From: Misgurnus anguillicaudatus
Taxonomy: Eukaryota; Chordata; Actinopteri; Cypriniformes; Cobitidae
Direction: 5' to 3'
Assembly: GCF_027580225.2 (NCBI RefSeq)
Contig: NC_073346.2
Location: 7,156,001-7,220,000, forward strand
Length of the DNA stretch: 64,000 nucleotides
Every line of letters starts with the position of its first letter. Within the stretch, counting starts at the first letter, position 1. The notes below the pieces were generated by a model that was not told where the DNA came from, ran no database searches, and worked only from the letters and a program-made list of their open reading frames with translations. Positions 1-64,000 of this stretch are shown piece by piece. A program made the position numbers and the translations under genes.

Positions 1-27
1 TCGTGAGTTCGAGCCTCACACGGGGCA
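1..27 (+). tRNA. tRNA-Met(CAT), 3' part only (window edge)
   Basis: Unit 1. Only the T arm and 3' acceptor strand fall in the window; the sequence matches the full gene at 2524-2597. Confidence 0.93.
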
Positions 28-119
28 GGGTGCCCTTTTGTCGACTAGTTTGAGCCTTTAGCCCCATTTTCCTTCCGCACAGTGTGCCACGCGTCCACGG
101 CCTGAAGGCCAGCGTGTCC

Positions 120-191
120 TCCCTGGTGGTCTAGTGGCTAGGATTCGGCGCTCTCACCGCCGCGGCCCGGGTTCGATTCCCGGTCAGGGAA
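120..191 (+). tRNA. tRNA-Glu(CTC)
   Basis: Unit 1. Acceptor TCCCTGG pairs with TCAGGGA, D arm TCTAGTGGCTAGGA (A box), anticodon loop around CTC, T arm CCGGG/CCCGG with GGTTCGATTCC (B box), and a TTTT terminator just after. Confidence 0.97.
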
Positions 192-459
192 CGCTCTTTT
201 GACGTGCGCTTGCCTTTTTCACCGGCCGGGTTATGCGCAATGCTGGCTTCGAAGGCAAGGATCGCAGCACCTCCAAGAGGCAAAGCTTCACTGCCTCCGG
301 CCCATGGACCTAAGGTTGGATGGCTAAATTGCCTGCCTGCAGTCCTGCGCTCCGCCATCTGAGCAATCAGAGCCTGGTGTGCATCCTCTGCTCTACTGAG
401 GCATGTTGACGCAGGACAGCAGACACCCAACTTGTGGGAGGAAGGAGTAAAAACAGGAT

Positions 460-530
460 AGCCAGCCAGGAGTCGAACCTAGAATCTTCTGATCCGTAGT
501 CAGACGCGTTATCCATTGCGCAACTGGCCC
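460..530 (-). tRNA. tRNA-Arg(ACG), 3' end damaged
   Basis: Unit 1. Compared with 3030-3102 it lacks 2 bases (CG) at the 3' acceptor end and has a G-to-T change near the acceptor/D-arm junction. Probably a decaying copy; the anticodon is still ACG. Confidence 0.8.
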
Positions 531-658
531 AACACCCTGTGAAGTCATGCTCGGAGAAGACAGCTGGATTCTGGAGGCCAGCTGCCAAACTTCATTAATA
601 AATATTAATCCGGTTTTACTCTGCCATCATTAAATCCATTATTACACAATCAATAATT

Positions 659-1190
659 ACATGGTTCCCTGCTGCAGCAGCCAAGGACAAGGCCAAGCTG
701 CAGCGGGTGATCCGCTCGGCAGAGAGAGTGATCAACACCTCTCTACCTTCTCTGGAATCCCTTCACAACATCAGGGCTGTGAGAAGGGCAAGAAAAATTA
801 TGTCTGACCCATCTCATCCAGGCTGTACCATGTTTCAGCTGCTCCTTTCAGGTAGAAGGCTTCGGCTCCCGAGAACTGCAAAATCCCGGCATCGCCTGAG
901 CTTCTTTCCCACGGCCGCCAGGCTGCTTAATGACAATTCAATTCCTTTTCAGGACTGAATGCACTGTTTGCACTTTATTGTTTCTATTACTCCTACTTTT
1001 ATCATTCAGTATTAGTGTAAGTATCATTATTACTCTTAGCACCTTCCATTCACCTTCCATATGACTGTGTATTGTCATATCTTGTTCTGTCTTAATGTTT
1101 CGTTTGCCACATTACATCCATGCGTGACTGGATGTAAAGAATTCCAATTGTGTTTGACACTATATTGCAATAAATTGAACCTTGAACCTT
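659..1190 (+). mobile_element. 5'-truncated LINE 3' end, one per array unit
   Basis: From about 659 an open frame runs to a stop at 956-958 and reads like the extreme C-terminus of a fish L2/CR1/Rex-type LINE reverse transcriptase: TWF, then KDKAKLQRVI, LPSL, ARKI, DPSHPG, a LLSGRRLRL stretch and SFFPTAARLLN. A ~230-bp AT-rich 3' UTR follows, ending in AATAAATTGAACCTTGAACCTT-like tail repeats typical of such LINEs. No start codon context, polymerase core or endonuclease is present, so it is a dead fragment. The same fragment recurs in every unit, with the matching point to 707 at 3279, 5990, 8562, 11131, 23747, 26319, 28891, 31463, 34035, 36607, 39179, 41751, 44323, 46895, 49458, 52021, 54570, 57142, 59714 and 62277. 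The frame stays open in all copies because copies are near-identical, not necessarily through selection. Family assignment is from recognition of the C-terminal pattern. Confidence 0.8.
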
Positions 1191-1316
1191 CATCTCTACC
1201 AAAATGGGAAACCGGGTCATCCCCCGCGTGCCTGTCTCCTGGCGTCTTTGAAAAGGACGCTCCCTCGGAAGAAAGCGCGATACACAGCACGGGTGGCTAC
1301 AACAAAGGCAAGAGAA

Positions 1317-1399
1317 TGTCAGAAGTGGGATTCGAACCCACGCCTCCAGAGGAGACTGCGACCTGAACGCAGCGCCTTAGACCGCTCGGCCATCCTGAC
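1317..1399 (-). tRNA. tRNA-Leu(CAG)
   Basis: Unit 1. An 83-nt type II tRNA: acceptor GTCAGGA pairs with TTCTGAC (one G.T), A box GGCCGAGCGGTCTAAGG, anticodon stem GCG/CGC with loop TTCAGGT, long variable arm CTCC-TCT-GGAG, B box GGTTCGAATCC. No TTTT follows closely; the first on this strand is at 1254-1251. Confidence 0.97.
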
Positions 1400-2523
1400 C
1401 AACCCAACTGGCCCGGGCGAGTCGATTGCGCTCCTCAGCGAATGTGCCGGTGTAGCTTTTGGAATGACTCACTTTTTTATTGCCTTCATGCAGCTCATCT
1501 TTAATTCTTATTTATTTCTTTACAAACGCCTTGAAATAGTGACGAATGTGGATTTTTCGAAATGAGGAACAATGTGCCCGAAGCCTTTCATTTGCCAAAA
1601 GCACACCCAGCCCGTCTCCATATGCCCTGTAACGGATGCTGTCAAAGTGGTTTTGCATTCAATGATCCTTTCCCCCTTGATCATACTGTTTTAGAACAGG
1701 GTCACAAAAAGGAATCGCCATTCTCAGACCCTGCTCGTTCTACTTGAACGCGCAATGAAAATACTTGATCAAATGCGGATGGACGCCGGCATTGCAATTT
1801 AGCGAAAAAGCGCCATCTCTGTACGTCTCAGGGCCTTTTTATGGTTCGCAGTTGCCTTCTAATGTAGACAACAGTTAACCATACGGCTGCTACATCCTTA
1901 AAAGAACCGGTGGCATTGTGTCTCGAGCACACAAGGCAAACAAGAGATTCTTCAAGAGGTGAGTGCGAAGTACAGTTTACTGCCACAGGCAATGGCCGCA
2001 GAGCTTTTTCTTTAACAGACTCTAATACGTGGAACACGTCACCAACTTACATAGGACAGTCTTTCAACTTTAGCACAATTTAAGTTTTTCTACTAGATAA
2101 TGAGGCTAAAGACGAGCCAAACACGTGATCACTGAACAACTGGGACTTTGCATTGTGGATATGTAACGTTATTCCATTAATCTGTCAGCTGTGTCAAATG
2201 TGTCAAATGTAAGTGTTTATTTATAATGGGTTTTATCTAGCCTGAGAGCATGTGCGCCAAGATCGTCCAGCAACGGCAGGCGTGCCATTCTCGACACCAT
2301 TTAAAAGACGATAGGAATCCTGGGCATGACATAGCCCCTCTGTGTCTCCTTGAAGTTGTTTCTGTACGTGTAACAAATTAAGAACGAGAAGGTCCTCAGT
2401 GTGGGTAGCCAGAGTGCAAGAAGCCCAGTCGTGCTCTCCTCGCAAGAGTTTCCTCGCTGGTGGTGCACAAAATGCCACGCAACCAGACACAAGGGGCCAC
2501 CCAGGAGCCGTCGGTGTGGGCGT
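1400..2523. other. Leu-to-Met spacer, no recognised gene
   Basis: About 1.1 kb repeated in every unit. Short open frames on both strands look fortuitous: no family resemblance. It contains a small TGTCAAA direct repeat near 2193-2208. I see no additional tRNA, snRNA or 5S-like sequence. Confidence 0.7.
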
Positions 2524-2597
2524 GCCTCGTTGGCGCAGTTAGGCAGCGCGTCAGTCTCATAATCTGAAGGTCGTGAGTTCGAGCCTCACACGGGGCA
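2524..2597 (+). tRNA. tRNA-Met(CAT), elongator
   Basis: Unit 2, first complete copy, 74 nt. Acceptor GCCTCGT/ACGGGGC with A73, D stem GCGC/GCGC, anticodon loop CTCATAA, T arm GTGAG-TTCGAGC-CTCAC. The sequence is the vertebrate elongator Met type, not the initiator. TTTT terminator at 2606-2609. Confidence 0.97.
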
Positions 2598-2605
2598 GGG
2601 TGCCC

Positions 2606-2609
2606 TTTT
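2606..2609 (+). terminator. Pol III terminator of tRNA-Met
   Basis: First T-run after the gene, 8 nt past its 3' end; the same CCCTTTTG context recurs after the other Met copies. Confidence 0.75.
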
Positions 2610-2689
2610 GTCGACTAGTTTGAGCCTTTAGCCCCATTTTCCTTCCGCACAGTGTGCCACGCGTCCACGGCCTGAAGGCCAGCGTGTCC

Positions 2690-2761
2690 TCCCTGGTGGT
2701 CTAGTGGCTAGGATTCGGCGCTCTCACCGCCGCGGCCCGGGTTCGATTCCCGGTCAGGGAA
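2690..2761 (+). tRNA. tRNA-Glu(CTC)
   Basis: Unit 2. Same sequence as 120-191. Confidence 0.97.
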
Positions 2762-2766
2762 CGCTC

Positions 2767-2770
2767 TTTT
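2767..2770 (+). terminator. Pol III terminator of tRNA-Glu
   Basis: TTTT 5 nt after the tRNA 3' end, in the context GCTCTTTTGAC, conserved in all units. Confidence 0.8.
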
Positions 2771-3018
2771 GACGTGCGCTTGCCTTTTTCACCGGCCGGG
2801 TTATGCGCAATGCTGGCTTCGAAGGCAAGGATCGCAGCACCTCCAAGAGGCAAAGCTTCACTGCCTCCGGCCCATCGACCTAAGGTTGGACGGCTAAATT
2901 GCCTGCCTGCAGTCCTGCGCTCCGCCATCTGAGCAATCAGAGCCTGGTGTGCATCCTCTGCTCTACTGAGGCATGTTGACGCAGGACAGCAGACACCCAA
3001 CTTGTGGGAGGAAGGAGT

Positions 3019-3023
3019 AAAAA
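3019..3023 (-). terminator. Pol III terminator of tRNA-Arg
   Basis: AAAAA on the + strand, i.e. TTTTT downstream of the minus-strand Arg gene, 6 nt after its 3' end; conserved in all units. Confidence 0.8.
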
Positions 3024-3029
3024 CAGGAT

Positions 3030-3102
3030 CGAGCCAGCCAGGAGTCGAACCTAGAATCTTCTGATCCGTAGTCAGACGCGTTATCCATTGCGCCACTGGC
3101 CC
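3030..3102 (-). tRNA. tRNA-Arg(ACG)
   Basis: Unit 2, reference copy, 73 nt. Acceptor GGGCCAG/CTGGCTC (one G.T), D arm GCGC/GCGT, anticodon stem TCTGA/TCAGA with loop CTACGGA, T arm CTAGG-TTCGACT-CCTGG (one T.G). Confidence 0.97.
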
Positions 3103-3888
3103 AACACCCTGTGAAGTCTTGCTCGGAGAAGACAGCTGGATTCTGGAGGCCAGCTGCCAAACTTCATTAATAAATATTAATCCGGTTTTACTCTGCCATC
3201 ATTAAATCCATTATTACACAATCAATAATTACATGGTTCCCTGCTGCAGCAGCCAAGGACAAGGCCAAGCTGCAGCGGGTGATCCGCTCGGCAGAGAGAG
3301 TGATCAACACCTCTCTACCTTCTCTGGAATCCCTTCACAACATCAGGGCTGTGAGAAGGGCAAGAAAAATTATGTCTGACCCATCTCATCCAGGCTGTAC
3401 CATGTTTCAGCTGCTCCTTTCAGGTAGAAGGCTTCGGCTCCCGAGAACTGCAAAATCCCGGCATCGCCTGAGCTTCTTTCCCACGGCCGCCAGGCTGCTT
3501 AATGACAATTCAATTCCTTTTCAGGACTGAATGCACTGTTTGCACTTTATTGTTTCTATTACTCCTACTTTTATCATTCAGTATTAGTGTAAGTATCATT
3601 ATTACTCTTAGCACCTTCCATTCACCTTCCATATGACTGTGTATTGTCATATCTTGTTCTGTCTTAATGTTTCGTTTGCCACATTACATCCATGCGTGAC
3701 TGGATGTAAAGAATTCCAATTGTGTTTGACACTATATTGCAATAAATTGAACCTTGAACCTTCATCTCTACCAAAATGGGAAACCGGGTCATCCCCCGCG
3801 TGCCTGTCTCCTGGCGTCTTTGAAAAGGACGCTCCCTCGGAAGAAAGCGCGATACACAGCACGGGTGGCTACAACAAAGGCAAGAGAA

Positions 3889-3971
3889 TGTCAGAAGTGG
3901 GATTCGAACCCACGCCTCCAGAGGAGACTGCGACCTGAACGCAGCGCCTTAGACCGCTCGGCCATCCTGAC
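3889..3971 (-). tRNA. tRNA-Leu(CAG)
   Basis: Unit 2. Same sequence as 1317-1399. Confidence 0.97.
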
Positions 3972-4895
3972 CAACCCAACTGGCCCGGGCGAGTCGATTG
4001 CGCTCCTCAGCGAATGTGCCGGTGTAGCTTTTGGAATGACTCACTTTTTTATTGCCTTCATGCAGCTCATCTTTAATTCTTATTTATTTCTTTACAAACG
4101 CCTTGAAATAGTGACGAATGTGGATTTTTCGAAATGAGGAACAATGTGCCCGAAGCCTTTCATTTGCCAAAAGCACACCCAGCCCGTCTCCATATGCCCT
4201 GTAACGGATGCTGTCAAAGTGGTTTTGCATTCAATGATCCTTTCCCCCTTGATCATACTGTTTTAGAACAGGGTCACAAAAAGGAATCGCCATTCTCAGA
4301 CCCTGCTCGTTCTACTTGAACGCGCAATGAAAATACTTGATCAAATGCGGATGGACGCCGGCATTGCAATTTAGCGAAAAAGCGCCATCTCTGTACGCAT
4401 CAGGGCCTTTTTATGGTTCGCAGTTGCCTTCTAATGTAGACAACAGTTAACCATACGGCGGCGACATCCTTAAAAGAACCGGTGGCATTGTGTCTCGAGC
4501 ACACAAGGCAAACAAGAGATTCTTCAAGAGGTGAGTGCGAAGTACAGTTTACTGCCACAGGCAATGGCCGCAGAGCTTTTTCTTTAACAGACTCTAATAC
4601 GTGGAACACGTCACCAACTTACATAGGACAGTCTTTCAACTTTAGCACAATTTAAGTTTTTCTACTAGATAATGAGGCTAAAGACGAGCCAAACACGTGA
4701 TCACTGAACAACTGGGACTTTGCATTGTGGATATGTAACGTTATTCCATTAATCTGTCAGCTGTGTCAAATGTGTCAAATGTAAGTGTTTATTTATAATG
4801 GGTTTTATCTAGCCTGAGAGCATGTGCGCCAAGATCGTCCAGCAACGGCAGGCGTGCCATTCTCGACACCATTTAAAAGACGATAGGAATCCTGG

Positions 4896-5173
4896 GCATG
4901 ACATAGCCCCTCTGTGTCTCCTTGAAGTTGTTTCTGTACGTGTAACAAATTAAGAACGAGAAGGTCCTCAGTGTGGGTAGCCAGAGTGCAAGAAGCCCAG
5001 TCGTGCTCTCCTCGCAGGAGTTTCCTCGCTGGTGGCATGACATAGCCCCTCTGTGTCTCCTTGAAGTTGTTTCTGTACGTGTAACAAATTAAGAACGAGA
5101 AGGTCCTCAGTGTGGGTAGCCAGAGTGCAAGAAGCCCAGTCGTGCTCTCCTCGCAAGAGTTTCCTCGCTGGTG
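4896..5173. repeat. 139-bp tandem duplication inside unit 2 spacer
   Basis: The segment beginning GCATGACATAGCCCC at 4896 is repeated at 5035, so unit 2 is 2,711 bp long. No other unit in the window has it. The copies differ slightly (CGCAGGAG against CGCAAGAG). It lies in noncoding spacer upstream of tRNA-Met. Confidence 0.93.
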
Positions 5174-5234
5174 GTGCACAAAATGCCACGCAACCAGACA
5201 CAAGGGGCCACCCAGGAGCCGTCGGTGTGGGCGT

Positions 5235-5308
5235 GCCTCGTTGGCGCAGTTAGGCAGCGCGTCAGTCTCATAATCTGAACGTCGTGAGTTCGAGCCTCAC
5301 ACGGGGCA
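5235..5308 (+). tRNA. tRNA-Met(CAT)
   Basis: Unit 3. One change in the variable loop (G45 to C), shared with unit 4; likely tolerated. Confidence 0.95.
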
Positions 5309-5400
5309 GGGTGCCCTTTTGTCGACTAGTTTGAGCCTTTAGCCCCATTTTCCTTCCGCACAGTGTGCCACGCGTCCACGGCCTGAAGGCCAGCGTGTCC

Positions 5401-5472
5401 TCCCTGGTGGTCTAGTGGCTAGGATTCGGCGCTCTCACCGCCGCGGCCCGGGTTCGATTCCCGGTCAGGGAA
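5401..5472 (+). tRNA. tRNA-Glu(CTC)
   Basis: Unit 3. Unchanged. Confidence 0.97.
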
Positions 5473-5740
5473 CGCTCTTTTGACGTGCGCTTGCCTTTTT
5501 CACCGGCCGGGTTATGCGCAATGCTGGCTTCGAAGGCAAGGATCGCAGCACCTCCAAGAGGCAAAGCTTCACTGCCTCCGGCCCATCGACCTAAGGTTGG
5601 ACGGCTAAATTGCCTGCCTGCAGTCCTGCGCTCCGCCATCTGAGCAATCAGAGCCTGGTGTGCATCCTCTGCTCTACTGAGGCATGTTGACGCAGGACAG
5701 CAGACACCCAACTTGTGGGAGGAAGGAGTAAAAACAGGAT

Positions 5741-5813
5741 CGAGCCAGCCAGGAGTCGAACCTAGAATCTTCTGATCCGTAGTCAGACGCGTTATCCATT
5801 GCGCCACTGGCCC
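5741..5813 (-). tRNA. tRNA-Arg(ACG)
   Basis: Unit 3. Same as 3030-3102. Confidence 0.97.
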
Positions 5814-6599
5814 AACACCCTGTGAAGTCATGCTCGGAGAAGACAGCTGGATTCTGGAGGCCAGCTGCCAAACTTCATTAATAAATATTAATCCGGTTTT
5901 ACTCTGCCATCATTAAATCCATTATTACACAATCAATAATTACATGGTTCCCTGCTGCAGCAGCCAAGGACAAGGCCAAGCTGCAGCGGGTGATCCGCTC
6001 GGCAGAGAGAGTGATCAACACCTCTCTACCTTCTCTGGAATCCCTTCACAACATCAGGGCTGTGAGAAGGGCAAGAAAAATTATGTCTGACCCATCTCAT
6101 CCAGGCTGTACCATGTTTCAGCTGCTCCTTTCAGGTAGAAGGCTTCGGCTCCCGAGAACTGCAAAATCCCGGCATCGCCTGAGCTTCTTTCCCACGGCCG
6201 CCAGGCTGCTTAATGACAATTCAATTCCTTTTCAGGACTGAATGCACTGTTTGCACTTTATTGTTTCTATTACTCCTACTTTTATCATTCAGTATTAGTG
6301 TAAGTATCATTATTACTCTTAGCACCTTCCATTCACCTTCCATATGACTGTGTATTGTCATATCTTGTTCTGTCTTAATGTTTCGTTTGCCACATTACAT
6401 CCATGCGTGACTGGATGTAAAGAATTCCAATTGTGTTTGACACTATATTGCAATAAATTGAACCTTGAACCTTCATCTCTACCAAAATGGGAAACCGGGT
6501 CATCCCCCGCGTGCCTGTCTCCTGGCGTCTTTGAAAAGGACGCTCCCTCGGAAGAAAGCGCGATACACAGCACGGGTGGCTACAACAAAGGCAAGAGAA

Positions 6600-6682
6600 T
6601 GTCAGAAGTGGGATTCGAACCCACGCCTCCAGAGGAGACTGCGACCTGAACGCAGCGCCTTAGACCGCTCGGCCATCCTGAC
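6600..6682 (-). tRNA. tRNA-Leu(CAG)
   Basis: Unit 3. Unchanged. Confidence 0.97.
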
Positions 6683-7806
6683 CAACCCAACTGGCCCGGG
6701 CGAGTCGATTGCGCTCCTCAGCGAATGTGCCGGTGTAGCTTTTGGAATGACTCACGATTTTATTGCCTTCATGCAGCTCATCTTTAATTCTTATTTATTT
6801 CTTTACAAACGCCTTGAAATAGTGACGAATGTGGATTTTTCGAAATGAGGAACAATGTGCCCGAAGCCTTTCATTTGCCAAAAGCACACCCAGCCCGTCT
6901 CCATATGCCCTGTAACGGATGCTGTCAAAGTGGTTTTGCATTCAATGATCCTTTCCCCCTTGATCATACTGTTTTAGAACAGGGTCACAAAAAGGAATCG
7001 CCATTCTCAGACCCTGCTCGTTCTACTTAAACGCGCAATGAAAATACTTGATCAAATGCGGATGGACGCCGGCATTGCAATTTAGCGAAAAAGCGCCATC
7101 TCTGTACGTCTCAGGGCCTTTTTATGGTTCGCAGTTGCCTTCTAATGTAGACAACAGTTAACCATACGGCGGCGACATCCTTAAAAGAACCGGTGGCATT
7201 GTGTCTCGAGCACACAAGGCAAACAAGAGATTCTTCAAGAGGTGAGTGCGAAGTACAGTTTACTGCCACAGGCAATGGCCGCAGAGCTTTTTCTTTAACA
7301 GACTCTAATACGTGGAACACGTCACCAACTTACATAGGACAGTCTTTCAACTTTAGCACAATTTAAGATTTTCTACTAGATAATGAGGCTAAAGACGAGC
7401 CAAACACGTGATCACTGAACAACTGGGACTTTGCATTGTGGATATGTAACGTTATTCCATTAATCTGTCAGCTGTGTCAAATGTGTCAAATGTAAGTGTT
7501 TATTTATAATGGGTTTTATCTAGCCTGAGAGCATGTGCGCCAAGATCGTCCAGCAACGGCAGGCGTGCCATTCTCGACACCATTTAAAAGACGATAGGAA
7601 TCCTGGGCATGACATAGCCCCTCTGTGTCTCCTTGAAGTTGTTTCTGTACGTGTAACAAATTAAGAACGAGAAGGTCCTCAGTGTGGGTAGCCAGAGTGC
7701 AAGAAGCCCAGTCGTGCTCTCCTCGCAGGAGTTTCCTCGCTGGTGGCGCACAAAATGCCACGCAACCAGACACAAGGGGCCACCCAGGAGCCGTCGGTGT
7801 GGGCGT

Positions 7807-7880
7807 GCCTCGTTGGCGCAGTTAGGCAGCGCGTCAGTCTCATAATCTGAACGTCGTGAGTTCGAGCCTCACACGGGGCA
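7807..7880 (+). tRNA. tRNA-Met(CAT)
   Basis: Unit 4. Carries the same G45 to C change as unit 3. Confidence 0.95.
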
Positions 7881-7972
7881 GGGTGCCCTTTTGTCGACTA
7901 GTTTGAGCCTTTAGCCCCATTTTCCTTCCGCACAGTGTGCCACGCGTCCACGGCCTGAAGGCCAGCGTGTCC

Positions 7973-8044
7973 TCCCTGGTGGTCTAGTGGCTAGGATTCG
8001 GCGCTCTCACCGCCGCGGCCCGGGTTCGATTCCCGGTCAGGGAA
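7973..8044 (+). tRNA. tRNA-Glu(CTC)
   Basis: Unit 4. Unchanged. Confidence 0.97.
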
Positions 8045-8312
8045 CGCTCTTTTGACGTGCGCTTGCCTTTTTCACCGGCCGGGTTATGCGCAATGCTGGC
8101 TTCGAAGGCAAGGATCGCAGCACCTCCAAGAGGCAAAGCTTCACTGCCTCCGGCCCATCGACCTAAGGTTGGACGGCTAAATTGCCTGCCTGCAGTCCTG
8201 CGCTCCGCCATCTGAGCAATCAGAGCCTAGTGTGCATCCTCTGCTCTACTGAGGCATGTTGACGCAGGACAGCAGACACCCAACTTGTGGGAGGAAGGAG
8301 TAAAAACAGGAT

Positions 8313-8385
8313 CGAGCCAGCCAGGAGTCGAACCTAGAATCTTCTGATCCGTAGTCAGACGCGTTATCCATTGCGCCACTGGCCC
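8313..8385 (-). tRNA. tRNA-Arg(ACG)
   Basis: Unit 4. Same as 3030-3102. Confidence 0.97.
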
Positions 8386-9171
8386 AACACCCTGTGAAGT
8401 CATGCTCGGAGAAGACAGCTGGATTCTGGAGGCCAGCTGCCAAACTTCATTAATAAATATTAATCCGGTTTTACTCTGCCATCATTAAATCCATTATTAC
8501 ACAATCAATAATTACATGGTTCCCTGCTGCAGCAGCCAAGGACAAGGCCAAGCTGCAGCGGGTGATCCGCTCGGCAGAGAGAGTGATCAACACCTCTCTA
8601 CCTTCTCTGGAATCCCTTCACAACATCAGGGCTGTGAGAAGGGCAAGAAAAATTATGTCTGACCCATCTCATCCAGGCTGTACCATGTTTCAGCTGCTCC
8701 TTTCAGGTAGAAGGCTTCGGCTCCCGAGAACTGCAAAATCCCGGCATCGCCTGAGCTTCTTTCCCACGGCCGCCAGGCTGCTTAATGACAATTCAATTCC
8801 TTTTCAGGACTGAATGCACTGTTTGCACTTTATTGTTTCTATTACTCCTACTTTTATCATTCAGTATTAGTGTAAGTATCATTATTACTCTTAGCACCTT
8901 CCATTCACCTTCCATATGACTGTGTATTGTCATATCTTGTTCTGTCTTAATGTTTCGTTTGCCACATTACATCCATGCGTGACTGGATGTAAAGAATTCC
9001 AATTGTGTTTGACACTATATTGCAATAAATTGAACCTTGAACCTTCATCTCTACCAAAATGGGAAACCGGGTCATCCCCCGCGTGCCTGTCTCCTGGCGT
9101 CTTTGAAAAGGACGCTCCCTCGGAAGAAAGCGCGATACACAGCACGGGTGGCTACAACAAAGGCAAGAGAA

Positions 9172-9254
9172 TGTCAGAAGTGGGATTCGAACCCACGCCT
9201 CCAGAGGAGACTGCGACCTGAACGCAGCGCCTTAGACCGCTCGGCCATCCTGAC
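9172..9254 (-). tRNA. tRNA-Leu(CAG)
   Basis: Unit 4. Unchanged. Confidence 0.97.
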
Positions 9255-10375
9255 CAACCCAACTGGCCCGGGCGAGTCGATTGCGCTCCTCAGCGAATGT
9301 GCCGGTGTAGCTTTTGGAATGACTCACGATTTTATTGCCTTCATGCAGCTCATCTTTAATTCTTATTTATTTCTTTACAAACGCCTTGAAATAGTGACGA
9401 ATGTGGATTTTTCGAAATGAGGAACAATGTGCCCGAAGCCTTTCATTTGCCAAAAGCACACCCAGCCCGTCTCCATATGCCCTGTAACGGATGCTGTCAA
9501 AGTGGTTTTGCATTCAATGATCCTTTCCCCCTTGATCATACTGTTTTAGAACAGGGTCACAAAAAGGAATCGCCATTCTCAGACCCTGCTCGTTCTACTT
9601 GAACGCGCAATGAAAATACTTGATCAAATGCGGATGGACGCCGGCATTGCAATTTAGCGAAAAAGCGCCATCTCTGTACGTCTCAGGGCCTTTTTATGGT
9701 TCGCAGTTGCCTTCTAATGTAGACAGTTAACCATACGGCGGCGACATCCTTAAAAGAACCGGTGGCATTGTGTCTCGAGCACACAAGGCAAACAAATGAT
9801 TCTTCAAGAGGTGAGTGCGAAGTACAGTTTACTGCCACAGGCAATGGCCGCAGAGCTTTTTCTTTAACAGACTCTAATACGTGGAACACGTCACCAACTT
9901 ACATAGGACAGTCTTTCAACTTTAGCACAATTTAAGTTTTTCTACTAGATAATGAGGCTAAAGACGAGCCAAACACGTGATCACTGAACAACTGGGACTT
10001 TGCATTGTGGATATGTAACGTTATTCCATTAATCTGTCAGCTGTGTCAAATGTGTCAAATGTAAGTGTTTATTTATAATGGGTTTTATCTAGCCTGAGAG
10101 CATGTGCGCCGAGATCGTCCAGCAACGGCAGGCGTGCCATTCTCGACACCATTTAAAAGACGATAGGAATCCTGGGCATGACATAGCCCCTCTGTGTCTC
10201 CTTGAAGTTGTTTCTGTACGTGTAACAAATTAAGAACGAGAAGGTCCTCAGTGTGGGTAGCCAGAGTGCAAGAAGCCCAGTCGTGCTCTCCTCGCAGGAG
10301 TTTCCTCGCTGGTGGCGCACAAAATGCCACGCAACCAGACACAAGGGGCCACCCAGGAGCTGTCGGTCTGGGCGT

Positions 10376-10449
10376 GCCTCGTTGGCGCAGTTAGGCAGCG
10401 CGTCAGTCTCATAATCTGAAGGTCGTGAGTTCGAGCCTCACACGGGGCA
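10376..10449 (+). tRNA. tRNA-Met(CAT)
   Basis: Unit 5. Same as 2524-2597. Confidence 0.97.
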
Positions 10450-10541
10450 GGGTGCCCTTTTGTCGACTAGTTTGAGCATTTGGCCCCGTTTTCCTTCCGC
10501 ACAGTGTGCCACGCGTCCACGGCCTGAAGGCCAGCGTGTCC

Positions 10542-10613
10542 TCCCTGGTGGTCTAGTGGCTAGGATTCGGCGCTCTCACCGCCGCGGCCCGGGTTCGATT
10601 CCCGGTCAGGGAA
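10542..10613 (+). tRNA. tRNA-Glu(CTC)
   Basis: Unit 5. Unchanged. Confidence 0.97.
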
Positions 10614-10881
10614 CGCTCTTTTGACGTGCGCTTGCCTTTTTCACCGGCCGGGTTATGCGCAATGCTGGCTTCGAAGGCAAGGATCGCAGCACCTCCAAGA
10701 GGCAAAGCTTCACTGCCTCCGGCCCATCGACCTAAGGTTGGACGGCTAAATTGCCTGCCTGCAGTCCTGCGCTCCGCCATCTGAGCAATCAGAGCCTGGT
10801 GTGCATCCTCTGCTCTACTGAGGCATGTTGACGCAGGACAGCAGACACCCAACTTGTGGGAGGAAGGAGTAAAAACAGGAT

Positions 10882-10954
10882 CGAGCCAGCCAGGAGTCGA
10901 ACCTAGAATCTTCTGATCCGTAGTCAGACGCGTTATCCATTGCGCCACTGGCCC
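10882..10954 (-). tRNA. tRNA-Arg(ACG)
   Basis: Unit 5. Same as 3030-3102. Confidence 0.97.
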
Positions 10955-11740
10955 AACAACCTTGGAAGTCATGCTTGGAGAAGACAGCTGGATTCTGGAG
11001 GCCAGCTGCCAAACTTCATTAAAAAATATTAATCCGGTTTTACTCTGCCATCATTAAATCCATTATTACACAATCAATAATTACATGGTTCCCTGCTGCA
11101 GCAGCCAAGGACAAGGCCAAGCTGCAGCGGGTGATCCGCTCGGCAGAGAGAGTGATCAACACCTCTCTACCTTCTCTGGAATCCCTTCACAACATCAGGG
11201 CTGTGAGAAGGGCAAGAAAAATTATGTCTGACCCATCTCATCCAGGCTGTACCATGTTTCAGCTGCTCCTTTCAGGTAGAAGGCTTCGGCTCCCGAGAAC
11301 TGCAAAATCCCGGCATCGCCTGAGCTTCTTTCCCACGGCCGCCAGGCTGCTTAATGACAATTCAATTCCTTTTCAGGACTGAATGCACTGTTTGCACTTT
11401 ATTGTTTCTATTACTCCTACTTTTATCATTCAGTATTAGTGTAAGTATCATTATTACTCTTAGCACCTTCCATTCACCTTCCATATGACTGTGTATTGTC
11501 ATATCTTGTTCTGTCTTAATGTTTCGTTTGCCACATTACATCCATGCGTGACTGGATGTAAAGAATTCCAATTGTGTTTGACACTATATTGCAATAAATT
11601 GAACCTTGAACCTTCATCTCTACCAAAATGGGAAACCGGGTCATCCCCCGCGTGCCTGTCTCCTGGCGTCTTTGAAAAGGACGCTCCCTCGGAAGAAAGC
11701 GCGATACACAGCACGGGTGGCTACAACAAAGGCAAGAGAA

Positions 11741-11794
11741 TGTCAGAAGTGGGATTCGAACCCACGCCTCCAGAGGAGACTGCGACCTGGGCGC
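11741..11794 (-). pseudogene. tRNA-Leu(CAG), 3' fragment split by transposon
   Basis: Unit 5. The 3' half (T arm, variable arm, 3' anticodon stem) is intact up to 11787. The next seven bases, 11788-11794, are the target duplication TGGGCGC. All other Leu copies read TGAACGC there, so the interrupted copy differed at the two bases 5' of the anticodon or was altered with the insertion. The remainder of the gene lies 10 kb away at 21842-21870. Confidence 0.95.
11788..11794. repeat. Target site duplication, left copy
   Basis: TGGGCGC, identical to 21835-21841. The net gain over an uninterrupted unit is 10,047 bp, equal to the element plus one 7-bp copy. An 8-bp duplication with one mismatch (TGGGCGCC / TGGGCGCA) is also possible. 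Confidence 0.85.
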
Positions 11795-11795
11795 C

Positions 11796-11817
11796 AGCTG
11801 CCGAAGGATAGTCCAAC
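11796..11817 (+). repeat. Left terminal inverted repeat
   Basis: Begins AGCTG and ends ATAGTCCAAC; 18 of 22 bases match the reverse complement of 21813-21834. One extra C (11795) lies outside it on this side. Confidence 0.8.
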
Positions 11818-11819
11818 AT

Positions 11820-11960
11820 AATGTTGAAAAATGTTGAAGCACAGCCAATCAAATCGAAGCGCTTCAACATTTAGAGCCAATCGAGTCGAAGCGCTTCAAC
11901 ATTTGCAGCCAATCACAGAGCGGAAGTTTCAACATTTTCAACATTTGACCAATCAGAGTG
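11820..11960 (+). promoter_or_regulatory. Subterminal repeats with four CCAATC boxes
   Basis: Imperfect ~32-40-bp direct repeats, each with CCAATC (11845, 11877, 11909, 11949) followed by CTTCAACATTT-type sequence; two copies contain the palindrome GAAGCGCTTC. CCAAT arrays are NF-Y-type promoter elements; subterminal repeats in DNA transposons also commonly bind transposase. Either role is inference. They lie ~430-550 bp upstream of the proposed start codon. Confidence 0.6.
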
Positions 11961-11976
11961 AAAGAGAAAGTCTTCG

Positions 11977-11987
11977 GGTACGATTCC
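11977..11987 (+). promoter_or_regulatory. tRNA B-box-like motif near left end
   Basis: GGTACGATTCC, one base from the Pol III B-box pattern GGTTCGANNCC, preceded by AAAGTCTTCG. A similar motif lies inverted near the right end (21599-21609). No matching A box or cloverleaf found, so it is not a tRNA gene. Confidence 0.4.
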
Positions 11988-12292
11988 CCTCCTCACCTGT
12001 AGGTGGAGTAAGAGTGATGCTCGATGACGTGTTACTGCTCTTCTATTTTTTTTTTTTTGAGTTGCCCCTCTTCGCCAGTAGGGGGAGTAGGCTAAAATGT
12101 CAATAAAGTTGCCGAAATTGGCCGAAAGTGTACGGTCTTTGACGAGAGGGATAAGACTACCTAACTGGGAGTGTCAGAGGTCAAAAAAGTTCAGTAGAAG
12201 GTTCATGCCCTACGACGAGCATCATTGCCACGGACATCAACATCTTTAAACGGAGGACAAATATTTGTATCTTTTATTACGGGCTATAACCG

Positions 12293-12381
12293 GTAAGAAT
12301 GCATAACTTGATAGCATAATTAATTCTGAGAGATAATTAGAGTTTAATTTTTAATTAGTATAGTTTTTAACAACTGTTTAG
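12293..12381 (+). other. Putative 5' UTR intron of the transposase gene
   Basis: Donor CCG|GTAAGAAT and acceptor TGTTTAG|GACAAG lie 9 bp upstream of the proposed ATG at 12391. The donor is strong. A noncoding first exon ending at 12292 is inferred; no clear TATA box was identified. Confidence 0.5.
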
Positions 12382-12390
12382 GACAAGACA

Positions 12391-15300
12391 ATGTCTACAA
12401 AAAAATCGCACAAAGGCATGTCGGACGCTGAATGGATTTCACGTCTAAGAAAGTTTGCCAGTACAGGTGTTTGGCCTTCAGAAGAAGGTAATAGACCAGC
12501 TCCTAGACAAAAAAAGTGGCACGAGCTTTATCAAAGGGTAAGTGTGTGTTTTTTGTTATTTTTGCGTAAGAAAACAATGAACGGACCTAAGTGTTTGTTG
12601 ACTTGCATAATTAAGCATTTACAATAGAACTGGCTATAACTGTATTTCCATAATAGTAACTAATGAGAGTACATTAGTGTTTGTTGACATGCATAATTAA
12701 ACAGTAAAAGTAGAACTGTTTGTTTACTGTATTTACATAATAAAGCAAGAGATTAGTAATCTCATTCATTAGTCTCATTCATTACAACATTGTAACGTGA
12801 CTTGGGATTTACATGGTGTAATTGTTTAAATCCATTTATTTATTTATTTATTTATGATTGAATGTACTACTGACTACTGTTGTACTATAAAAGAAAAGCT
12901 ACTTGAAACAAAGATTTGAGAAAGTGGGGGTAGGGATGGTTGGGGGTTTCAGTCAAGGTGTGACTTGTGTTTTTCCTTTACACGATCTTTTAAGGGAATC
13001 ACTCCCTTAAAAGTCACTCCCTTAGTTTTATTCTTAAATTACAAATGCATGTACTGTGTATTAAATTTGCCACAATGTTTATAGATTGAAAAATGCCCGA
13101 TGCACTCTCGTGGCCAGACAACATTGTTTGGAGGTGTCCTAAAGTGCACATGTGGTTTTCACACTCAAAAGGTAAAATACATTTCAATATGTTGCAAGTA
13201 AAAAAGAACAATGCTTTTCTTTCAAATATGATTGTATGTAATTTTTGGTTGTCTTTATCAGCCACCTATGTCTACTGGACAGACACCAAGGGTCATGCAA
13301 CAACAGTCTGCTGCTGCTATTGGATCACCACAGGAGGAGAGTCAGCATCAACCCCAGGTCCAGCCTCAACCTCAGGTCCAGCCTCAACCTCAGGTCCAGC
13401 ATCAACCTCAGGTCCAGCATCAACCTCAGGTCCAGCATCAACCTCAGGTCCAGCATCAACCTCAGGTCCAGCATCAACCTCAGGTCCAGCCTCAGCCTCC
13501 ACCCCAGCGTACTCCATCAAGGATTTCGCCAAGTTTGTCACAGGTAGATTAATTACATTTTTTACAGGACTTGCAATGTTAACTATACATTTAAGTATCA
13601 AAGTCTGTATTGATTGGAAATCAATTGGAAGTATAGAAAGTAAAGGCTGAGATGTTTTCACATTTGCCTGCCAACTGACACACCCTGTGGCGTCTGCTGA
13701 TTGGTCAGTTTAAATATCTTGTGTCAAGGTATGATTGTTCCCTTGCTTTGCAACCTATATGCCCTATCGTTCCTGCCCTCTATAAAAGGCAGGGCTTTTT
13801 TAACCCATCGCTGTGTAAATATTGTGTAGAACATACTGCTGAGTTAAAAGTTACCCAATGCTGGGTTGTTTTTATTTGTTTATTTGTTTATTTATATGGA
13901 TCCCAACATTTTAATAATCACAGTTGATAAATATACACATATACACATTACATATATATACATACATACATACACATACTCATACCTAAAATCTAGTTTC
14001 AATTTATAACAGGACTAGACAATAATGCCCACCTTGTTGCTAAAGATTCTAGTTGGCACTTTAACTATTTGATGTTAATTGCAGACACTTAAATAGGAAA
14101 TTACTTTCTTTTTCTTTGTGCATCTGTCATCATTCCAATCAATGTTCAATGTTCTCCAAGCAAGTAAAGTTCACAGTTAACATCAGAGACATTATCAAGC
14201 ATTTCACCTAAGCATGTTAGATAGTCAATGTGTGCATCAGTAGGTCTATAACAGCATCTCACAAGCACTGGTCTCATATAAGGTACATGGACTTCTACCC
14301 ATATAGCTTCAATGTCATCGCGTATTAAATTTTGTTTTAACTTACAAGGAATGTTGCTTTGCACAAAGATGGCCACACCACCACCAAATTTATTTTAACA
14401 CGTGGTTTGGTAACAACAGCCCAGCATGATGTAATATGTAACCCAATGTTGTTCTGTCCAATATTTATCCAGTGATAGGTTAAAATAACCCAGCATTTTT
14501 ACAGCGTGTTCTTGGATTCTCCTCTTCCTCTCTACTTTGGCTCTGCTGTTGTAGGGTAAAGACCATTAAACTACACAGCAAAGTGCCTTATGGTTTTTCC
14601 CTTTATTTTGGTCTTCTTTATTTTGGCAGTTAAAGCTACTTTTTCTGTCATGTATGCAAAATTGACTTAAGTAGTAAATATGTAGTAAATATGTTAATAC
14701 TTTATCTGCATTTATCATGCAGCCATTTCAGGTCTAATTAAAAGTAATTTTATTTTTTCCCCACTGTGCTAACACAAATTGTTTTGCCCTATTTCAGTTT
14801 ACCAAGTCAAGATTTAGCGGGTCTCATATTGCTGCAGCGAAGCCCAATCTAAAGATGGCTAGAAGACCATCTCAGGCTACTGACCAACCTAGCTCAACAG
14901 CACTGTCCAGTTCCCCTATACCAAGCACCACTGTAAGTATAGGCCACATTGCATTTGCATCATTCTTTTCTCCATTTATTATTCCAGGAAACCATAATAT
15001 AATGAAGTAAGAACAATACTACACATTACTATACAGTGCTTTATTTTAAATAGATTTACTATCACAAATTTGGTGTGGTCAGCAATATTTATTTTTTAAG
15101 AAATTGACACTCTTATTCAGCAATGCATTGCATGCACATTACATTTATCGAAAACAACAATTGTTTCATTTTAAAATATAAAAAATTGTAACCCTAAAGG
15201 GTGTTTCAAGTGTAATATTTCTGTAAAGGCTAGGGACAGAAAAATGGACATTTCCGTAGAATGACAGAATACTGAACACATACTACTGAACAGTGGTGTA

Positions 15301-18300
15301 TTGTTACATCAAGGATGACATTAAATAATTGAACAGTTATATTTGATGTCTTTCTACTGTTATGTAAAATATATTGCACTGCATGTTTGGACAGACACAA
15401 GACCCTGGACTTCCAGTCTCCGTCCCCAGATCAACTGCCGATGTTACCAGTCCCACATCATCATGCAGCGTTGTCTCCGTAAGTTGTTTAATATTCTACT
15501 GGTCCAGTGGGCTTTATTATGTTTGCATATTAATTGTCACACACAATGGGGCCAGCCAACTGACACTTTTGTAACAATTTTAAATTCTGAACACCTTTGC
15601 CACGAATGTATCCATTTGTCAGTATTTGATATCTAGTAATAGATAAAGGCTCACATGCCCAGAAATGATACATTTTATTATTTTTATATAATTACCTTTT
15701 TTAATGACTGTAGTGTGGCTAATTTAAAGTTACCAGTTTGTACATTGTAAAAAGTTTCATGGGTTTTTTGACTTTTATTTGCTTTCAACATTTGAGATAT
15801 CAAATACACTGGACAAATGTTTACATAAAGTTTTCAACACAGAATAATAACAAAATTTCTAAAAAAAAGATCCAAAGTTTACATACCCCTTATTCACTGT
15901 ACAATATTACTTAGTTTTTATGTTTTGTGATAGTTTACATATTATAGTTTACATATACCTGCCTTTTTATTGTATGGTGTTGACGTCATGAGCATCGCTG
16001 AATGTTTTAATTTATTGAAGTAGTTGTGTATGAGTTTCTTAATTGTTCACAATGTAAGAATATTAATCTTAACATCATACAGTCACTGGTGAAAAGGAAT
16101 CAACTATGCATAAAATGCTGAATTGCAAAGATTCTTGTCAGAGTCATGTATCCAGTTTTTCCTTATTTTATGTTATTTGATTTAATCCTGTTTATTGTCT
16201 TGTTAATTAGCTCCGCCTCTGTTCTCATTATTTTCAATCGTCCTCACCTGTGTCTTGTTTAATTTGATTATCCGTCCTGTGTATTTATAGCCTGTCTGTG
16301 ATTCAATTCCTTTTCTCATCTTAGTTGGTGTAAAATGTTGTTTTAGTGTGTTGTGCTCCTCTGGTTGTCTGGTCATTGCTAATTTTGTAATTAAAGTTTT
16401 TTCTTTATCCTCCTGCATACACAACTGTTGTAATTCTGCAGAAACTCGATGAATTAAATAGATAGACACGGTAAACTAAGTTTTAATGACTACAGCTGAA
16501 AAATACTTTTTAGTGTGAAAATAATCAGTGTTTTATAGATGTTATTTAGATGAGCATTTTATTTAAGGGTCGTCTTGGATAAAGCGTTATTTAACAAAGG
16601 GAACTTAAGGGACTAAATGTTTTGTCTCTTTTTCCTCACAGAGTGCTCCTACTGCGCTGTTACAAGCACCAAGTGTACTACCGCTTCCTCGTTTGTGGTC
16701 GGAGACCTTGCCACCAGAGGATCACAGGTGGATTGCAAGCCGGCTTTTTAAAATGGGGTCCAGGGGAAAGCCGGAACTCCGTGACAACCTTCAGCTCTGG
16801 TATCACCCACCACAGCCTGCACTGACATACAATCAGGCTCCTGCTCCTGACAGATTTTTTTGTCATGCCCTTTTGCTGTGGATGCCGTATAAGCTGTGGA
16901 AGGTCAAGGTTCTCTGTCCCAATCCTGCCTGTGGACAGCATCAACTGACAGGAGGCGGTCTGCATAAAAGGGCACGGCAAGTTCATGACATTGACAGGAT
17001 GTACAACATGGTCACAGAAACCCTCATCTGTAAGAAGTGTAAAGCTTCTCACGTGTCCTGGAGTCAGACTGTCCTGCAACAGCTGGATCTGGGTCATTGC
17101 TCTGAGTTTCGGGTCATCCTCACGCAGAAGTGAGTACACTTTAATTTCCTCAAGTTGTTAGCCCATCATCCCATATTTGCAAACACTTTAAATATTTTTG
17201 TGTGGTGTAAATAATGTATCTGTGGATTTTGCTTTTTTTTAGGTATGCATGTGATCTGAGAGTCATTAGACTCTTGCGTGAACGTGGCCTAGGCAACAGC
17301 CCCACGCGTGTTATTAAACAGCTGCGTGAGAACCACAGCGAGGAGTGGCTCCAGCGTCTGGCCCGGTACACCACCCAGTGCATGGACTTCATCAACCGCC
17401 CTGGGGTGTTGCCAATGCAGTTCCAGGAACCTCCTGAGCCTACAGTGTTGCCGAGCGTCAAGTGGCTTCTCACTGTGTACAGCCAAGACATCCTGACAAG
17501 GCTGGATGAAATCCATGCCAGGATAACATCCACACATGGCACAGTGTTGAAAATGGATTCAACTAAAAAGGTTAGCAGTTAAATTCTATGTATGCCATTG
17601 TCTGTTTTATCGCAAAAAGGTGCTTTTTGTAATTTGCATGGTTGGTTTCATTACATTTGTAAAGCATGTTTCATATGTCTTTTGCAGATCACCAAGAAGC
17701 TGGCTGGGACAGCGAGGGGAACAGGAAACTGGCTCACCTCTGTTGGCAATGAGTTTGGTCAGGTGCTCATAAGTGTGTTGACAGCCCAGGAAGGAGCAGG
17801 ACTGGACATGATGATAGATGGTCTGGTGAAAAGATACCAGCAGGCTGGTGTGGATCCACCTGCTGTGTTGTATGTTGACTGTGGGTGCTGCACTGAGATG
17901 GGGGAAACCAAGCTGAAAACCAGGTTCAGAGGATGGCCAGATCTCTTAATAAGGCTGGACATCTGGCATTTCATGCGCAGGATTGCTGTGGGCTGTACAA
18001 CTGATGCCCATCAGCTTTATCCTATATTCATGGCACGACTGTCTGCATGCATCTTTGAATGGGATGCTGCTGATGTTGCTGTGCTACGCAGAGCCAAGAA
18101 AGAGCTGCTGGTGTCCCAGGGTTGGCCTGTGCTGACAGATGAAGTTGTCAATAAACATCTTTCCAAACAGGAGCTGGCTCTGCATTGTCGGAGGAGGACC
18201 CGTGGAGAGGAGACTACCATTCTTCTCCTTGAGCGGCTGCTAACAGAGCTCATGACCAGCAATGGCAGTGACTCTATGGGTGTTCCTCTTCTGGACAGAG

Positions 18301-20566
18301 AAAGGATGGAGCACATCTGGAGTGTCCAGAAGAAGCATGTCAAATGCATCCAGGACCCACCCGGTGTAGCCCTCTATACTGAGACGGGGACCTTAACCAA
18401 GGGAGGTGTGGTTCTGAAGACATACCGATGTGCCAGAGGATCCACATCTCTAGAGTCCTTTCATTTACATTTAAACCGTTTTATCCCAGGTATCTGTCTG
18501 TTACAAATACTTTGCATTTGTAAAAACAAACCATCATATATGCCTTTGTGTGTTTCTTTAATACCATCTAAACACTATTGTCTCTTTAAAGGTACCAGTG
18601 CCAACAGTCTTAACTTTCAGATTTATCTGCTGGAGGGACTAAACAGGTGGAATCAGGACCGGGAGGCTGCTTCCTTGTCATCAGGACCATCAGCTTTGTG
18701 CAGCTACACGGGAGAACTTGTTTACTGCGTAAACAGGAATTATGAAAAGCTGTTTGGCAAGAAAGTGGTCCCCACATTTCATCCACCTGCATGTTACACT
18801 GGTAAGAGAATTTGTTTTTGTTAATAAACCTGCAGTTTGTAAGTCTTATTTTTTATATAATTAACTCTCTTTTGTATTTAATTCCCTTTTTATTTGTTTA
18901 TTTAGGTGAACTTATTGGAGTGCAGTATTTATTCCACCAGACTGGTCGGGCACTGCAGGACATGAACCCAGACTCTGAGCAGACGGCAGAGCTTATAGAG
19001 GAACTTGATGTGGAGGAGAGGGAGGAAGATGAAGGGTTCTTTGACATCAATGAGGATCACACAATAAGAGATCCAGAGGCTGTTCTGTCACCGCCCTCCA
19101 CCATGACAAGGAGTCCCTCTACCTTGGTTGCAAGCAGTGCCACATCTATTCAGGCCTCCATATGTCCTTCACCGGTCCCTGAACCGGTTCTTCTGACACG
19201 TGACCCCTCACAGTCTCCAACTGCTCTCTCACCTGTTCACTTGGAGCCTGGAGATACTGGTGATGATGATGATGAAATGGTAAGTGTCACTTGTATGTGT
19301 TTCAATTTAACTAGAATATCTCAAATGGTGTTTGCAAATATCTGCTTCAGTGCATTTCAATTCAATTTCAGATATATTGAACTTAATAGAAATTAGTTTA
19401 TAAACAGAATGTGAATATCAAACAAAATATTTAGTGCAATTTGTTTTTAATAGGCTGTTGACTCCCAGAACGTGCCAGGATTCCAGCATGTGGACAGGCT
19501 GGCAGAATATCTGGTCGAGCTTAGGAAACGCACAGCCCTCAGCCTGACTAACCAGGAAGCAGAAACGATTATTGGACTTTGGCAAAACCTGGATGCCTTT
19601 GACAAGCGGCGGGTGGTGTATCGACCTCGTTTCAAGAAGAGACTGCTGACTGGACGGTTCAGAACACCAAAGACGCCCACTCGCACCCCTGGAGTAGAGA
19701 GCACCACCAGATGCGTGCTGGGTGCAAGCAGCGCACCTGCTCAGTGGCCTGACTGTTGCCGTCTGGTGGAAACCATTTTCATCAGGCTGTGCGTAATCCA
19801 CCTTGCCCCCAAAAGAAAAGGTGGGAAAACTTATTCGAGATGGTCTTTGATCCTAGAAGACTATCGCAAGATAAGGCAGCTTGTGTTTGGCAATGGCTTG
19901 GTGATGAACGAAACTTCATTGCAGCTGGTGGAGGTTAACCAGAACACCCTGATTGACTGGTACAACGTAAGAAATATAGACCAGCAAGTGACACTGCTAG
20001 TTCGAGGCCTTGATTTGCCTCATCCCATCCCTGAAGCTCAGGAGCCTCTTCAGGATGCCAAACGGCTACGAACTGAGCTGCAGCAACCAATGCAGATGCA
20101 CCAGTACAAGCTACCAGATAGCACAGCAGGACAGGCAAAGCAAAGAGTAATATCTATTAGGCAGCCCCCTCTCAGACCCAAAACACCATCAGCACCTGGA
20201 GCATCACTGCAAATGGTGTCAACAGGTTTCCAAAGTGTGCCGTTGCTCCAGTATGTGCCAATGGTGCAGGGAATGCCAATGGTGCAGGGCATGCCGGTAG
20301 TCCATGGTGTGCAAATGGTGCAGGGCATGCCAGTTTTACAGCCAGCAGTTGTGCAAGGCACCACCTTACAGCCAGGTCCTAGTCAAGGAACTATGCCCAA
20401 GAGACCCTACAAGCGAACAGTAGAGGCGAACACTTGCAAGAAGTGTGGCCAATTTAAGACTGCTGAAACTGGGCATAGCCAATACAGGGGCAAGGTGTAC
20501 TGTCCCCAGACTGAGACTGTGTCCAAAGAAGTGTGGTTGGAGAACATGCGTAGAATCTCCAACTAA
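12391..20566 (+). CDS. DDE transposase, Dada-like, 11 coding exons
   Basis: Exons: 12391-12537, 13085-13171, 13262-13543, 14798-14932, 15395-15478, 16642-17129, 17243-17570, 17688-18489, 18592-18801, 18906-19279, 19454-20566. All ten introns are GT-AG, all phases agree, total 4,050 nt, 1,349 residues, stop TAA. Role: cutting and joining the element ends, nuclear. Visible parts: Cys/His motif C53, H56, C70, C72, H75; Gln-rich QPQVQ repeat ~107-160; Ser/Pro linker to ~260; zinc ribbon C337, C342, C375, C378; catalytic core from ~505 with KMDSTKK (D513), LYVDCGCC (D581), DIWHFMRR (D608-x2-H611) and GSTSLESFHLHLNRFIPG (E773); acidic stretch ~900; VQGMP repeats; C-terminal C1307, C1310, H1320, C1329. 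The core layout D, D, (C/D)x2H, E is that of the IS256/MULE/hAT/P/Dada assemblage. The family is also common as unnamed fish proteins, some, as I recall, labelled with the DUF6729 domain. Start: first ATG after a good acceptor. Exons 1-5 are less certain than 6-11. Confidence 0.8.
13346..13507 (+). repeat. 18-bp coding minisatellite (Gln-rich hexapeptide)
   Basis: Nine consecutive 18-bp units within exon 3 encode (H/P)QPQVQ; the ninth is degenerate (PQPPPQ). All three forward frames and one reverse frame stay open across it; only the QPQVQ frame fits both splice phases (phase 0 on each side). Confidence 0.9.
13544..14797. other. Intron 3 with nested repeats
   Basis: 1,254 bp. Contains a LINE endonuclease fragment (14146-14394, minus) and a pair of inverted repeats, AATGCTGGGTTGTTTTTA at 13857-13874 and TAAAATAACCCAGCATT at 14481-14497, that may bound an old MITE-like insertion. 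A CA/TA-rich tract lies at 13927-13985. Confidence 0.55.
14146..14394 (-). pseudogene. LINE endonuclease fragment
   Basis: Minus-strand frame reads NKFGGGVAIFVQSNIP, later IEAIWVEVHVPY, then VRCCYRPTDAHIDYL and CELYLLG, the pattern of the apurinic-type endonuclease domain in fish LINE ORF2. Only ~83 codons survive, with no reverse transcriptase nearby, and it lies antisense within the transposase intron, so it is a relic. Confidence 0.7.
14933..15394. other. Intron 4, AT-rich, nothing recognised
   Basis: 462 bp between donor CT|GTAAGTAT and acceptor TTTGGACAG|ACACAA. No ORF or repeat family identified. Confidence 0.6.
15479..16641. other. Intron 5 with possible repeat relics
   Basis: 1,163 bp. 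15870-15960 contains repeated AGTTTACATA, reminiscent of Tc1/mariner ends but too decayed to assign. 16190-16470 has the G/T-rich low-complexity look of a fish interspersed repeat; I cannot name it. No coding potential seen. Confidence 0.4.
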
Positions 20567-20955
20567 TGTATACAGTTTTATGTTGGTAAAGTTCATTCTT
20601 AATATTTGATTGTTACTGTACTTTTAGTTGGTTTTAAAAGTGTTTTTTAATATTGCATTTAACTTTTTGTTCTTTTTTTTTACTTTTTACCATTTAATAT
20701 TCATTACTGTTCTTTTAAATTTTGTAAACGCATTTAAAACATTGTCAAGTGATGACTTTTGACTTGGTTGGCATGCGATATTTGCACCCAATATAACACT
20801 TGCTTGTACAAAGGATTATTGGTGTATCTTTTTGTTCTCACAACATAAGAATTACCATAGAAATGTCTATTTAAAGTATTTATTTAGAATTTATTTATTG
20901 CTTTTTTGTGTTTTTTGTTTTTTAAATTCATTTCAAGTTTCATCTGACTTTTGTA

Positions 20956-20961
20956 AATAAA
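20956..20961 (+). promoter_or_regulatory. Polyadenylation signal AATAAA
   Basis: Canonical hexamer about 390 nt after the transposase stop codon, followed within 30 nt by a G/T-rich stretch (GTGGTTGTACTTTTG) suitable as a downstream element. Confidence 0.65.
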
Positions 20962-21093
20962 AACACATTGTGGTTGTACTTTTGACTTTGTGTCATTACT
21001 CTTAGTAAAGGCAATACTCCGTAAGTTGCAATAATAACATTTGTATATAAAATGAATAACAGTGCTTTTATACTTCTTGTAACATTACTACTA

Positions 21094-21526
21094 ACAATTA
21101 TGGTAACATCTGAATCTGCAAGTGTCTGGTTTAAATATATATTAACAAAATACAGAATCAGTATAACACATCAACAATTCATACAACAACAGAATAATAA
21201 GTACAAATACTACCACTAAATAATAACAACAGAATTGGCACGGTGCATAAAATTTTATTTATTCAAATACCATAAAGAAAATTAGTACATCTGTATTCCA
21301 TAAACAATAATTATGGTTACAGTTACATCTGAATCTGCAAGTGTCTGGCTTAAATATATATATACTAGCCAAATACTGAATTAGTATAACATCAACAACA
21401 ATTTATACCAGAATAATTACAAATACTACCACTAAATGATAACAACAAAATTGGCACGGTGCATAAATACATTTTATTTATTCAAATATCATAACGAAAT
21501 TAATACATGTGTATTCCATAAACAAC
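21094..21526. repeat. Diverged ~215-bp direct duplication in transposon 3' region
   Basis: Copy 1 ~21094-21306, copy 2 ~21307-21526. Both contain ACATCTGAATCTGCAAGTG, TACTACCACTAAAT and TTGGCACGGTGCATAAA in order and end at ATTCCATAAACAA. Scattered substitutions and small indels show it is not very recent. Confidence 0.85.
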
Positions 21527-21598
21527 GCAACAGCATGCGTTCAAGAATTTGATAAAAAATTAAATATCACAAAATATTACAGAAAAGTGCCTTTGGCT

Positions 21599-21609
21599 GG
21601 ATTCGAACC
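21599..21609 (-). promoter_or_regulatory. tRNA B-box-like motif near right end
   Basis: On the minus strand GGTTCGAATCC, a perfect B box, preceded by AAAGACTC much as the left motif is preceded by AAAGTCTTCG. The flanking bases do not form a good T stem. Confidence 0.45.
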
Positions 21610-21720
21610 GAGTCTTTGGCGCGTACCTGCAATAGGAAACAATGTATTTAAAATGGGTCATTTCCGTCGCGTAAACTGCATAAACAATCAGACAGAAGAA
21701 AGATCTGTCACCAAACATCC

Positions 21721-21806
21721 GATTTCGCCTCTCTTCCTTCTCGTTTTCTCTTTCGCTTTTTCCCTTTCTCCTTTTCTTTCTTCCCCCTTTTCCCCCCTTC
21801 TTCCCC
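21721..21806 (+). other. Polypyrimidine tract near right end
   Basis: About 85 bases almost wholly C and T on the + strand, ending about 7 bp before the right terminal repeat. No counterpart at the left end. Confidence 0.8.
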
Positions 21807-21812
21807 GTCATT

Positions 21813-21834
21813 GTTGGACTATTGTTCCCCAGCT
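21813..21834 (-). repeat. Right terminal inverted repeat
   Basis: Read on the minus strand it begins AGCTG and ends ATAGTCCAAC. Differences from the left copy cluster at positions 6-7 and 11-12. Confidence 0.8.
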
Positions 21835-21841
21835 TGGGCGC
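21835..21841. repeat. Target site duplication, right copy
   Basis: TGGGCGC, followed directly by the remaining tRNA-Leu sequence AGCGCCTTAGACC. Confidence 0.85.
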
Positions 21842-21870
21842 AGCGCCTTAGACCGCTCGGCCATCCTGAC
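21835..21870 (-). pseudogene. tRNA-Leu(CAG), 5' fragment split by transposon
   Basis: Unit 5. Acceptor 5' strand, D arm and 5' anticodon stem survive (21842-21870), preceded by the second target duplication copy at 21835-21841. The two fragments plus one duplication copy add up to 83 nt, exactly one Leu gene, so nothing was lost at insertion. Confidence 0.95.
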
Positions 21871-22991
21871 CAACCCAACTGGCCCGGGCGAGTCGATTGC
21901 GCTCCTCAGCGAATGTGCCGGTGTAGCTTTTGGAATGACTCACGATTTTATTGCCTTCATGCAGCTCATCTTTAATTCTTATTTATTTCTTTACAAACGC
22001 CTTGAAATAGTGACGAATGTGGATTTTTCGAAATGAGGAACAATGTGCCCGAAGCCTTTCATTTGCCAAAAGCACACCCAGCCCGTCTCCATATGCCCTG
22101 TAACGGATGCTGTCAAAGTGGTTTTGCATTCAATGATCCTTTCCCCCTTGATCATACTGTTTTAGAACAGGGTCACAAAAAGGAATCGCCATTCTCAGAC
22201 CCTGCTCGTTCTACTTGAACGCGCAATGAAAATACTTGATCAAATGCGGATGGACGCCGGCATTGCAATTTAGCGAAAAAGCGCCATCTCTGTACGTCTC
22301 AGGGCCTTTTTATGGTTCGCAGTTGCCTTCTAATGTAGACAGTTAACCATACGGCGGCGACATCCTTAAAAGAACCGGTGGCATTGTGTCTCGAGCACAC
22401 AAGGCAAACAAGAGATTCTTCAAGAGGTGAGTGCGAAGTACAGTTTACTGCCACAGGCAATGGCCGCAGAGCTTTTTCTTTAACAGACTCTAATACGTGG
22501 AACACGTCACCAACTTACATAGGACAGTCTTTCAACTTTAGCACAATTTAAGTTTTTCTACTAGATAATGAGGCTAAAGACGAGCCAAACACGTGATCAC
22601 TGAACAACTGGGACTTTGCATTGTGGATATGTAACGTTATTCCATTAATCTGTCAGCTGTGTCAAATGTGTCAAATGTAAGTGTTTATTTATAATGGGTT
22701 TTATCTAGCCTGAGAGCATGTGCGCCAAGATCGTCCAGCAACGGCAGGCGTGCCATTCTCGACACCATTTAAAAGACGATAGGAATCCTGGGCATGACAT
22801 AGCCCCTCTGTGTCTCCTTGAAGTTGTTTCTGTACGTGTAACAAATTAAGAACGAGAAGGTCCTCAGTGTGGGTAGCCAGAGTGCAAGAAGCCCAGTCGT
22901 GCTCTCCTCGCAGGAGTTTCCTCGCTGGTGGCGCACAAAATGCCACGCAACCAGACACAAGGGGCCACCCAGGAGCTGTCGGTCTGGGCGT

Positions 22992-23065
22992 GCCTCGTTG
23001 GCGCAGTTAGGCAGCGCGTCAGTCTCATAATCTGAAGGTCGTGAGTTCGAGCCTCACACGGGGCA
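22992..23065 (+). tRNA. tRNA-Met(CAT)
   Basis: Unit 6. Same as 2524-2597. Confidence 0.97.
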
Positions 23066-23157
23066 GGGTGCCCTTTTGTCGACTAGTTTGAGCATTTGGC
23101 CCCGTTTTCCTTCCGCACAGTGTGCCACGCGTCCACGGCCTGAAGGCCAGCGTGTCC

Positions 23158-23229
23158 TCCCTGGTGGTCTAGTGGCTAGGATTCGGCGCTCTCACCGCCG
23201 CGGCCCGGGTTCGATTCCCGGTCAGGGAA
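23158..23229 (+). tRNA. tRNA-Glu(CTC)
   Basis: Unit 6. Unchanged. Confidence 0.97.
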
Positions 23230-23497
23230 CGCTCTTTTGACGTGCGCTTGCCTTTTTCACCGGCCGGGTTATGCGCAATGCTGGCTTCGAAGGCAAGGAT
23301 CGCAGCACCTCCAAGAGGCAAAGCTTCACTGCCTCCGGCCCATCGACCTAAGGTTGGACGGCTAAATTGCCTGCCTGCAGTCCTGCGCTCCGCCATCTGA
23401 GCAATCAGAGCCTGGTGTGCATCCTCTGCTCTACTGAGGCATGTTGACGCAGGACAGCAGACACCCAACTTGTGGGAGGAAGGAGTAAAAACAGGAT

Positions 23498-23570
23498 CGA
23501 GCCAGCCAGGAGTCGAACCTAGAATCTTCTGATCCGTAGTCAGACGCGTTATCCATTGCGCCACTGGCCC
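23498..23570 (-). tRNA. tRNA-Arg(ACG)
   Basis: Unit 6. Same as 3030-3102. Confidence 0.97.
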
Positions 23571-24356
23571 AACAACCTTGGAAGTCATGCTCGGAGAAGA
23601 CAGCTGGATTCTGGAGGCCAGCTGCCAAACTTCATTATTAAATATTAATCCGGTTTTACTCTGCCATCATTAAATCCATTATTACACAATCAATAATTAC
23701 ATGGTTCCCTGCTGCAGCAGCCAAGGACAAGGCCAAGCTGCAGCGGGTGATCCGCTCGGCAGAGAGAGTGATCAACACCTCTCTACCTTCTCTGGAATCC
23801 CTTCACAACATCAGGGCTGTGAGAAGGGCAAGAAAAATTATGTCTGACCCATCTCATCCAGGCTGTACCATGTTTCAGCTGCTCCTTTCAGGTAGAAGGC
23901 TTCGGCTCCCGAGAACTGCAAAATCCCGGCATCGCCTGAGCTTCTTTCCCACGGCCGCCAGGCTGCTTAATGACAATTCAATTCCTTTTCAGGACTGAAT
24001 GCACTGTTTGCACTTTATTGTTTCTATTACTCCTACTTTTATCATTCAGTATTAGTGTAAGTATCATTATTACTCTTAGCACCTTCCATTCACCTTCCAT
24101 ATGACTGTGTATTGTCATATCTTGTTCTGTCTTAATGTTTCGTTTGCCACATTACATCCATGCGTGACTGGATGTAAAGAATTCCAATTGTGTTTGACAC
24201 TATATTGCAATAAATTGAACCTTGAACCTTCATCTCTACCAAAATGGGAAACCGGGTCATCCCCCGCGTGCCTGTCTCCTGGCGTCTCTGAAAAGGACGC
24301 TCCCTCAGAAGAAAGCGCGATACACAGCACGGGTGGCTACAACAAAGGCAAGAGAA

Positions 24357-24439
24357 TGTCAGAAGTGGGATTCGAACCCACGCCTCCAGAGGAGACTGCG
24401 ACCTGAACGCAGCGCCTTAGACCGCTCGGCCATCCTGAC
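24357..24439 (-). tRNA. tRNA-Leu(CAG)
   Basis: Unit 6. Unchanged. Confidence 0.97.
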
Positions 24440-25563
24440 CAACCCAACTGGCCCGGGCGAGTCGATTGCGCTCCTCAGCGAATGTGCCGGTGTAGCTTTT
24501 GGAATGACTCACGATTTTATTGCCTTCATGCAGCTCATCTTTAATTCTTATTTATTTCTTTACAAACGCCTTGAAATAGTGACGAATGTGGATTTTTCGA
24601 AATGAGGAACAATGTGCCCGAAGCCTTTCATTTGCCAAAAGCACACCCAGCCCGTCTCCATATGCCCTGTAACGGATGCTGTCAAAGTGGTTTTGCATTC
24701 AATGATCCTTTCCCCCTTGATCATACTGTTTTAGAACAGGGTCACAAAAAGGAATCGCCATTCTCAGACCCTGCTCGTTCTACTTGAACGCGCAAGGAAA
24801 ATACTTGATCAAATGCGGATGGACGCCGGCATTGCAATTTAGCGAAAAAGCGCCATCTCTGTACGTCTCAGGGCCTTTTTATGGTTCGCAGTTGCCTTCT
24901 AATGTAGACAACAGTTAACCATACGGCGGCGACATCCTTAAAAGAACCGGTGGCATTGTGTCTCGAGCACACAAGGCAAACAAGAGATTCTTCAAGAGGT
25001 GAGTGCGAAGTACAGTTTACTGCCACAGGCAATGGCCGCAGAGCTTTTTCTTTAACAGACTCTAATACGTGGAACACGTCACCAACTTACATAGGACAGT
25101 CTTTCAACTTTAGCACAATTTAAGTTTTTCTACTAGATAATGAGGCTAAAGACGAGCCAAACACGTGATCACTGAACAACTGGGACTTTGCATTGTGGAT
25201 ATGTAACGTTATTCCATTAATCTGTCAGCTGTGTCAAATGTGTCAAATGTAAGTGTTTATTTATAATGGGTTTTATCTAGCCTGAGAGCATGTGCGCCAA
25301 GATCGTCCAGCAACGGCAGGCGTGCCATTCTCGACACCATTTAAAAGACGATAGGAATCCTGGGCATGACATAGCCCCTCTGTGTCTCCTTGAAGTTGTT
25401 TCTGTACGTGTAACAAATTAAGAACGAGAAGGTCCTCAGTGTGGGTAGCCAGAGTGCAAGAAGCCCAGTCGTGCTCTCCTCGCAGGAGTTTCCTCGCTGG
25501 TGGCGCACAAAATGCCACGCAACCAGACACAAGGGGCCACCCAGGAGCCGTCGGTCTGGGCGT

Positions 25564-25637
25564 GCCTCGTTGGCGCAGTTAGGCAGCACGTCAGTCTCAT
25601 AATCTGAAGGTCGTGAGTTCGAGCCTCACACGGGGCA
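25564..25637 (+). tRNA. tRNA-Met(CAT), D-stem variant
   Basis: Unit 7. GCGC to GCAC in the 3' D stem gives a C11.A24 mismatch; shared with units 8, 10 and 11. Confidence 0.9.
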
Positions 25638-25729
25638 GGGTGCCCTTTTGTCGACTAGTTTGAGCATTTGGCCCCGTTTTCCTTCCGCACAGTGTGCCAC
25701 GCGTCCACGGCCTGAAGGCCAGCGTGTCC

Positions 25730-25801
25730 TCCCTGGTGGTCTAGTGGCTAGGATTCGGCGCTCTCACCGCCGCGGCCCGGGTTCGATTCCCGGTCAGGGA
25801 A
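25730..25801 (+). tRNA. tRNA-Glu(CTC)
   Basis: Unit 7. Unchanged. Confidence 0.97.
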
Positions 25802-26069
25802 CGCTCTTTTGACGTGCGCTTGCCTTTTTCACCGGCCGGGTTATGCGCAATGCTGGCTTCGAAGGCAAGGATTGCAGCACCTCCAAGAGGCAAAGCTTCA
25901 CTGCCTCCGGCCCATCGACCTAAGGTTGGACGGCTAAATTGCCTGCCTGCAGTCCTGCGCTCCGCCATCTGAGCAATCAGAGCCTGGTGTGCGTCCTCTG
26001 CTCTACTGAGGCATGTTGACGCAGGACAGCAGACACCCAACTTGTGGGAGGAAGGAGTAAAAACAGGAT

Positions 26070-26142
26070 CGAGCCAGCCAGGAGTCGAACCTAGAATCTT
26101 CTGATCCGTAGTCAGACGCGTTATCCATTGCACCACTGGACC
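26070..26142 (-). tRNA. tRNA-Arg(ACG), acceptor variant
   Basis: Unit 7. G3 to T gives a T.C mismatch at acceptor pair 3-70, and C11 to T makes a D-stem wobble; shared with units 8, 10 and 11. Possibly impaired. Confidence 0.85.
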
Positions 26143-26928
26143 AACAACCTGGGAAGTCATGCTTGGAGAAGACAGCTGGATTCTGGAAGCCAGCTGCCAA
26201 ACTTCATTATTAAATATTAATCCGGTTTTACTCTGCCATCATTAAATCCATTATTACACAATCAATAATTACATGGTTCCCTGCTGCAGCAGCCAAGGAC
26301 AAGGCCAAGCTGCAGCGGGTGATCCGCTCGGCAGAGAGAGTGATCAACACCTCTCTACCTTCTCTGGAATCCCTTCACAACATCAGGGCTGTGAGAAGGG
26401 CAAGAAAAATTATGTCTGACCCATCTCATCCAGGCTGTACCATGTTTCAGCTGCTCCTTTCAGGTAGAAGGCTTCGGCTCCCGAGAACTGCAAAATCCCG
26501 TCATCGCCTGAGCTTCTTTCCCACGGCCGCCAGGCTGCTTAATGACAATCCAATTCCTTTTCAGGGCTGAATGCACTGTTTGCACTTTATTGTTTCTATT
26601 ACTCCTACTTTTATCATTCAGTATTAGTGTAAGTATCATTATTACTCTTAGCACCTTCCATTCACCTTCCATATGACTGTGTATTGTCATATCTTGTTCT
26701 GTCTTAATGTTTCGTTTGCCACATTACATCCATGCGTGACTGGATGTAAAGAATTCCAATTGTGTTTGACACTATATTGCAATAAATTGAACCTTGAACC
26801 TTCATCTCTACCAAAATGGGAAACCGGGTCATCCCCCGCGTGCCTGTCTCCTGGCGTCTTTGAAAAGGACGCTCCCTCGGAAGAAAGCGCGATACACAGC
26901 ACGGGTGGCTACAACAAAGGCAAGAGAA

Positions 26929-27011
26929 TGTCAGAAGTGGGATTCGAACCCACGCCTCCAGAGGAGACTGCGACCTGAACGCAGCGCCTTAGACCGCTCG
27001 GCCATCCTGAC
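26929..27011 (-). tRNA. tRNA-Leu(CAG)
   Basis: Unit 7. Unchanged. Confidence 0.97.
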
Positions 27012-28135
27012 CAACCCAACTGGCCCGGGCGAGTCGATTGCGCTCCTCAGCGAATGTGCCGGTGTAGCTTTTGGAATGACTCACGATTTTATTGCCTTCA
27101 TGCAGCTCATCTTTAATTCTTATTTATTTCTTTACAAACGCCTTGAAATAGTGACGAATGTGGATTTTTCGAAATGAGGAACAATGTGCCCGAAGCCTTT
27201 CATTTGCCAAAAGCACACCCAGCCCGTCTCCATATGCCCTGTAACGGATGCTGTCAAAGTGGTTTTGCATTCAATGATCCTTTCCCCCTTGATCATACTG
27301 TTTTAGAACAGGGTCACAAAAAGGAATCGCCATTCTCAGACCCTGCTCGTTCTACTTGAACGCGCAATGAAAATACTTGATCAAATGCGGATGGACGCCG
27401 GCATTGCAATTTAGCGAAAAAGCGCCATCTCTGTACGTCTCAGGGCCTTTTTATGGTTCGCAGTTGCCTTCTAATGTAGACAACAGTTAACCATACGGCG
27501 GCGACATCCTTAAAAGAACCGGTGGCATTGTGTCTCGAGCACACAAGGCAAACAAGAGATTCTTCAAGAGGTGAGTGCGAAGTACAGTTTACTGCCACAG
27601 GCAATGGCCGCAGAGCTTTTTCTTTAACAGACTCTAATACGTGGAACACGTCACCAACTTACATAGGACAGTCTTTCAACTTTAGCACAATTTAAGTTTT
27701 TCTACTAGATAATGAGGCTAAAGACGAGCCAAACACGTGATCACTGAACAACTGGGACTTTGCATTGTGGATATGTAACGTTATTCCATTAATCTGTCAG
27801 CTGTGTCAAATGTGTCAAATGTAAGTGTTTATTTATAATGGGTTTTATCTAGCCTGAGAGCATGTGCGCCAAGATCGTCCAGCAACGGCAGGCGTGCCAT
27901 TCTCGACACCATTTAAAAGACGATAGGAATCCTGGGCATGACATAGCCCCTCTGTGTCTCCTTGAAGTTGTTTCTGTACGTGTAACAAATTAAGAACGAG
28001 AAGGTCCTCAGTGTGGGTAGCCAGAGTGCAAGAAGCCCAGTCGTGCTCTCCTCGCAGGAGTTTCCTCGCTGGTGGCGCACAAAATGCCACGCAACCAGAC
28101 ACAAGGGGCCACCCAGGAGCCGTCGGTCTGGGCGT

Positions 28136-28209
28136 GCCTCGTTGGCGCAGTTAGGCAGCACGTCAGTCTCATAATCTGAAGGTCGTGAGTTCGAGCCTCA
28201 CACGGGGCA
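28136..28209 (+). tRNA. tRNA-Met(CAT), D-stem variant
   Basis: Unit 8. Same C11.A24 mismatch as unit 7. Confidence 0.9.
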
Positions 28210-28301
28210 GGGTGCCCTTTTGTCGACTAGTTTGAGCATTTGGCCCCGTTTTCCTTCCGCACAGTGTGCCACGCGTCCACGGCCTGAAGGCCAGCGTGTC
28301 C

Positions 28302-28373
28302 TCCCTGGTGGTCTAGTGGCTAGGATTCGGCGCTCTCACCGCCGCGGCCCGGGTTCGATTCCCGGTCAGGGAA
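28302..28373 (+). tRNA. tRNA-Glu(CTC)
   Basis: Unit 8. Unchanged. Confidence 0.97.
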
Positions 28374-28641
28374 CGCTCTTTTGACGTGCGCTTGCCTTTT
28401 TCACCGGCCGGGTTATGCGCAATGCTGGCTTCGAAGGCAAGGATCGCAGCACCTCCAAGAGGCAAAGCTTCACTGCCTCCGGCCCATCGACCTAAGGTTG
28501 GACGGCTAAATTGCCTGCCTGCAGTCCTGCGCTCCGCCATCTGAGCAATCAGAGCCTGGTGTGCGTCCTCTGCTCTACTGAGGCATGTTGACGCAGGACA
28601 GCAGACACCCAACTTGTGGGAGGAAGGAGTAAAAACAGGAT

Positions 28642-28714
28642 CGAGCCAGCCAGGAGTCGAACCTAGAATCTTCTGATCCGTAGTCAGACGCGTTATCCAT
28701 TGCACCACTGGACC
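28642..28714 (-). tRNA. tRNA-Arg(ACG), acceptor variant
   Basis: Unit 8. Same two changes as unit 7. Confidence 0.85.
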
Positions 28715-29500
28715 AACAACCTGGGAAGTCATGCTTGGAGAAGACAGCTGGATTCTGGAAGCCAGCTGCCAAACTTCATTATTAAATATTAATCCGGTTT
28801 TACTCTGCCATCATTAAATCCATTATTACACAATCAATAATTACATGGTTCCCTGCTGCAGCAGCCAAGGACAAGGCCAAGCTGCAGCGGGTGATCCGCT
28901 CGGCAGAGAGAGTGATCAACACCTCTCTACCTTCTCTGGAATCCCTTCACAACATCAGGGCTGTGAGAAGGGCAAGAAAAATTATGTCTGACCCATCTCA
29001 TCCAGGCTGTACCATGTTTCAGCTGCTCCTTTCAGGTAGAAGGCTTCGGCTCCCGAGAACTGCAAAATCCCGTCATCGCCTGAGCTTCTTTCCCACGGCC
29101 GCCAGGCTGCTTAATGACAATCCAATTCCTTTTCAGGGCTGAATGCACTGTTTGCACTTTATTGTTTCTATTACTCCTACTTTTATCATTCAGTATTAGT
29201 GTAAGTATCATTATTACTCTTAGCACCTTCCATTCACCTTCCATATGACTGTGTATTGTCATATCTTGTTCTGTCTTAATGTTTCGTTTGCCACATTACA
29301 TCCATGCGTGACTGGATGTAAAGAATTCCAATTGTGTTTGACACTATATTGCAATAAATTGAACCTTGAACCTTCATCTCTACCAAAATGGGAAACCGGG
29401 TCATCCCCCGCGTGCCTGTCTCCTGGCGTCTTTGAAAAGGACGCTCCCTCGGAAGAAAGCGCGATACACAGCACGGGTGGCTACAACAAAGGCAAGAGAA

Positions 29501-29583
29501 TGTCAGAAGTGGGATTCGAACCCACGCCTCCAGAGGAGACTGCGACCTGAACGCAGCGCCTTAGACCGCTCGGCCATCCTGAC
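29501..29583 (-). tRNA. tRNA-Leu(CAG)
   Basis: Unit 8. Unchanged. Confidence 0.97.
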
Positions 29584-30707
29584 CAACCCAACTGGCCCGG
29601 GCGAGTCGATTGCACTCCTCAGCGAATGTGCCGGTGTAGCTTTTGGAATGACTCACGATTTTATTGCCTTCATGCAGCTCATCTTTAATTCTTATTTATT
29701 TCTTTACAAACGCCTTGAAATAGTGACGAATGTGGATTTTTCGAAATGAGGAACAATGTGCCCGAAGCCTTTCATTTGCCAAAAGCACACCCAGCCCGTC
29801 TCCATATGCCTTGTAACGGATGCTGTCAAAGTGGTTTTGCATTCAATGATCCTTTCCCCCTTGATCATACTGTTTTAGAACAGGGTCACAAAAAGGAATC
29901 GCCATTCTCAGACCCTGCTCTTTCTACTTGAACGCGCAATGAAAATACTTGATCAAATGCGGATGGACGCCGGCATTGCAATTTAGCGAAAAAGCGCCAT
30001 CTCTGTACGTCTCAGGGCCTTTTTATGGTTCGCAGTTGCCTTCTAATGTAGACAACAGTTAACCATACGGCGGCGACATCCTTAAAAGAACCGGTGGCAT
30101 TGTGTCTCGAGCACACAAGGCAAACAAGAGATTCTTCAAGAGGTGAGTGCGAAGTACAGTTTACTGCCACAGGCAATGGCCGCAGAGCTTTTTCTTTAAC
30201 AGACTCTAATACGTGGAACACGTCACCAACTTACATAGGACAGTCTTTCAACTTTAGCACAATTTAAGTTTTTCTACTAGATAATGAGGCTAAAGACGAG
30301 CCAAACACGTGATCACTGAACAACTGGGACTTTGCATTGTGGATATGTAACGTTATTCCATTAATCTGTCAGCTGTGTCAAATGTGTCAAATGTAAGTGT
30401 TTATTTATAATGGGTTTTATCTAGCCTGAGAGCATGTGCGCCAAGATCGTCCAGCAACGGCAGGCGTGCCATTCTCGACACCATTTAAAAGACGATAGGA
30501 ATCCTGGGCATGACATAGCCCCTCTGTGTCTCCTTGAAGTTGTTTCTGTACGTGTAACAAATTAAGAACGAGAAGGTCCTCAGTGTGGGTAGCCAGAGTG
30601 CAAGAAGCCCAGTCGTGCTCTCCTCGCAGGAGTTTCCTCGCTGGTGGCGCACAAAATGCCACGCAACCAGACACAAGGGGCCACCCAGGAGCTGTCGGTC
30701 TGGGCGT

Positions 30708-30781
30708 GCCTCGTTGGCGCAGTTAGGCAGCGCGTCAGTCTCATAATCTGAAGGTCGTGAGTTCGAGCCTCACACGGGGCA
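30708..30781 (+). tRNA. tRNA-Met(CAT)
   Basis: Unit 9. Same as 2524-2597. Confidence 0.97.
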
Positions 30782-30873
30782 GGGTGCCCTTTTGTCGACT
30801 AGTTTGAGCATTTGGCCCCGTTTTCCTTCCGCACAGTGTGCCACGCGTCCACGGCCTGAAGCCCAGCGTGTCC

Positions 30874-30945
30874 TCCCTGGTGGTCTAGTGGCTAGGATTC
30901 GGCGCTCTCACCGCCGCGGCCCGGGTTCGATTCCCGGTCAGGGAA
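30874..30945 (+). tRNA. tRNA-Glu(CTC)
   Basis: Unit 9. Unchanged. Confidence 0.97.
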
Positions 30946-31213
30946 CGCTCTTTTGACGTGCGCTTGCCTTTTTCACCGGCCGGGTTATGCGCAATGCTGG
31001 CTTCGAAGGCAAGGATCGCAGCACCTCCAAGAGGCAAAGCTTCACTGCCTCCGGCCCATCGACCTAAGGTTGGACGGCTAAATTGCCTGCCTGCAGTCCT
31101 GCGCTCCGCCATCTGAGCAATCAGAGCCTGGTGTGCATCCTCTGCTCTACTGAGGCATGTTGACGCAGGACAGCAGACACCCAACTTGTGGGAGGAAGGA
31201 GTAAAAACAGGAT

Positions 31214-31286
31214 CGAGCCAGCCAGGAGTCGAACCTAGAATCTTCTGATCCGTAGTCAGACGCGTTATCCATTGCGCCACTGGCCC
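31214..31286 (-). tRNA. tRNA-Arg(ACG)
   Basis: Unit 9. Same as 3030-3102. Confidence 0.97.
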
Positions 31287-32072
31287 AACAACCTTGGAAG
31301 TCATGCTCGGAGAAGACAGCTGGATTCTGGAGGCCAGCTGCCAAACTTCATTATTAAATATTAATCCGGTTTTACTCTGCCATCATTAAATCCATTATTA
31401 CACAATCAATAATTACATGGTTCCCTGCTGCAGCAGCCAAGGACAAGGCCAAGCTGCAGCGGGTGATCCGCTCGGCAGAGAGAGTGATCAACACCTCTCT
31501 ACCTTCTCTGGAATCCCTTCACAACATCAGGGCTGTGAGAAGGGCAAGAAAAATTATGTCTGACCCATCTCATCCAGGCTGTACCATGTTTCAGCTGCTC
31601 CTTTCAGGTAGAAGGCTTCGGCTCCCGAGAACTGCAAAATCCCGGCATCGCCTGAGCTTCTTTCCCACGGCCGCCAGGCTGCTTAATGACAATTCAATTC
31701 CTTTTCAGGACTGAATGCACTGTTTGCACTTTATTGTTTCTATTACTCCTACTTTTATCATTCAGTATTAGTGTAAGTATCATTATTACTCTTAGCACCT
31801 TCCATTCACCTTCCATATGACTGTGTATTGTCATATCTTGTTCTGTCTTAATGTTTCGTTTGCCACATTACATCCATGCGTGACTGGATGTAAAGAATTC
31901 CAATTGTGTTTGACACTATATTGCAATAAATTGAACCTTGAACCTTCATCTCTACCAAAATGGGAAACCGGGTCATCCCCCGCGTGCCTGTCTCCTGGCG
32001 TCTCTGAAAAGGACGCTCCCTCAGAAGAAAGCGCGATACACAGCACGGGTGGCTACAACAAAGGCAAGAGAA

Positions 32073-32155
32073 TGTCAGAAGTGGGATTCGAACCCACGCC
32101 TCCAGAGGAGACTGCGACCTGAACGCAGCGCCTTAGACCGCTCGGCCATCCTGAC
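32073..32155 (-). tRNA. tRNA-Leu(CAG)
   Basis: Unit 9. Unchanged. Confidence 0.97.
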
Positions 32156-33279
32156 CAACCCAACTGGCCCGGGCGAGTCGATTGCGCTCCTCAGCGAATG
32201 TGCCGGTGTAGCTTTTGGAATGACTCACGATTTTATTGCCTTCATGCAGCTCATCTTTAATTCTTATTTATTTCTTTACAAACGCCTTGAAATAGTGACG
32301 AATGTGGATTTTTCGAAATGAGGAACAATGTGCCCGAAGCCTTTCATTTGCCAAAAGCACACCCAGCCCGTCTCCATATGCCCTGTAACGGATGCTGTCA
32401 AAGTGGTTTTGCATTCAATGATCCTTTCCCCCTTGATCATACTGTTTTAGAACAGGGTCACAAAAAGGAATCGCCATTCTCAGACCCTGCTCGTTCTACT
32501 TGAACGCGCAAGGAAAATACTTGATCAAATGCGGATGGACGCCGGCATTGCAATTTAGCGAAAAAGCGCCATCTCTGTACGTCTCAGGGCCTTTTTATGG
32601 TTCGCAGTTGCCTTCTAATGTAGACAACAGTTAACCATACGGCGGCGACATCCTTAAAAGAACCGGTGGCATTGTGTCTCGAGCACACAAGGCAAACAAG
32701 AGATTCTTCAAGAGGTGAGTGCGAAGTACAGTTTACTGCCACAGGCAATGGCCGCAGAGCTTTTTCTTTAACAGACTCTAATACGTGGAACACGTCACCA
32801 ACTTACATAGGACAGTCTTTCAACTTTAGCACAATTTAAGTTTTTCTACTAGATAATGAGGCTAAAGACGAGCCAAACACGTGATCACTGAACAACTGGG
32901 ACTTTGCATTGTGGATATGTAACGTTATTCCATTAATCTGTCAGCTGTGTCAAATGTGTCAAATGTAAGTGTTTATTTATAATGGGTTTTATCTAGCCTG
33001 AGAGCATGTGCGCCAAGATCGTCCAGCAACGGCAGGCGTGCCATTCTCGACACCATTTAAAAGACGATAGGAATCCTGGGCATGACATAGCCCCTCTGTG
33101 TCTCCTTGAAGTTGTTTCTGTACGTGTAACAAATTAAGAACGAGAAGGTCCTCAGTGTGGGTAGCCAGAGTGCAAGAAGCCCAGTCGTGCTCTCCTCGCA
33201 GGAGTTTCCTCGCTGGTGGCGCACAAAATGCCACGCAACCAGACACAAGGGGCCACCCAGGAGCCGTCGGTCTGGGCGT

Positions 33280-33353
33280 GCCTCGTTGGCGCAGTTAGGC
33301 AGCACGTCAGTCTCATAATCTGAAGGTCGTGAGTTCGAGCCTCACACGGGGCA
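33280..33353 (+). tRNA. tRNA-Met(CAT), D-stem variant
   Basis: Unit 10. Same C11.A24 mismatch as unit 7. Confidence 0.9.
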
Positions 33354-33445
33354 GGGTGCCCTTTTGTCGACTAGTTTGAGCATTTGGCCCCGTTTTCCTT
33401 CCGCACAGTGTGCCACGCGTCCACGGCCTGAAGGCCAGCGTGTCC

Positions 33446-33517
33446 TCCCTGGTGGTCTAGTGGCTAGGATTCGGCGCTCTCACCGCCGCGGCCCGGGTTC
33501 GATTCCCGGTCAGGGAA
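33446..33517 (+). tRNA. tRNA-Glu(CTC)
   Basis: Unit 10. Unchanged. Confidence 0.97.
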
Positions 33518-33785
33518 CGCTCTTTTGACGTGCGCTTGCCTTTTTCACCGGCCGGGTTATGCGCAATGCTGGCTTCGAAGGCAAGGATTGCAGCACCTCC
33601 AAGAGGCAAAGCTTCACTGCCTCCGGCCCATCGACCTAAGGTTGGACGGCTAAATTGCCTGCCTGCAGTCCTGCGCTCCGCCATCTGAGCAATCAGAGCC
33701 TGGTGTGCGTCCTCTGCTCTACTGAGGCATGTTGACGCAGGACAGCAGACACCCAACTTGTGGGAGGAAGGAGTAAAAACAGGAT

Positions 33786-33858
33786 CGAGCCAGCCAGGAG
33801 TCGAACCTAGAATCTTCTGATCCGTAGTCAGACGCGTTATCCATTGCACCACTGGACC
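33786..33858 (-). tRNA. tRNA-Arg(ACG), acceptor variant
   Basis: Unit 10. Same two changes as unit 7. Confidence 0.85.
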
Positions 33859-34644
33859 AACAACCTGGGAAGTCATGCTTGGAGAAGACAGCTGGATTCT
33901 GGAAGCCAGCTGCCAAACTTCATTATTAAATATTAATCCGGTTTTACTCTGCCATCATTAAATCCATTATTACACAATCAATAATTACATGGTTCCCTGC
34001 TGCAGCAGCCAAGGACAAGGCCAAGCTGCAGCGGGTGATCCGCTCGGCAGAGAGAGTGATCAACACCTCTCTACCTTCTCTGGAATCCCTTCACAACATC
34101 AGGGCTGTGAGAAGGGCAAGAAAAATTATGTCTGACCCATCTCATCCAGGCTGTACCATGTTTCAGCTGCTCCTTTCAGGTAGAAGGCTTCGGCTCCCGA
34201 GAACTGCAAAATCCCGTCATCGCCTGAGCTTCTTTCCCACGGCCGCCAGGCTGCTTAATGACAATCCAATTCCTTTTCAGGGCTGAATGCACTGTTTGCA
34301 CTTTATTGTTTCTATTACTCCTACTTTTATCATTCAGTATTAGTGTAAGTATCATTATTACTCTTAGCACCTTCCATTCACCTTCCATATGACTGTGTAT
34401 TGTCATATCTTGTTCTGTCTTAATGTTTCGTTTGCCACATTACATCCATGCGTGACTGGATGTAAAGAATTCCAATTGTGTTTGACACTATATTGCAATA
34501 AATTGAACCTTGAACCTTCATCTCTACCAAAATGGGAAACCGGGTCATCCCCCGCGTGCCTGTCTCCTGGCGTCTTTGAAAAGGACGCTCCCTCGGAAGA
34601 AAGCGCGATACACAGCACGGGTGGCTACAACAAAGGCAAGAGAA

Positions 34645-34727
34645 TGTCAGAAGTGGGATTCGAACCCACGCCTCCAGAGGAGACTGCGACCTGAACGCAG
34701 CGCCTTAGACCGCTCGGCCATCCTGAC
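34645..34727 (-). tRNA. tRNA-Leu(CAG)
   Basis: Unit 10. Unchanged. Confidence 0.97.
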
Positions 34728-35851
34728 CAACCCAACTGGCCCGGGCGAGTCGATTGCGCTCCTCAGCGAATGTGCCGGTGTAGCTTTTGGAATGACTCAC
34801 GATTTTATTGCCTTCATGCAGCTCATCTTTAATTCTTATTTATTTCTTTACAAACGCCTTGAAATAGTGACGAATGTGGATTTTTCGAAATGAGGAACAA
34901 TGTGCCCGAAGCCTTTCATTTGCCAAAAGCACACCCAGCCCGTCTCCATATGCCCTGTAACGGATGCTGTCAAAGTGGTTTTGCATTCAATGATCCTTTC
35001 CCCCTTGATCATACTGTTTTAGAACAGGGTCACAAAAAGGAATCGCCATTCTCAGACCCTGCTCGTTCTACTTGAACGCGCAATGAAAATACTTGATCAA
35101 ATGCGGATGGACGCCGGCATTGCAATTTAGCGAAAAAGCGCCATCTCTGTACGTCTCAGGGCCTTTTTATGGTTCGCAGTTGCCTTCTAATGTAGACAAC
35201 AGTTAACCATACGGCGGCGACATCCTTAAAAGAACCGGTGGCATTGTGTCTCGAGCACACAAGGCAAACAAGAGATTCTTCAAGAGGTGAGTGCGAAGTA
35301 CAGTTTACTGCCACAGGCAATGGCCGCAGAGCTTTTTCTTTAACAGACTCTAATACGTGGAACACGTCACCAACTTACATAGGACAGTCTTTCAACTTTA
35401 GCACAATTTAAGTTTTTCTACTAGATAATGAGGCTAAAGACGAGCCAAACACGTGATCACTGAACAACTGGGACTTTGCATTGTGGATATGTAACGTTAT
35501 TCCATTAATCTGTCAGCTGTGTCAAATGTGTCAAATGTAAGTGTTTATTTATAATGGGTTTTATCTAGCCTGAGAGCATGTGCGCCAAGATCGTCCAGCA
35601 ACGGCAGGCGTGCCATTCTCGACACCATTTAAAAGACGATAGGAATCCTGGGCATGACATAGCCCCTCTGTGTCTCCTTGAAGTTGTTTCTGTACGTGTA
35701 ACAAATTAAGAACGAGAAGGTCCTCAGTGTGGGTAGCCAGAGTGCAAGAAGCCCAGTCGTGCTCTCCTCGCAGGAGTTTCCTCGCTGGTGGCGCACAAAA
35801 TGCCACGCAACCAGACACAAGGGGCCACCCAGGAGCCGTCGGTCTGGGCGT

Positions 35852-35925
35852 GCCTCGTTGGCGCAGTTAGGCAGCACGTCAGTCTCATAATCTGAAGGTC
35901 GTGAGTTCGAGCCTCACACGGGGCA
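35852..35925 (+). tRNA. tRNA-Met(CAT), D-stem variant
   Basis: Unit 11. Same C11.A24 mismatch as unit 7. Confidence 0.9.
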
Positions 35926-36017
35926 GGGTGCCCTTTTGTCGACTAGTTTGAGCATTTGGCCCCGTTTTCCTTCCGCACAGTGTGCCACGCGTCCACGGCC
36001 TGAAGGCCAGCGTGTCC

Positions 36018-36089
36018 TCCCTGGTGGTCTAGTGGCTAGGATTCGGCGCTCTCACCGCCGCGGCCCGGGTTCGATTCCCGGTCAGGGAA
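36018..36089 (+). tRNA. tRNA-Glu(CTC)
   Basis: Unit 11. Unchanged. Confidence 0.97.
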
Positions 36090-36357
36090 CGCTCTTTTGA
36101 CGTGCGCTTGCCTTTTTCACCGGCCGGGTTATGCGCAATGCTGGCTTCGAAGGCAAGGATCGCAGCACCTCCAAGAGGCAAAGCTTCACTGCCTCCGGCC
36201 CATCGACCTAAGGTTGGACGGCTAAATTGCCTGCCTGCAGTCCTGCGCTCCGCCATCTGAGCAATCAGAGCCTGGTGTGCGTCCTCTGCTCTACTGAGGC
36301 ATGTTGACGCAGGACAGCAGACACCCAACTTGTGGGAGGAAGGAGTAAAAACAGGAT

Positions 36358-36430
36358 CGAGCCAGCCAGGAGTCGAACCTAGAATCTTCTGATCCGTAGT
36401 CAGACGCGTTATCCATTGCACCACTGGACC
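36358..36430 (-). tRNA. tRNA-Arg(ACG), acceptor variant
   Basis: Unit 11. Same two changes as unit 7. Confidence 0.85.
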
Positions 36431-37216
36431 AACAACCTGGGAAGTCATGCTTGGAGAAGACAGCTGGATTCTGGAAGCCAGCTGCCAAACTTCATTATTA
36501 AATATTAATCCGGTTTTACTCTGCCATCATTAAATCCATTATTACACAATCAATAATTACATGGTTCCCTGCTGCAGCAGCCAAGGACAAGGCCAAGCTG
36601 CAGCGGGTGATCCGCTCGGCAGAGAGAGTGATCAACACCTCTCTACCTTCTCTGGAATCCCTTCACAACATCAGGGCTGTGAGAAGGGCAAGAAAAATTA
36701 TGTCTGACCCATCTCATCCAGGCTGTACCATGTTTCAGCTGCTCCTTTCAGGTAGAAGGCTTCGGCTCCCGAGAACTGCAAAATCCCGTCATCGCCTGAG
36801 CTTCTTTCCCACGGCCGCCAGGCTGCTTAATGACAATCCAATTCCTTTTCAGGGCTGAATGCACTGTTTGCACTTTATTGTTTCTATTACTCCTACTTTT
36901 ATCATTCAGTATTAGTGTAAGTATCATTATTACTCTTAGCACCTTCCATTCACCTTCCATATGACTGTGTATTGTCATATCTTGTTCTGTCTTAATGTTT
37001 CGTTTGCCACATTACATCCATGCGTGACTGGATGTAAAGAATTCCAATTGTGTTTGACACTATATTGCAATAAATTGAACCTTGAACCTTCATCTCTACC
37101 AAAATGGGAAACCGGGTCATCCCCCGCGTGCCTGTCTCCTGGCGTCTTTGAAAAGGACGCTCCCTCGGAAGAAAGCGCGATACACAGCACGGGTGGCTAC
37201 AACAAAGGCAAGAGAA

Positions 37217-37299
37217 TGTCAGAAGTGGGATTCGAACCCACGCCTCCAGAGGAGACTGCGACCTGAACGCAGCGCCTTAGACCGCTCGGCCATCCTGAC
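37217..37299 (-). tRNA. tRNA-Leu(CAG)
   Basis: Unit 11. Unchanged. Confidence 0.97.
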
Positions 37300-38423
37300 C
37301 AACCCAACTGGCCCGGGCGAGTCGATTGCACTCCTCAGCGAATGTGCCGGTGTAGCTTTTGGAATGACTCACGATTTTATTGCCTTCATGCAGCTCATCT
37401 TTAATTCTTATTTATTTCTTTACAAACGCCTTGAAATAGTGACGAATGTGGATTTTTCGAAATGAGGAACAATGTGCCCGAAGCCTTTCATTTGCCAAAA
37501 GCACACCCAGCCCGTCTCCATATGCCTTGTAACGGATGCTGTCAAAGTGGTTTTGCATTCAATGATCCTTTCCCCCTTGATCATACTGTTTTAGAACAGG
37601 GTCACAAAAAGGAATCGCCATTCTCAGACCCTGCTCTTTCTACTTGAACGCGCAATGAAAATACTTGATCAAATGCGGATGGACGCCGGCATTGCAATTT
37701 AGCGAAAAAGCGCCATCTCTGTACGTCTCAGGGCCTTTTTATGGTTCGCAGTTGCCTTCTAATGTAGACAACAGTTAACCATACGGCGGCGACATCCTTA
37801 AAAGAACCGGTGGCATTGTGTCTCGAGCACACAAGGCAAACAAGAGATTCTTCAAGAGGTGAGTGCGAAGTACAGTTTACTGCCACAGGCAATGGCCGCA
37901 GAGCTTTTTCTTTAACAGACTCTAATACGTGGAACACGTCACCAACTTACATAGGACAGTCTTTCAACTTTAGCACAATTTAAGTTTTTCTACTAGATAA
38001 TGAGGCTAAAGACGAGCCAAACACGTGATCACTGAACAACTGGGACTTTGCATTGTGGATATGTAACGTTATTCCATTAATCTGTCAGCTGTGTCAAATG
38101 TGTCAAATGTAAGTGTTTATTTATAATGGGTTTTATCTAGCCTGAGAGCATGTGCGCCAAGATCGTCCAGCAACGGCAGGCGTGCCATTCTCGACACCAT
38201 TTAAAAGACGATAGGAATCCTGGGCATGACATAGCCCCTCTGTGTCTCCTTGAAGTTGTTTCTGTACGTGTAACAAATTAAGAACGAGAAGGTCCTCAGT
38301 GTGGGTAGCCAGAGTGCAAGAAGCCCAGTCGTGCTCTCCTCGCAGGAGTTTCCTCGCTGGTGGCGCACAAAATGCCACGCAACCAGACACAAGGGGCCAC
38401 CCAGGAGCCGTCGGTCTGGGCGT

Positions 38424-38497
38424 GCCTCGTTGGCGCAGTTAGGCAGCGCGTCAGTCTCATAATCTGAAGGTCGTGAGTTCGAGCCTCACACGGGGCA
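38424..38497 (+). tRNA. tRNA-Met(CAT)
   Basis: Unit 12. Same as 2524-2597. Confidence 0.97.
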
Positions 38498-38589
38498 GGG
38501 TGCCCTTTTGTCGACTAGTTTGAGCATTTGGCCCCGTTTTCCTTCCGCACAGTGTGCCACGCGTCCACGGCCTGAAGCCCAGCGTGTCC

Positions 38590-38661
38590 TCCCTGGTGGT
38601 CTAGTGGCTAGGATTCGGCGCTCTCACCGCCGCGGCCCGGGTTCGATTCCCGGTCAGGGAA
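38590..38661 (+). tRNA. tRNA-Glu(CTC)
   Basis: Unit 12. Unchanged. Confidence 0.97.
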
Positions 38662-38929
38662 CGCTCTTTTGACGTGCGCTTGCCTTTTTCACCGGCCGGG
38701 TTATGCGCAATGCTGGCTTCGAAGGCAAGGATCGCAGCACCTCCAAGAGGCAAAGCTTCACTGCCTCCGGCCCATCGACCTAAGGTTGGACGGCTAAATT
38801 GCCTGCCTGCAGTCCTGCGCTCCGCCATCTGAGCAATCAGAGCCTGGTGTGCGTCCTCTGCTCTACTGAGGCATGTTGACGCAGGACAGCAGACACCCAA
38901 CTTGTGGTAGGAAGGAGTAAAAACAGGAT

Positions 38930-39002
38930 CGAGCCAGCCAGGAGTCGAACCTAGAATCTTCTGATCCGTAGACAGACGCGTTATCCATTGCGCCACTGGC
39001 CC
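38930..39002 (-). tRNA. tRNA-Arg(ACG), anticodon-stem variant
   Basis: Unit 12. A31 to T produces a T.T mismatch at the base of the anticodon loop; seen only here. Anticodon unchanged. Confidence 0.9.
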
Positions 39003-39788
39003 AACACTCTGGGAAGTCATGCTTGGAGAAGACAGCTGGATTCTGGAGGCCAGCTGCCAAACTTCATTATTAAATATTAATCCGGTTTTACTCTGCCATC
39101 ATTAAATCCATTATTACACAATCAATAATTACATGGTTCCCTGCTGCAGCAGCCAAGGACAAGGCCAAGCTGCAGCGGGTGATCCGCTCGGCAGAGAGAG
39201 TGATCAACACCTCTCTACCTTCTCTGGAATCCCTTCACAACATCAGGGCTGTAAGAAGGGCAAGAAAAATTATGTCTGACCCATCTCATCCAGGCTGTAC
39301 CATGTTTCAGCTGCTCCTTTCAGGTAGAAGGCTTCGGCTCCCGAGAACTGCAAAATCCCGGCATCGCCTGAGCTTCTTTCCCACGGCCGCCAGGCTGCTT
39401 AATGACAATTCAATTCCTTTTCAGGACTGAATGCACTGTTTGCACTTTATTGTTTCTATTACTCCTACTTTTATCATTCAGTATTAGTGTAAGTATCATT
39501 ATTACTCTTAGCACCTTCCATTCACCTTCCATATGACTGTGTATTGTCATATCTTGTTCTGTCTTAATGTTTCGTTTGCCACATTACATCCATGCGTGAC
39601 TGGATGTAAAGAATTCCAATTGTGTTTGACACTATATTGCAATAAATTGAACCTTGAACCTTCATCTCTACCAAAATGGGAAACCGGGTCATCCCCCGCG
39701 TGCCTGTCTCCTGGCGTCTTTGAAAAGGACGCTCCCTTGGAAGAAAGCGCGATACACAGCACGGGTGGCTACAACAAAGGCAAGAGAA

Positions 39789-39871
39789 TGTCAGAAGTGG
39801 GATTCGAACCCACGCCTCCAGAGGAGACTGCGACCTGAACGCAGCGCCTTAGACCGCTCGGCCATCCTGAC
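39789..39871 (-). tRNA. tRNA-Leu(CAG)
   Basis: Unit 12. Unchanged. Confidence 0.97.
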
Positions 39872-40995
39872 CAACCCAACTGGCCCGGGCGAGTCGATTG
39901 CGCTCCTCAGCGAATGTGCCGGTGTAGCTTTTGGAATGACTCACGATTTTATTGCCTTCATGCAGCTCATCTTTAATTCTTATTTATTTCTTTACAAACG
40001 CCTTGAAATAGTGACGAATGTGGATTTTTCGAAATGAGGAACAATGTGCCCGAAGCCTTTCATTTGCCAAAAGCACACCCAGCCCGTCTCCATATGCCCT
40101 GTAACGGATGCTGTCAAAGTGGTTTTGCATTCAATGATCCTTTCCCCCTTGATCATACTGTTTTAGAACAGGGTCACAAAAAGGAATCGCCATTCTCAGA
40201 CCCTGCTCGTTCTACTTGAACGCGCAATGAAAATACTTGATCAAATGCGGATGGACGCCGGCATTGCAATTTAGCGAAAAAGCGCCATCTCTGTACGTCT
40301 CAGGGCCTTTTTATGGTTCGCAGTTGCCTTCTAATGTAGACAACAGTTAACCATACGGCGGCGACATCCTTAAAAGAACCGGTGGCATTGTGTCTCGAGC
40401 ACACAAGGCAAACAAGAGATTCTTCAAGAGGTGAGTGCGAAGTACAGTTTACTGCCACAGGCAATGGCCGCAGAGCTTTTTCTTTAACAGACTCTAATAC
40501 GTGGAACACGTCACCAACTTACATAGGACAGTCTTTCAACTTTAGCACAATTTAAGTTTTTCTACTAGATAATGAGGCTAAAGACGAGCCAAACACGTGA
40601 TCACTGAACAACTGGGACTTTGCATTGTGGATATGTAACGTTATTCCATTAATCTGTCAGCTGTGTCAAATGTGTCAAATGTAAGTGTTTATTTATAATG
40701 GGTTTTATCTAGCCTGAGAGCATGTGCGCCAAGATCGTCCAGCAACGGCAGGCGTGCCATTCTCGACACCATTTAAAAGACGATAGGAATCCTGGGCATG
40801 ACATAGCCCCTCTGTGTCTCCTTGAAGTTGTTTCTGTACGTGTAACAAATTAAGAACGAGAAGGTCCTCAGTGTGGGTAGCCAGAGTGCAAGAAGCCCAG
40901 TCGTGCTCTCCTCGCAGGAGTTTCCTCGCTGGTGGCGCACAAAATGCCACGCAACCAGACACAAGGGGCCACCCAGGAGCCGTCGGTCTGGGCGT

Positions 40996-41069
40996 GCCTC
41001 GTTGGCGCAGTTAGGCAGCGCGTCAGTCTCATAATCTGAAGGTCGTGAGTTCGAGCCTCACACGGGGCA
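40996..41069 (+). tRNA. tRNA-Met(CAT)
   Basis: Unit 13. Same as 2524-2597. Confidence 0.97.
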
Positions 41070-41161
41070 GGGTGCCCTTTTGTCGACTAGTTTGAGCATT
41101 TGGCCCCGTTTTCCTTCCGCACAGTGTGCCACGCGTCCACGGCCTGAAGCCCAGCGTGTCC

Positions 41162-41233
41162 TCCCTGGTGGTCTAGTGGCTAGGATTCGGCGCTCTCACC
41201 GCCGCGGCCCGGGTTCGATTCCCGGTCAGGGAA
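41162..41233 (+). tRNA. tRNA-Glu(CTC)
   Basis: Unit 13. Unchanged. Confidence 0.97.
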
Positions 41234-41501
41234 CGCTCTTTTGACGTGCGCTTGCCTTTTTCACCGGCCGGGTTATGCGCAATGCTGGCTTCGAAGGCAA
41301 GGATCGCAGCACCTCCAAGAGGCAAAGCTTCACTGCCTCCGGCCCATCGACCTAAGGTTGGACGGCTAAATTGCCTGCCTGCAGTCCTGCGCTCCGCCAT
41401 CTGAGCAATCAGAGCCTGGTGTGCGTCCTCTGCTCTACTGAGGCATGTTGACGCAGGACAGCAGACACCCAACTTGTGGGAGGAAGGAGTAAAAACAGGA
41501 T

Positions 41502-41574
41502 CGAGTCAGCCAGGAGTCGAACCTAGAATCTTCTGATCCGTAGTCAGACGCGTTATCCATTGCGCCACTGGCCC
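41502..41574 (-). tRNA. tRNA-Arg(ACG), acceptor C4.A69 variant
   Basis: Unit 13. G69 to A breaks acceptor pair 4-69; shared with units 14, 18 and 19. Confidence 0.88.
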
Positions 41575-42360
41575 AACACTCTGGGAAGTCATGCTTGGAG
41601 AAGACAGCTGGATTCTGGAGGCCAGCTGCCAAACTTCATTATTAAATATTAATCCGGTTTTACTCTGCCATCATTAAATCCATTATTACACAATCAATAA
41701 TTACATGGTTCCCTGCTGCAGCAGCCAAGGACAAGGCCAAGCTGCAGCGGGTGATCCGCTCGGCAGAGAGAGTGATCAACACCTCTCTACCTTCTCTGGA
41801 ATCCCTTCACAACATCAGGGCTGTGAGAAGGGCAAGAAAAATTATGTCTGACCCATCTCATCCAGGCTGTACCATGTTTCAGCTGCTCCTTTCAGGTAGA
41901 AGGCTTCGGCTCCCGAGAACTGCAAAATCCCGGCATCGCCTGAGCTTCTTTCCCACGGCCGCCAGGCTGCTTAATGACAATTCAATTCCTTTTCAGGACT
42001 GAATGCACTGTTTGCACTTTATTGTTTCTATTACTCCTACTTTTATCATTCAGTATTAGTGTAAGTATCATTATTACTCTTAGCACCTTCCATTCACCTT
42101 CCATATGACTGTGTATTGTCATATCTTGTTCTGTCTTAATGTTTCGTTTGCCACATTACATCCATGCGTGACTGGATGTAAAGAATTCCAATTGTGTTTG
42201 ACACTATATTGCAATAAATTGAACCTTGAACCTTCATCTCTACCAAAATGGGAAACCGGGTCATCCCCCGCGTGCCTGTCTCCTGGCGTCTTTGAAAAGG
42301 ACGCTCCCTCGGAAGAAAGCGCGATACACAGCACGGGTGGCTACAACAAAGGCAAGAGAA

Positions 42361-42443
42361 TGTCAGAAGTGGGATTCGAACCCACGCCTCCAGAGGAGAC
42401 TGCGACCTGAACGCAGCGCCTTAGACCGCTCGGCCATCCTGAC
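42361..42443 (-). tRNA. tRNA-Leu(CAG)
   Basis: Unit 13. Unchanged. Confidence 0.97.
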
Positions 42444-43567
42444 CAACCCAACTGGCCCGGGCGAGTCGATTGCGCTCCTCAGCGAATGTGCCGGTGTAGC
42501 TTTTGGAATGACTCACGATTTTATTGCCTTCATGCAGCTCATCTTTAATTCTTATTTATTTCTTTACAAACGCCTTGAAATAGTGACGAATGTGGATTTT
42601 TCGAAATGAGGAACAATGTGCCCGAAGCCTTTCATTTGCCAAAAGCACACCCAGCCCGTCTCCATATGCCCTGTAACGGATGCTGTCAAAGTGGTTTTGC
42701 ATTCAATGATCCTTTCCCCCTTGATCATACTGTTTTAGAACAGGGTCACAAAAAGGAATCGCCATTCTCAGACCCTGCTCGTTCTACTTGAACGCGCAAT
42801 GAAAATACTTGATCAAATGCGGATGGACGCCGGCATTGCAATTTAGCGAAAAAGCGCCATCTCTGTACGTCTCAGGGCCTTTTTATGGTTCGCAGTTGCC
42901 TTCTAATGTAGACAACAGTTAACCATACGGCGGCGACATCCTTAAAAGAACCGGTGGCATTGTGTCTCGAGCACACAAGGCAAACAAGAGATTCTTCAAG
43001 AGGTGAGTGCGAAGTACAGTTTACTGCCACAGGCAATGGCCGCAGAGCTTTTTCTTTAACAGACTCTAATACGTGGAACACGTCACCAACTTACATAGGA
43101 CAGTCTTTCAACTTTAGCACAATTTAAGTTTTTCTACTAGATAATGAGGCTAAAGACGAGCCAAACACGTGATCACTGAACAACTGGGACTTTGCATTGT
43201 GGATATGTAACGTTATTCCATTAATCTGTCAGCTGTGTCAAATGTGTCAAATGTAAGTGTTTATTTATAATGGGTTTTATCTAGCCTGAGAGCATGTGCG
43301 CCAAGATCGTCCAGCAACGGCAGGCGTGCCATTCTCGACACCATTTAAAAGACGATAGGAATCCTGGGCATGACATAGCCCCTCTGTGTCTCCTTGAAGT
43401 TGTTTCTGTACGTGTAACAAATTAAGAACGAGAAGGTCCTCAGTGTGGGTAGCCAGAGTGCAAGAAGCCCAGTCGTGCTCTCCTCGCAGGAGTTTCCTCG
43501 CTGGTGGCGCACAAAATGCCACGCAACCAGACACAAGGGGCCACCCAGGAGCCGTCGGTCTGGGCGT

Positions 43568-43641
43568 GCCTCGTTGGCGCAGTTAGGCAGCGCGTCAGTC
43601 TCATAATCTGAAGGTCGTGAGTTCGAGCCTCACACGGGGCA
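43568..43641 (+). tRNA. tRNA-Met(CAT)
   Basis: Unit 14. Same as 2524-2597. Confidence 0.97.
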
Positions 43642-43733
43642 GGGTGCCCTTTTGTCGACTAGTTTGAGCATTTGGCCCCGTTTTCCTTCCGCACAGTGTG
43701 CCACGCGTCCACGGCCTGAAGCCCAGCGTGTCC

Positions 43734-43805
43734 TCCCTGGTGGTCTAGTGGCTAGGATTCGGCGCTCTCACCGCCGCGGCCCGGGTTCGATTCCCGGTCA
43801 GGGAA
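43734..43805 (+). tRNA. tRNA-Glu(CTC)
   Basis: Unit 14. Unchanged. Confidence 0.97.
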
Positions 43806-44073
43806 CGCTCTTTTGACGTGCGCTTGCCTTTTTCACCGGCCGGGTTATGCGCAATGCTGGCTTCGAAGGCAAGGATCGCAGCACCTCCAAGAGGCAAAGC
43901 TTCACTGCCTCCGGCCCATCGACCTAAGGTTGGACGGCTAAATTGCCTGCCTGCAGTCCTGCGCTCCGCCATCTGAGCAATCAGAGCCTGGTGTGCGTCC
44001 TCTGCTCTACTGAGGCATGTTGACGCAGGACAGCAGACACCCAACTTGTGGGAGGAAGGAGTAAAAACAGGAT

Positions 44074-44146
44074 CGAGTCAGCCAGGAGTCGAACCTAGAA
44101 TCTTCTGATCCGTAGTCAGACGCGTTATCCATTGCGCCACTGGCCC
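44074..44146 (-). tRNA. tRNA-Arg(ACG), acceptor C4.A69 variant
   Basis: Unit 14. Same change as unit 13. Confidence 0.88.
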
Positions 44147-44932
44147 AACACTCTGGGAAGTCATGCTTGGAGAAGACAGCTGGATTCTGGAGGCCAGCTG
44201 CCAAACTTCATTATTAAATATTAATCCGGTTTTACTCTGCCATCATTAAATCCATTATTACACAATCAATAATTACATGGTTCCCTGCTGCAGCAGCCAA
44301 GGACAAGGCCAAGCTGCAGCGGGTGATCCGCTCGGCAGAGAGAGTGATCAACACCTCTCTACCTTCTCTGGAATCCCTTCACAACATCAGGGCTGTGAGA
44401 AGGGCAAGAAAAATTATGTCTGACCCATCTCATCCAGGCTGTACCATGTTTCAGCTGCTCCTTTCAGGTAGAAGGCTTCGGCTCCCGAGAACTGCAAAAT
44501 CCCGGCATCGCCTGAGCTTCTTTCCCACGGCCGCCAGGCTGCTTAATGACAATTCAATTCCTTTTCAGGACTGAATGCACTGTTTGCACTTTATTGTTTC
44601 TATTACTCCTACTTTTATCATTCAGTATTAGTGTAAGTATCATTATTACTCTTAGCACCTTCCATTCACCTTCCATATGACTGTGTATTGTCATATCTTG
44701 TTCTGTCTTAATGTTTCGTTTGCCACATTACATCCATGCGTGACTGGATGTAAAGAATTCCAATTGTGTTTGACACTATATTGCAATAAATTGAACCTTG
44801 AACCTTCATCTCTACCAGAATGGGAAACCAGGTCATCCCCCGCGTGCCTGTCTCCTGGCGTCTTTGAAAAGGACGCTCCCTCGGAAGAAAGCGCGATACA
44901 CAGCACGGGTGGCTACAACAAAGGCAAGAGAA

Positions 44933-45015
44933 TGTCAGAAGTGGGATTCGAACCCACGCCTCCAGAGGAGACTGCGACCTGAACGCAGCGCCTTAGACCG
45001 CTCGGCCATCCTGAC
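44933..45015 (-). tRNA. tRNA-Leu(CAG)
   Basis: Unit 14. Unchanged. Confidence 0.97.
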
Positions 45016-46139
45016 CAACCCAACTGGCCCGGGCGAGTCGATTGCGCTCCTCAGCGAATGTGCCGGTGTAGCTTTTGGAATGACTCACGATTTTATTGCC
45101 TTCATGCAGCTCATCTTTAATTCTTATTTATTTCTTTACAAACGCCTTGAAATAGTGACGAATGTGGATTTTTCGAAATGAGGAACAATGTGCCCGAAGC
45201 CTTTCATTTGCCAAAAGCACACCCAGCCCGTCTCCATATGCCCTGTAACGGATGCTGTCAAAGTGGTTTTGCATTCAATGATCCTTTCCCCCTTGATCAT
45301 ACTGTTTTAGAACAGGGTCACAAAAAGGAATCGCCATTCTCAGACCCTGCTCGTTCTACTTGAACGCGCAATGAAAATACTTGATCAAATGCGGATGGAC
45401 GCCGGCATTGCAATTTAGCGAAAAAGCGCCATCTCTGTACGTCTCAGGGCCTTTTTATGGTTCGCAGTTGCCTTCTAATGTAGACAACAGTTAACCATAC
45501 GGCGGCGACATCCTTAAAAGAACCGGTGGCATTGTGTCTCGAGCACACAAGGCAAACAAGAGATTCTTCAAGAGGTGAGTGCGAAGTACAGTTTACTGCC
45601 ACAGGCAATGGCCGCAGAGCTTTTTCTTTAACAGACTCTAATACGTGGAACACGTCACCAACTTACATAGGACAGTCTTTCAACTTTAGCACAATTTAAG
45701 TTTTTCTACTAGATAATGAGGCTAAAGACGAGCCAAACACGTGATCACTGAACAACTGGGACTTTGCATTGTGGATATGTAACGTTATTCCATTAATCTG
45801 TCAGCTGTGTCAAATGTGTCAAATGTAAGTGTTTATTTATAATGGGTTTTATCTAGCCTGAGAGCATGTGCGCCAAGATCGTCCAGCAACGGCAGGCGTG
45901 CCATTCTCGACACCATTTAAAAGACGATAGGAATCCTGGGCATGACATAGCCCCTCTGTGTCTCCTTGAAGTTGTTTCTGTACGTGTAACAAATTAAGAA
46001 CGAGAAGGTCCTCAGTGTGGGTAGCCAGAGTGCAAGAAGCCCAGTCGTGCTCTCCTCGCAGGAGTTTCCTCGCTGGTGGCGCACAAAATGCCACGCAACC
46101 AGACACAAGGGGCCACCCAGGAGCCGTCGGTCTGGGCGT

Positions 46140-46213
46140 GCCTCGTTGGCGCAGTTAGGCAGCGCGTCAGTCTCATAATCTGAAGGTCGTGAGTTCGAGC
46201 CTCACACGGGCCA
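46140..46213 (+). tRNA. tRNA-Met(CAT), acceptor variant
   Basis: Unit 15. ACGGGGCA reads ACGGGCCA, giving a C2.C71 mismatch; private to this copy and absent from its partner unit 20. Confidence 0.9.
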
Positions 46214-46305
46214 GGGTGCCCTTTTGTCGACTAGTTTGAGCATTTGGCCCCGTTTTCCTTCCGCACAGTGTGCCACGCGTCCACGGCCTGAAGCCCAGCG
46301 TGTCC

Positions 46306-46377
46306 TCCCTGGTGGTCTAGTGGCTAGGATTCGGCGCTCTCACCGCCGCGGCCCGGGTTCGATTCCCGGTCAGGGAA
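46306..46377 (+). tRNA. tRNA-Glu(CTC)
   Basis: Unit 15. Unchanged. Confidence 0.97.
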
Positions 46378-46645
46378 CGCTCTTTTGACGTGCGCTTGCC
46401 TTTTTCACCGGCCGGGTTATGCGCAATGCTGGCTTCGAAGGCAAGGATCGCAGCACCTCCAAGAGGCAAAGCTTCACTGCCTCCGGCCCATCGACCTAAG
46501 GTTGGACGGCTAAATTGCCTGCCTGCAGTCCTGCGCTCCGCCATCTGAGCAATCAGAGCCTGGTGTGCGTCCTCTGCTCTACTGAGGCATGTTGACGCAG
46601 GACAGCAGACACCCAACTTGTGGGAGGAAGGAGTAAAAACAGGAT

Positions 46646-46718
46646 CGAGCCAGCCAGGAGTCGAACCTAGAATCTTCTGATCCGTAGTCAGACGCGTTAT
46701 CCATTGCGCCACTGGCCC
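46646..46718 (-). tRNA. tRNA-Arg(ACG)
   Basis: Unit 15. Same as 3030-3102. Confidence 0.97.
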
Positions 46719-47504
46719 AACACTCTGGGAAGTCATGCTTGGAGAAGACAGCTGGATTCTGGAGGCCAGCTGCCAAACTTCATTATTAAATATTAATCCG
46801 GTTTTACTCTGCCATCATTAAATCCATTATTACACAATCAATAATTACATGGTTCCCTGCTGCAGCAGCCAAGGACAAGGCCAAGCTGCAGCGGGTGATC
46901 CGCTCGGCAGAGAGAGTGATCAACACCTCTCTACCTTCTCTGGAATCCCTTCACAACATCAGGGCTGTGAGAAGGGCAAGAAAAATTATGTCTGACCCAT
47001 CTCATCCAGGCTGTACCATGTTTCAGCTGCTCCTTTCAGGTAGAAGGCTTCGGCTCCCGAGAACTGCAAAATCCCGGCATCGCCTGAGCTTCTTTCCCAC
47101 GGCCGCCAGGCTGCTTAATGACAATTCAATTCCTTTTCAGGACTGAATGCACTGTTTGCACTTTATTGTTTCTATTACTCCTACTTTTATCATTCAGTAT
47201 TAGTGTAAGTATCATTATTACTCTTAGCACCTTCCATTCACCTTCCATATGACTGTGTATTGTCATATCTTGTTCTGTCTTAATGTTTCGTTTGCCACAT
47301 TACATCCATGCGTGACTGGATGTAAAGAATTCCAATTGTGTTTGACACTATATTGCAATAAATTGAACCTTGAACCTTCATCTCTACCAGAATGGGAAAC
47401 CGGGTCATCCCCCGCGTGCCTGTCTCCTGGCGTCTTTGAAAAGGACGCTCCCTCGGAAGAAAGCGCGATACACAGCACGGGTGGCTACAACAAAGGCAAG
47501 AGAA

Positions 47505-47587
47505 TGTCAGAAGTGGGATTCGAACCCACGCCTCCAGAGGAGACTGCGACCTGAACGCAGCGCCTTAGACCGCTCGGCCATCCTGAC
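47505..47587 (-). tRNA. tRNA-Leu(CAG)
   Basis: Unit 15. Unchanged. Confidence 0.97.
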
Positions 47588-48711
47588 CAACCCAACTGGC
47601 CCGGGCGAGTCGATTGCGCTCCTCAGCGAATGTGCCGGTGTAGCTTTTGGAATGACTCACGATTTTATTGCCTTCATGCAGCTCATCTTTAATTCTTATT
47701 TATTTCTTTACAAACGCCTTGAAATAGTGACGAATGTGGATTTTTCGAAATGAGGAACAATGTGCCCGAAGCCTTTCATTTGCCAAAAGCACACCCAGCC
47801 CGTCTCCATATGCCCTGTAACGGATGCTGTCAAAGTGGTTTTGCATTCAATGATCCTTTCCCCCTTGATCATACTGTTTTAGAACAGGGTCACAAAAAGG
47901 AATCGCCATTCTCAGACCCTGCTCGTTCTACTTGAACGCGCAATGAAAATACTTGATCAAATGCGGATGGACGCCGGCATTGCAATTTAGCGAAAAAGCG
48001 CCATCTCTGTACGTCTCAGGGCCTTTTTATGGTTCGCAGTTGCCTTCTAATGTAGACAACAGTTAACCATACGGCGGCGACATCCTTAAAAGAACCGGTG
48101 GCATTGTGTCTCGAGCACACAAGGCAAACAAGAGATTCTTCAAGAGGTGAGTGCGAAGTACAGTTTACTGCCACAGGCAATGGCCGCAGAGCTTTTTCTT
48201 TAACAGACTCTAATACGTGGAACACGTCACCAACTTACATAGGACAGTCTTTCAACTTTAGCACAATTTAAGTTTTTCTACTAGATAATGAGGCTAAAGA
48301 CGAGCCAAATACGTGATCACTGAACAACTGGGACTTTCCATTGTGGATATGTAACGTTATTCCATTAATCTGTCAGCTGTGTCAAATGTGTCAAATGTAA
48401 GTGTTTATTTATAATGGGTTTTATCTAGCCTGAGAGCATGTGCGCCAAGATCGTCCAGCAACGGCAGGCGTGCCATTCTCGACACCATTTAAAAGACGAT
48501 AGGAATCCTGGGCATGACATAGCCCCTCTGTGTCTCCTTGAAGTTGTTTCTGTACGTGTAACAAATTAAGAACGAGAAGGTCCTCAGTGTGGGTAGCCAG
48601 AGTGCAAGAAGCCCAGTCGTGCTCTCCTCGTAGGAGTTTCCTCGCTGGTGGCGCACAAAATGCCACGCAACCAGACAAAAGGGGCCACCCAGGAGCCGTC
48701 GGTCTGGGCGT

Positions 48712-48785
48712 GCCTCGTTGGCGCAGTTAGGCAGCGCGTCAGTCTCATAATCTGAAGGTCGTGAGTTTGAGCCTCACATGGGGCA
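48712..48785 (+). tRNA. tRNA-Met(CAT), T-loop C56 to T variant
   Basis: Unit 16. The T loop reads TTTGAGC instead of TTCGAGC, damaging the B box and the conserved C56; C67 to T makes a G.T wobble in the acceptor stem. Shared with units 17 and 21. Confidence 0.85.
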
Positions 48786-48877
48786 GGGTGCCCTTTTGTC
48801 GACTAGTTTGAGCCTTTAGCCCCGTTTTCCTTCCGCACAGTGTGCCACGCGTCCACGGCCTGAAGGCCAGCGTGTCC

Positions 48878-48949
48878 TCCCTGGTGGTCTAGTGGCTAGG
48901 ATTCGGCGCTCTCACCGCCGCGGCCCGGGTTCGATTCCCGGTCAGGGAA
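48878..48949 (+). tRNA. tRNA-Glu(CTC)
   Basis: Unit 16. Unchanged; a 9-bp deletion lies ~160 bp downstream in the spacer. Confidence 0.97.
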
Positions 48950-49208
48950 CGCTCTTTTGACGTGCGCTTGCCTTTTTCACCGGCCGGGTTATGCGCAATG
49001 CTGGCTTCGAAGGCAAGGATCGCAGCACCTCCAAGAGGCAAAGCTTCACTGCCTCCGGCCCATCGACCTAAGGTTGGACGGCTAAATTGCCTGCCTGCAG
49101 TCCTGCGCTCCGCAATCAGAGCCTGGTGTGCGTCCTCTGCTCTACTGAGGCATGTTGACGCAGGACAGCAGACACCCAACTTGTGGGAGGAAGGAGTAAA
49201 AACAGGAT

Positions 49209-49281
49209 CGAGCCAGCCAGGAGTCGAACCTAGAATCTTCTGATCCGTAGTCAGACGCGTTATCCATTGCGCCACTGGCCC
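49209..49281 (-). tRNA. tRNA-Arg(ACG)
   Basis: Unit 16. Same as 3030-3102. Confidence 0.97.
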
Positions 49282-50067
49282 AACAACCTGGGAAGTCATG
49301 CTTGGAGAAGACAGCTGGATTCTGGAGGCCAGCTGGCAAACTTCATTATTAAATATTAATCCGGTTTTACTCTGCCATCATTAAATCCATTATTACACAA
49401 TCAATAATTACATGGTTCCCTGCTGCAGCAGCCAAGGACAAGGCCAAGCTGCAGCGGGTGATCCGCTCGGCAGAGAGAGTGATCAACACCTCTCTACCTT
49501 CTCTGGAATCCCTTCACAACATCAGGGCTGTGAGAAGGGCAAGAAAAATTATGTCTGACCCATCTCATCCAGGCTGTACCATGTTTCAGCTGCTCCTTTC
49601 AGGTAGAAGGCTTCGGCTCCCGAGAACTGCAAAATCCCGGCATCGCCTGAGCTTCTTTCCCACGGCCGCCAGGCTGCTTAATGACAATCCAATTCCTTTT
49701 CAGGACTGAATGCACTGTTTGCACTTTATTGTTTCTATTACTCCTACTTTTATCATTCAGTATTAGTGTAAGTATCATTATTACTCTTAGCACCTTCCAT
49801 TCACCTTCCATATGACTGTGTATTGTCATATCTTGTTCTGTCTTAATGTTTCGTTTGCCACATTACATCCATGCGTGACTGGATGTAAAGAATTCCAATT
49901 GTGTTTGACACTATATTGCAATAAATTGAACCTTGAACCTTCATCTCTACCAGAATGGGAAACCGGGTCATCCCCCGCGTGCCTGTCTCCTGGCGTCTTT
50001 GAAAAGGACGCTCCCTCGGAAGAAAGCGCGATACACAGCACGGGTGGCTACAACAAAGGCAAGAGAA

Positions 50068-50150
50068 TGTCAGAAGTGGGATTCGAACCCACGCCTCCAG
50101 AGGAGACTGCGACCTGAACGCAGCGCCTTAGACCGCTCGGCCATCCTGAC
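50068..50150 (-). tRNA. tRNA-Leu(CAG)
   Basis: Unit 16. Unchanged. Confidence 0.97.
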
Positions 50151-51274
50151 CAACCCAACTGGCCCGGGCGAGTCGATTGCGCTCCTCAGCGAATGTGCCG
50201 GTGTAGCTTTTGGAATGACTCACGATTTTATTGCCTTCATGCAGCTCATCTTTAATTCTTATTTATTTCTTTACAAACGCCTTGAAATAGTGACGAATGT
50301 GGATTTTTCGAAATGAGGAACAATGTGCCCGAAGCCTTTCATTTGCCAAAAGCACACCCAGCCCGTCTCCATATGCCCTGTAACGGATGCTGTCAAAGTG
50401 GTTTTGCATTCAATGATCCTTTCCCCCTTGATCATACTGTTTTAGAACAGGGTCACAAAAAGGAATCGCCATTCTCAGACCCTGCTCGTTCTACTTGAAC
50501 GCGCAATGAAAATACTTGATCAAATGCGGATGGACGCCGGCATTGCAATTTAGCGAAAAAGCGCCATCTCTGTACGTCTCAGGGCCTTTTTATGGTTCGC
50601 AGTTGCCTTCTAATGTAGACAACAGTTAACCATACGGCGGCGACATCCTTAAAAGAACCGGTGGCATTGTGTCTCGAGCACACAAGGCAAACAAGAGATT
50701 CTTCAAGAGGTGAGTGCGAAGTACAGTTTACTGCCACAGGCAATGGCCGCAGAGCTTTTTCTTTAACAGACTCTAATACGTGGAACACGTCACCAACTTA
50801 CATAGGACAGTCTTTCAACTTTAGCACAATTTAAGTTTTTCTACTAGATAATGAGGCTAAAGACGAGCCAAATACGTGATCACTGAACAACTGGGACTTT
50901 CCATTGTGGATATGTAACGTTATTCCATTAATCTGTCAGCTGTGTCAAATGTGTCAAATGTAAGTGTTTATTTATAATGGGTTTTATCTAGCCTGAGAGC
51001 ATGTGCGCCAAGATCGTCCAGCAACGGCAGGCGTGCCATTCTCGACACCATTTAAAAGACGATAGGAATCCTGGGCATGACATAGCCCCTCTGTGTCTCC
51101 TTGAAGTTGTTTCTGTACGTGTAACAAATTAAGAACGAGAAGGTCCTCAGTGTGGGTAGCCAGAGTGCAAGAAGCCCAGTCGTGCTCTCCTCGTAGGAGT
51201 TTCCTCGCTGGTGGCGCACAAAATGCCACGCAACCAGACAAAAGGGGCCACCCAGGAGCCGTCGGTCTGGGCGT

Positions 51275-51348
51275 GCCTCGTTGGCGCAGTTAGGCAGCGC
51301 GTCAGTCTCATAATCTGAAGGTCGTGAGTTTGAGCCTCACATGGGGCA
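51275..51348 (+). tRNA. tRNA-Met(CAT), T-loop C56 to T variant
   Basis: Unit 17. Same two changes as unit 16. Confidence 0.85.
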
Positions 51349-51440
51349 GGGTGCCCTTTTGTCGACTAGTTTGAGCCTTTAGCCCCGTTTTCCTTCCGCA
51401 CAGTGTGCCACGCGTCCACGGCCTGAAGGCCAGCGTGTCC

Positions 51441-51512
51441 TCCCTGGTGGTCTAGTGGCTAGGATTCGGCGCTCTCACCGCCGCGGCCCGGGTTCGATTC
51501 CCGGTCAGGGAA
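51441..51512 (+). tRNA. tRNA-Glu(CTC)
   Basis: Unit 17. Unchanged. Confidence 0.97.
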
Positions 51513-51771
51513 CGCTCTTTTGACGTGCGCTTGCCTTTTTCACCGGCCGGGTTATGCGCAATGCTGGCTTCGAAGGCAAGGATCGCAGCACCTCCAAGAG
51601 GCAAAGCTTCACTGCCTCCGGCCCATCGACCTAAGGTTGGACGGCTAAATTGCCTGCCTGCAGTCCTGCGCTCCGCAATCAGAGCCTGGTGTGCGTCCTC
51701 TGCTCTACTGAGGCATGTTGACGCAGGACAGCAGACACCCAACTTGTGGGAGGAAGGAGTAAAAACAGGAT

Positions 51772-51844
51772 CGAGCCAGCCAGGAGTCGAACCTAGAATC
51801 TTCTGATCCATAGTCAGACGCGTTATCCATTGCGCCACTGGCCC
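51772..51844 (-). tRNA. tRNA-Arg body with ATG anticodon
   Basis: Unit 17. The loop reads CTATGGA where all other copies read CTACGGA, so the anticodon (51811-51809, minus strand) is ATG, complementary to His codons, on an otherwise perfect Arg body. An annotation tool may report it as His(ATG) or as an isotype mismatch. Function unknown. Confidence 0.93.
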
Positions 51845-52630
51845 AACAACCTGGGAAGTCATGCTTGGAGAAGACAGCTGGATTCTGGAGGCCAGCTGGC
51901 AAACTTCATTATTAAATATTAATCCGGTTTTACTCTGCCATCATTAAATCCATTATTACACAATCAATAATTACATGGTTCCCTGCTGCAGCAGCCAAGG
52001 ACAAGGCCAAGCTGCAGCGGGTGATCCGCTCGGCAGAGAGAGTGATCAACACCTCTCTACCTTCTCTGGAATCCCTTCACAACATCAGGGCTGTGAGAAG
52101 GGCAAGAAAAATTATGTCTGACCCATCTCATCCAGGCTGTACCATGTTTCAGCTGCTCCTTTCAGGTAGAAGGCTTCGGCTCCCGAGAACTGCAAAATCC
52201 CGGCATCGCCTGAGCTTCTTTCCCACGGCCGCCAGGCTGCTTAATGACAATCCAATTCCTTTTCAGGACTGAATGCACTGTTTGCACTTTATTGTTTCTA
52301 TTACTCCTACTTTTATCATTCAGTATTAGTGTAAGTATCATTATTACTCTTAGCACCTTCCATTCACCTTCCATATGACTGTGTATTGTCATATCTTGTT
52401 CTGTCTTAATGTTTCGTTTGCCACATTACATCCATGCGTGACTGGATGTAAAGAATTCCAATTGTGTTTGACACTATATTGCAATAAATTGAACCTTGAA
52501 CCTTCATCTCTACCAAAATGGGAAACCGGGTCATCCCCCGCGTGCCTGTCTCCTGGCGTCTTTGAAAAGGACGCTCCCTCGGAAGAAAGCGCGATACACA
52601 GCACGGGTGGCTACAACAAAGGTAAGAGAA

Positions 52631-52713
52631 TGTCAGAAGTGGGATTCGAACCCACGCCTCAAGAGGAGACTGCGACCTGAACGCAGCGCCTTAGACCGCT
52701 CGGCCATCCTGAC
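52631..52713 (-). tRNA. tRNA-Leu(CAG), variable-arm variant
   Basis: Unit 17. One change (CCTCCAGAGG to CCTCAAGAGG on the + strand) opens one pair of the long variable arm. The only altered uninterrupted Leu copy seen. Confidence 0.93.
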
Positions 52714-53814
52714 CAACCCAACTGGCCTGGGCGAGTCGATAGCGCTCCTCAGCGAATGTGCCGGTGTAGCTTTTGGAATGACTCACGATTTTATTGCCTT
52801 CATGCAGCTTATCTTTAATTCTTATTTATTTCTTTACAAACGCCTTGAAATAGTGACGAATGTGGATTTTTCTAAATGAGGAACAATGTGCCCGAAGCCT
52901 TTCATTTGCCAAAAGCACACCCAGCCCGTCTCCATATGCCCTGTAACGGATGCTGTCAAAGTGGTTTTGCATTCAATGATCCTTTCCCCCTTGATCATAC
53001 TGTTTTAGAACAGGGTCACAAAAAGGAATCGCCATTCTCAGACCCTGCTCGTTCTACTTGAACGCGCAATGAAAATACTTGATCAAATGCGGATGGACGC
53101 GGCATTGCAATTTAGCGAAAAAGCGCCATCTCTGTACGTCTCAGGGCCTTTTTATGGTTCGCAGTTGCTTTCTAATGTAGACAACAGTTAACCATACGGC
53201 GGCGACATCCTTAAAATAACCGGTGGCATTGTGTCTCGAGCACACAAGGCAAACAAGAGATTCTTCAAGAGGTGAGTGCGAAGTACAGTTTACTGCCACA
53301 GGCAATGGCCGCAGAGCTTTTTCTTTAACAGACTCTAATACGTGGAACACGTCACCAACTTACATAGGACAGTCTTTCAACTTTAGCACAATTTAAGTTT
53401 TTCTACTAGATAATGAGGCTAACTGAACAACTGGGACTTTGCATTGTGGATATGTAACGTTATTCCATTAATCTGTCAGCTGTGTCAAATGTGTCAAATG
53501 TAAGTGTTTATTTATAATGGGTTTTATCTAGCCTGAGAGCATGTGCGCCAAGATCGTCCAGCAACGGCAGGCGTGCCATTCTCGACACCATTTAAAAGAC
53601 GATAGGAATCCTGGGCATGACATAGCCCCTCTGTGTCTCCTTGAAGTTGTTTCTGTACGTGTAACAAATTAAGAACGAGAAGGTCCTCAGTGTGGGTAGC
53701 CAGAGTGCAAGAAGCCCAGTCGTGCTCTCCTCGCAGGAGTTTCCTCGCTGGTGGCGCACAAAATGCCACGCAACCAGACACAAGGGGCCACCCAGGAGCC
53801 GTCGGTCTGGGCGT

Positions 53815-53888
53815 GCCTCGTTGGCGCAGTTAGGCAGCGCGTCAGTCTCATAATCTGAAGGTCGTGAGTTCGAGCCTCACACGGGGCA
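53815..53888 (+). tRNA. tRNA-Met(CAT)
   Basis: Unit 18. Same as 2524-2597. Confidence 0.97.
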
Positions 53889-53980
53889 GGGTGCCCTTTT
53901 GTCGACTAGTTTGAGCATTTGGCCCCGTTTTCCTTCCGCACAGTGTGCCACGCGTCCACGGCCTGAAGCCCAGCGTGTCC

Positions 53981-54052
53981 TCCCTGGTGGTCTAGTGGCT
54001 AGGATTCGGCGCTCTCACCGCCGCGGCCCGGGTTCGATTCCCGGTCAGGGAA
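53981..54052 (+). tRNA. tRNA-Glu(CTC)
   Basis: Unit 18. Unchanged. Confidence 0.97.
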
Positions 54053-54320
54053 CGCTCTTTTGACGTGCGCTTGCCTTTTTCACCGGCCGGGTTATGCGCA
54101 ATGCTGGCTTCGAAGGCAAGGATCGCAGCACCTCCAAGAGGCAAAGCTTCACTGCCTCCGGCCCATCGACCTAAGGTTGGACGGCTAAATTGCCTGCCTG
54201 CAGTCCTGCGCTCCGCCATCTGAGCAATCAGAGCCTGGTGTGCGTCCTCTGCTCTACTGAGGCATGTTGACGCAGGACAGCAGACACCCAACTTGTGGGA
54301 GGAAGGAGTAAAAACAGGAT

Positions 54321-54393
54321 CGAGTCAGCCAGGAGTCGAACCTAGAATCTTCTGATCCGTAGTCAGACGCGTTATCCATTGCGCCACTGGCCC
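54321..54393 (-). tRNA. tRNA-Arg(ACG), acceptor C4.A69 variant
   Basis: Unit 18. Same change as unit 13. Confidence 0.88.
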
Positions 54394-55179
54394 AACACTC
54401 TGGGAAGTCATGCTTGGAGAAGACAGCTGGATTCTGGAGGCCAGCTGCCAAACTTCATTATTAAATATTAATCCGGTTTTACTCTGCCATCATTAAATCC
54501 ATTATTACACAATCAATAATTACATGGTTCCCTGCTGCAGCAGCCAAGGACAAGGCCAAGCTGCAGCGGGTGATCCGCTCGGCAGAGAGAGTGATCAACA
54601 CCTCTCTACCTTCTCTGGAATCCCTTCACAACATCAGGGCTGTGAGAAGGGCAAGAAAAATTATGTCTGACCCATCTCATCCAGGCTGTACCATGTTTCA
54701 GCTGCTCCTTTCAGGTAGAAGGCTTCGGCTCCCGAGAACTGCAAAATCCCGGCATCGCCTGAGCTTCTTTCCCACGGCCGCCAGGCTGCTTAATGACAAT
54801 TCAATTCCTTTTCAGGACTGAATGCACTGTTTGCACTTTATTGTTTCTATTACTCCTACTTTTATCATTCAGTATTAGTGTAAGTATCATTATTACTCTT
54901 AGCACCTTCCATTCACCTTCCATATGACTGTGTATTGTCATATCTTGTTCTGTCTTAATGTTTCGTTTGCCACATTACATCCATGCGTGACTGGATGTAA
55001 AGAATTCCAATTGTGTTTGACACTATATTGCAATAAATTGAACCTTGAACCTTCATCTCTACCAAAATGGGAAACCGGGTCATCCCCCGCGTGCCTGTCT
55101 CCTGGCGTCTTTGAAAAGGACGCTCCCTCGGAAGAAAGCGCGATACACAGCACGGGTGGCTACAACAAAGGCAAGAGAA

Positions 55180-55262
55180 TGTCAGAAGTGGGATTCGAAC
55201 CCACGCCTCCAGAGGAGACTGCGACCTGAACGCAGCGCCTTAGACCGCTCGGCCATCCTGAC
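55180..55262 (-). tRNA. tRNA-Leu(CAG)
   Basis: Unit 18. Unchanged. Confidence 0.97.
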
Positions 55263-56386
55263 CAACCCAACTGGCCCGGGCGAGTCGATTGCGCTCCTCA
55301 GCGAATGTGCCGGTGTAGCTTTTGGAATGACTCACGATTTTATTGCCTTCATGCAGCTCATCTTTAATTCTTATTTATTTCTTTACAAACGCCTTGAAAT
55401 AGTGACGAATGTGGATTTTTCGAAATGAGGAACAATGTGCCCGAAGCCTTTCATTTGCCAAAAGCACACCCAGCCCGTCTCCATATGCCCTGTAACGGAT
55501 GCTGTCAAAGTGGTTTTGCATTCAATGATCCTTTCCCCCTTGATCATACTGTTTTAGAACAGGGTCACAAAAAGGAATCGCCATTCTCAGACCCTGCTCG
55601 TTCTACTTGAACGCGCAATGAAAATACTTGATCAAATGCGGATGGACGCCGGCATTGCAATTTAGCGAAAAAGCGCCATCTCTGTACGTCTCAGGGCCTT
55701 TTTATGGTTCGCAGTTGCCTTCTAATGTAGACAACAGTTAACCATACGGCGGCGACATCCTTAAAAGAACCGGTGGCATTGTGTCTCGAGCACACAAGGC
55801 AAACAAGAGATTCTTCAAGAGGTGAGTGCGAAGTACAGTTTACTGCCACAGGCAATGGCCGCAGAGCTTTTTCTTTAACAGACTCTAATACGTGGAACAC
55901 GTCACCAACTTACATAGGACAGTCTTTCAACTTTAGCACAATTTAAGTTTTTCTACTAGATAATGAGGCTAAAGACGAGCCAAACACGTGATCACTGAAC
56001 AACTGGGACTTTGCATTGTGGATATGTAACGTTATTCCATTAATCTGTCAGCTGTGTCAAATGTGTCAAATGTAAGTGTTTATTTATAATGGGTTTTATC
56101 TAGCCTGAGAGCATGTGCGCCAAGATCGTCCAGCAACGGCAGGCGTGCCATTCTCGACACCATTTAAAAGACGATAGGAATCCTGGGCATGACATAGCCC
56201 CTCTGTGTCTCCTTGAAGTTGTTTCTGTACGTGTAACAAATTAAGAACGAGAAGGTCCTCAGTGTGGGTAGCCAGAGTGCAAGAAGCCCAGTCGTGCTCT
56301 CCTCGCAGGAGTTTCCTCGCTGGTGGCGCACAAAATGCCACGCAACCAGACACAAGGGGCCACCCAGGAGCCGTCGGTCTGGGCGT

Positions 56387-56460
56387 GCCTCGTTGGCGCA
56401 GTTAGGCAGCGCGTCAGTCTCATAATCTGAAGGTCGTGAGTTCGAGCCTCACACGGGGCA
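56387..56460 (+). tRNA. tRNA-Met(CAT)
   Basis: Unit 19. Same as 2524-2597. Confidence 0.97.
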
Positions 56461-56552
56461 GGGTGCCCTTTTGTCGACTAGTTTGAGCATTTGGCCCCGT
56501 TTTCCTTCCGCACAGTGTGCCACGCGTCCACGGCCTGAAGCCCAGCGTGTCC

Positions 56553-56624
56553 TCCCTGGTGGTCTAGTGGCTAGGATTCGGCGCTCTCACCGCCGCGGCC
56601 CGGGTTCGATTCCCGGTCAGGGAA
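56553..56624 (+). tRNA. tRNA-Glu(CTC)
   Basis: Unit 19. Unchanged. Confidence 0.97.
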
Positions 56625-56892
56625 CGCTCTTTTGACGTGCGCTTGCCTTTTTCACCGGCCGGGTTATGCGCAATGCTGGCTTCGAAGGCAAGGATCGCAG
56701 CACCTCCAAGAGGCAAAGCTTCACTGCCTCCGGCCCATCGACCTAAGGTTGGACGGCTAAATTGCCTGCCTGCAGTCCTGCGCTCCGCCATCTGAGCAAT
56801 CAGAGCCTGGTGTGCGTCCTCTGCTCTACTGAGGCATGTTGACGCAGGACAGCAGACACCCAACTTGTGGGAGGAAGGAGTAAAAACAGGAT

Positions 56893-56965
56893 CGAGTCAG
56901 CCAGGAGTCGAACCTAGAATCTTCTGATCCGTAGTCAGACGCGTTATCCATTGCGCCACTGGCCC
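56893..56965 (-). tRNA. tRNA-Arg(ACG), acceptor C4.A69 variant
   Basis: Unit 19. Same change as unit 13. Confidence 0.88.
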
Positions 56966-57751
56966 AACACTCTGGGAAGTCATGCTTGGAGAAGACAGCT
57001 GGATTCTGGAGGCCAGCTGCCAAACTTCATTATTAAATATTAATCCGGTTTTACTCTGCCATCATTAAATCCATTATTACACAATCAATAATTACATGGT
57101 TCCCTGCTGCAGCAGCCAAGGACAAGGCCAAGCTGCAGCGGGTGATCCGCTCGGCAGAGAGAGTGATCAACACCTCTCTACCTTCTCTGGAATCCCTTCA
57201 CAACATCAGGGCTGTGAGAAGGGGAAGAAAAATTATGTCTGACCCATCTCATCCAGGCTGTACCATGTTTCAGCTGCTCCTTTCAGGTAGAAGGCTTCGG
57301 CTCCCGAGAACTGCAAAATCCCGGCATCGCCTGAGCTTCTTTCCCACGGCCGCCAGGCTGCTTAATGACAATTCAATTCCTTTTCAGGACTGAATGCACT
57401 GTTTGCACTTTATTGTTTCTATTACTCCTACTTTTATCATTCAGTATTAGTGTAAGTATCATTATTACTCTTAGCACCTTCCATTCACCTTCCATATGAC
57501 TGTGTATTGTCATATCTTGTTCTGTCTTAATGTTTCGTTTGCCACATTACATCCATGCGTGACTGGATGTAAAGAATTCCAATTGTGTTTGACACTATAT
57601 TGCAATAAATTGAACCTTGAACCTTCATCTCTACCAGAATGGGAAACCAGGTCATCCCCCGCGTGCCTGTCTCCTGGCGTCTTTGAAAAGGACGCTCCCT
57701 CGGAAGAAAGCGCGATACACAGCACGGGTGGCTACAACAAAGGCAAGAGAA

Positions 57752-57834
57752 TGTCAGAAGTGGGATTCGAACCCACGCCTCCAGAGGAGACTGCGACCTG
57801 AACGCAGCGCCTTAGACCGCTCGGCCATCCTGAC
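57752..57834 (-). tRNA. tRNA-Leu(CAG)
   Basis: Unit 19. Unchanged. Confidence 0.97.
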
Positions 57835-58958
57835 CAACCCAACTGGCCCGGGCGAGTCGATTGCGCTCCTCAGCGAATGTGCCGGTGTAGCTTTTGGAAT
57901 GACTCACGATTTTATTGCCTTCATGCAGCTCATCTTTAATTCTTATTTATTTCTTTACAAACGCCTTGAAATAGTGACGAATGTGGATTTTTCGAAATGA
58001 GGAACAATGTGCCCGAAGCCTTTCATTTGCCAAAAGCACACCCAGCCCGTCTCCATATGCCCTGTAACGGATGCTGTCAAAGTGGTTTTGCATTCAATGA
58101 TCCTTTCCCCCTTGATCATACTGTTTTAGAACAGGGTCACAAAAAGGAATCGCCATTCTCAGACCCTGCTCGTTCTACTTGAACGCGCAATGAAAATACT
58201 TGATCAAATGCGGATGGACGCCGGCATTGCAATTTAGCGAAAAAGCGCCATCTCTGTACGTCTCAGGGCCTTTTTATGGTTCGCAGTTGCCTTCTAATGT
58301 AGACAACAGTTAACCATACGGCGGCGACATCCTTAAAAGAACCGGTGGCATTGTGTCTCGAGCACACAAGGCAAACAAGAGATTCTTCAAGAGGTGAGTG
58401 CGAAGTACAGTTTACTGCCACAGGCAATGGCCGCAGAGCTTTTTCTTTAACAGACTCTAATACGTGGAACACGTCACCAACTTACATAGGACAGTCTTTC
58501 AACTTTAGCACAATTTAAGTTTTTCTACTAGATAATGAGGCTAAAGACGAGCCAAACACGTGATCACTGAACAACTGGGACTTTGCATTGTGGATATGTA
58601 ACGTTATTCCATTAATCTGTCAGCTGTGTCAAATGTGTCAAATGTAAGTGTTTATTTATAATGGGTTTTATCTAGCCTGAGAGCATGTGCGCCAAGATCG
58701 TCCAGCAACGGCAGGCGTGCCATTCTCGACACCATTTAAAAGACGATAGGAATCCTGGGCATGACATAGCCCCTCTGTGTCTCCTTGAAGTTGTTTCTGT
58801 ACGTGTAACAAATTAAGAACGAGAAGGTCCTCAGTGTGGGTAGCCAGAGTGCAAGAAGCCCAGTCGTGCTCTCCTCGCAGGAGTTTCCTCGCTGGTGGCG
58901 CACAAAATGCCACGCAACCAGACACAAGGGGCCACCCAGGAGCCGTCGGTCTGGGCGT

Positions 58959-59032
58959 GCCTCGTTGGCGCAGTTAGGCAGCGTGTCAGTCTCATAATCT
59001 GAAGGTCGTGAGTTCGAGCCTCACACGGGGCA
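58959..59032 (+). tRNA. tRNA-Met(CAT)
   Basis: Unit 20. C25 to T changes a D-stem pair to a G.T wobble; private to this copy. Confidence 0.95.
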
Positions 59033-59124
59033 GGGTGCCCTTTTGTCGACTAGTTTGAGCATTTGGCCCCGTTTTCCTTCCGCACAGTGTGCCACGCGTC
59101 CACGGCCTGAAGCCCAGCGTGTCC

Positions 59125-59196
59125 TCCCTGGTGGTCTAGTGGCTAGGATTCGGCGCTCTCACCGCCGCGGCCCGGGTTCGATTCCCGGTCAGGGAA
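59125..59196 (+). tRNA. tRNA-Glu(CTC)
   Basis: Unit 20. Unchanged. Confidence 0.97.
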
Positions 59197-59464
59197 CGCT
59201 CTTTTGACGTGCGCTTGCCTTTTTCACCGGCCGGGTTATGCGCAATGCTGGCTTCGAAGGCAAGGATCGCAGCACCTCCAAGAGGCAAAGCTTCACTGCC
59301 TCCGGCCCATCGACCTAAGGTTGGACGGCTAAATTGCCTGCCTGCAGTCCTGCGCTCCGCCATCTGAGCAATCAGAGCCTGGTGTGCGTCCTCTGCTCTA
59401 CTGAGGCATGTTGACGCAGGACAGCAGACACCCAACTTGTGGGAGGAAGGAGTAAAAACAGGAT

Positions 59465-59537
59465 CGAGCCAGCCAGGAGTCGAACCTAGAATCTTCTGAT
59501 CCGTAGTCAGACGCGTTATCCATTGCGCCACTGGCCC
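59465..59537 (-). tRNA. tRNA-Arg(ACG)
   Basis: Unit 20. Same as 3030-3102. Confidence 0.97.
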
Positions 59538-60323
59538 AACACTCTGGGAAGTCATGCTTGGAGAAGACAGCTGGATTCTGGAGGCCAGCTGCCAAACTTC
59601 ATTATTAAATATTAATCCGGTTTTACTCTGCCATCATTAAATCCATTATTACACAATCAATAATTACATGGTTCCCTGCTGCAGCAGCCAAGGACAAGGC
59701 CAAGCTGCAGCGGGTGATCCGCTCGGCAGAGAGAGTGATCAACACCTCTCTACCTTCTCTGGAATCCCTTCACAACATCAGGGCTGTGAGAAGGGCAAGA
59801 AAAATTATGTCTGACCCATCTCATCCAGGCTGTACCATGTTTCAGCTGCTCCTTTCAGGTAGAAGGCTTCGGCTCCCGAGAACTGCAAAATCCCGGCATC
59901 GCCTGAGCTTCTTTCCCACGGCCGCCAGGCTGCTTAATGACAATTCAATTCCTTTTCAGGACTGAATGCACTGTTTGCACTTTATTGTTTCTATTACTCC
60001 TACTTTTATCATTCAGTATTAGTGTAAGTATCATTATTACTCTTAGCACCTTCCATTCACCTTCCATATGACTGTGTATTGTCATATCTTGTTCTGTCTT
60101 AATGTTTCGTTTGCCACATTACATCCATGCGTGACTGGATGTAAAGAATTCCAATTGTGTTTGACACTATATTGCAATAAATTGAACCTTGAACCTTCAT
60201 CTCTACCAGAATGGGAAACCGGGTCATCCCCCGCGTGCCTGTCTCCTGGCGTCTTTGAAAAGGACGCTCCCTCGGAAGAAAGCGCGATACACAGCACGGG
60301 TGGCTACAACAAAGGCAAGAGAA

Positions 60324-60406
60324 TGTCAGAAGTGGGATTCGAACCCACGCCTCCAGAGGAGACTGCGACCTGAACGCAGCGCCTTAGACCGCTCGGCCAT
60401 CCTGAC
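60324..60406 (-). tRNA. tRNA-Leu(CAG)
   Basis: Unit 20. Unchanged. Confidence 0.97.
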
Positions 60407-61530
60407 CAACCCAACTGGCCCGGGCGAGTCGATTGCGCTCCTCAGCGAATGTGCCGGTGTAGCTTTTGGAATGACTCACGATTTTATTGCCTTCATGCAG
60501 CTCATCTTTAATTCTTATTTATTTCTTTACAAACGCCTTGAAATAGTGACGAATGTGGATTTTTCGAAATGAGGAACAATGTGCCCGAAGCCTTTCATTT
60601 GCCAAAAGCACACCCAGCCCGTCTCCATATGCCCTGTAACGGATGCTGTCAAAGTGGTTTTGCATTCAATGATCCTTTCCCCCTTGATCATACTGTTTTA
60701 GAACAGGGTCACAAAAAGGAATCGCCATTCTCAGACCCTGCTCGTTCTACTTGAACGCGCAATGAAAATACTTGATCAAATGCGGATGGACGCCGGCATT
60801 GCAATTTAGCGAAAAAGCGCCATCTCTGTACGTCTCAGGGCCTTTTTATGGTTCGCAGTTGCCTTCTAATGTAGACAACAGTTAACCATACGGCGGCGAC
60901 ATCCTTAAAAGAACCGGTGGCATTGTGTCTCGAGCACACAAGGCAAACAAGAGATTCTTCAAGAGGTGAGTGCGAAGTACAGTTTACTGCCACAGGCAAT
61001 GGCCGCAGAGCTTTTTCTTTAACAGACTCTAATACGTGGAACACGTCACCAACTTACATAGGACAGTCTTTCAACTTTAGCACAATTTAAGTTTTTCTAC
61101 TAGATAATGAGGCTAAAGACGAGCCAAATACGTGATCACTGAACAACTGGGACTTTCCATTGTGGATATGTAACGTTATTCCATTAATCTGTCAGCTGTG
61201 TCAAATGTGTCAAATGTAAGTGTTTATTTATAATGGGTTTTATCTAGCCTGAGAGCATGTGCGCCAAGATCGTCCAGCAACGGCAGGCGTGCCATTCTCG
61301 ACACCATTTAAAAGACGATAGGAATCCTGGGCATGACATAGCCCCTCTGTGTCTCCTTGAAGTTGTTTCTGTACGTGTAACAAATTAAGAACGAGAAGGT
61401 CCTCAGTGTGGGTAGCCAGAGTGCAAGAAGCCCAGTCGTGCTCTCCTCGTAGGAGTTTCCTCGCTGGTGGCGCACAAAATGCCACGCAACCAGACAAAAG
61501 GGGCCACCCAGGAGCCGTCGGTCTGGGCGT

Positions 61531-61604
61531 GCCTCGTTGGCGCAGTTAGGCAGCGCGTCAGTCTCATAATCTGAAGGTCGTGAGTTTGAGCCTCACATGG
61601 GGCA
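61531..61604 (+). tRNA. tRNA-Met(CAT), T-loop C56 to T variant
   Basis: Unit 21. Same two changes as unit 16. Confidence 0.85.
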
Positions 61605-61696
61605 GGGTGCCCTTTTGTCGACTAGTTTGAGCCTTTAGCCCCGTTTTCCTTCCGCACAGTGTGCCACGCGTCCACGGCCTGAAGGCCAGCGTGTCC

Positions 61697-61768
61697 TCCC
61701 TGGTGGTCTAGTGGCTAGGATTCGGCGCTCTCACCGCCGCGGCCCGGGTTCGATTCCCGGTCAGGGAA
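61697..61768 (+). tRNA. tRNA-Glu(CTC)
   Basis: Unit 21. Unchanged. Confidence 0.97.
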
Positions 61769-62027
61769 CGCTCTTTTGACGTGCGCTTGCCTTTTTCACC
61801 GGCCGGGTTATGCGCAATGCTGGCTTCGAAGGCAAGGATCGCAGCACCTCCAAGAGGCAAAGCTTCACTGCCTCCGGCCCATCGACCTAAGGTTGGACGG
61901 CTAAATTGCCTGCCTGCAGTCCTGCGCTCCGCAATCAGAGCCTGGTGTGCGTCCTCTGCTCTACTGAGGCATGTTGACGCAGGACAGCAGACACCCAACT
62001 TGTGGGAGGAAGGAGTAAAAACAGGAT

Positions 62028-62100
62028 CGAGCCAGCCAGGAGTCGAACCTAGAATCTTCTGATCCGTAGTCAGACGCGTTATCCATTGCGCCACTGGCCC
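62028..62100 (-). tRNA. tRNA-Arg(ACG)
   Basis: Unit 21. Same as 3030-3102. Confidence 0.97.
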
Positions 62101-62886
62101 AACAACCTGGGAAGTCATGCTTGGAGAAGACAGCTGGATTCTGGAGGCCAGCTGGCAAACTTCATTATTAAATATTAATCCGGTTTTACTCTGCCATCAT
62201 TAAATCCATTATTACACAATCAATAATTACATGGTTCCCTGCTGCAGCAGCCAAGGACAAGGCCAAGCTGCAGCGGGTGATCCGCTCGGCAGAGAGAGTG
62301 ATCAACACCTCTCTACCTTCTCTGGAATCCCTTCACAACATCAGGGCTGTGAGAAGGGCAAGAAAAATTATGTCTGACCCATCTCATCCAGGCTGTACCA
62401 TGTTTCAGCTGCTCCTTTCAGGTAGAAGGCTTCGGCTCCCGAGAACTGCAAAATCCCGGCATCGCCTGAGCTTCTTTCCCACGGCCGCCAGGCTGCTTAA
62501 TGACAATCCAATTCCTTTTCAGGACTGAATGCACTGTTTGCACTTTATTGTTTCTATTACTCCTACTTTTATCATTCAGTATTAGTGTAAGTATCATTAT
62601 TACTCTTAGCACCTTCCATTCACCTTCCATATGACTGTGTATTGTCATATCTTGTTCTGTCTTAATGTTTCGTTTGCCACATTACATCCATGCGTGACTG
62701 GATGTAAAGAATTCCAATTGTGTTTGACACTATATTGCAATAAATTGAACCTTGAACCTTCATCTCTACCAGAATGGGAAACCGGGTCATCCCCCGCGTG
62801 CCTGTCTCCTGGCGTCTTTGAAAAGGACGCTCCCTCGGAAGAAAGCGCGATACACAGCACGGGTGGCTACAACAAAGGCAAGAGAA

Positions 62887-62969
62887 TGTCAGAAGTGGGA
62901 TTCGAACCCACGCCTCCAGAGGAGACTGCGACCTGAACGCAGCGCCTTAGACCGCTCGGCCATCCTGAC
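62887..62969 (-). tRNA. tRNA-Leu(CAG)
   Basis: Unit 21. Unchanged. The ~1 kb from here to the window end is the usual spacer. Confidence 0.97.
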
Positions 62970-64000
62970 CAACCCAACTGGCCCGGGCGAGTCGATTGCG
63001 CTCCTCAGCGAATGTGCCGGTGTAGCTTTTGGAATGACTCACGATTTTATTGCCTTCATGCAGCTCATCTTTAATTCTTATTTATTTCTTTACAAACGCC
63101 TTGAAATAGTGACGAATGTGGATTTTTCGAAATGAGGAACAATGTGCCCGAAGCCTTTCATTTGCCAAAAGCACACCCAGCCCGTCTCCATATGCCCTGT
63201 AACGGATGCTGTCAAAGTGGTTTTGCATTCAATGATCCTTTCCCCCTTGATCATACTGTTTTAGAACAGGGTCACAAAAAGGAATCGCCATTCTCAGACC
63301 CTGCTCGTTCTACTTGAACGCGCAATGAAAATACTTGATCAAATGCGGATGGACGCCGGCATTGCAATTTAGCGAAAAAGCGCCATCTCTGTACGTCTCA
63401 GGGCCTTTTTATGGTTCGCAGTTGCCTTCTAATGTAGACAACAGTTAACCATACGGCGGCGACATCCTTAAAAGAACCGGTGGCATTGTGTCTCGAGCAC
63501 ACAAGGCAAACAAGAGATTCTTCAAGAGGTGAGTGCGAAGTACAGTTTACTGCCACAGGCAATGGCCGCAGAGCTTTTTCTTTAACAGACTCTAATACGT
63601 GGAACACGTCACCAACTTACATAGGACAGTCTTTCAACTTTAGCACAATTTAAGTTTTTCTACTAGATAATGAGGCTAAAGACGAGCCAAATACGTGATC
63701 ACTGAACAACTGGGACTTTCCATTGTGGATATGTAACGTTATTCCATTAATCTGTCAGCTGTGTCAAATGTGTCAAATGTAAGTGTTTATTTATAATGGG
63801 TTTTATCTAGCCTGAGAGCATGTGCGCCAAGATCGTCCAGCAACGGCAGGCGTGCCATTCTCGACACCATTTAAAAGACGATAGGAATCCTGGGCATGAC
63901 ATAGCCCCTCTGTGTCTCCTTGAAGTTGTTTCTGTACGTGTAACAAATTAAGAACGAGAAGGTCCTCAGTGTGGGTAGCCAGAGTGCAAGAAGCCCAGTC

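Follow-up and report, generated by a model that had tools for sequence, protein, structure and literature searches.

The window, a 64,000-bp stretch of the genome of the loach Misgurnus anguillicaudatus, contains a Met-Glu-Arg-Leu tRNA array in which one tRNA-Leu-CAG gene is split in its anticodon loop by an element of 10,040 bp at 11795–21834 (Table 1). The interrupted gene occupies 11741–11794, picks up again at 21835–21870, and lies in the orientation opposite to that of the element. It was compared with the 20 uninterrupted tRNA-Leu-CAG genes in the window, 19 identical and one with a single-base difference. This comparison upholds the claim, made in an earlier sequence-only reading of the window, of a 10,040-bp insertion in the anticodon region of one tRNA-Leu gene. 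The inverted termini described there were also confirmed: the best inverted match between the ends is imperfect (19/23 identical), with a local score equalled in 1 of 2000 shuffles and in none of 2000 random interior pairs. The claimed 7-bp duplication stands in part, in that TGGGCGC is present on both sides, but the heptamer differs from the target TGAACGC and the length may be 6 bp.

Table 1. Features of the interrupted tRNA-Leu-CAG gene and the inserted element (window positions).
Feature	Coordinates	Strand	Basis or remark
Dada-tL-type DNA transposon	11795–21834	+	empty-site comparison; 10,040 bp with 7-bp duplication
Dada-tL-type DNA transposon, alternative end	to 21835	+	10,041 bp if duplication is 6 bp
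Left copy of flanking duplication, TGGGCGC (target TGAACGC)	11788–11794	.	empty-site comparison
Right copy of flanking duplication, TGGGCGC	21835–21841	.	empty-site comparison
Interrupted tRNA-Leu-CAG gene, 3' part	11741–11787	-	comparison with intact genes
Interrupted tRNA-Leu-CAG gene, 5' part	21842–21870	-	comparison with intact genes
Left terminal inverted repeat	11796–11818	+	19/23 identical to other end
Right terminal inverted repeat	21812–21834	-	19/23 identical to other end
32-bp subterminal repeats, 5' end of element	11841–11915	+	
219-bp tandem duplication near 3' end of element	21106–21525	+	
Transposase gene, 11 exons, predicted	12391–20566	+	1,349 aa, no internal stop, 10/10 introns GT-AG
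Transposase exons 1–6	12391–12537, 13085–13171, 13262–13543, 14798–14932, 15395–15478, 16642–17129	+	
Transposase exons 7–11	17243–17570, 17688–18489, 18592–18801, 18906–19279, 19454–20566	+	
Exons with DUF6729 region (residues 264–492), CCCC zinc finger, first catalytic D513	16642–17570	+	
Exons with D581, DIWH 608–611, catalytic E (E773 most likely)	17688–18801	+	
18-bp coding minisatellite	13343–13499	+	about QHQPQV per unit; length varies among copies
AATAAA, candidate polyadenylation signal	20956–20961	+	390 bp past stop

Mimicry of the target by the element ends, which has been reported for Dada-U6, was considered and dropped: the longest word shared by either 40-nt end with tRNA-Leu is 5, a length reached or exceeded by 873 of 1000 random element 40-mers, so the ends lend it no support. 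A search for tRNA or other Rfam families within the element gave one match only, far under its cut-off.

Homologs cover residues 1–262 and 264–1349 of the predicted transposase. The protein has an N-terminal CCCC zinc finger (C337, C342, C375, C378; spacing 4-32-2), a C-terminal CCHC zinc finger (C1307, C1310, H1320, C1329; spacing 2-9-8), and a DDE triad of D513, D581 and E773, with a DxxH motif (DIWH) after the second D. The DDE and DxxH residues are kept in 93–100% of the 39–40 homologs having a residue there. The catalytic E is most likely E773 rather than E799, judging from strand and helix order in a homolog model. Nearly all named homologs are uncharacterized, unnamed or hypothetical, with no Dada label among those listed. 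Of 120 homologs listed, alignment A1 took 40, alignment A2 took 54 distinct ones (one protein twice, making 55 rows), and the trees took 38 and 26. The transposase groups with proteins of Danio, Garra, Triplophysa and Leuciscus, whose labels name no target. Its 12-row clade also includes proteins of flatfish, Menidia and Fundulus, together with Cypriniformes and Acanthopagrus (Spariformes). Among 27 pattern matches in viral contigs none was a relative, and a PDB sequence search with the transposase gave no match.

A hAT, KDZ/Zisupton or MULE element that hit tRNA genes by chance is hardly credible as the source of this protein. The C/DxxH signature has been published as common to Dada, hAT, MuDR, P and Kolobok, and the closest solved fold among the matches listed is that of ISCth4, a transposase of the IS256 family, which is similar to MULEs (Foldseek alone, E 1.6e-3; identity 9–12%). 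That search used the model of homolog P0002 (mean pLDDT 66.7), the P0001 model, which lacks the catalytic-E stretch, being left aside. The P0002 model has an RNase H-like core with a helical insertion before the catalytic E, as in IS256 and MULE; so modelled, it is a fold in common with these groups, not membership in them. Structures of hAT or KDZ/Zisupton transposases are absent among the 50 matches listed, which carries no weight against either group. A hAT or KDZ transposase would have spoken against the Dada-type assignment of the sequence-only reading, but the Pfam search found no hAT or KDZ/Zisupton domain; DUF6729 (1.9e-96) alone passed its cut-off, one further match falling under its own. 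The 6–7-bp duplication, the fixed tRNA site and the presence of both Dada-type zinc fingers likewise tell against such an element.

A genome-wide search for the left end, allowing up to 3 mismatches, found seven, all in tRNA-Leu genes: six at this tRNA-Leu-CAG site and one in another tRNA-Leu type. Right ends were in tRNA-Leu-CAG in five of seven cases and not in tRNA genes in two. Copies at unrelated sites, likewise named beforehand as evidence against the assignment, are thus not what the left ends present, with the two right ends outside tRNA genes counting the other way. In three further full-length copies the codons compared are free of stops. Divergence is lower at coding than at non-coding positions in 5/5 comparisons with the window copy; by codon, purifying selection is not clear, nonsynonymous changes making up 9/10, 18/25, 19/29, 39/62 and 85/120 of changed codons, against 77% for random changes. 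An eighth relative, on C16, is 77% identical over 223 bp of the 5' end; it has no recognisable end and stands outside these counts. Read by eye, its left side adjoins a decayed tRNA-Leu-like 3' half.

The duplication carries replaced bases. All 20 intact tRNA-Leu-CAG genes in the window read TGAACGC, while both copies beside the element read TGGGCGC. Compared with the 19 other complete window units, the interrupted 2.57-kb unit has exactly two private bases, and both are this AA-to-GG change. Genome-wide, the exact 24-base empty site occurs 229 times with AA and never with GG; a 22-base GG pattern with one mismatch allowed gave only four matches, all of them right junctions of the element itself. 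In a plain site scan, 55 of 55 tRNA-Leu-CAG-type sites had AA (five with one other change); two other-type sites were on C4. Occupied sites present the reverse: among family copies in tRNA-Leu-CAG, GG stands at 6/6 left junctions and 5/5 right junctions, the latter reading TGGGCGC in four cases and TGGGCAC in one. In all four copies with tRNA-Leu at both ends, identical 6–7 bp lie on both sides, with bases changed from the target. At the two right ends outside tRNA genes, the base following CAGCT is still T, so this T may belong to the element and the duplication may be the 6-bp GGGCGC; this is weakly indicated, by two cases of which one was found by a T-containing pattern (2 mismatches allowed). 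The junction sequences suggest that the element brings its GGGCGC flank from the former site when moving.

It is unlikely, in our judgement, that GG is instead an old tRNA-Leu variant, with a single insertion into a GG pseudogene making an ordinary duplication and the unit then spreading by array duplication. The six GG copies are all in one array type on one contig, as such a history would have it. Different copies in the 4.0–4.4-Mb cluster have full flanking units only 3–12 bases apart, and the unit next to the 4.37-Mb copy resembles units of the 4.26-Mb stretch more closely than those around it. Between the 4.26- and 4.37-Mb copies the element differs by 0.77% and the flanks by just 3–4 of 2,571 bases; given this excess of element over flank divergence, the copies at 4.0–4.4 Mb may have arisen by duplication of the array, their flanks having been homogenised. 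By contrast, the window copy and the 4.26-Mb copy on C10 differ at 27 of 9,771 element positions (0.28%), but their flanking units differ at 31–34 of about 2,565 (1.2–1.3%; Fisher 4e-8 versus the element), making the elements 4–5 times more alike than the flanks. Among the 48 units compared, namely those with a perfect site, each of these two copies has flanks that most resemble local uninterrupted units. The two appear to have inserted separately, GG being present in both. Under an old-variant history both flanks would have had to be converted all the way to the duplication, and such a history is at odds with the count of GG and AA empty sites, where allowing a mismatch brought no empty GG site to light.

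Our preferred reading, to which we give a probability of about 0.88, is of a complete, probably recently active Dada-tL DNA transposon at the tRNA-Leu-CAG anticodon region, its GGGCGC flank going with the element. In this reading the DDE transposase recognises that region and inserts the element there in opposite orientation with a 6–7-bp duplication. The flank would be donor DNA on the mobile form, at a circle junction or in a 5' overhang, filling the staggered target gap instead of a target copy. The host would tolerate the insertion since no fewer than 229 identical target sites are left, and an array of identical targets as a safe harbour is a published view. Dada elements, described in the literature as site-specific DNA transposons and put forward as tools for targeted gene delivery, are characterised by a DDE transposase with DxxH, CCCC and CCHC zinc fingers, a 6–7-bp duplication and a fixed site in a multicopy small-RNA gene (PMC3706591, PMC8869645). 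The Dada-tL lineage targets TGAACGCAGCGCCTTAG in tRNA-Leu, with the element opposite to the tRNA (PMC3706591, PMC8869645). Zebrafish Dada-tL_DR (PMC3706591) and Dada-tL (PMC8869645) resemble the loach element in target (TGAACGCAGCGCCTTAG), orientation and 7-bp duplication; published size is about 10 kb by listed coordinates, against 10,040 bp here. Site, orientation, transposase anatomy, size and duplication length, set against published Dada-tL, all support the Dada-type assignment. The published Dada-tL duplication is GCGTTCA, whereas the loach element has GCGCCCA on both sides; variants of GCGTTCA are allowed for Dada-tL, unspecified (PMC3706591). The Dada table of 2022 includes no Cobitidae (PMC8869645). 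D–D spacing is 68 both here (D513–D581) and in Dada-U6_DR (D567–D635), and both have 11 exons and a CCHC spacing of 2-9-8; D–E spacing is 192 here (D581–E773) versus 176, and CCCC spacing 4-32-2 versus 4-34-2. Dada-U6 and Dada-U1 are reported without terminal inverted repeats (PMC3706591), whereas the loach element has imperfect ones.

Another Dada lineage, for example one like Dada-tN/tR with TGGCGC as target, might have shifted recently to tRNA-Leu, but we consider this very improbable. The carried GGGCGC matches TGGCGC at 5/6 positions and the tRNA-Leu target at 3/6, and TGGCGC has been inferred as a possible ancestral target (Kojima 2022, PMC8869645). The flatfish, Menidia and Fundulus of the transposase clade represent orders without genomic Dada-tL in the 2022 table (PMC8869645), but its Cypriniformes and Acanthopagrus fit the published Dada-tL range (PMC8869645), and the location of all seven left ends found in tRNA-Leu genes argues for Dada-tL.

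For the flank of this Dada-tL element we offer a tentative and rather doubtful mechanism. Dada may take along some 6 bp of donor flank when it moves, in the form of a retained 5' overhang or of the spacer in an IS256-like circular copy-out/paste-in intermediate, overwriting the target at both ends; the flanks would then be inherited records of former targets, and partial flank–gap pairing may aid targeting. If true, donor-flank carriage would be unusual among the routes taken by eukaryotic DDE transposons; such carriage by Dada is now a question testable in cells. No end-to-end (circle-like) junction was found in about 345 kb of sequence, overlaps included, which is a weak test.

Tn916 uses a tyrosine recombinase, not a DDE enzyme, and is not known to make a target duplication. 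Its coupling sequences are six flank bases that move with the element via a heteroduplex circle (PMC4321634). ISCth4 forms a circle with a donor-derived spacer (PMC7780238), and this suggests a testable route for Dada flank carriage; it is bacterial with A/T-rich 8-bp duplications, compared with 6–7 bp in the loach element. No circular form is known for Dada in the literature surveyed. In piggyBac an opened hairpin leaves a flank-derived 4-nt TTAA overhang on the mobile ends, like the proposed 5' overhang; since nearly all insertions are at TTAA, any replacement would stay invisible, and the overhang is reported as unnecessary for target choice (PMC7351741). Target replacement has been published for other Dada lineages, its mechanism given as unknown (PMC3706591). 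Dada-tA (TAGCAT to GCGCAA) and Dada-tY (TAGCTC to TGGCGG) have a constant, lineage-specific replacement, as here, but these are other lineages in other tRNA genes. In the loach element the replacement of TGAACGC by TGGGCGC is set against 229 exact AA empty sites, which, with GG at all six occupied left junctions, make a clean natural experiment.

The window is a tandem array of ~2,572-bp units, each carrying genes for tRNA-Met, tRNA-Glu, tRNA-Arg and tRNA-Leu-CAG. A single tRNA-Leu gene of this array is interrupted by 10,040 bp; such an insertion had been proposed by the sequence-only reading, and borders set against the 20 intact genes (table) show it to be real. The inverted termini it had described are also present, in imperfect form (19 of 23 identical), with a score that one shuffle in 2000 reached and none of 2000 interior pairs did. 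The proposed 7-bp duplication stands only in part: one heptamer does flank the element on both sides, but its bases differ from the target, TGAACGC, found at that position in all 20 intact genes.

Duplication flanking the element, with borders set by comparison with 20 intact genes
Feature	Position	Sequence
Flanking duplication, left copy	11788-11794	TGGGCGC
Flanking duplication, right copy	21835-21841	TGGGCGC

Array units recur without substitutions several units apart (24357 and 32073, 26929 and 34645, 47505 and 60324, in regions 24357-37216 and 47505-62886), which points to recent duplication of multi-unit blocks. One unit is longer through a 139-bp tandem duplication (4895-5174). At 51771-51845 a tRNA-Arg copy is called tRNA-His, differing from its neighbor at 49208 solely in the anticodon (ACG to ATG), and in a neighboring array on contig C10 (C10:7412500-7420499) Leu-CAA and Cys-ACA are called where Leu-CAG and Arg-ACG were expected. 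Near the element's 3' end, 21599-21609 (minus strand) matches the Pol III B-box consensus and is oriented like the broken tRNA-Leu gene; block-shuffling the element 1000 times gave such a match in 33 cases.

A pattern search across the whole genome (1.12 Gb in 61 contigs; ≤3 mismatches for left ends, ≤2 for right) found seven of each. All seven left ends lie in tRNA-Leu genes, supporting the earlier identification of a Dada-type, tRNA-Leu-specific element. Six share the tRNA-Leu-CAG site; the other, on contig C4, interrupts a different type of tRNA-Leu gene, with TTAATCC at the TGAACGC position and no carried flank. Five of the seven right ends are in tRNA-Leu-CAG. The two exceptions (C10 at 3.90 Mb, and one on C4) resemble the mixed flanks described for Dada, attributed by Kojima and Jurka to one-ended transposition (PMC3706591).

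Four copies are full-length with tRNA-Leu on either side: the window copy and C10 sisters at 4.26, 4.37 and 4.02 Mb. Where their codons align with those of the window copy, these sisters have no stops, and all differences in exon length are multiples of three. The 3.91- and 7.42-Mb copies, by contrast, have suffered damage (insertions, deletions or stops). A relic (C10:4375250-4375273) retains just 62 bp of right end next to unrelated DNA, with its border TGGGCAC and the tRNA-Leu 5' half kept. The exceptional right end on C4 (C4:10297700-10298300) belongs to a related element and has no recognized tRNA gene around it, and the left side of a decayed relative detected via its 5' region alone (C16:27461327-27461511) adjoins, by eye, a tRNA-Leu-like 3' half. 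An 18-bp coding repeat in exon 3 (13343-13499) changes length among genomic copies in multiples of 18 bp.

Coding positions had fewer differences than non-coding ones in five of five comparisons against the window copy. Nonsynonymous changes made up 63-90% of codon changes, not clearly under the 77% for random changes, so the codon data do not demonstrate protein-level selection. Among the matches listed, the protein nearest to the transposase is from Misgurnus anguillicaudatus itself (BLASTP, 94% over 1,031 columns with gaps; 98% over 969 columns). The two pair with full support in both trees, adjoining Garra, Leuciscus, Triplophysa and Danio proteins. Within Cypriniformes, the 2022 Dada table lists Dada-tL from Cyprinidae and Danionidae, with Cobitidae absent (PMC8869645). 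The element is an addition to already known Dada-type transposons.

Among these results, the flank evidence merits further work. When the whole interrupted unit was compared with the 19 others, exactly two bases were private to it, the AA to GG change within the duplication. Empty tRNA-Leu-CAG sites in the fetched stretches had AA in 55 of 55 cases, and the exact 24-base empty site occurred genome-wide 229 times with AA and never with GG. A 22-base GG pattern, allowed one mismatch, matched genome-wide only four element right junctions and no empty site. GG was found at 6/6 left and 5/5 right junctions in tRNA-Leu-CAG, one of the latter being that of the 62-bp relic. The carried GGGCGC agrees with TGGCGC, the inferred ancestral Dada target (PMC8869645), at five of six positions, versus three for the present target.

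The window and 4.26-Mb copies are best read as separate insertions, each with GG on both sides, since the elements are more alike (27 of 9,771 positions differ) than their flanking units (31-34 differences per ~2,565; Fisher 4e-8) and each flank is nearest to units of its own stretch (0-1 differences at 4.26 Mb, 4-12 in the window). Gene conversion of the flanks is the main escape from separate insertion for this pair. The 4.26- and 4.37-Mb copies show the reverse pattern, with elements 0.77% different, flanks differing at 3-4 of 2,571 positions, and the 4.37-Mb flank most similar to array units from the stretch at 4.26 Mb; these two may be related through array duplication.

For the carry-over of donor flank, we propose that the mobile form of the element retains about six donor bases; were these to pair with the staggered gap in the target and survive repair, a single sequence would be left on both sides or on one. 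From likeness of fold, we infer that the pathway may be shared with the IS256-family transposon ISCth4; MULE and hAT kin, though, are cut-and-paste transposons. Kojima's 2022 text makes no statement on replacement for Dada-tL; it reports target replacement, on one side or both, for Dada-tA, Dada-tY and perhaps Dada-tV, and for Dada-tA speculates that ancestral flank moved with the element (PMC8869645). Other mobile elements offer further precedents: the ISCth4 circle junction has a 6-8 bp spacer derived from donor flank, and junction mimics integrated best with 6 bp (PMC7780238); piggyBac retains a 4-nt overhang, reportedly dispensable for target choice (PMC7351741); and coupling sequences travel along with Tn916 (PMC4321634).
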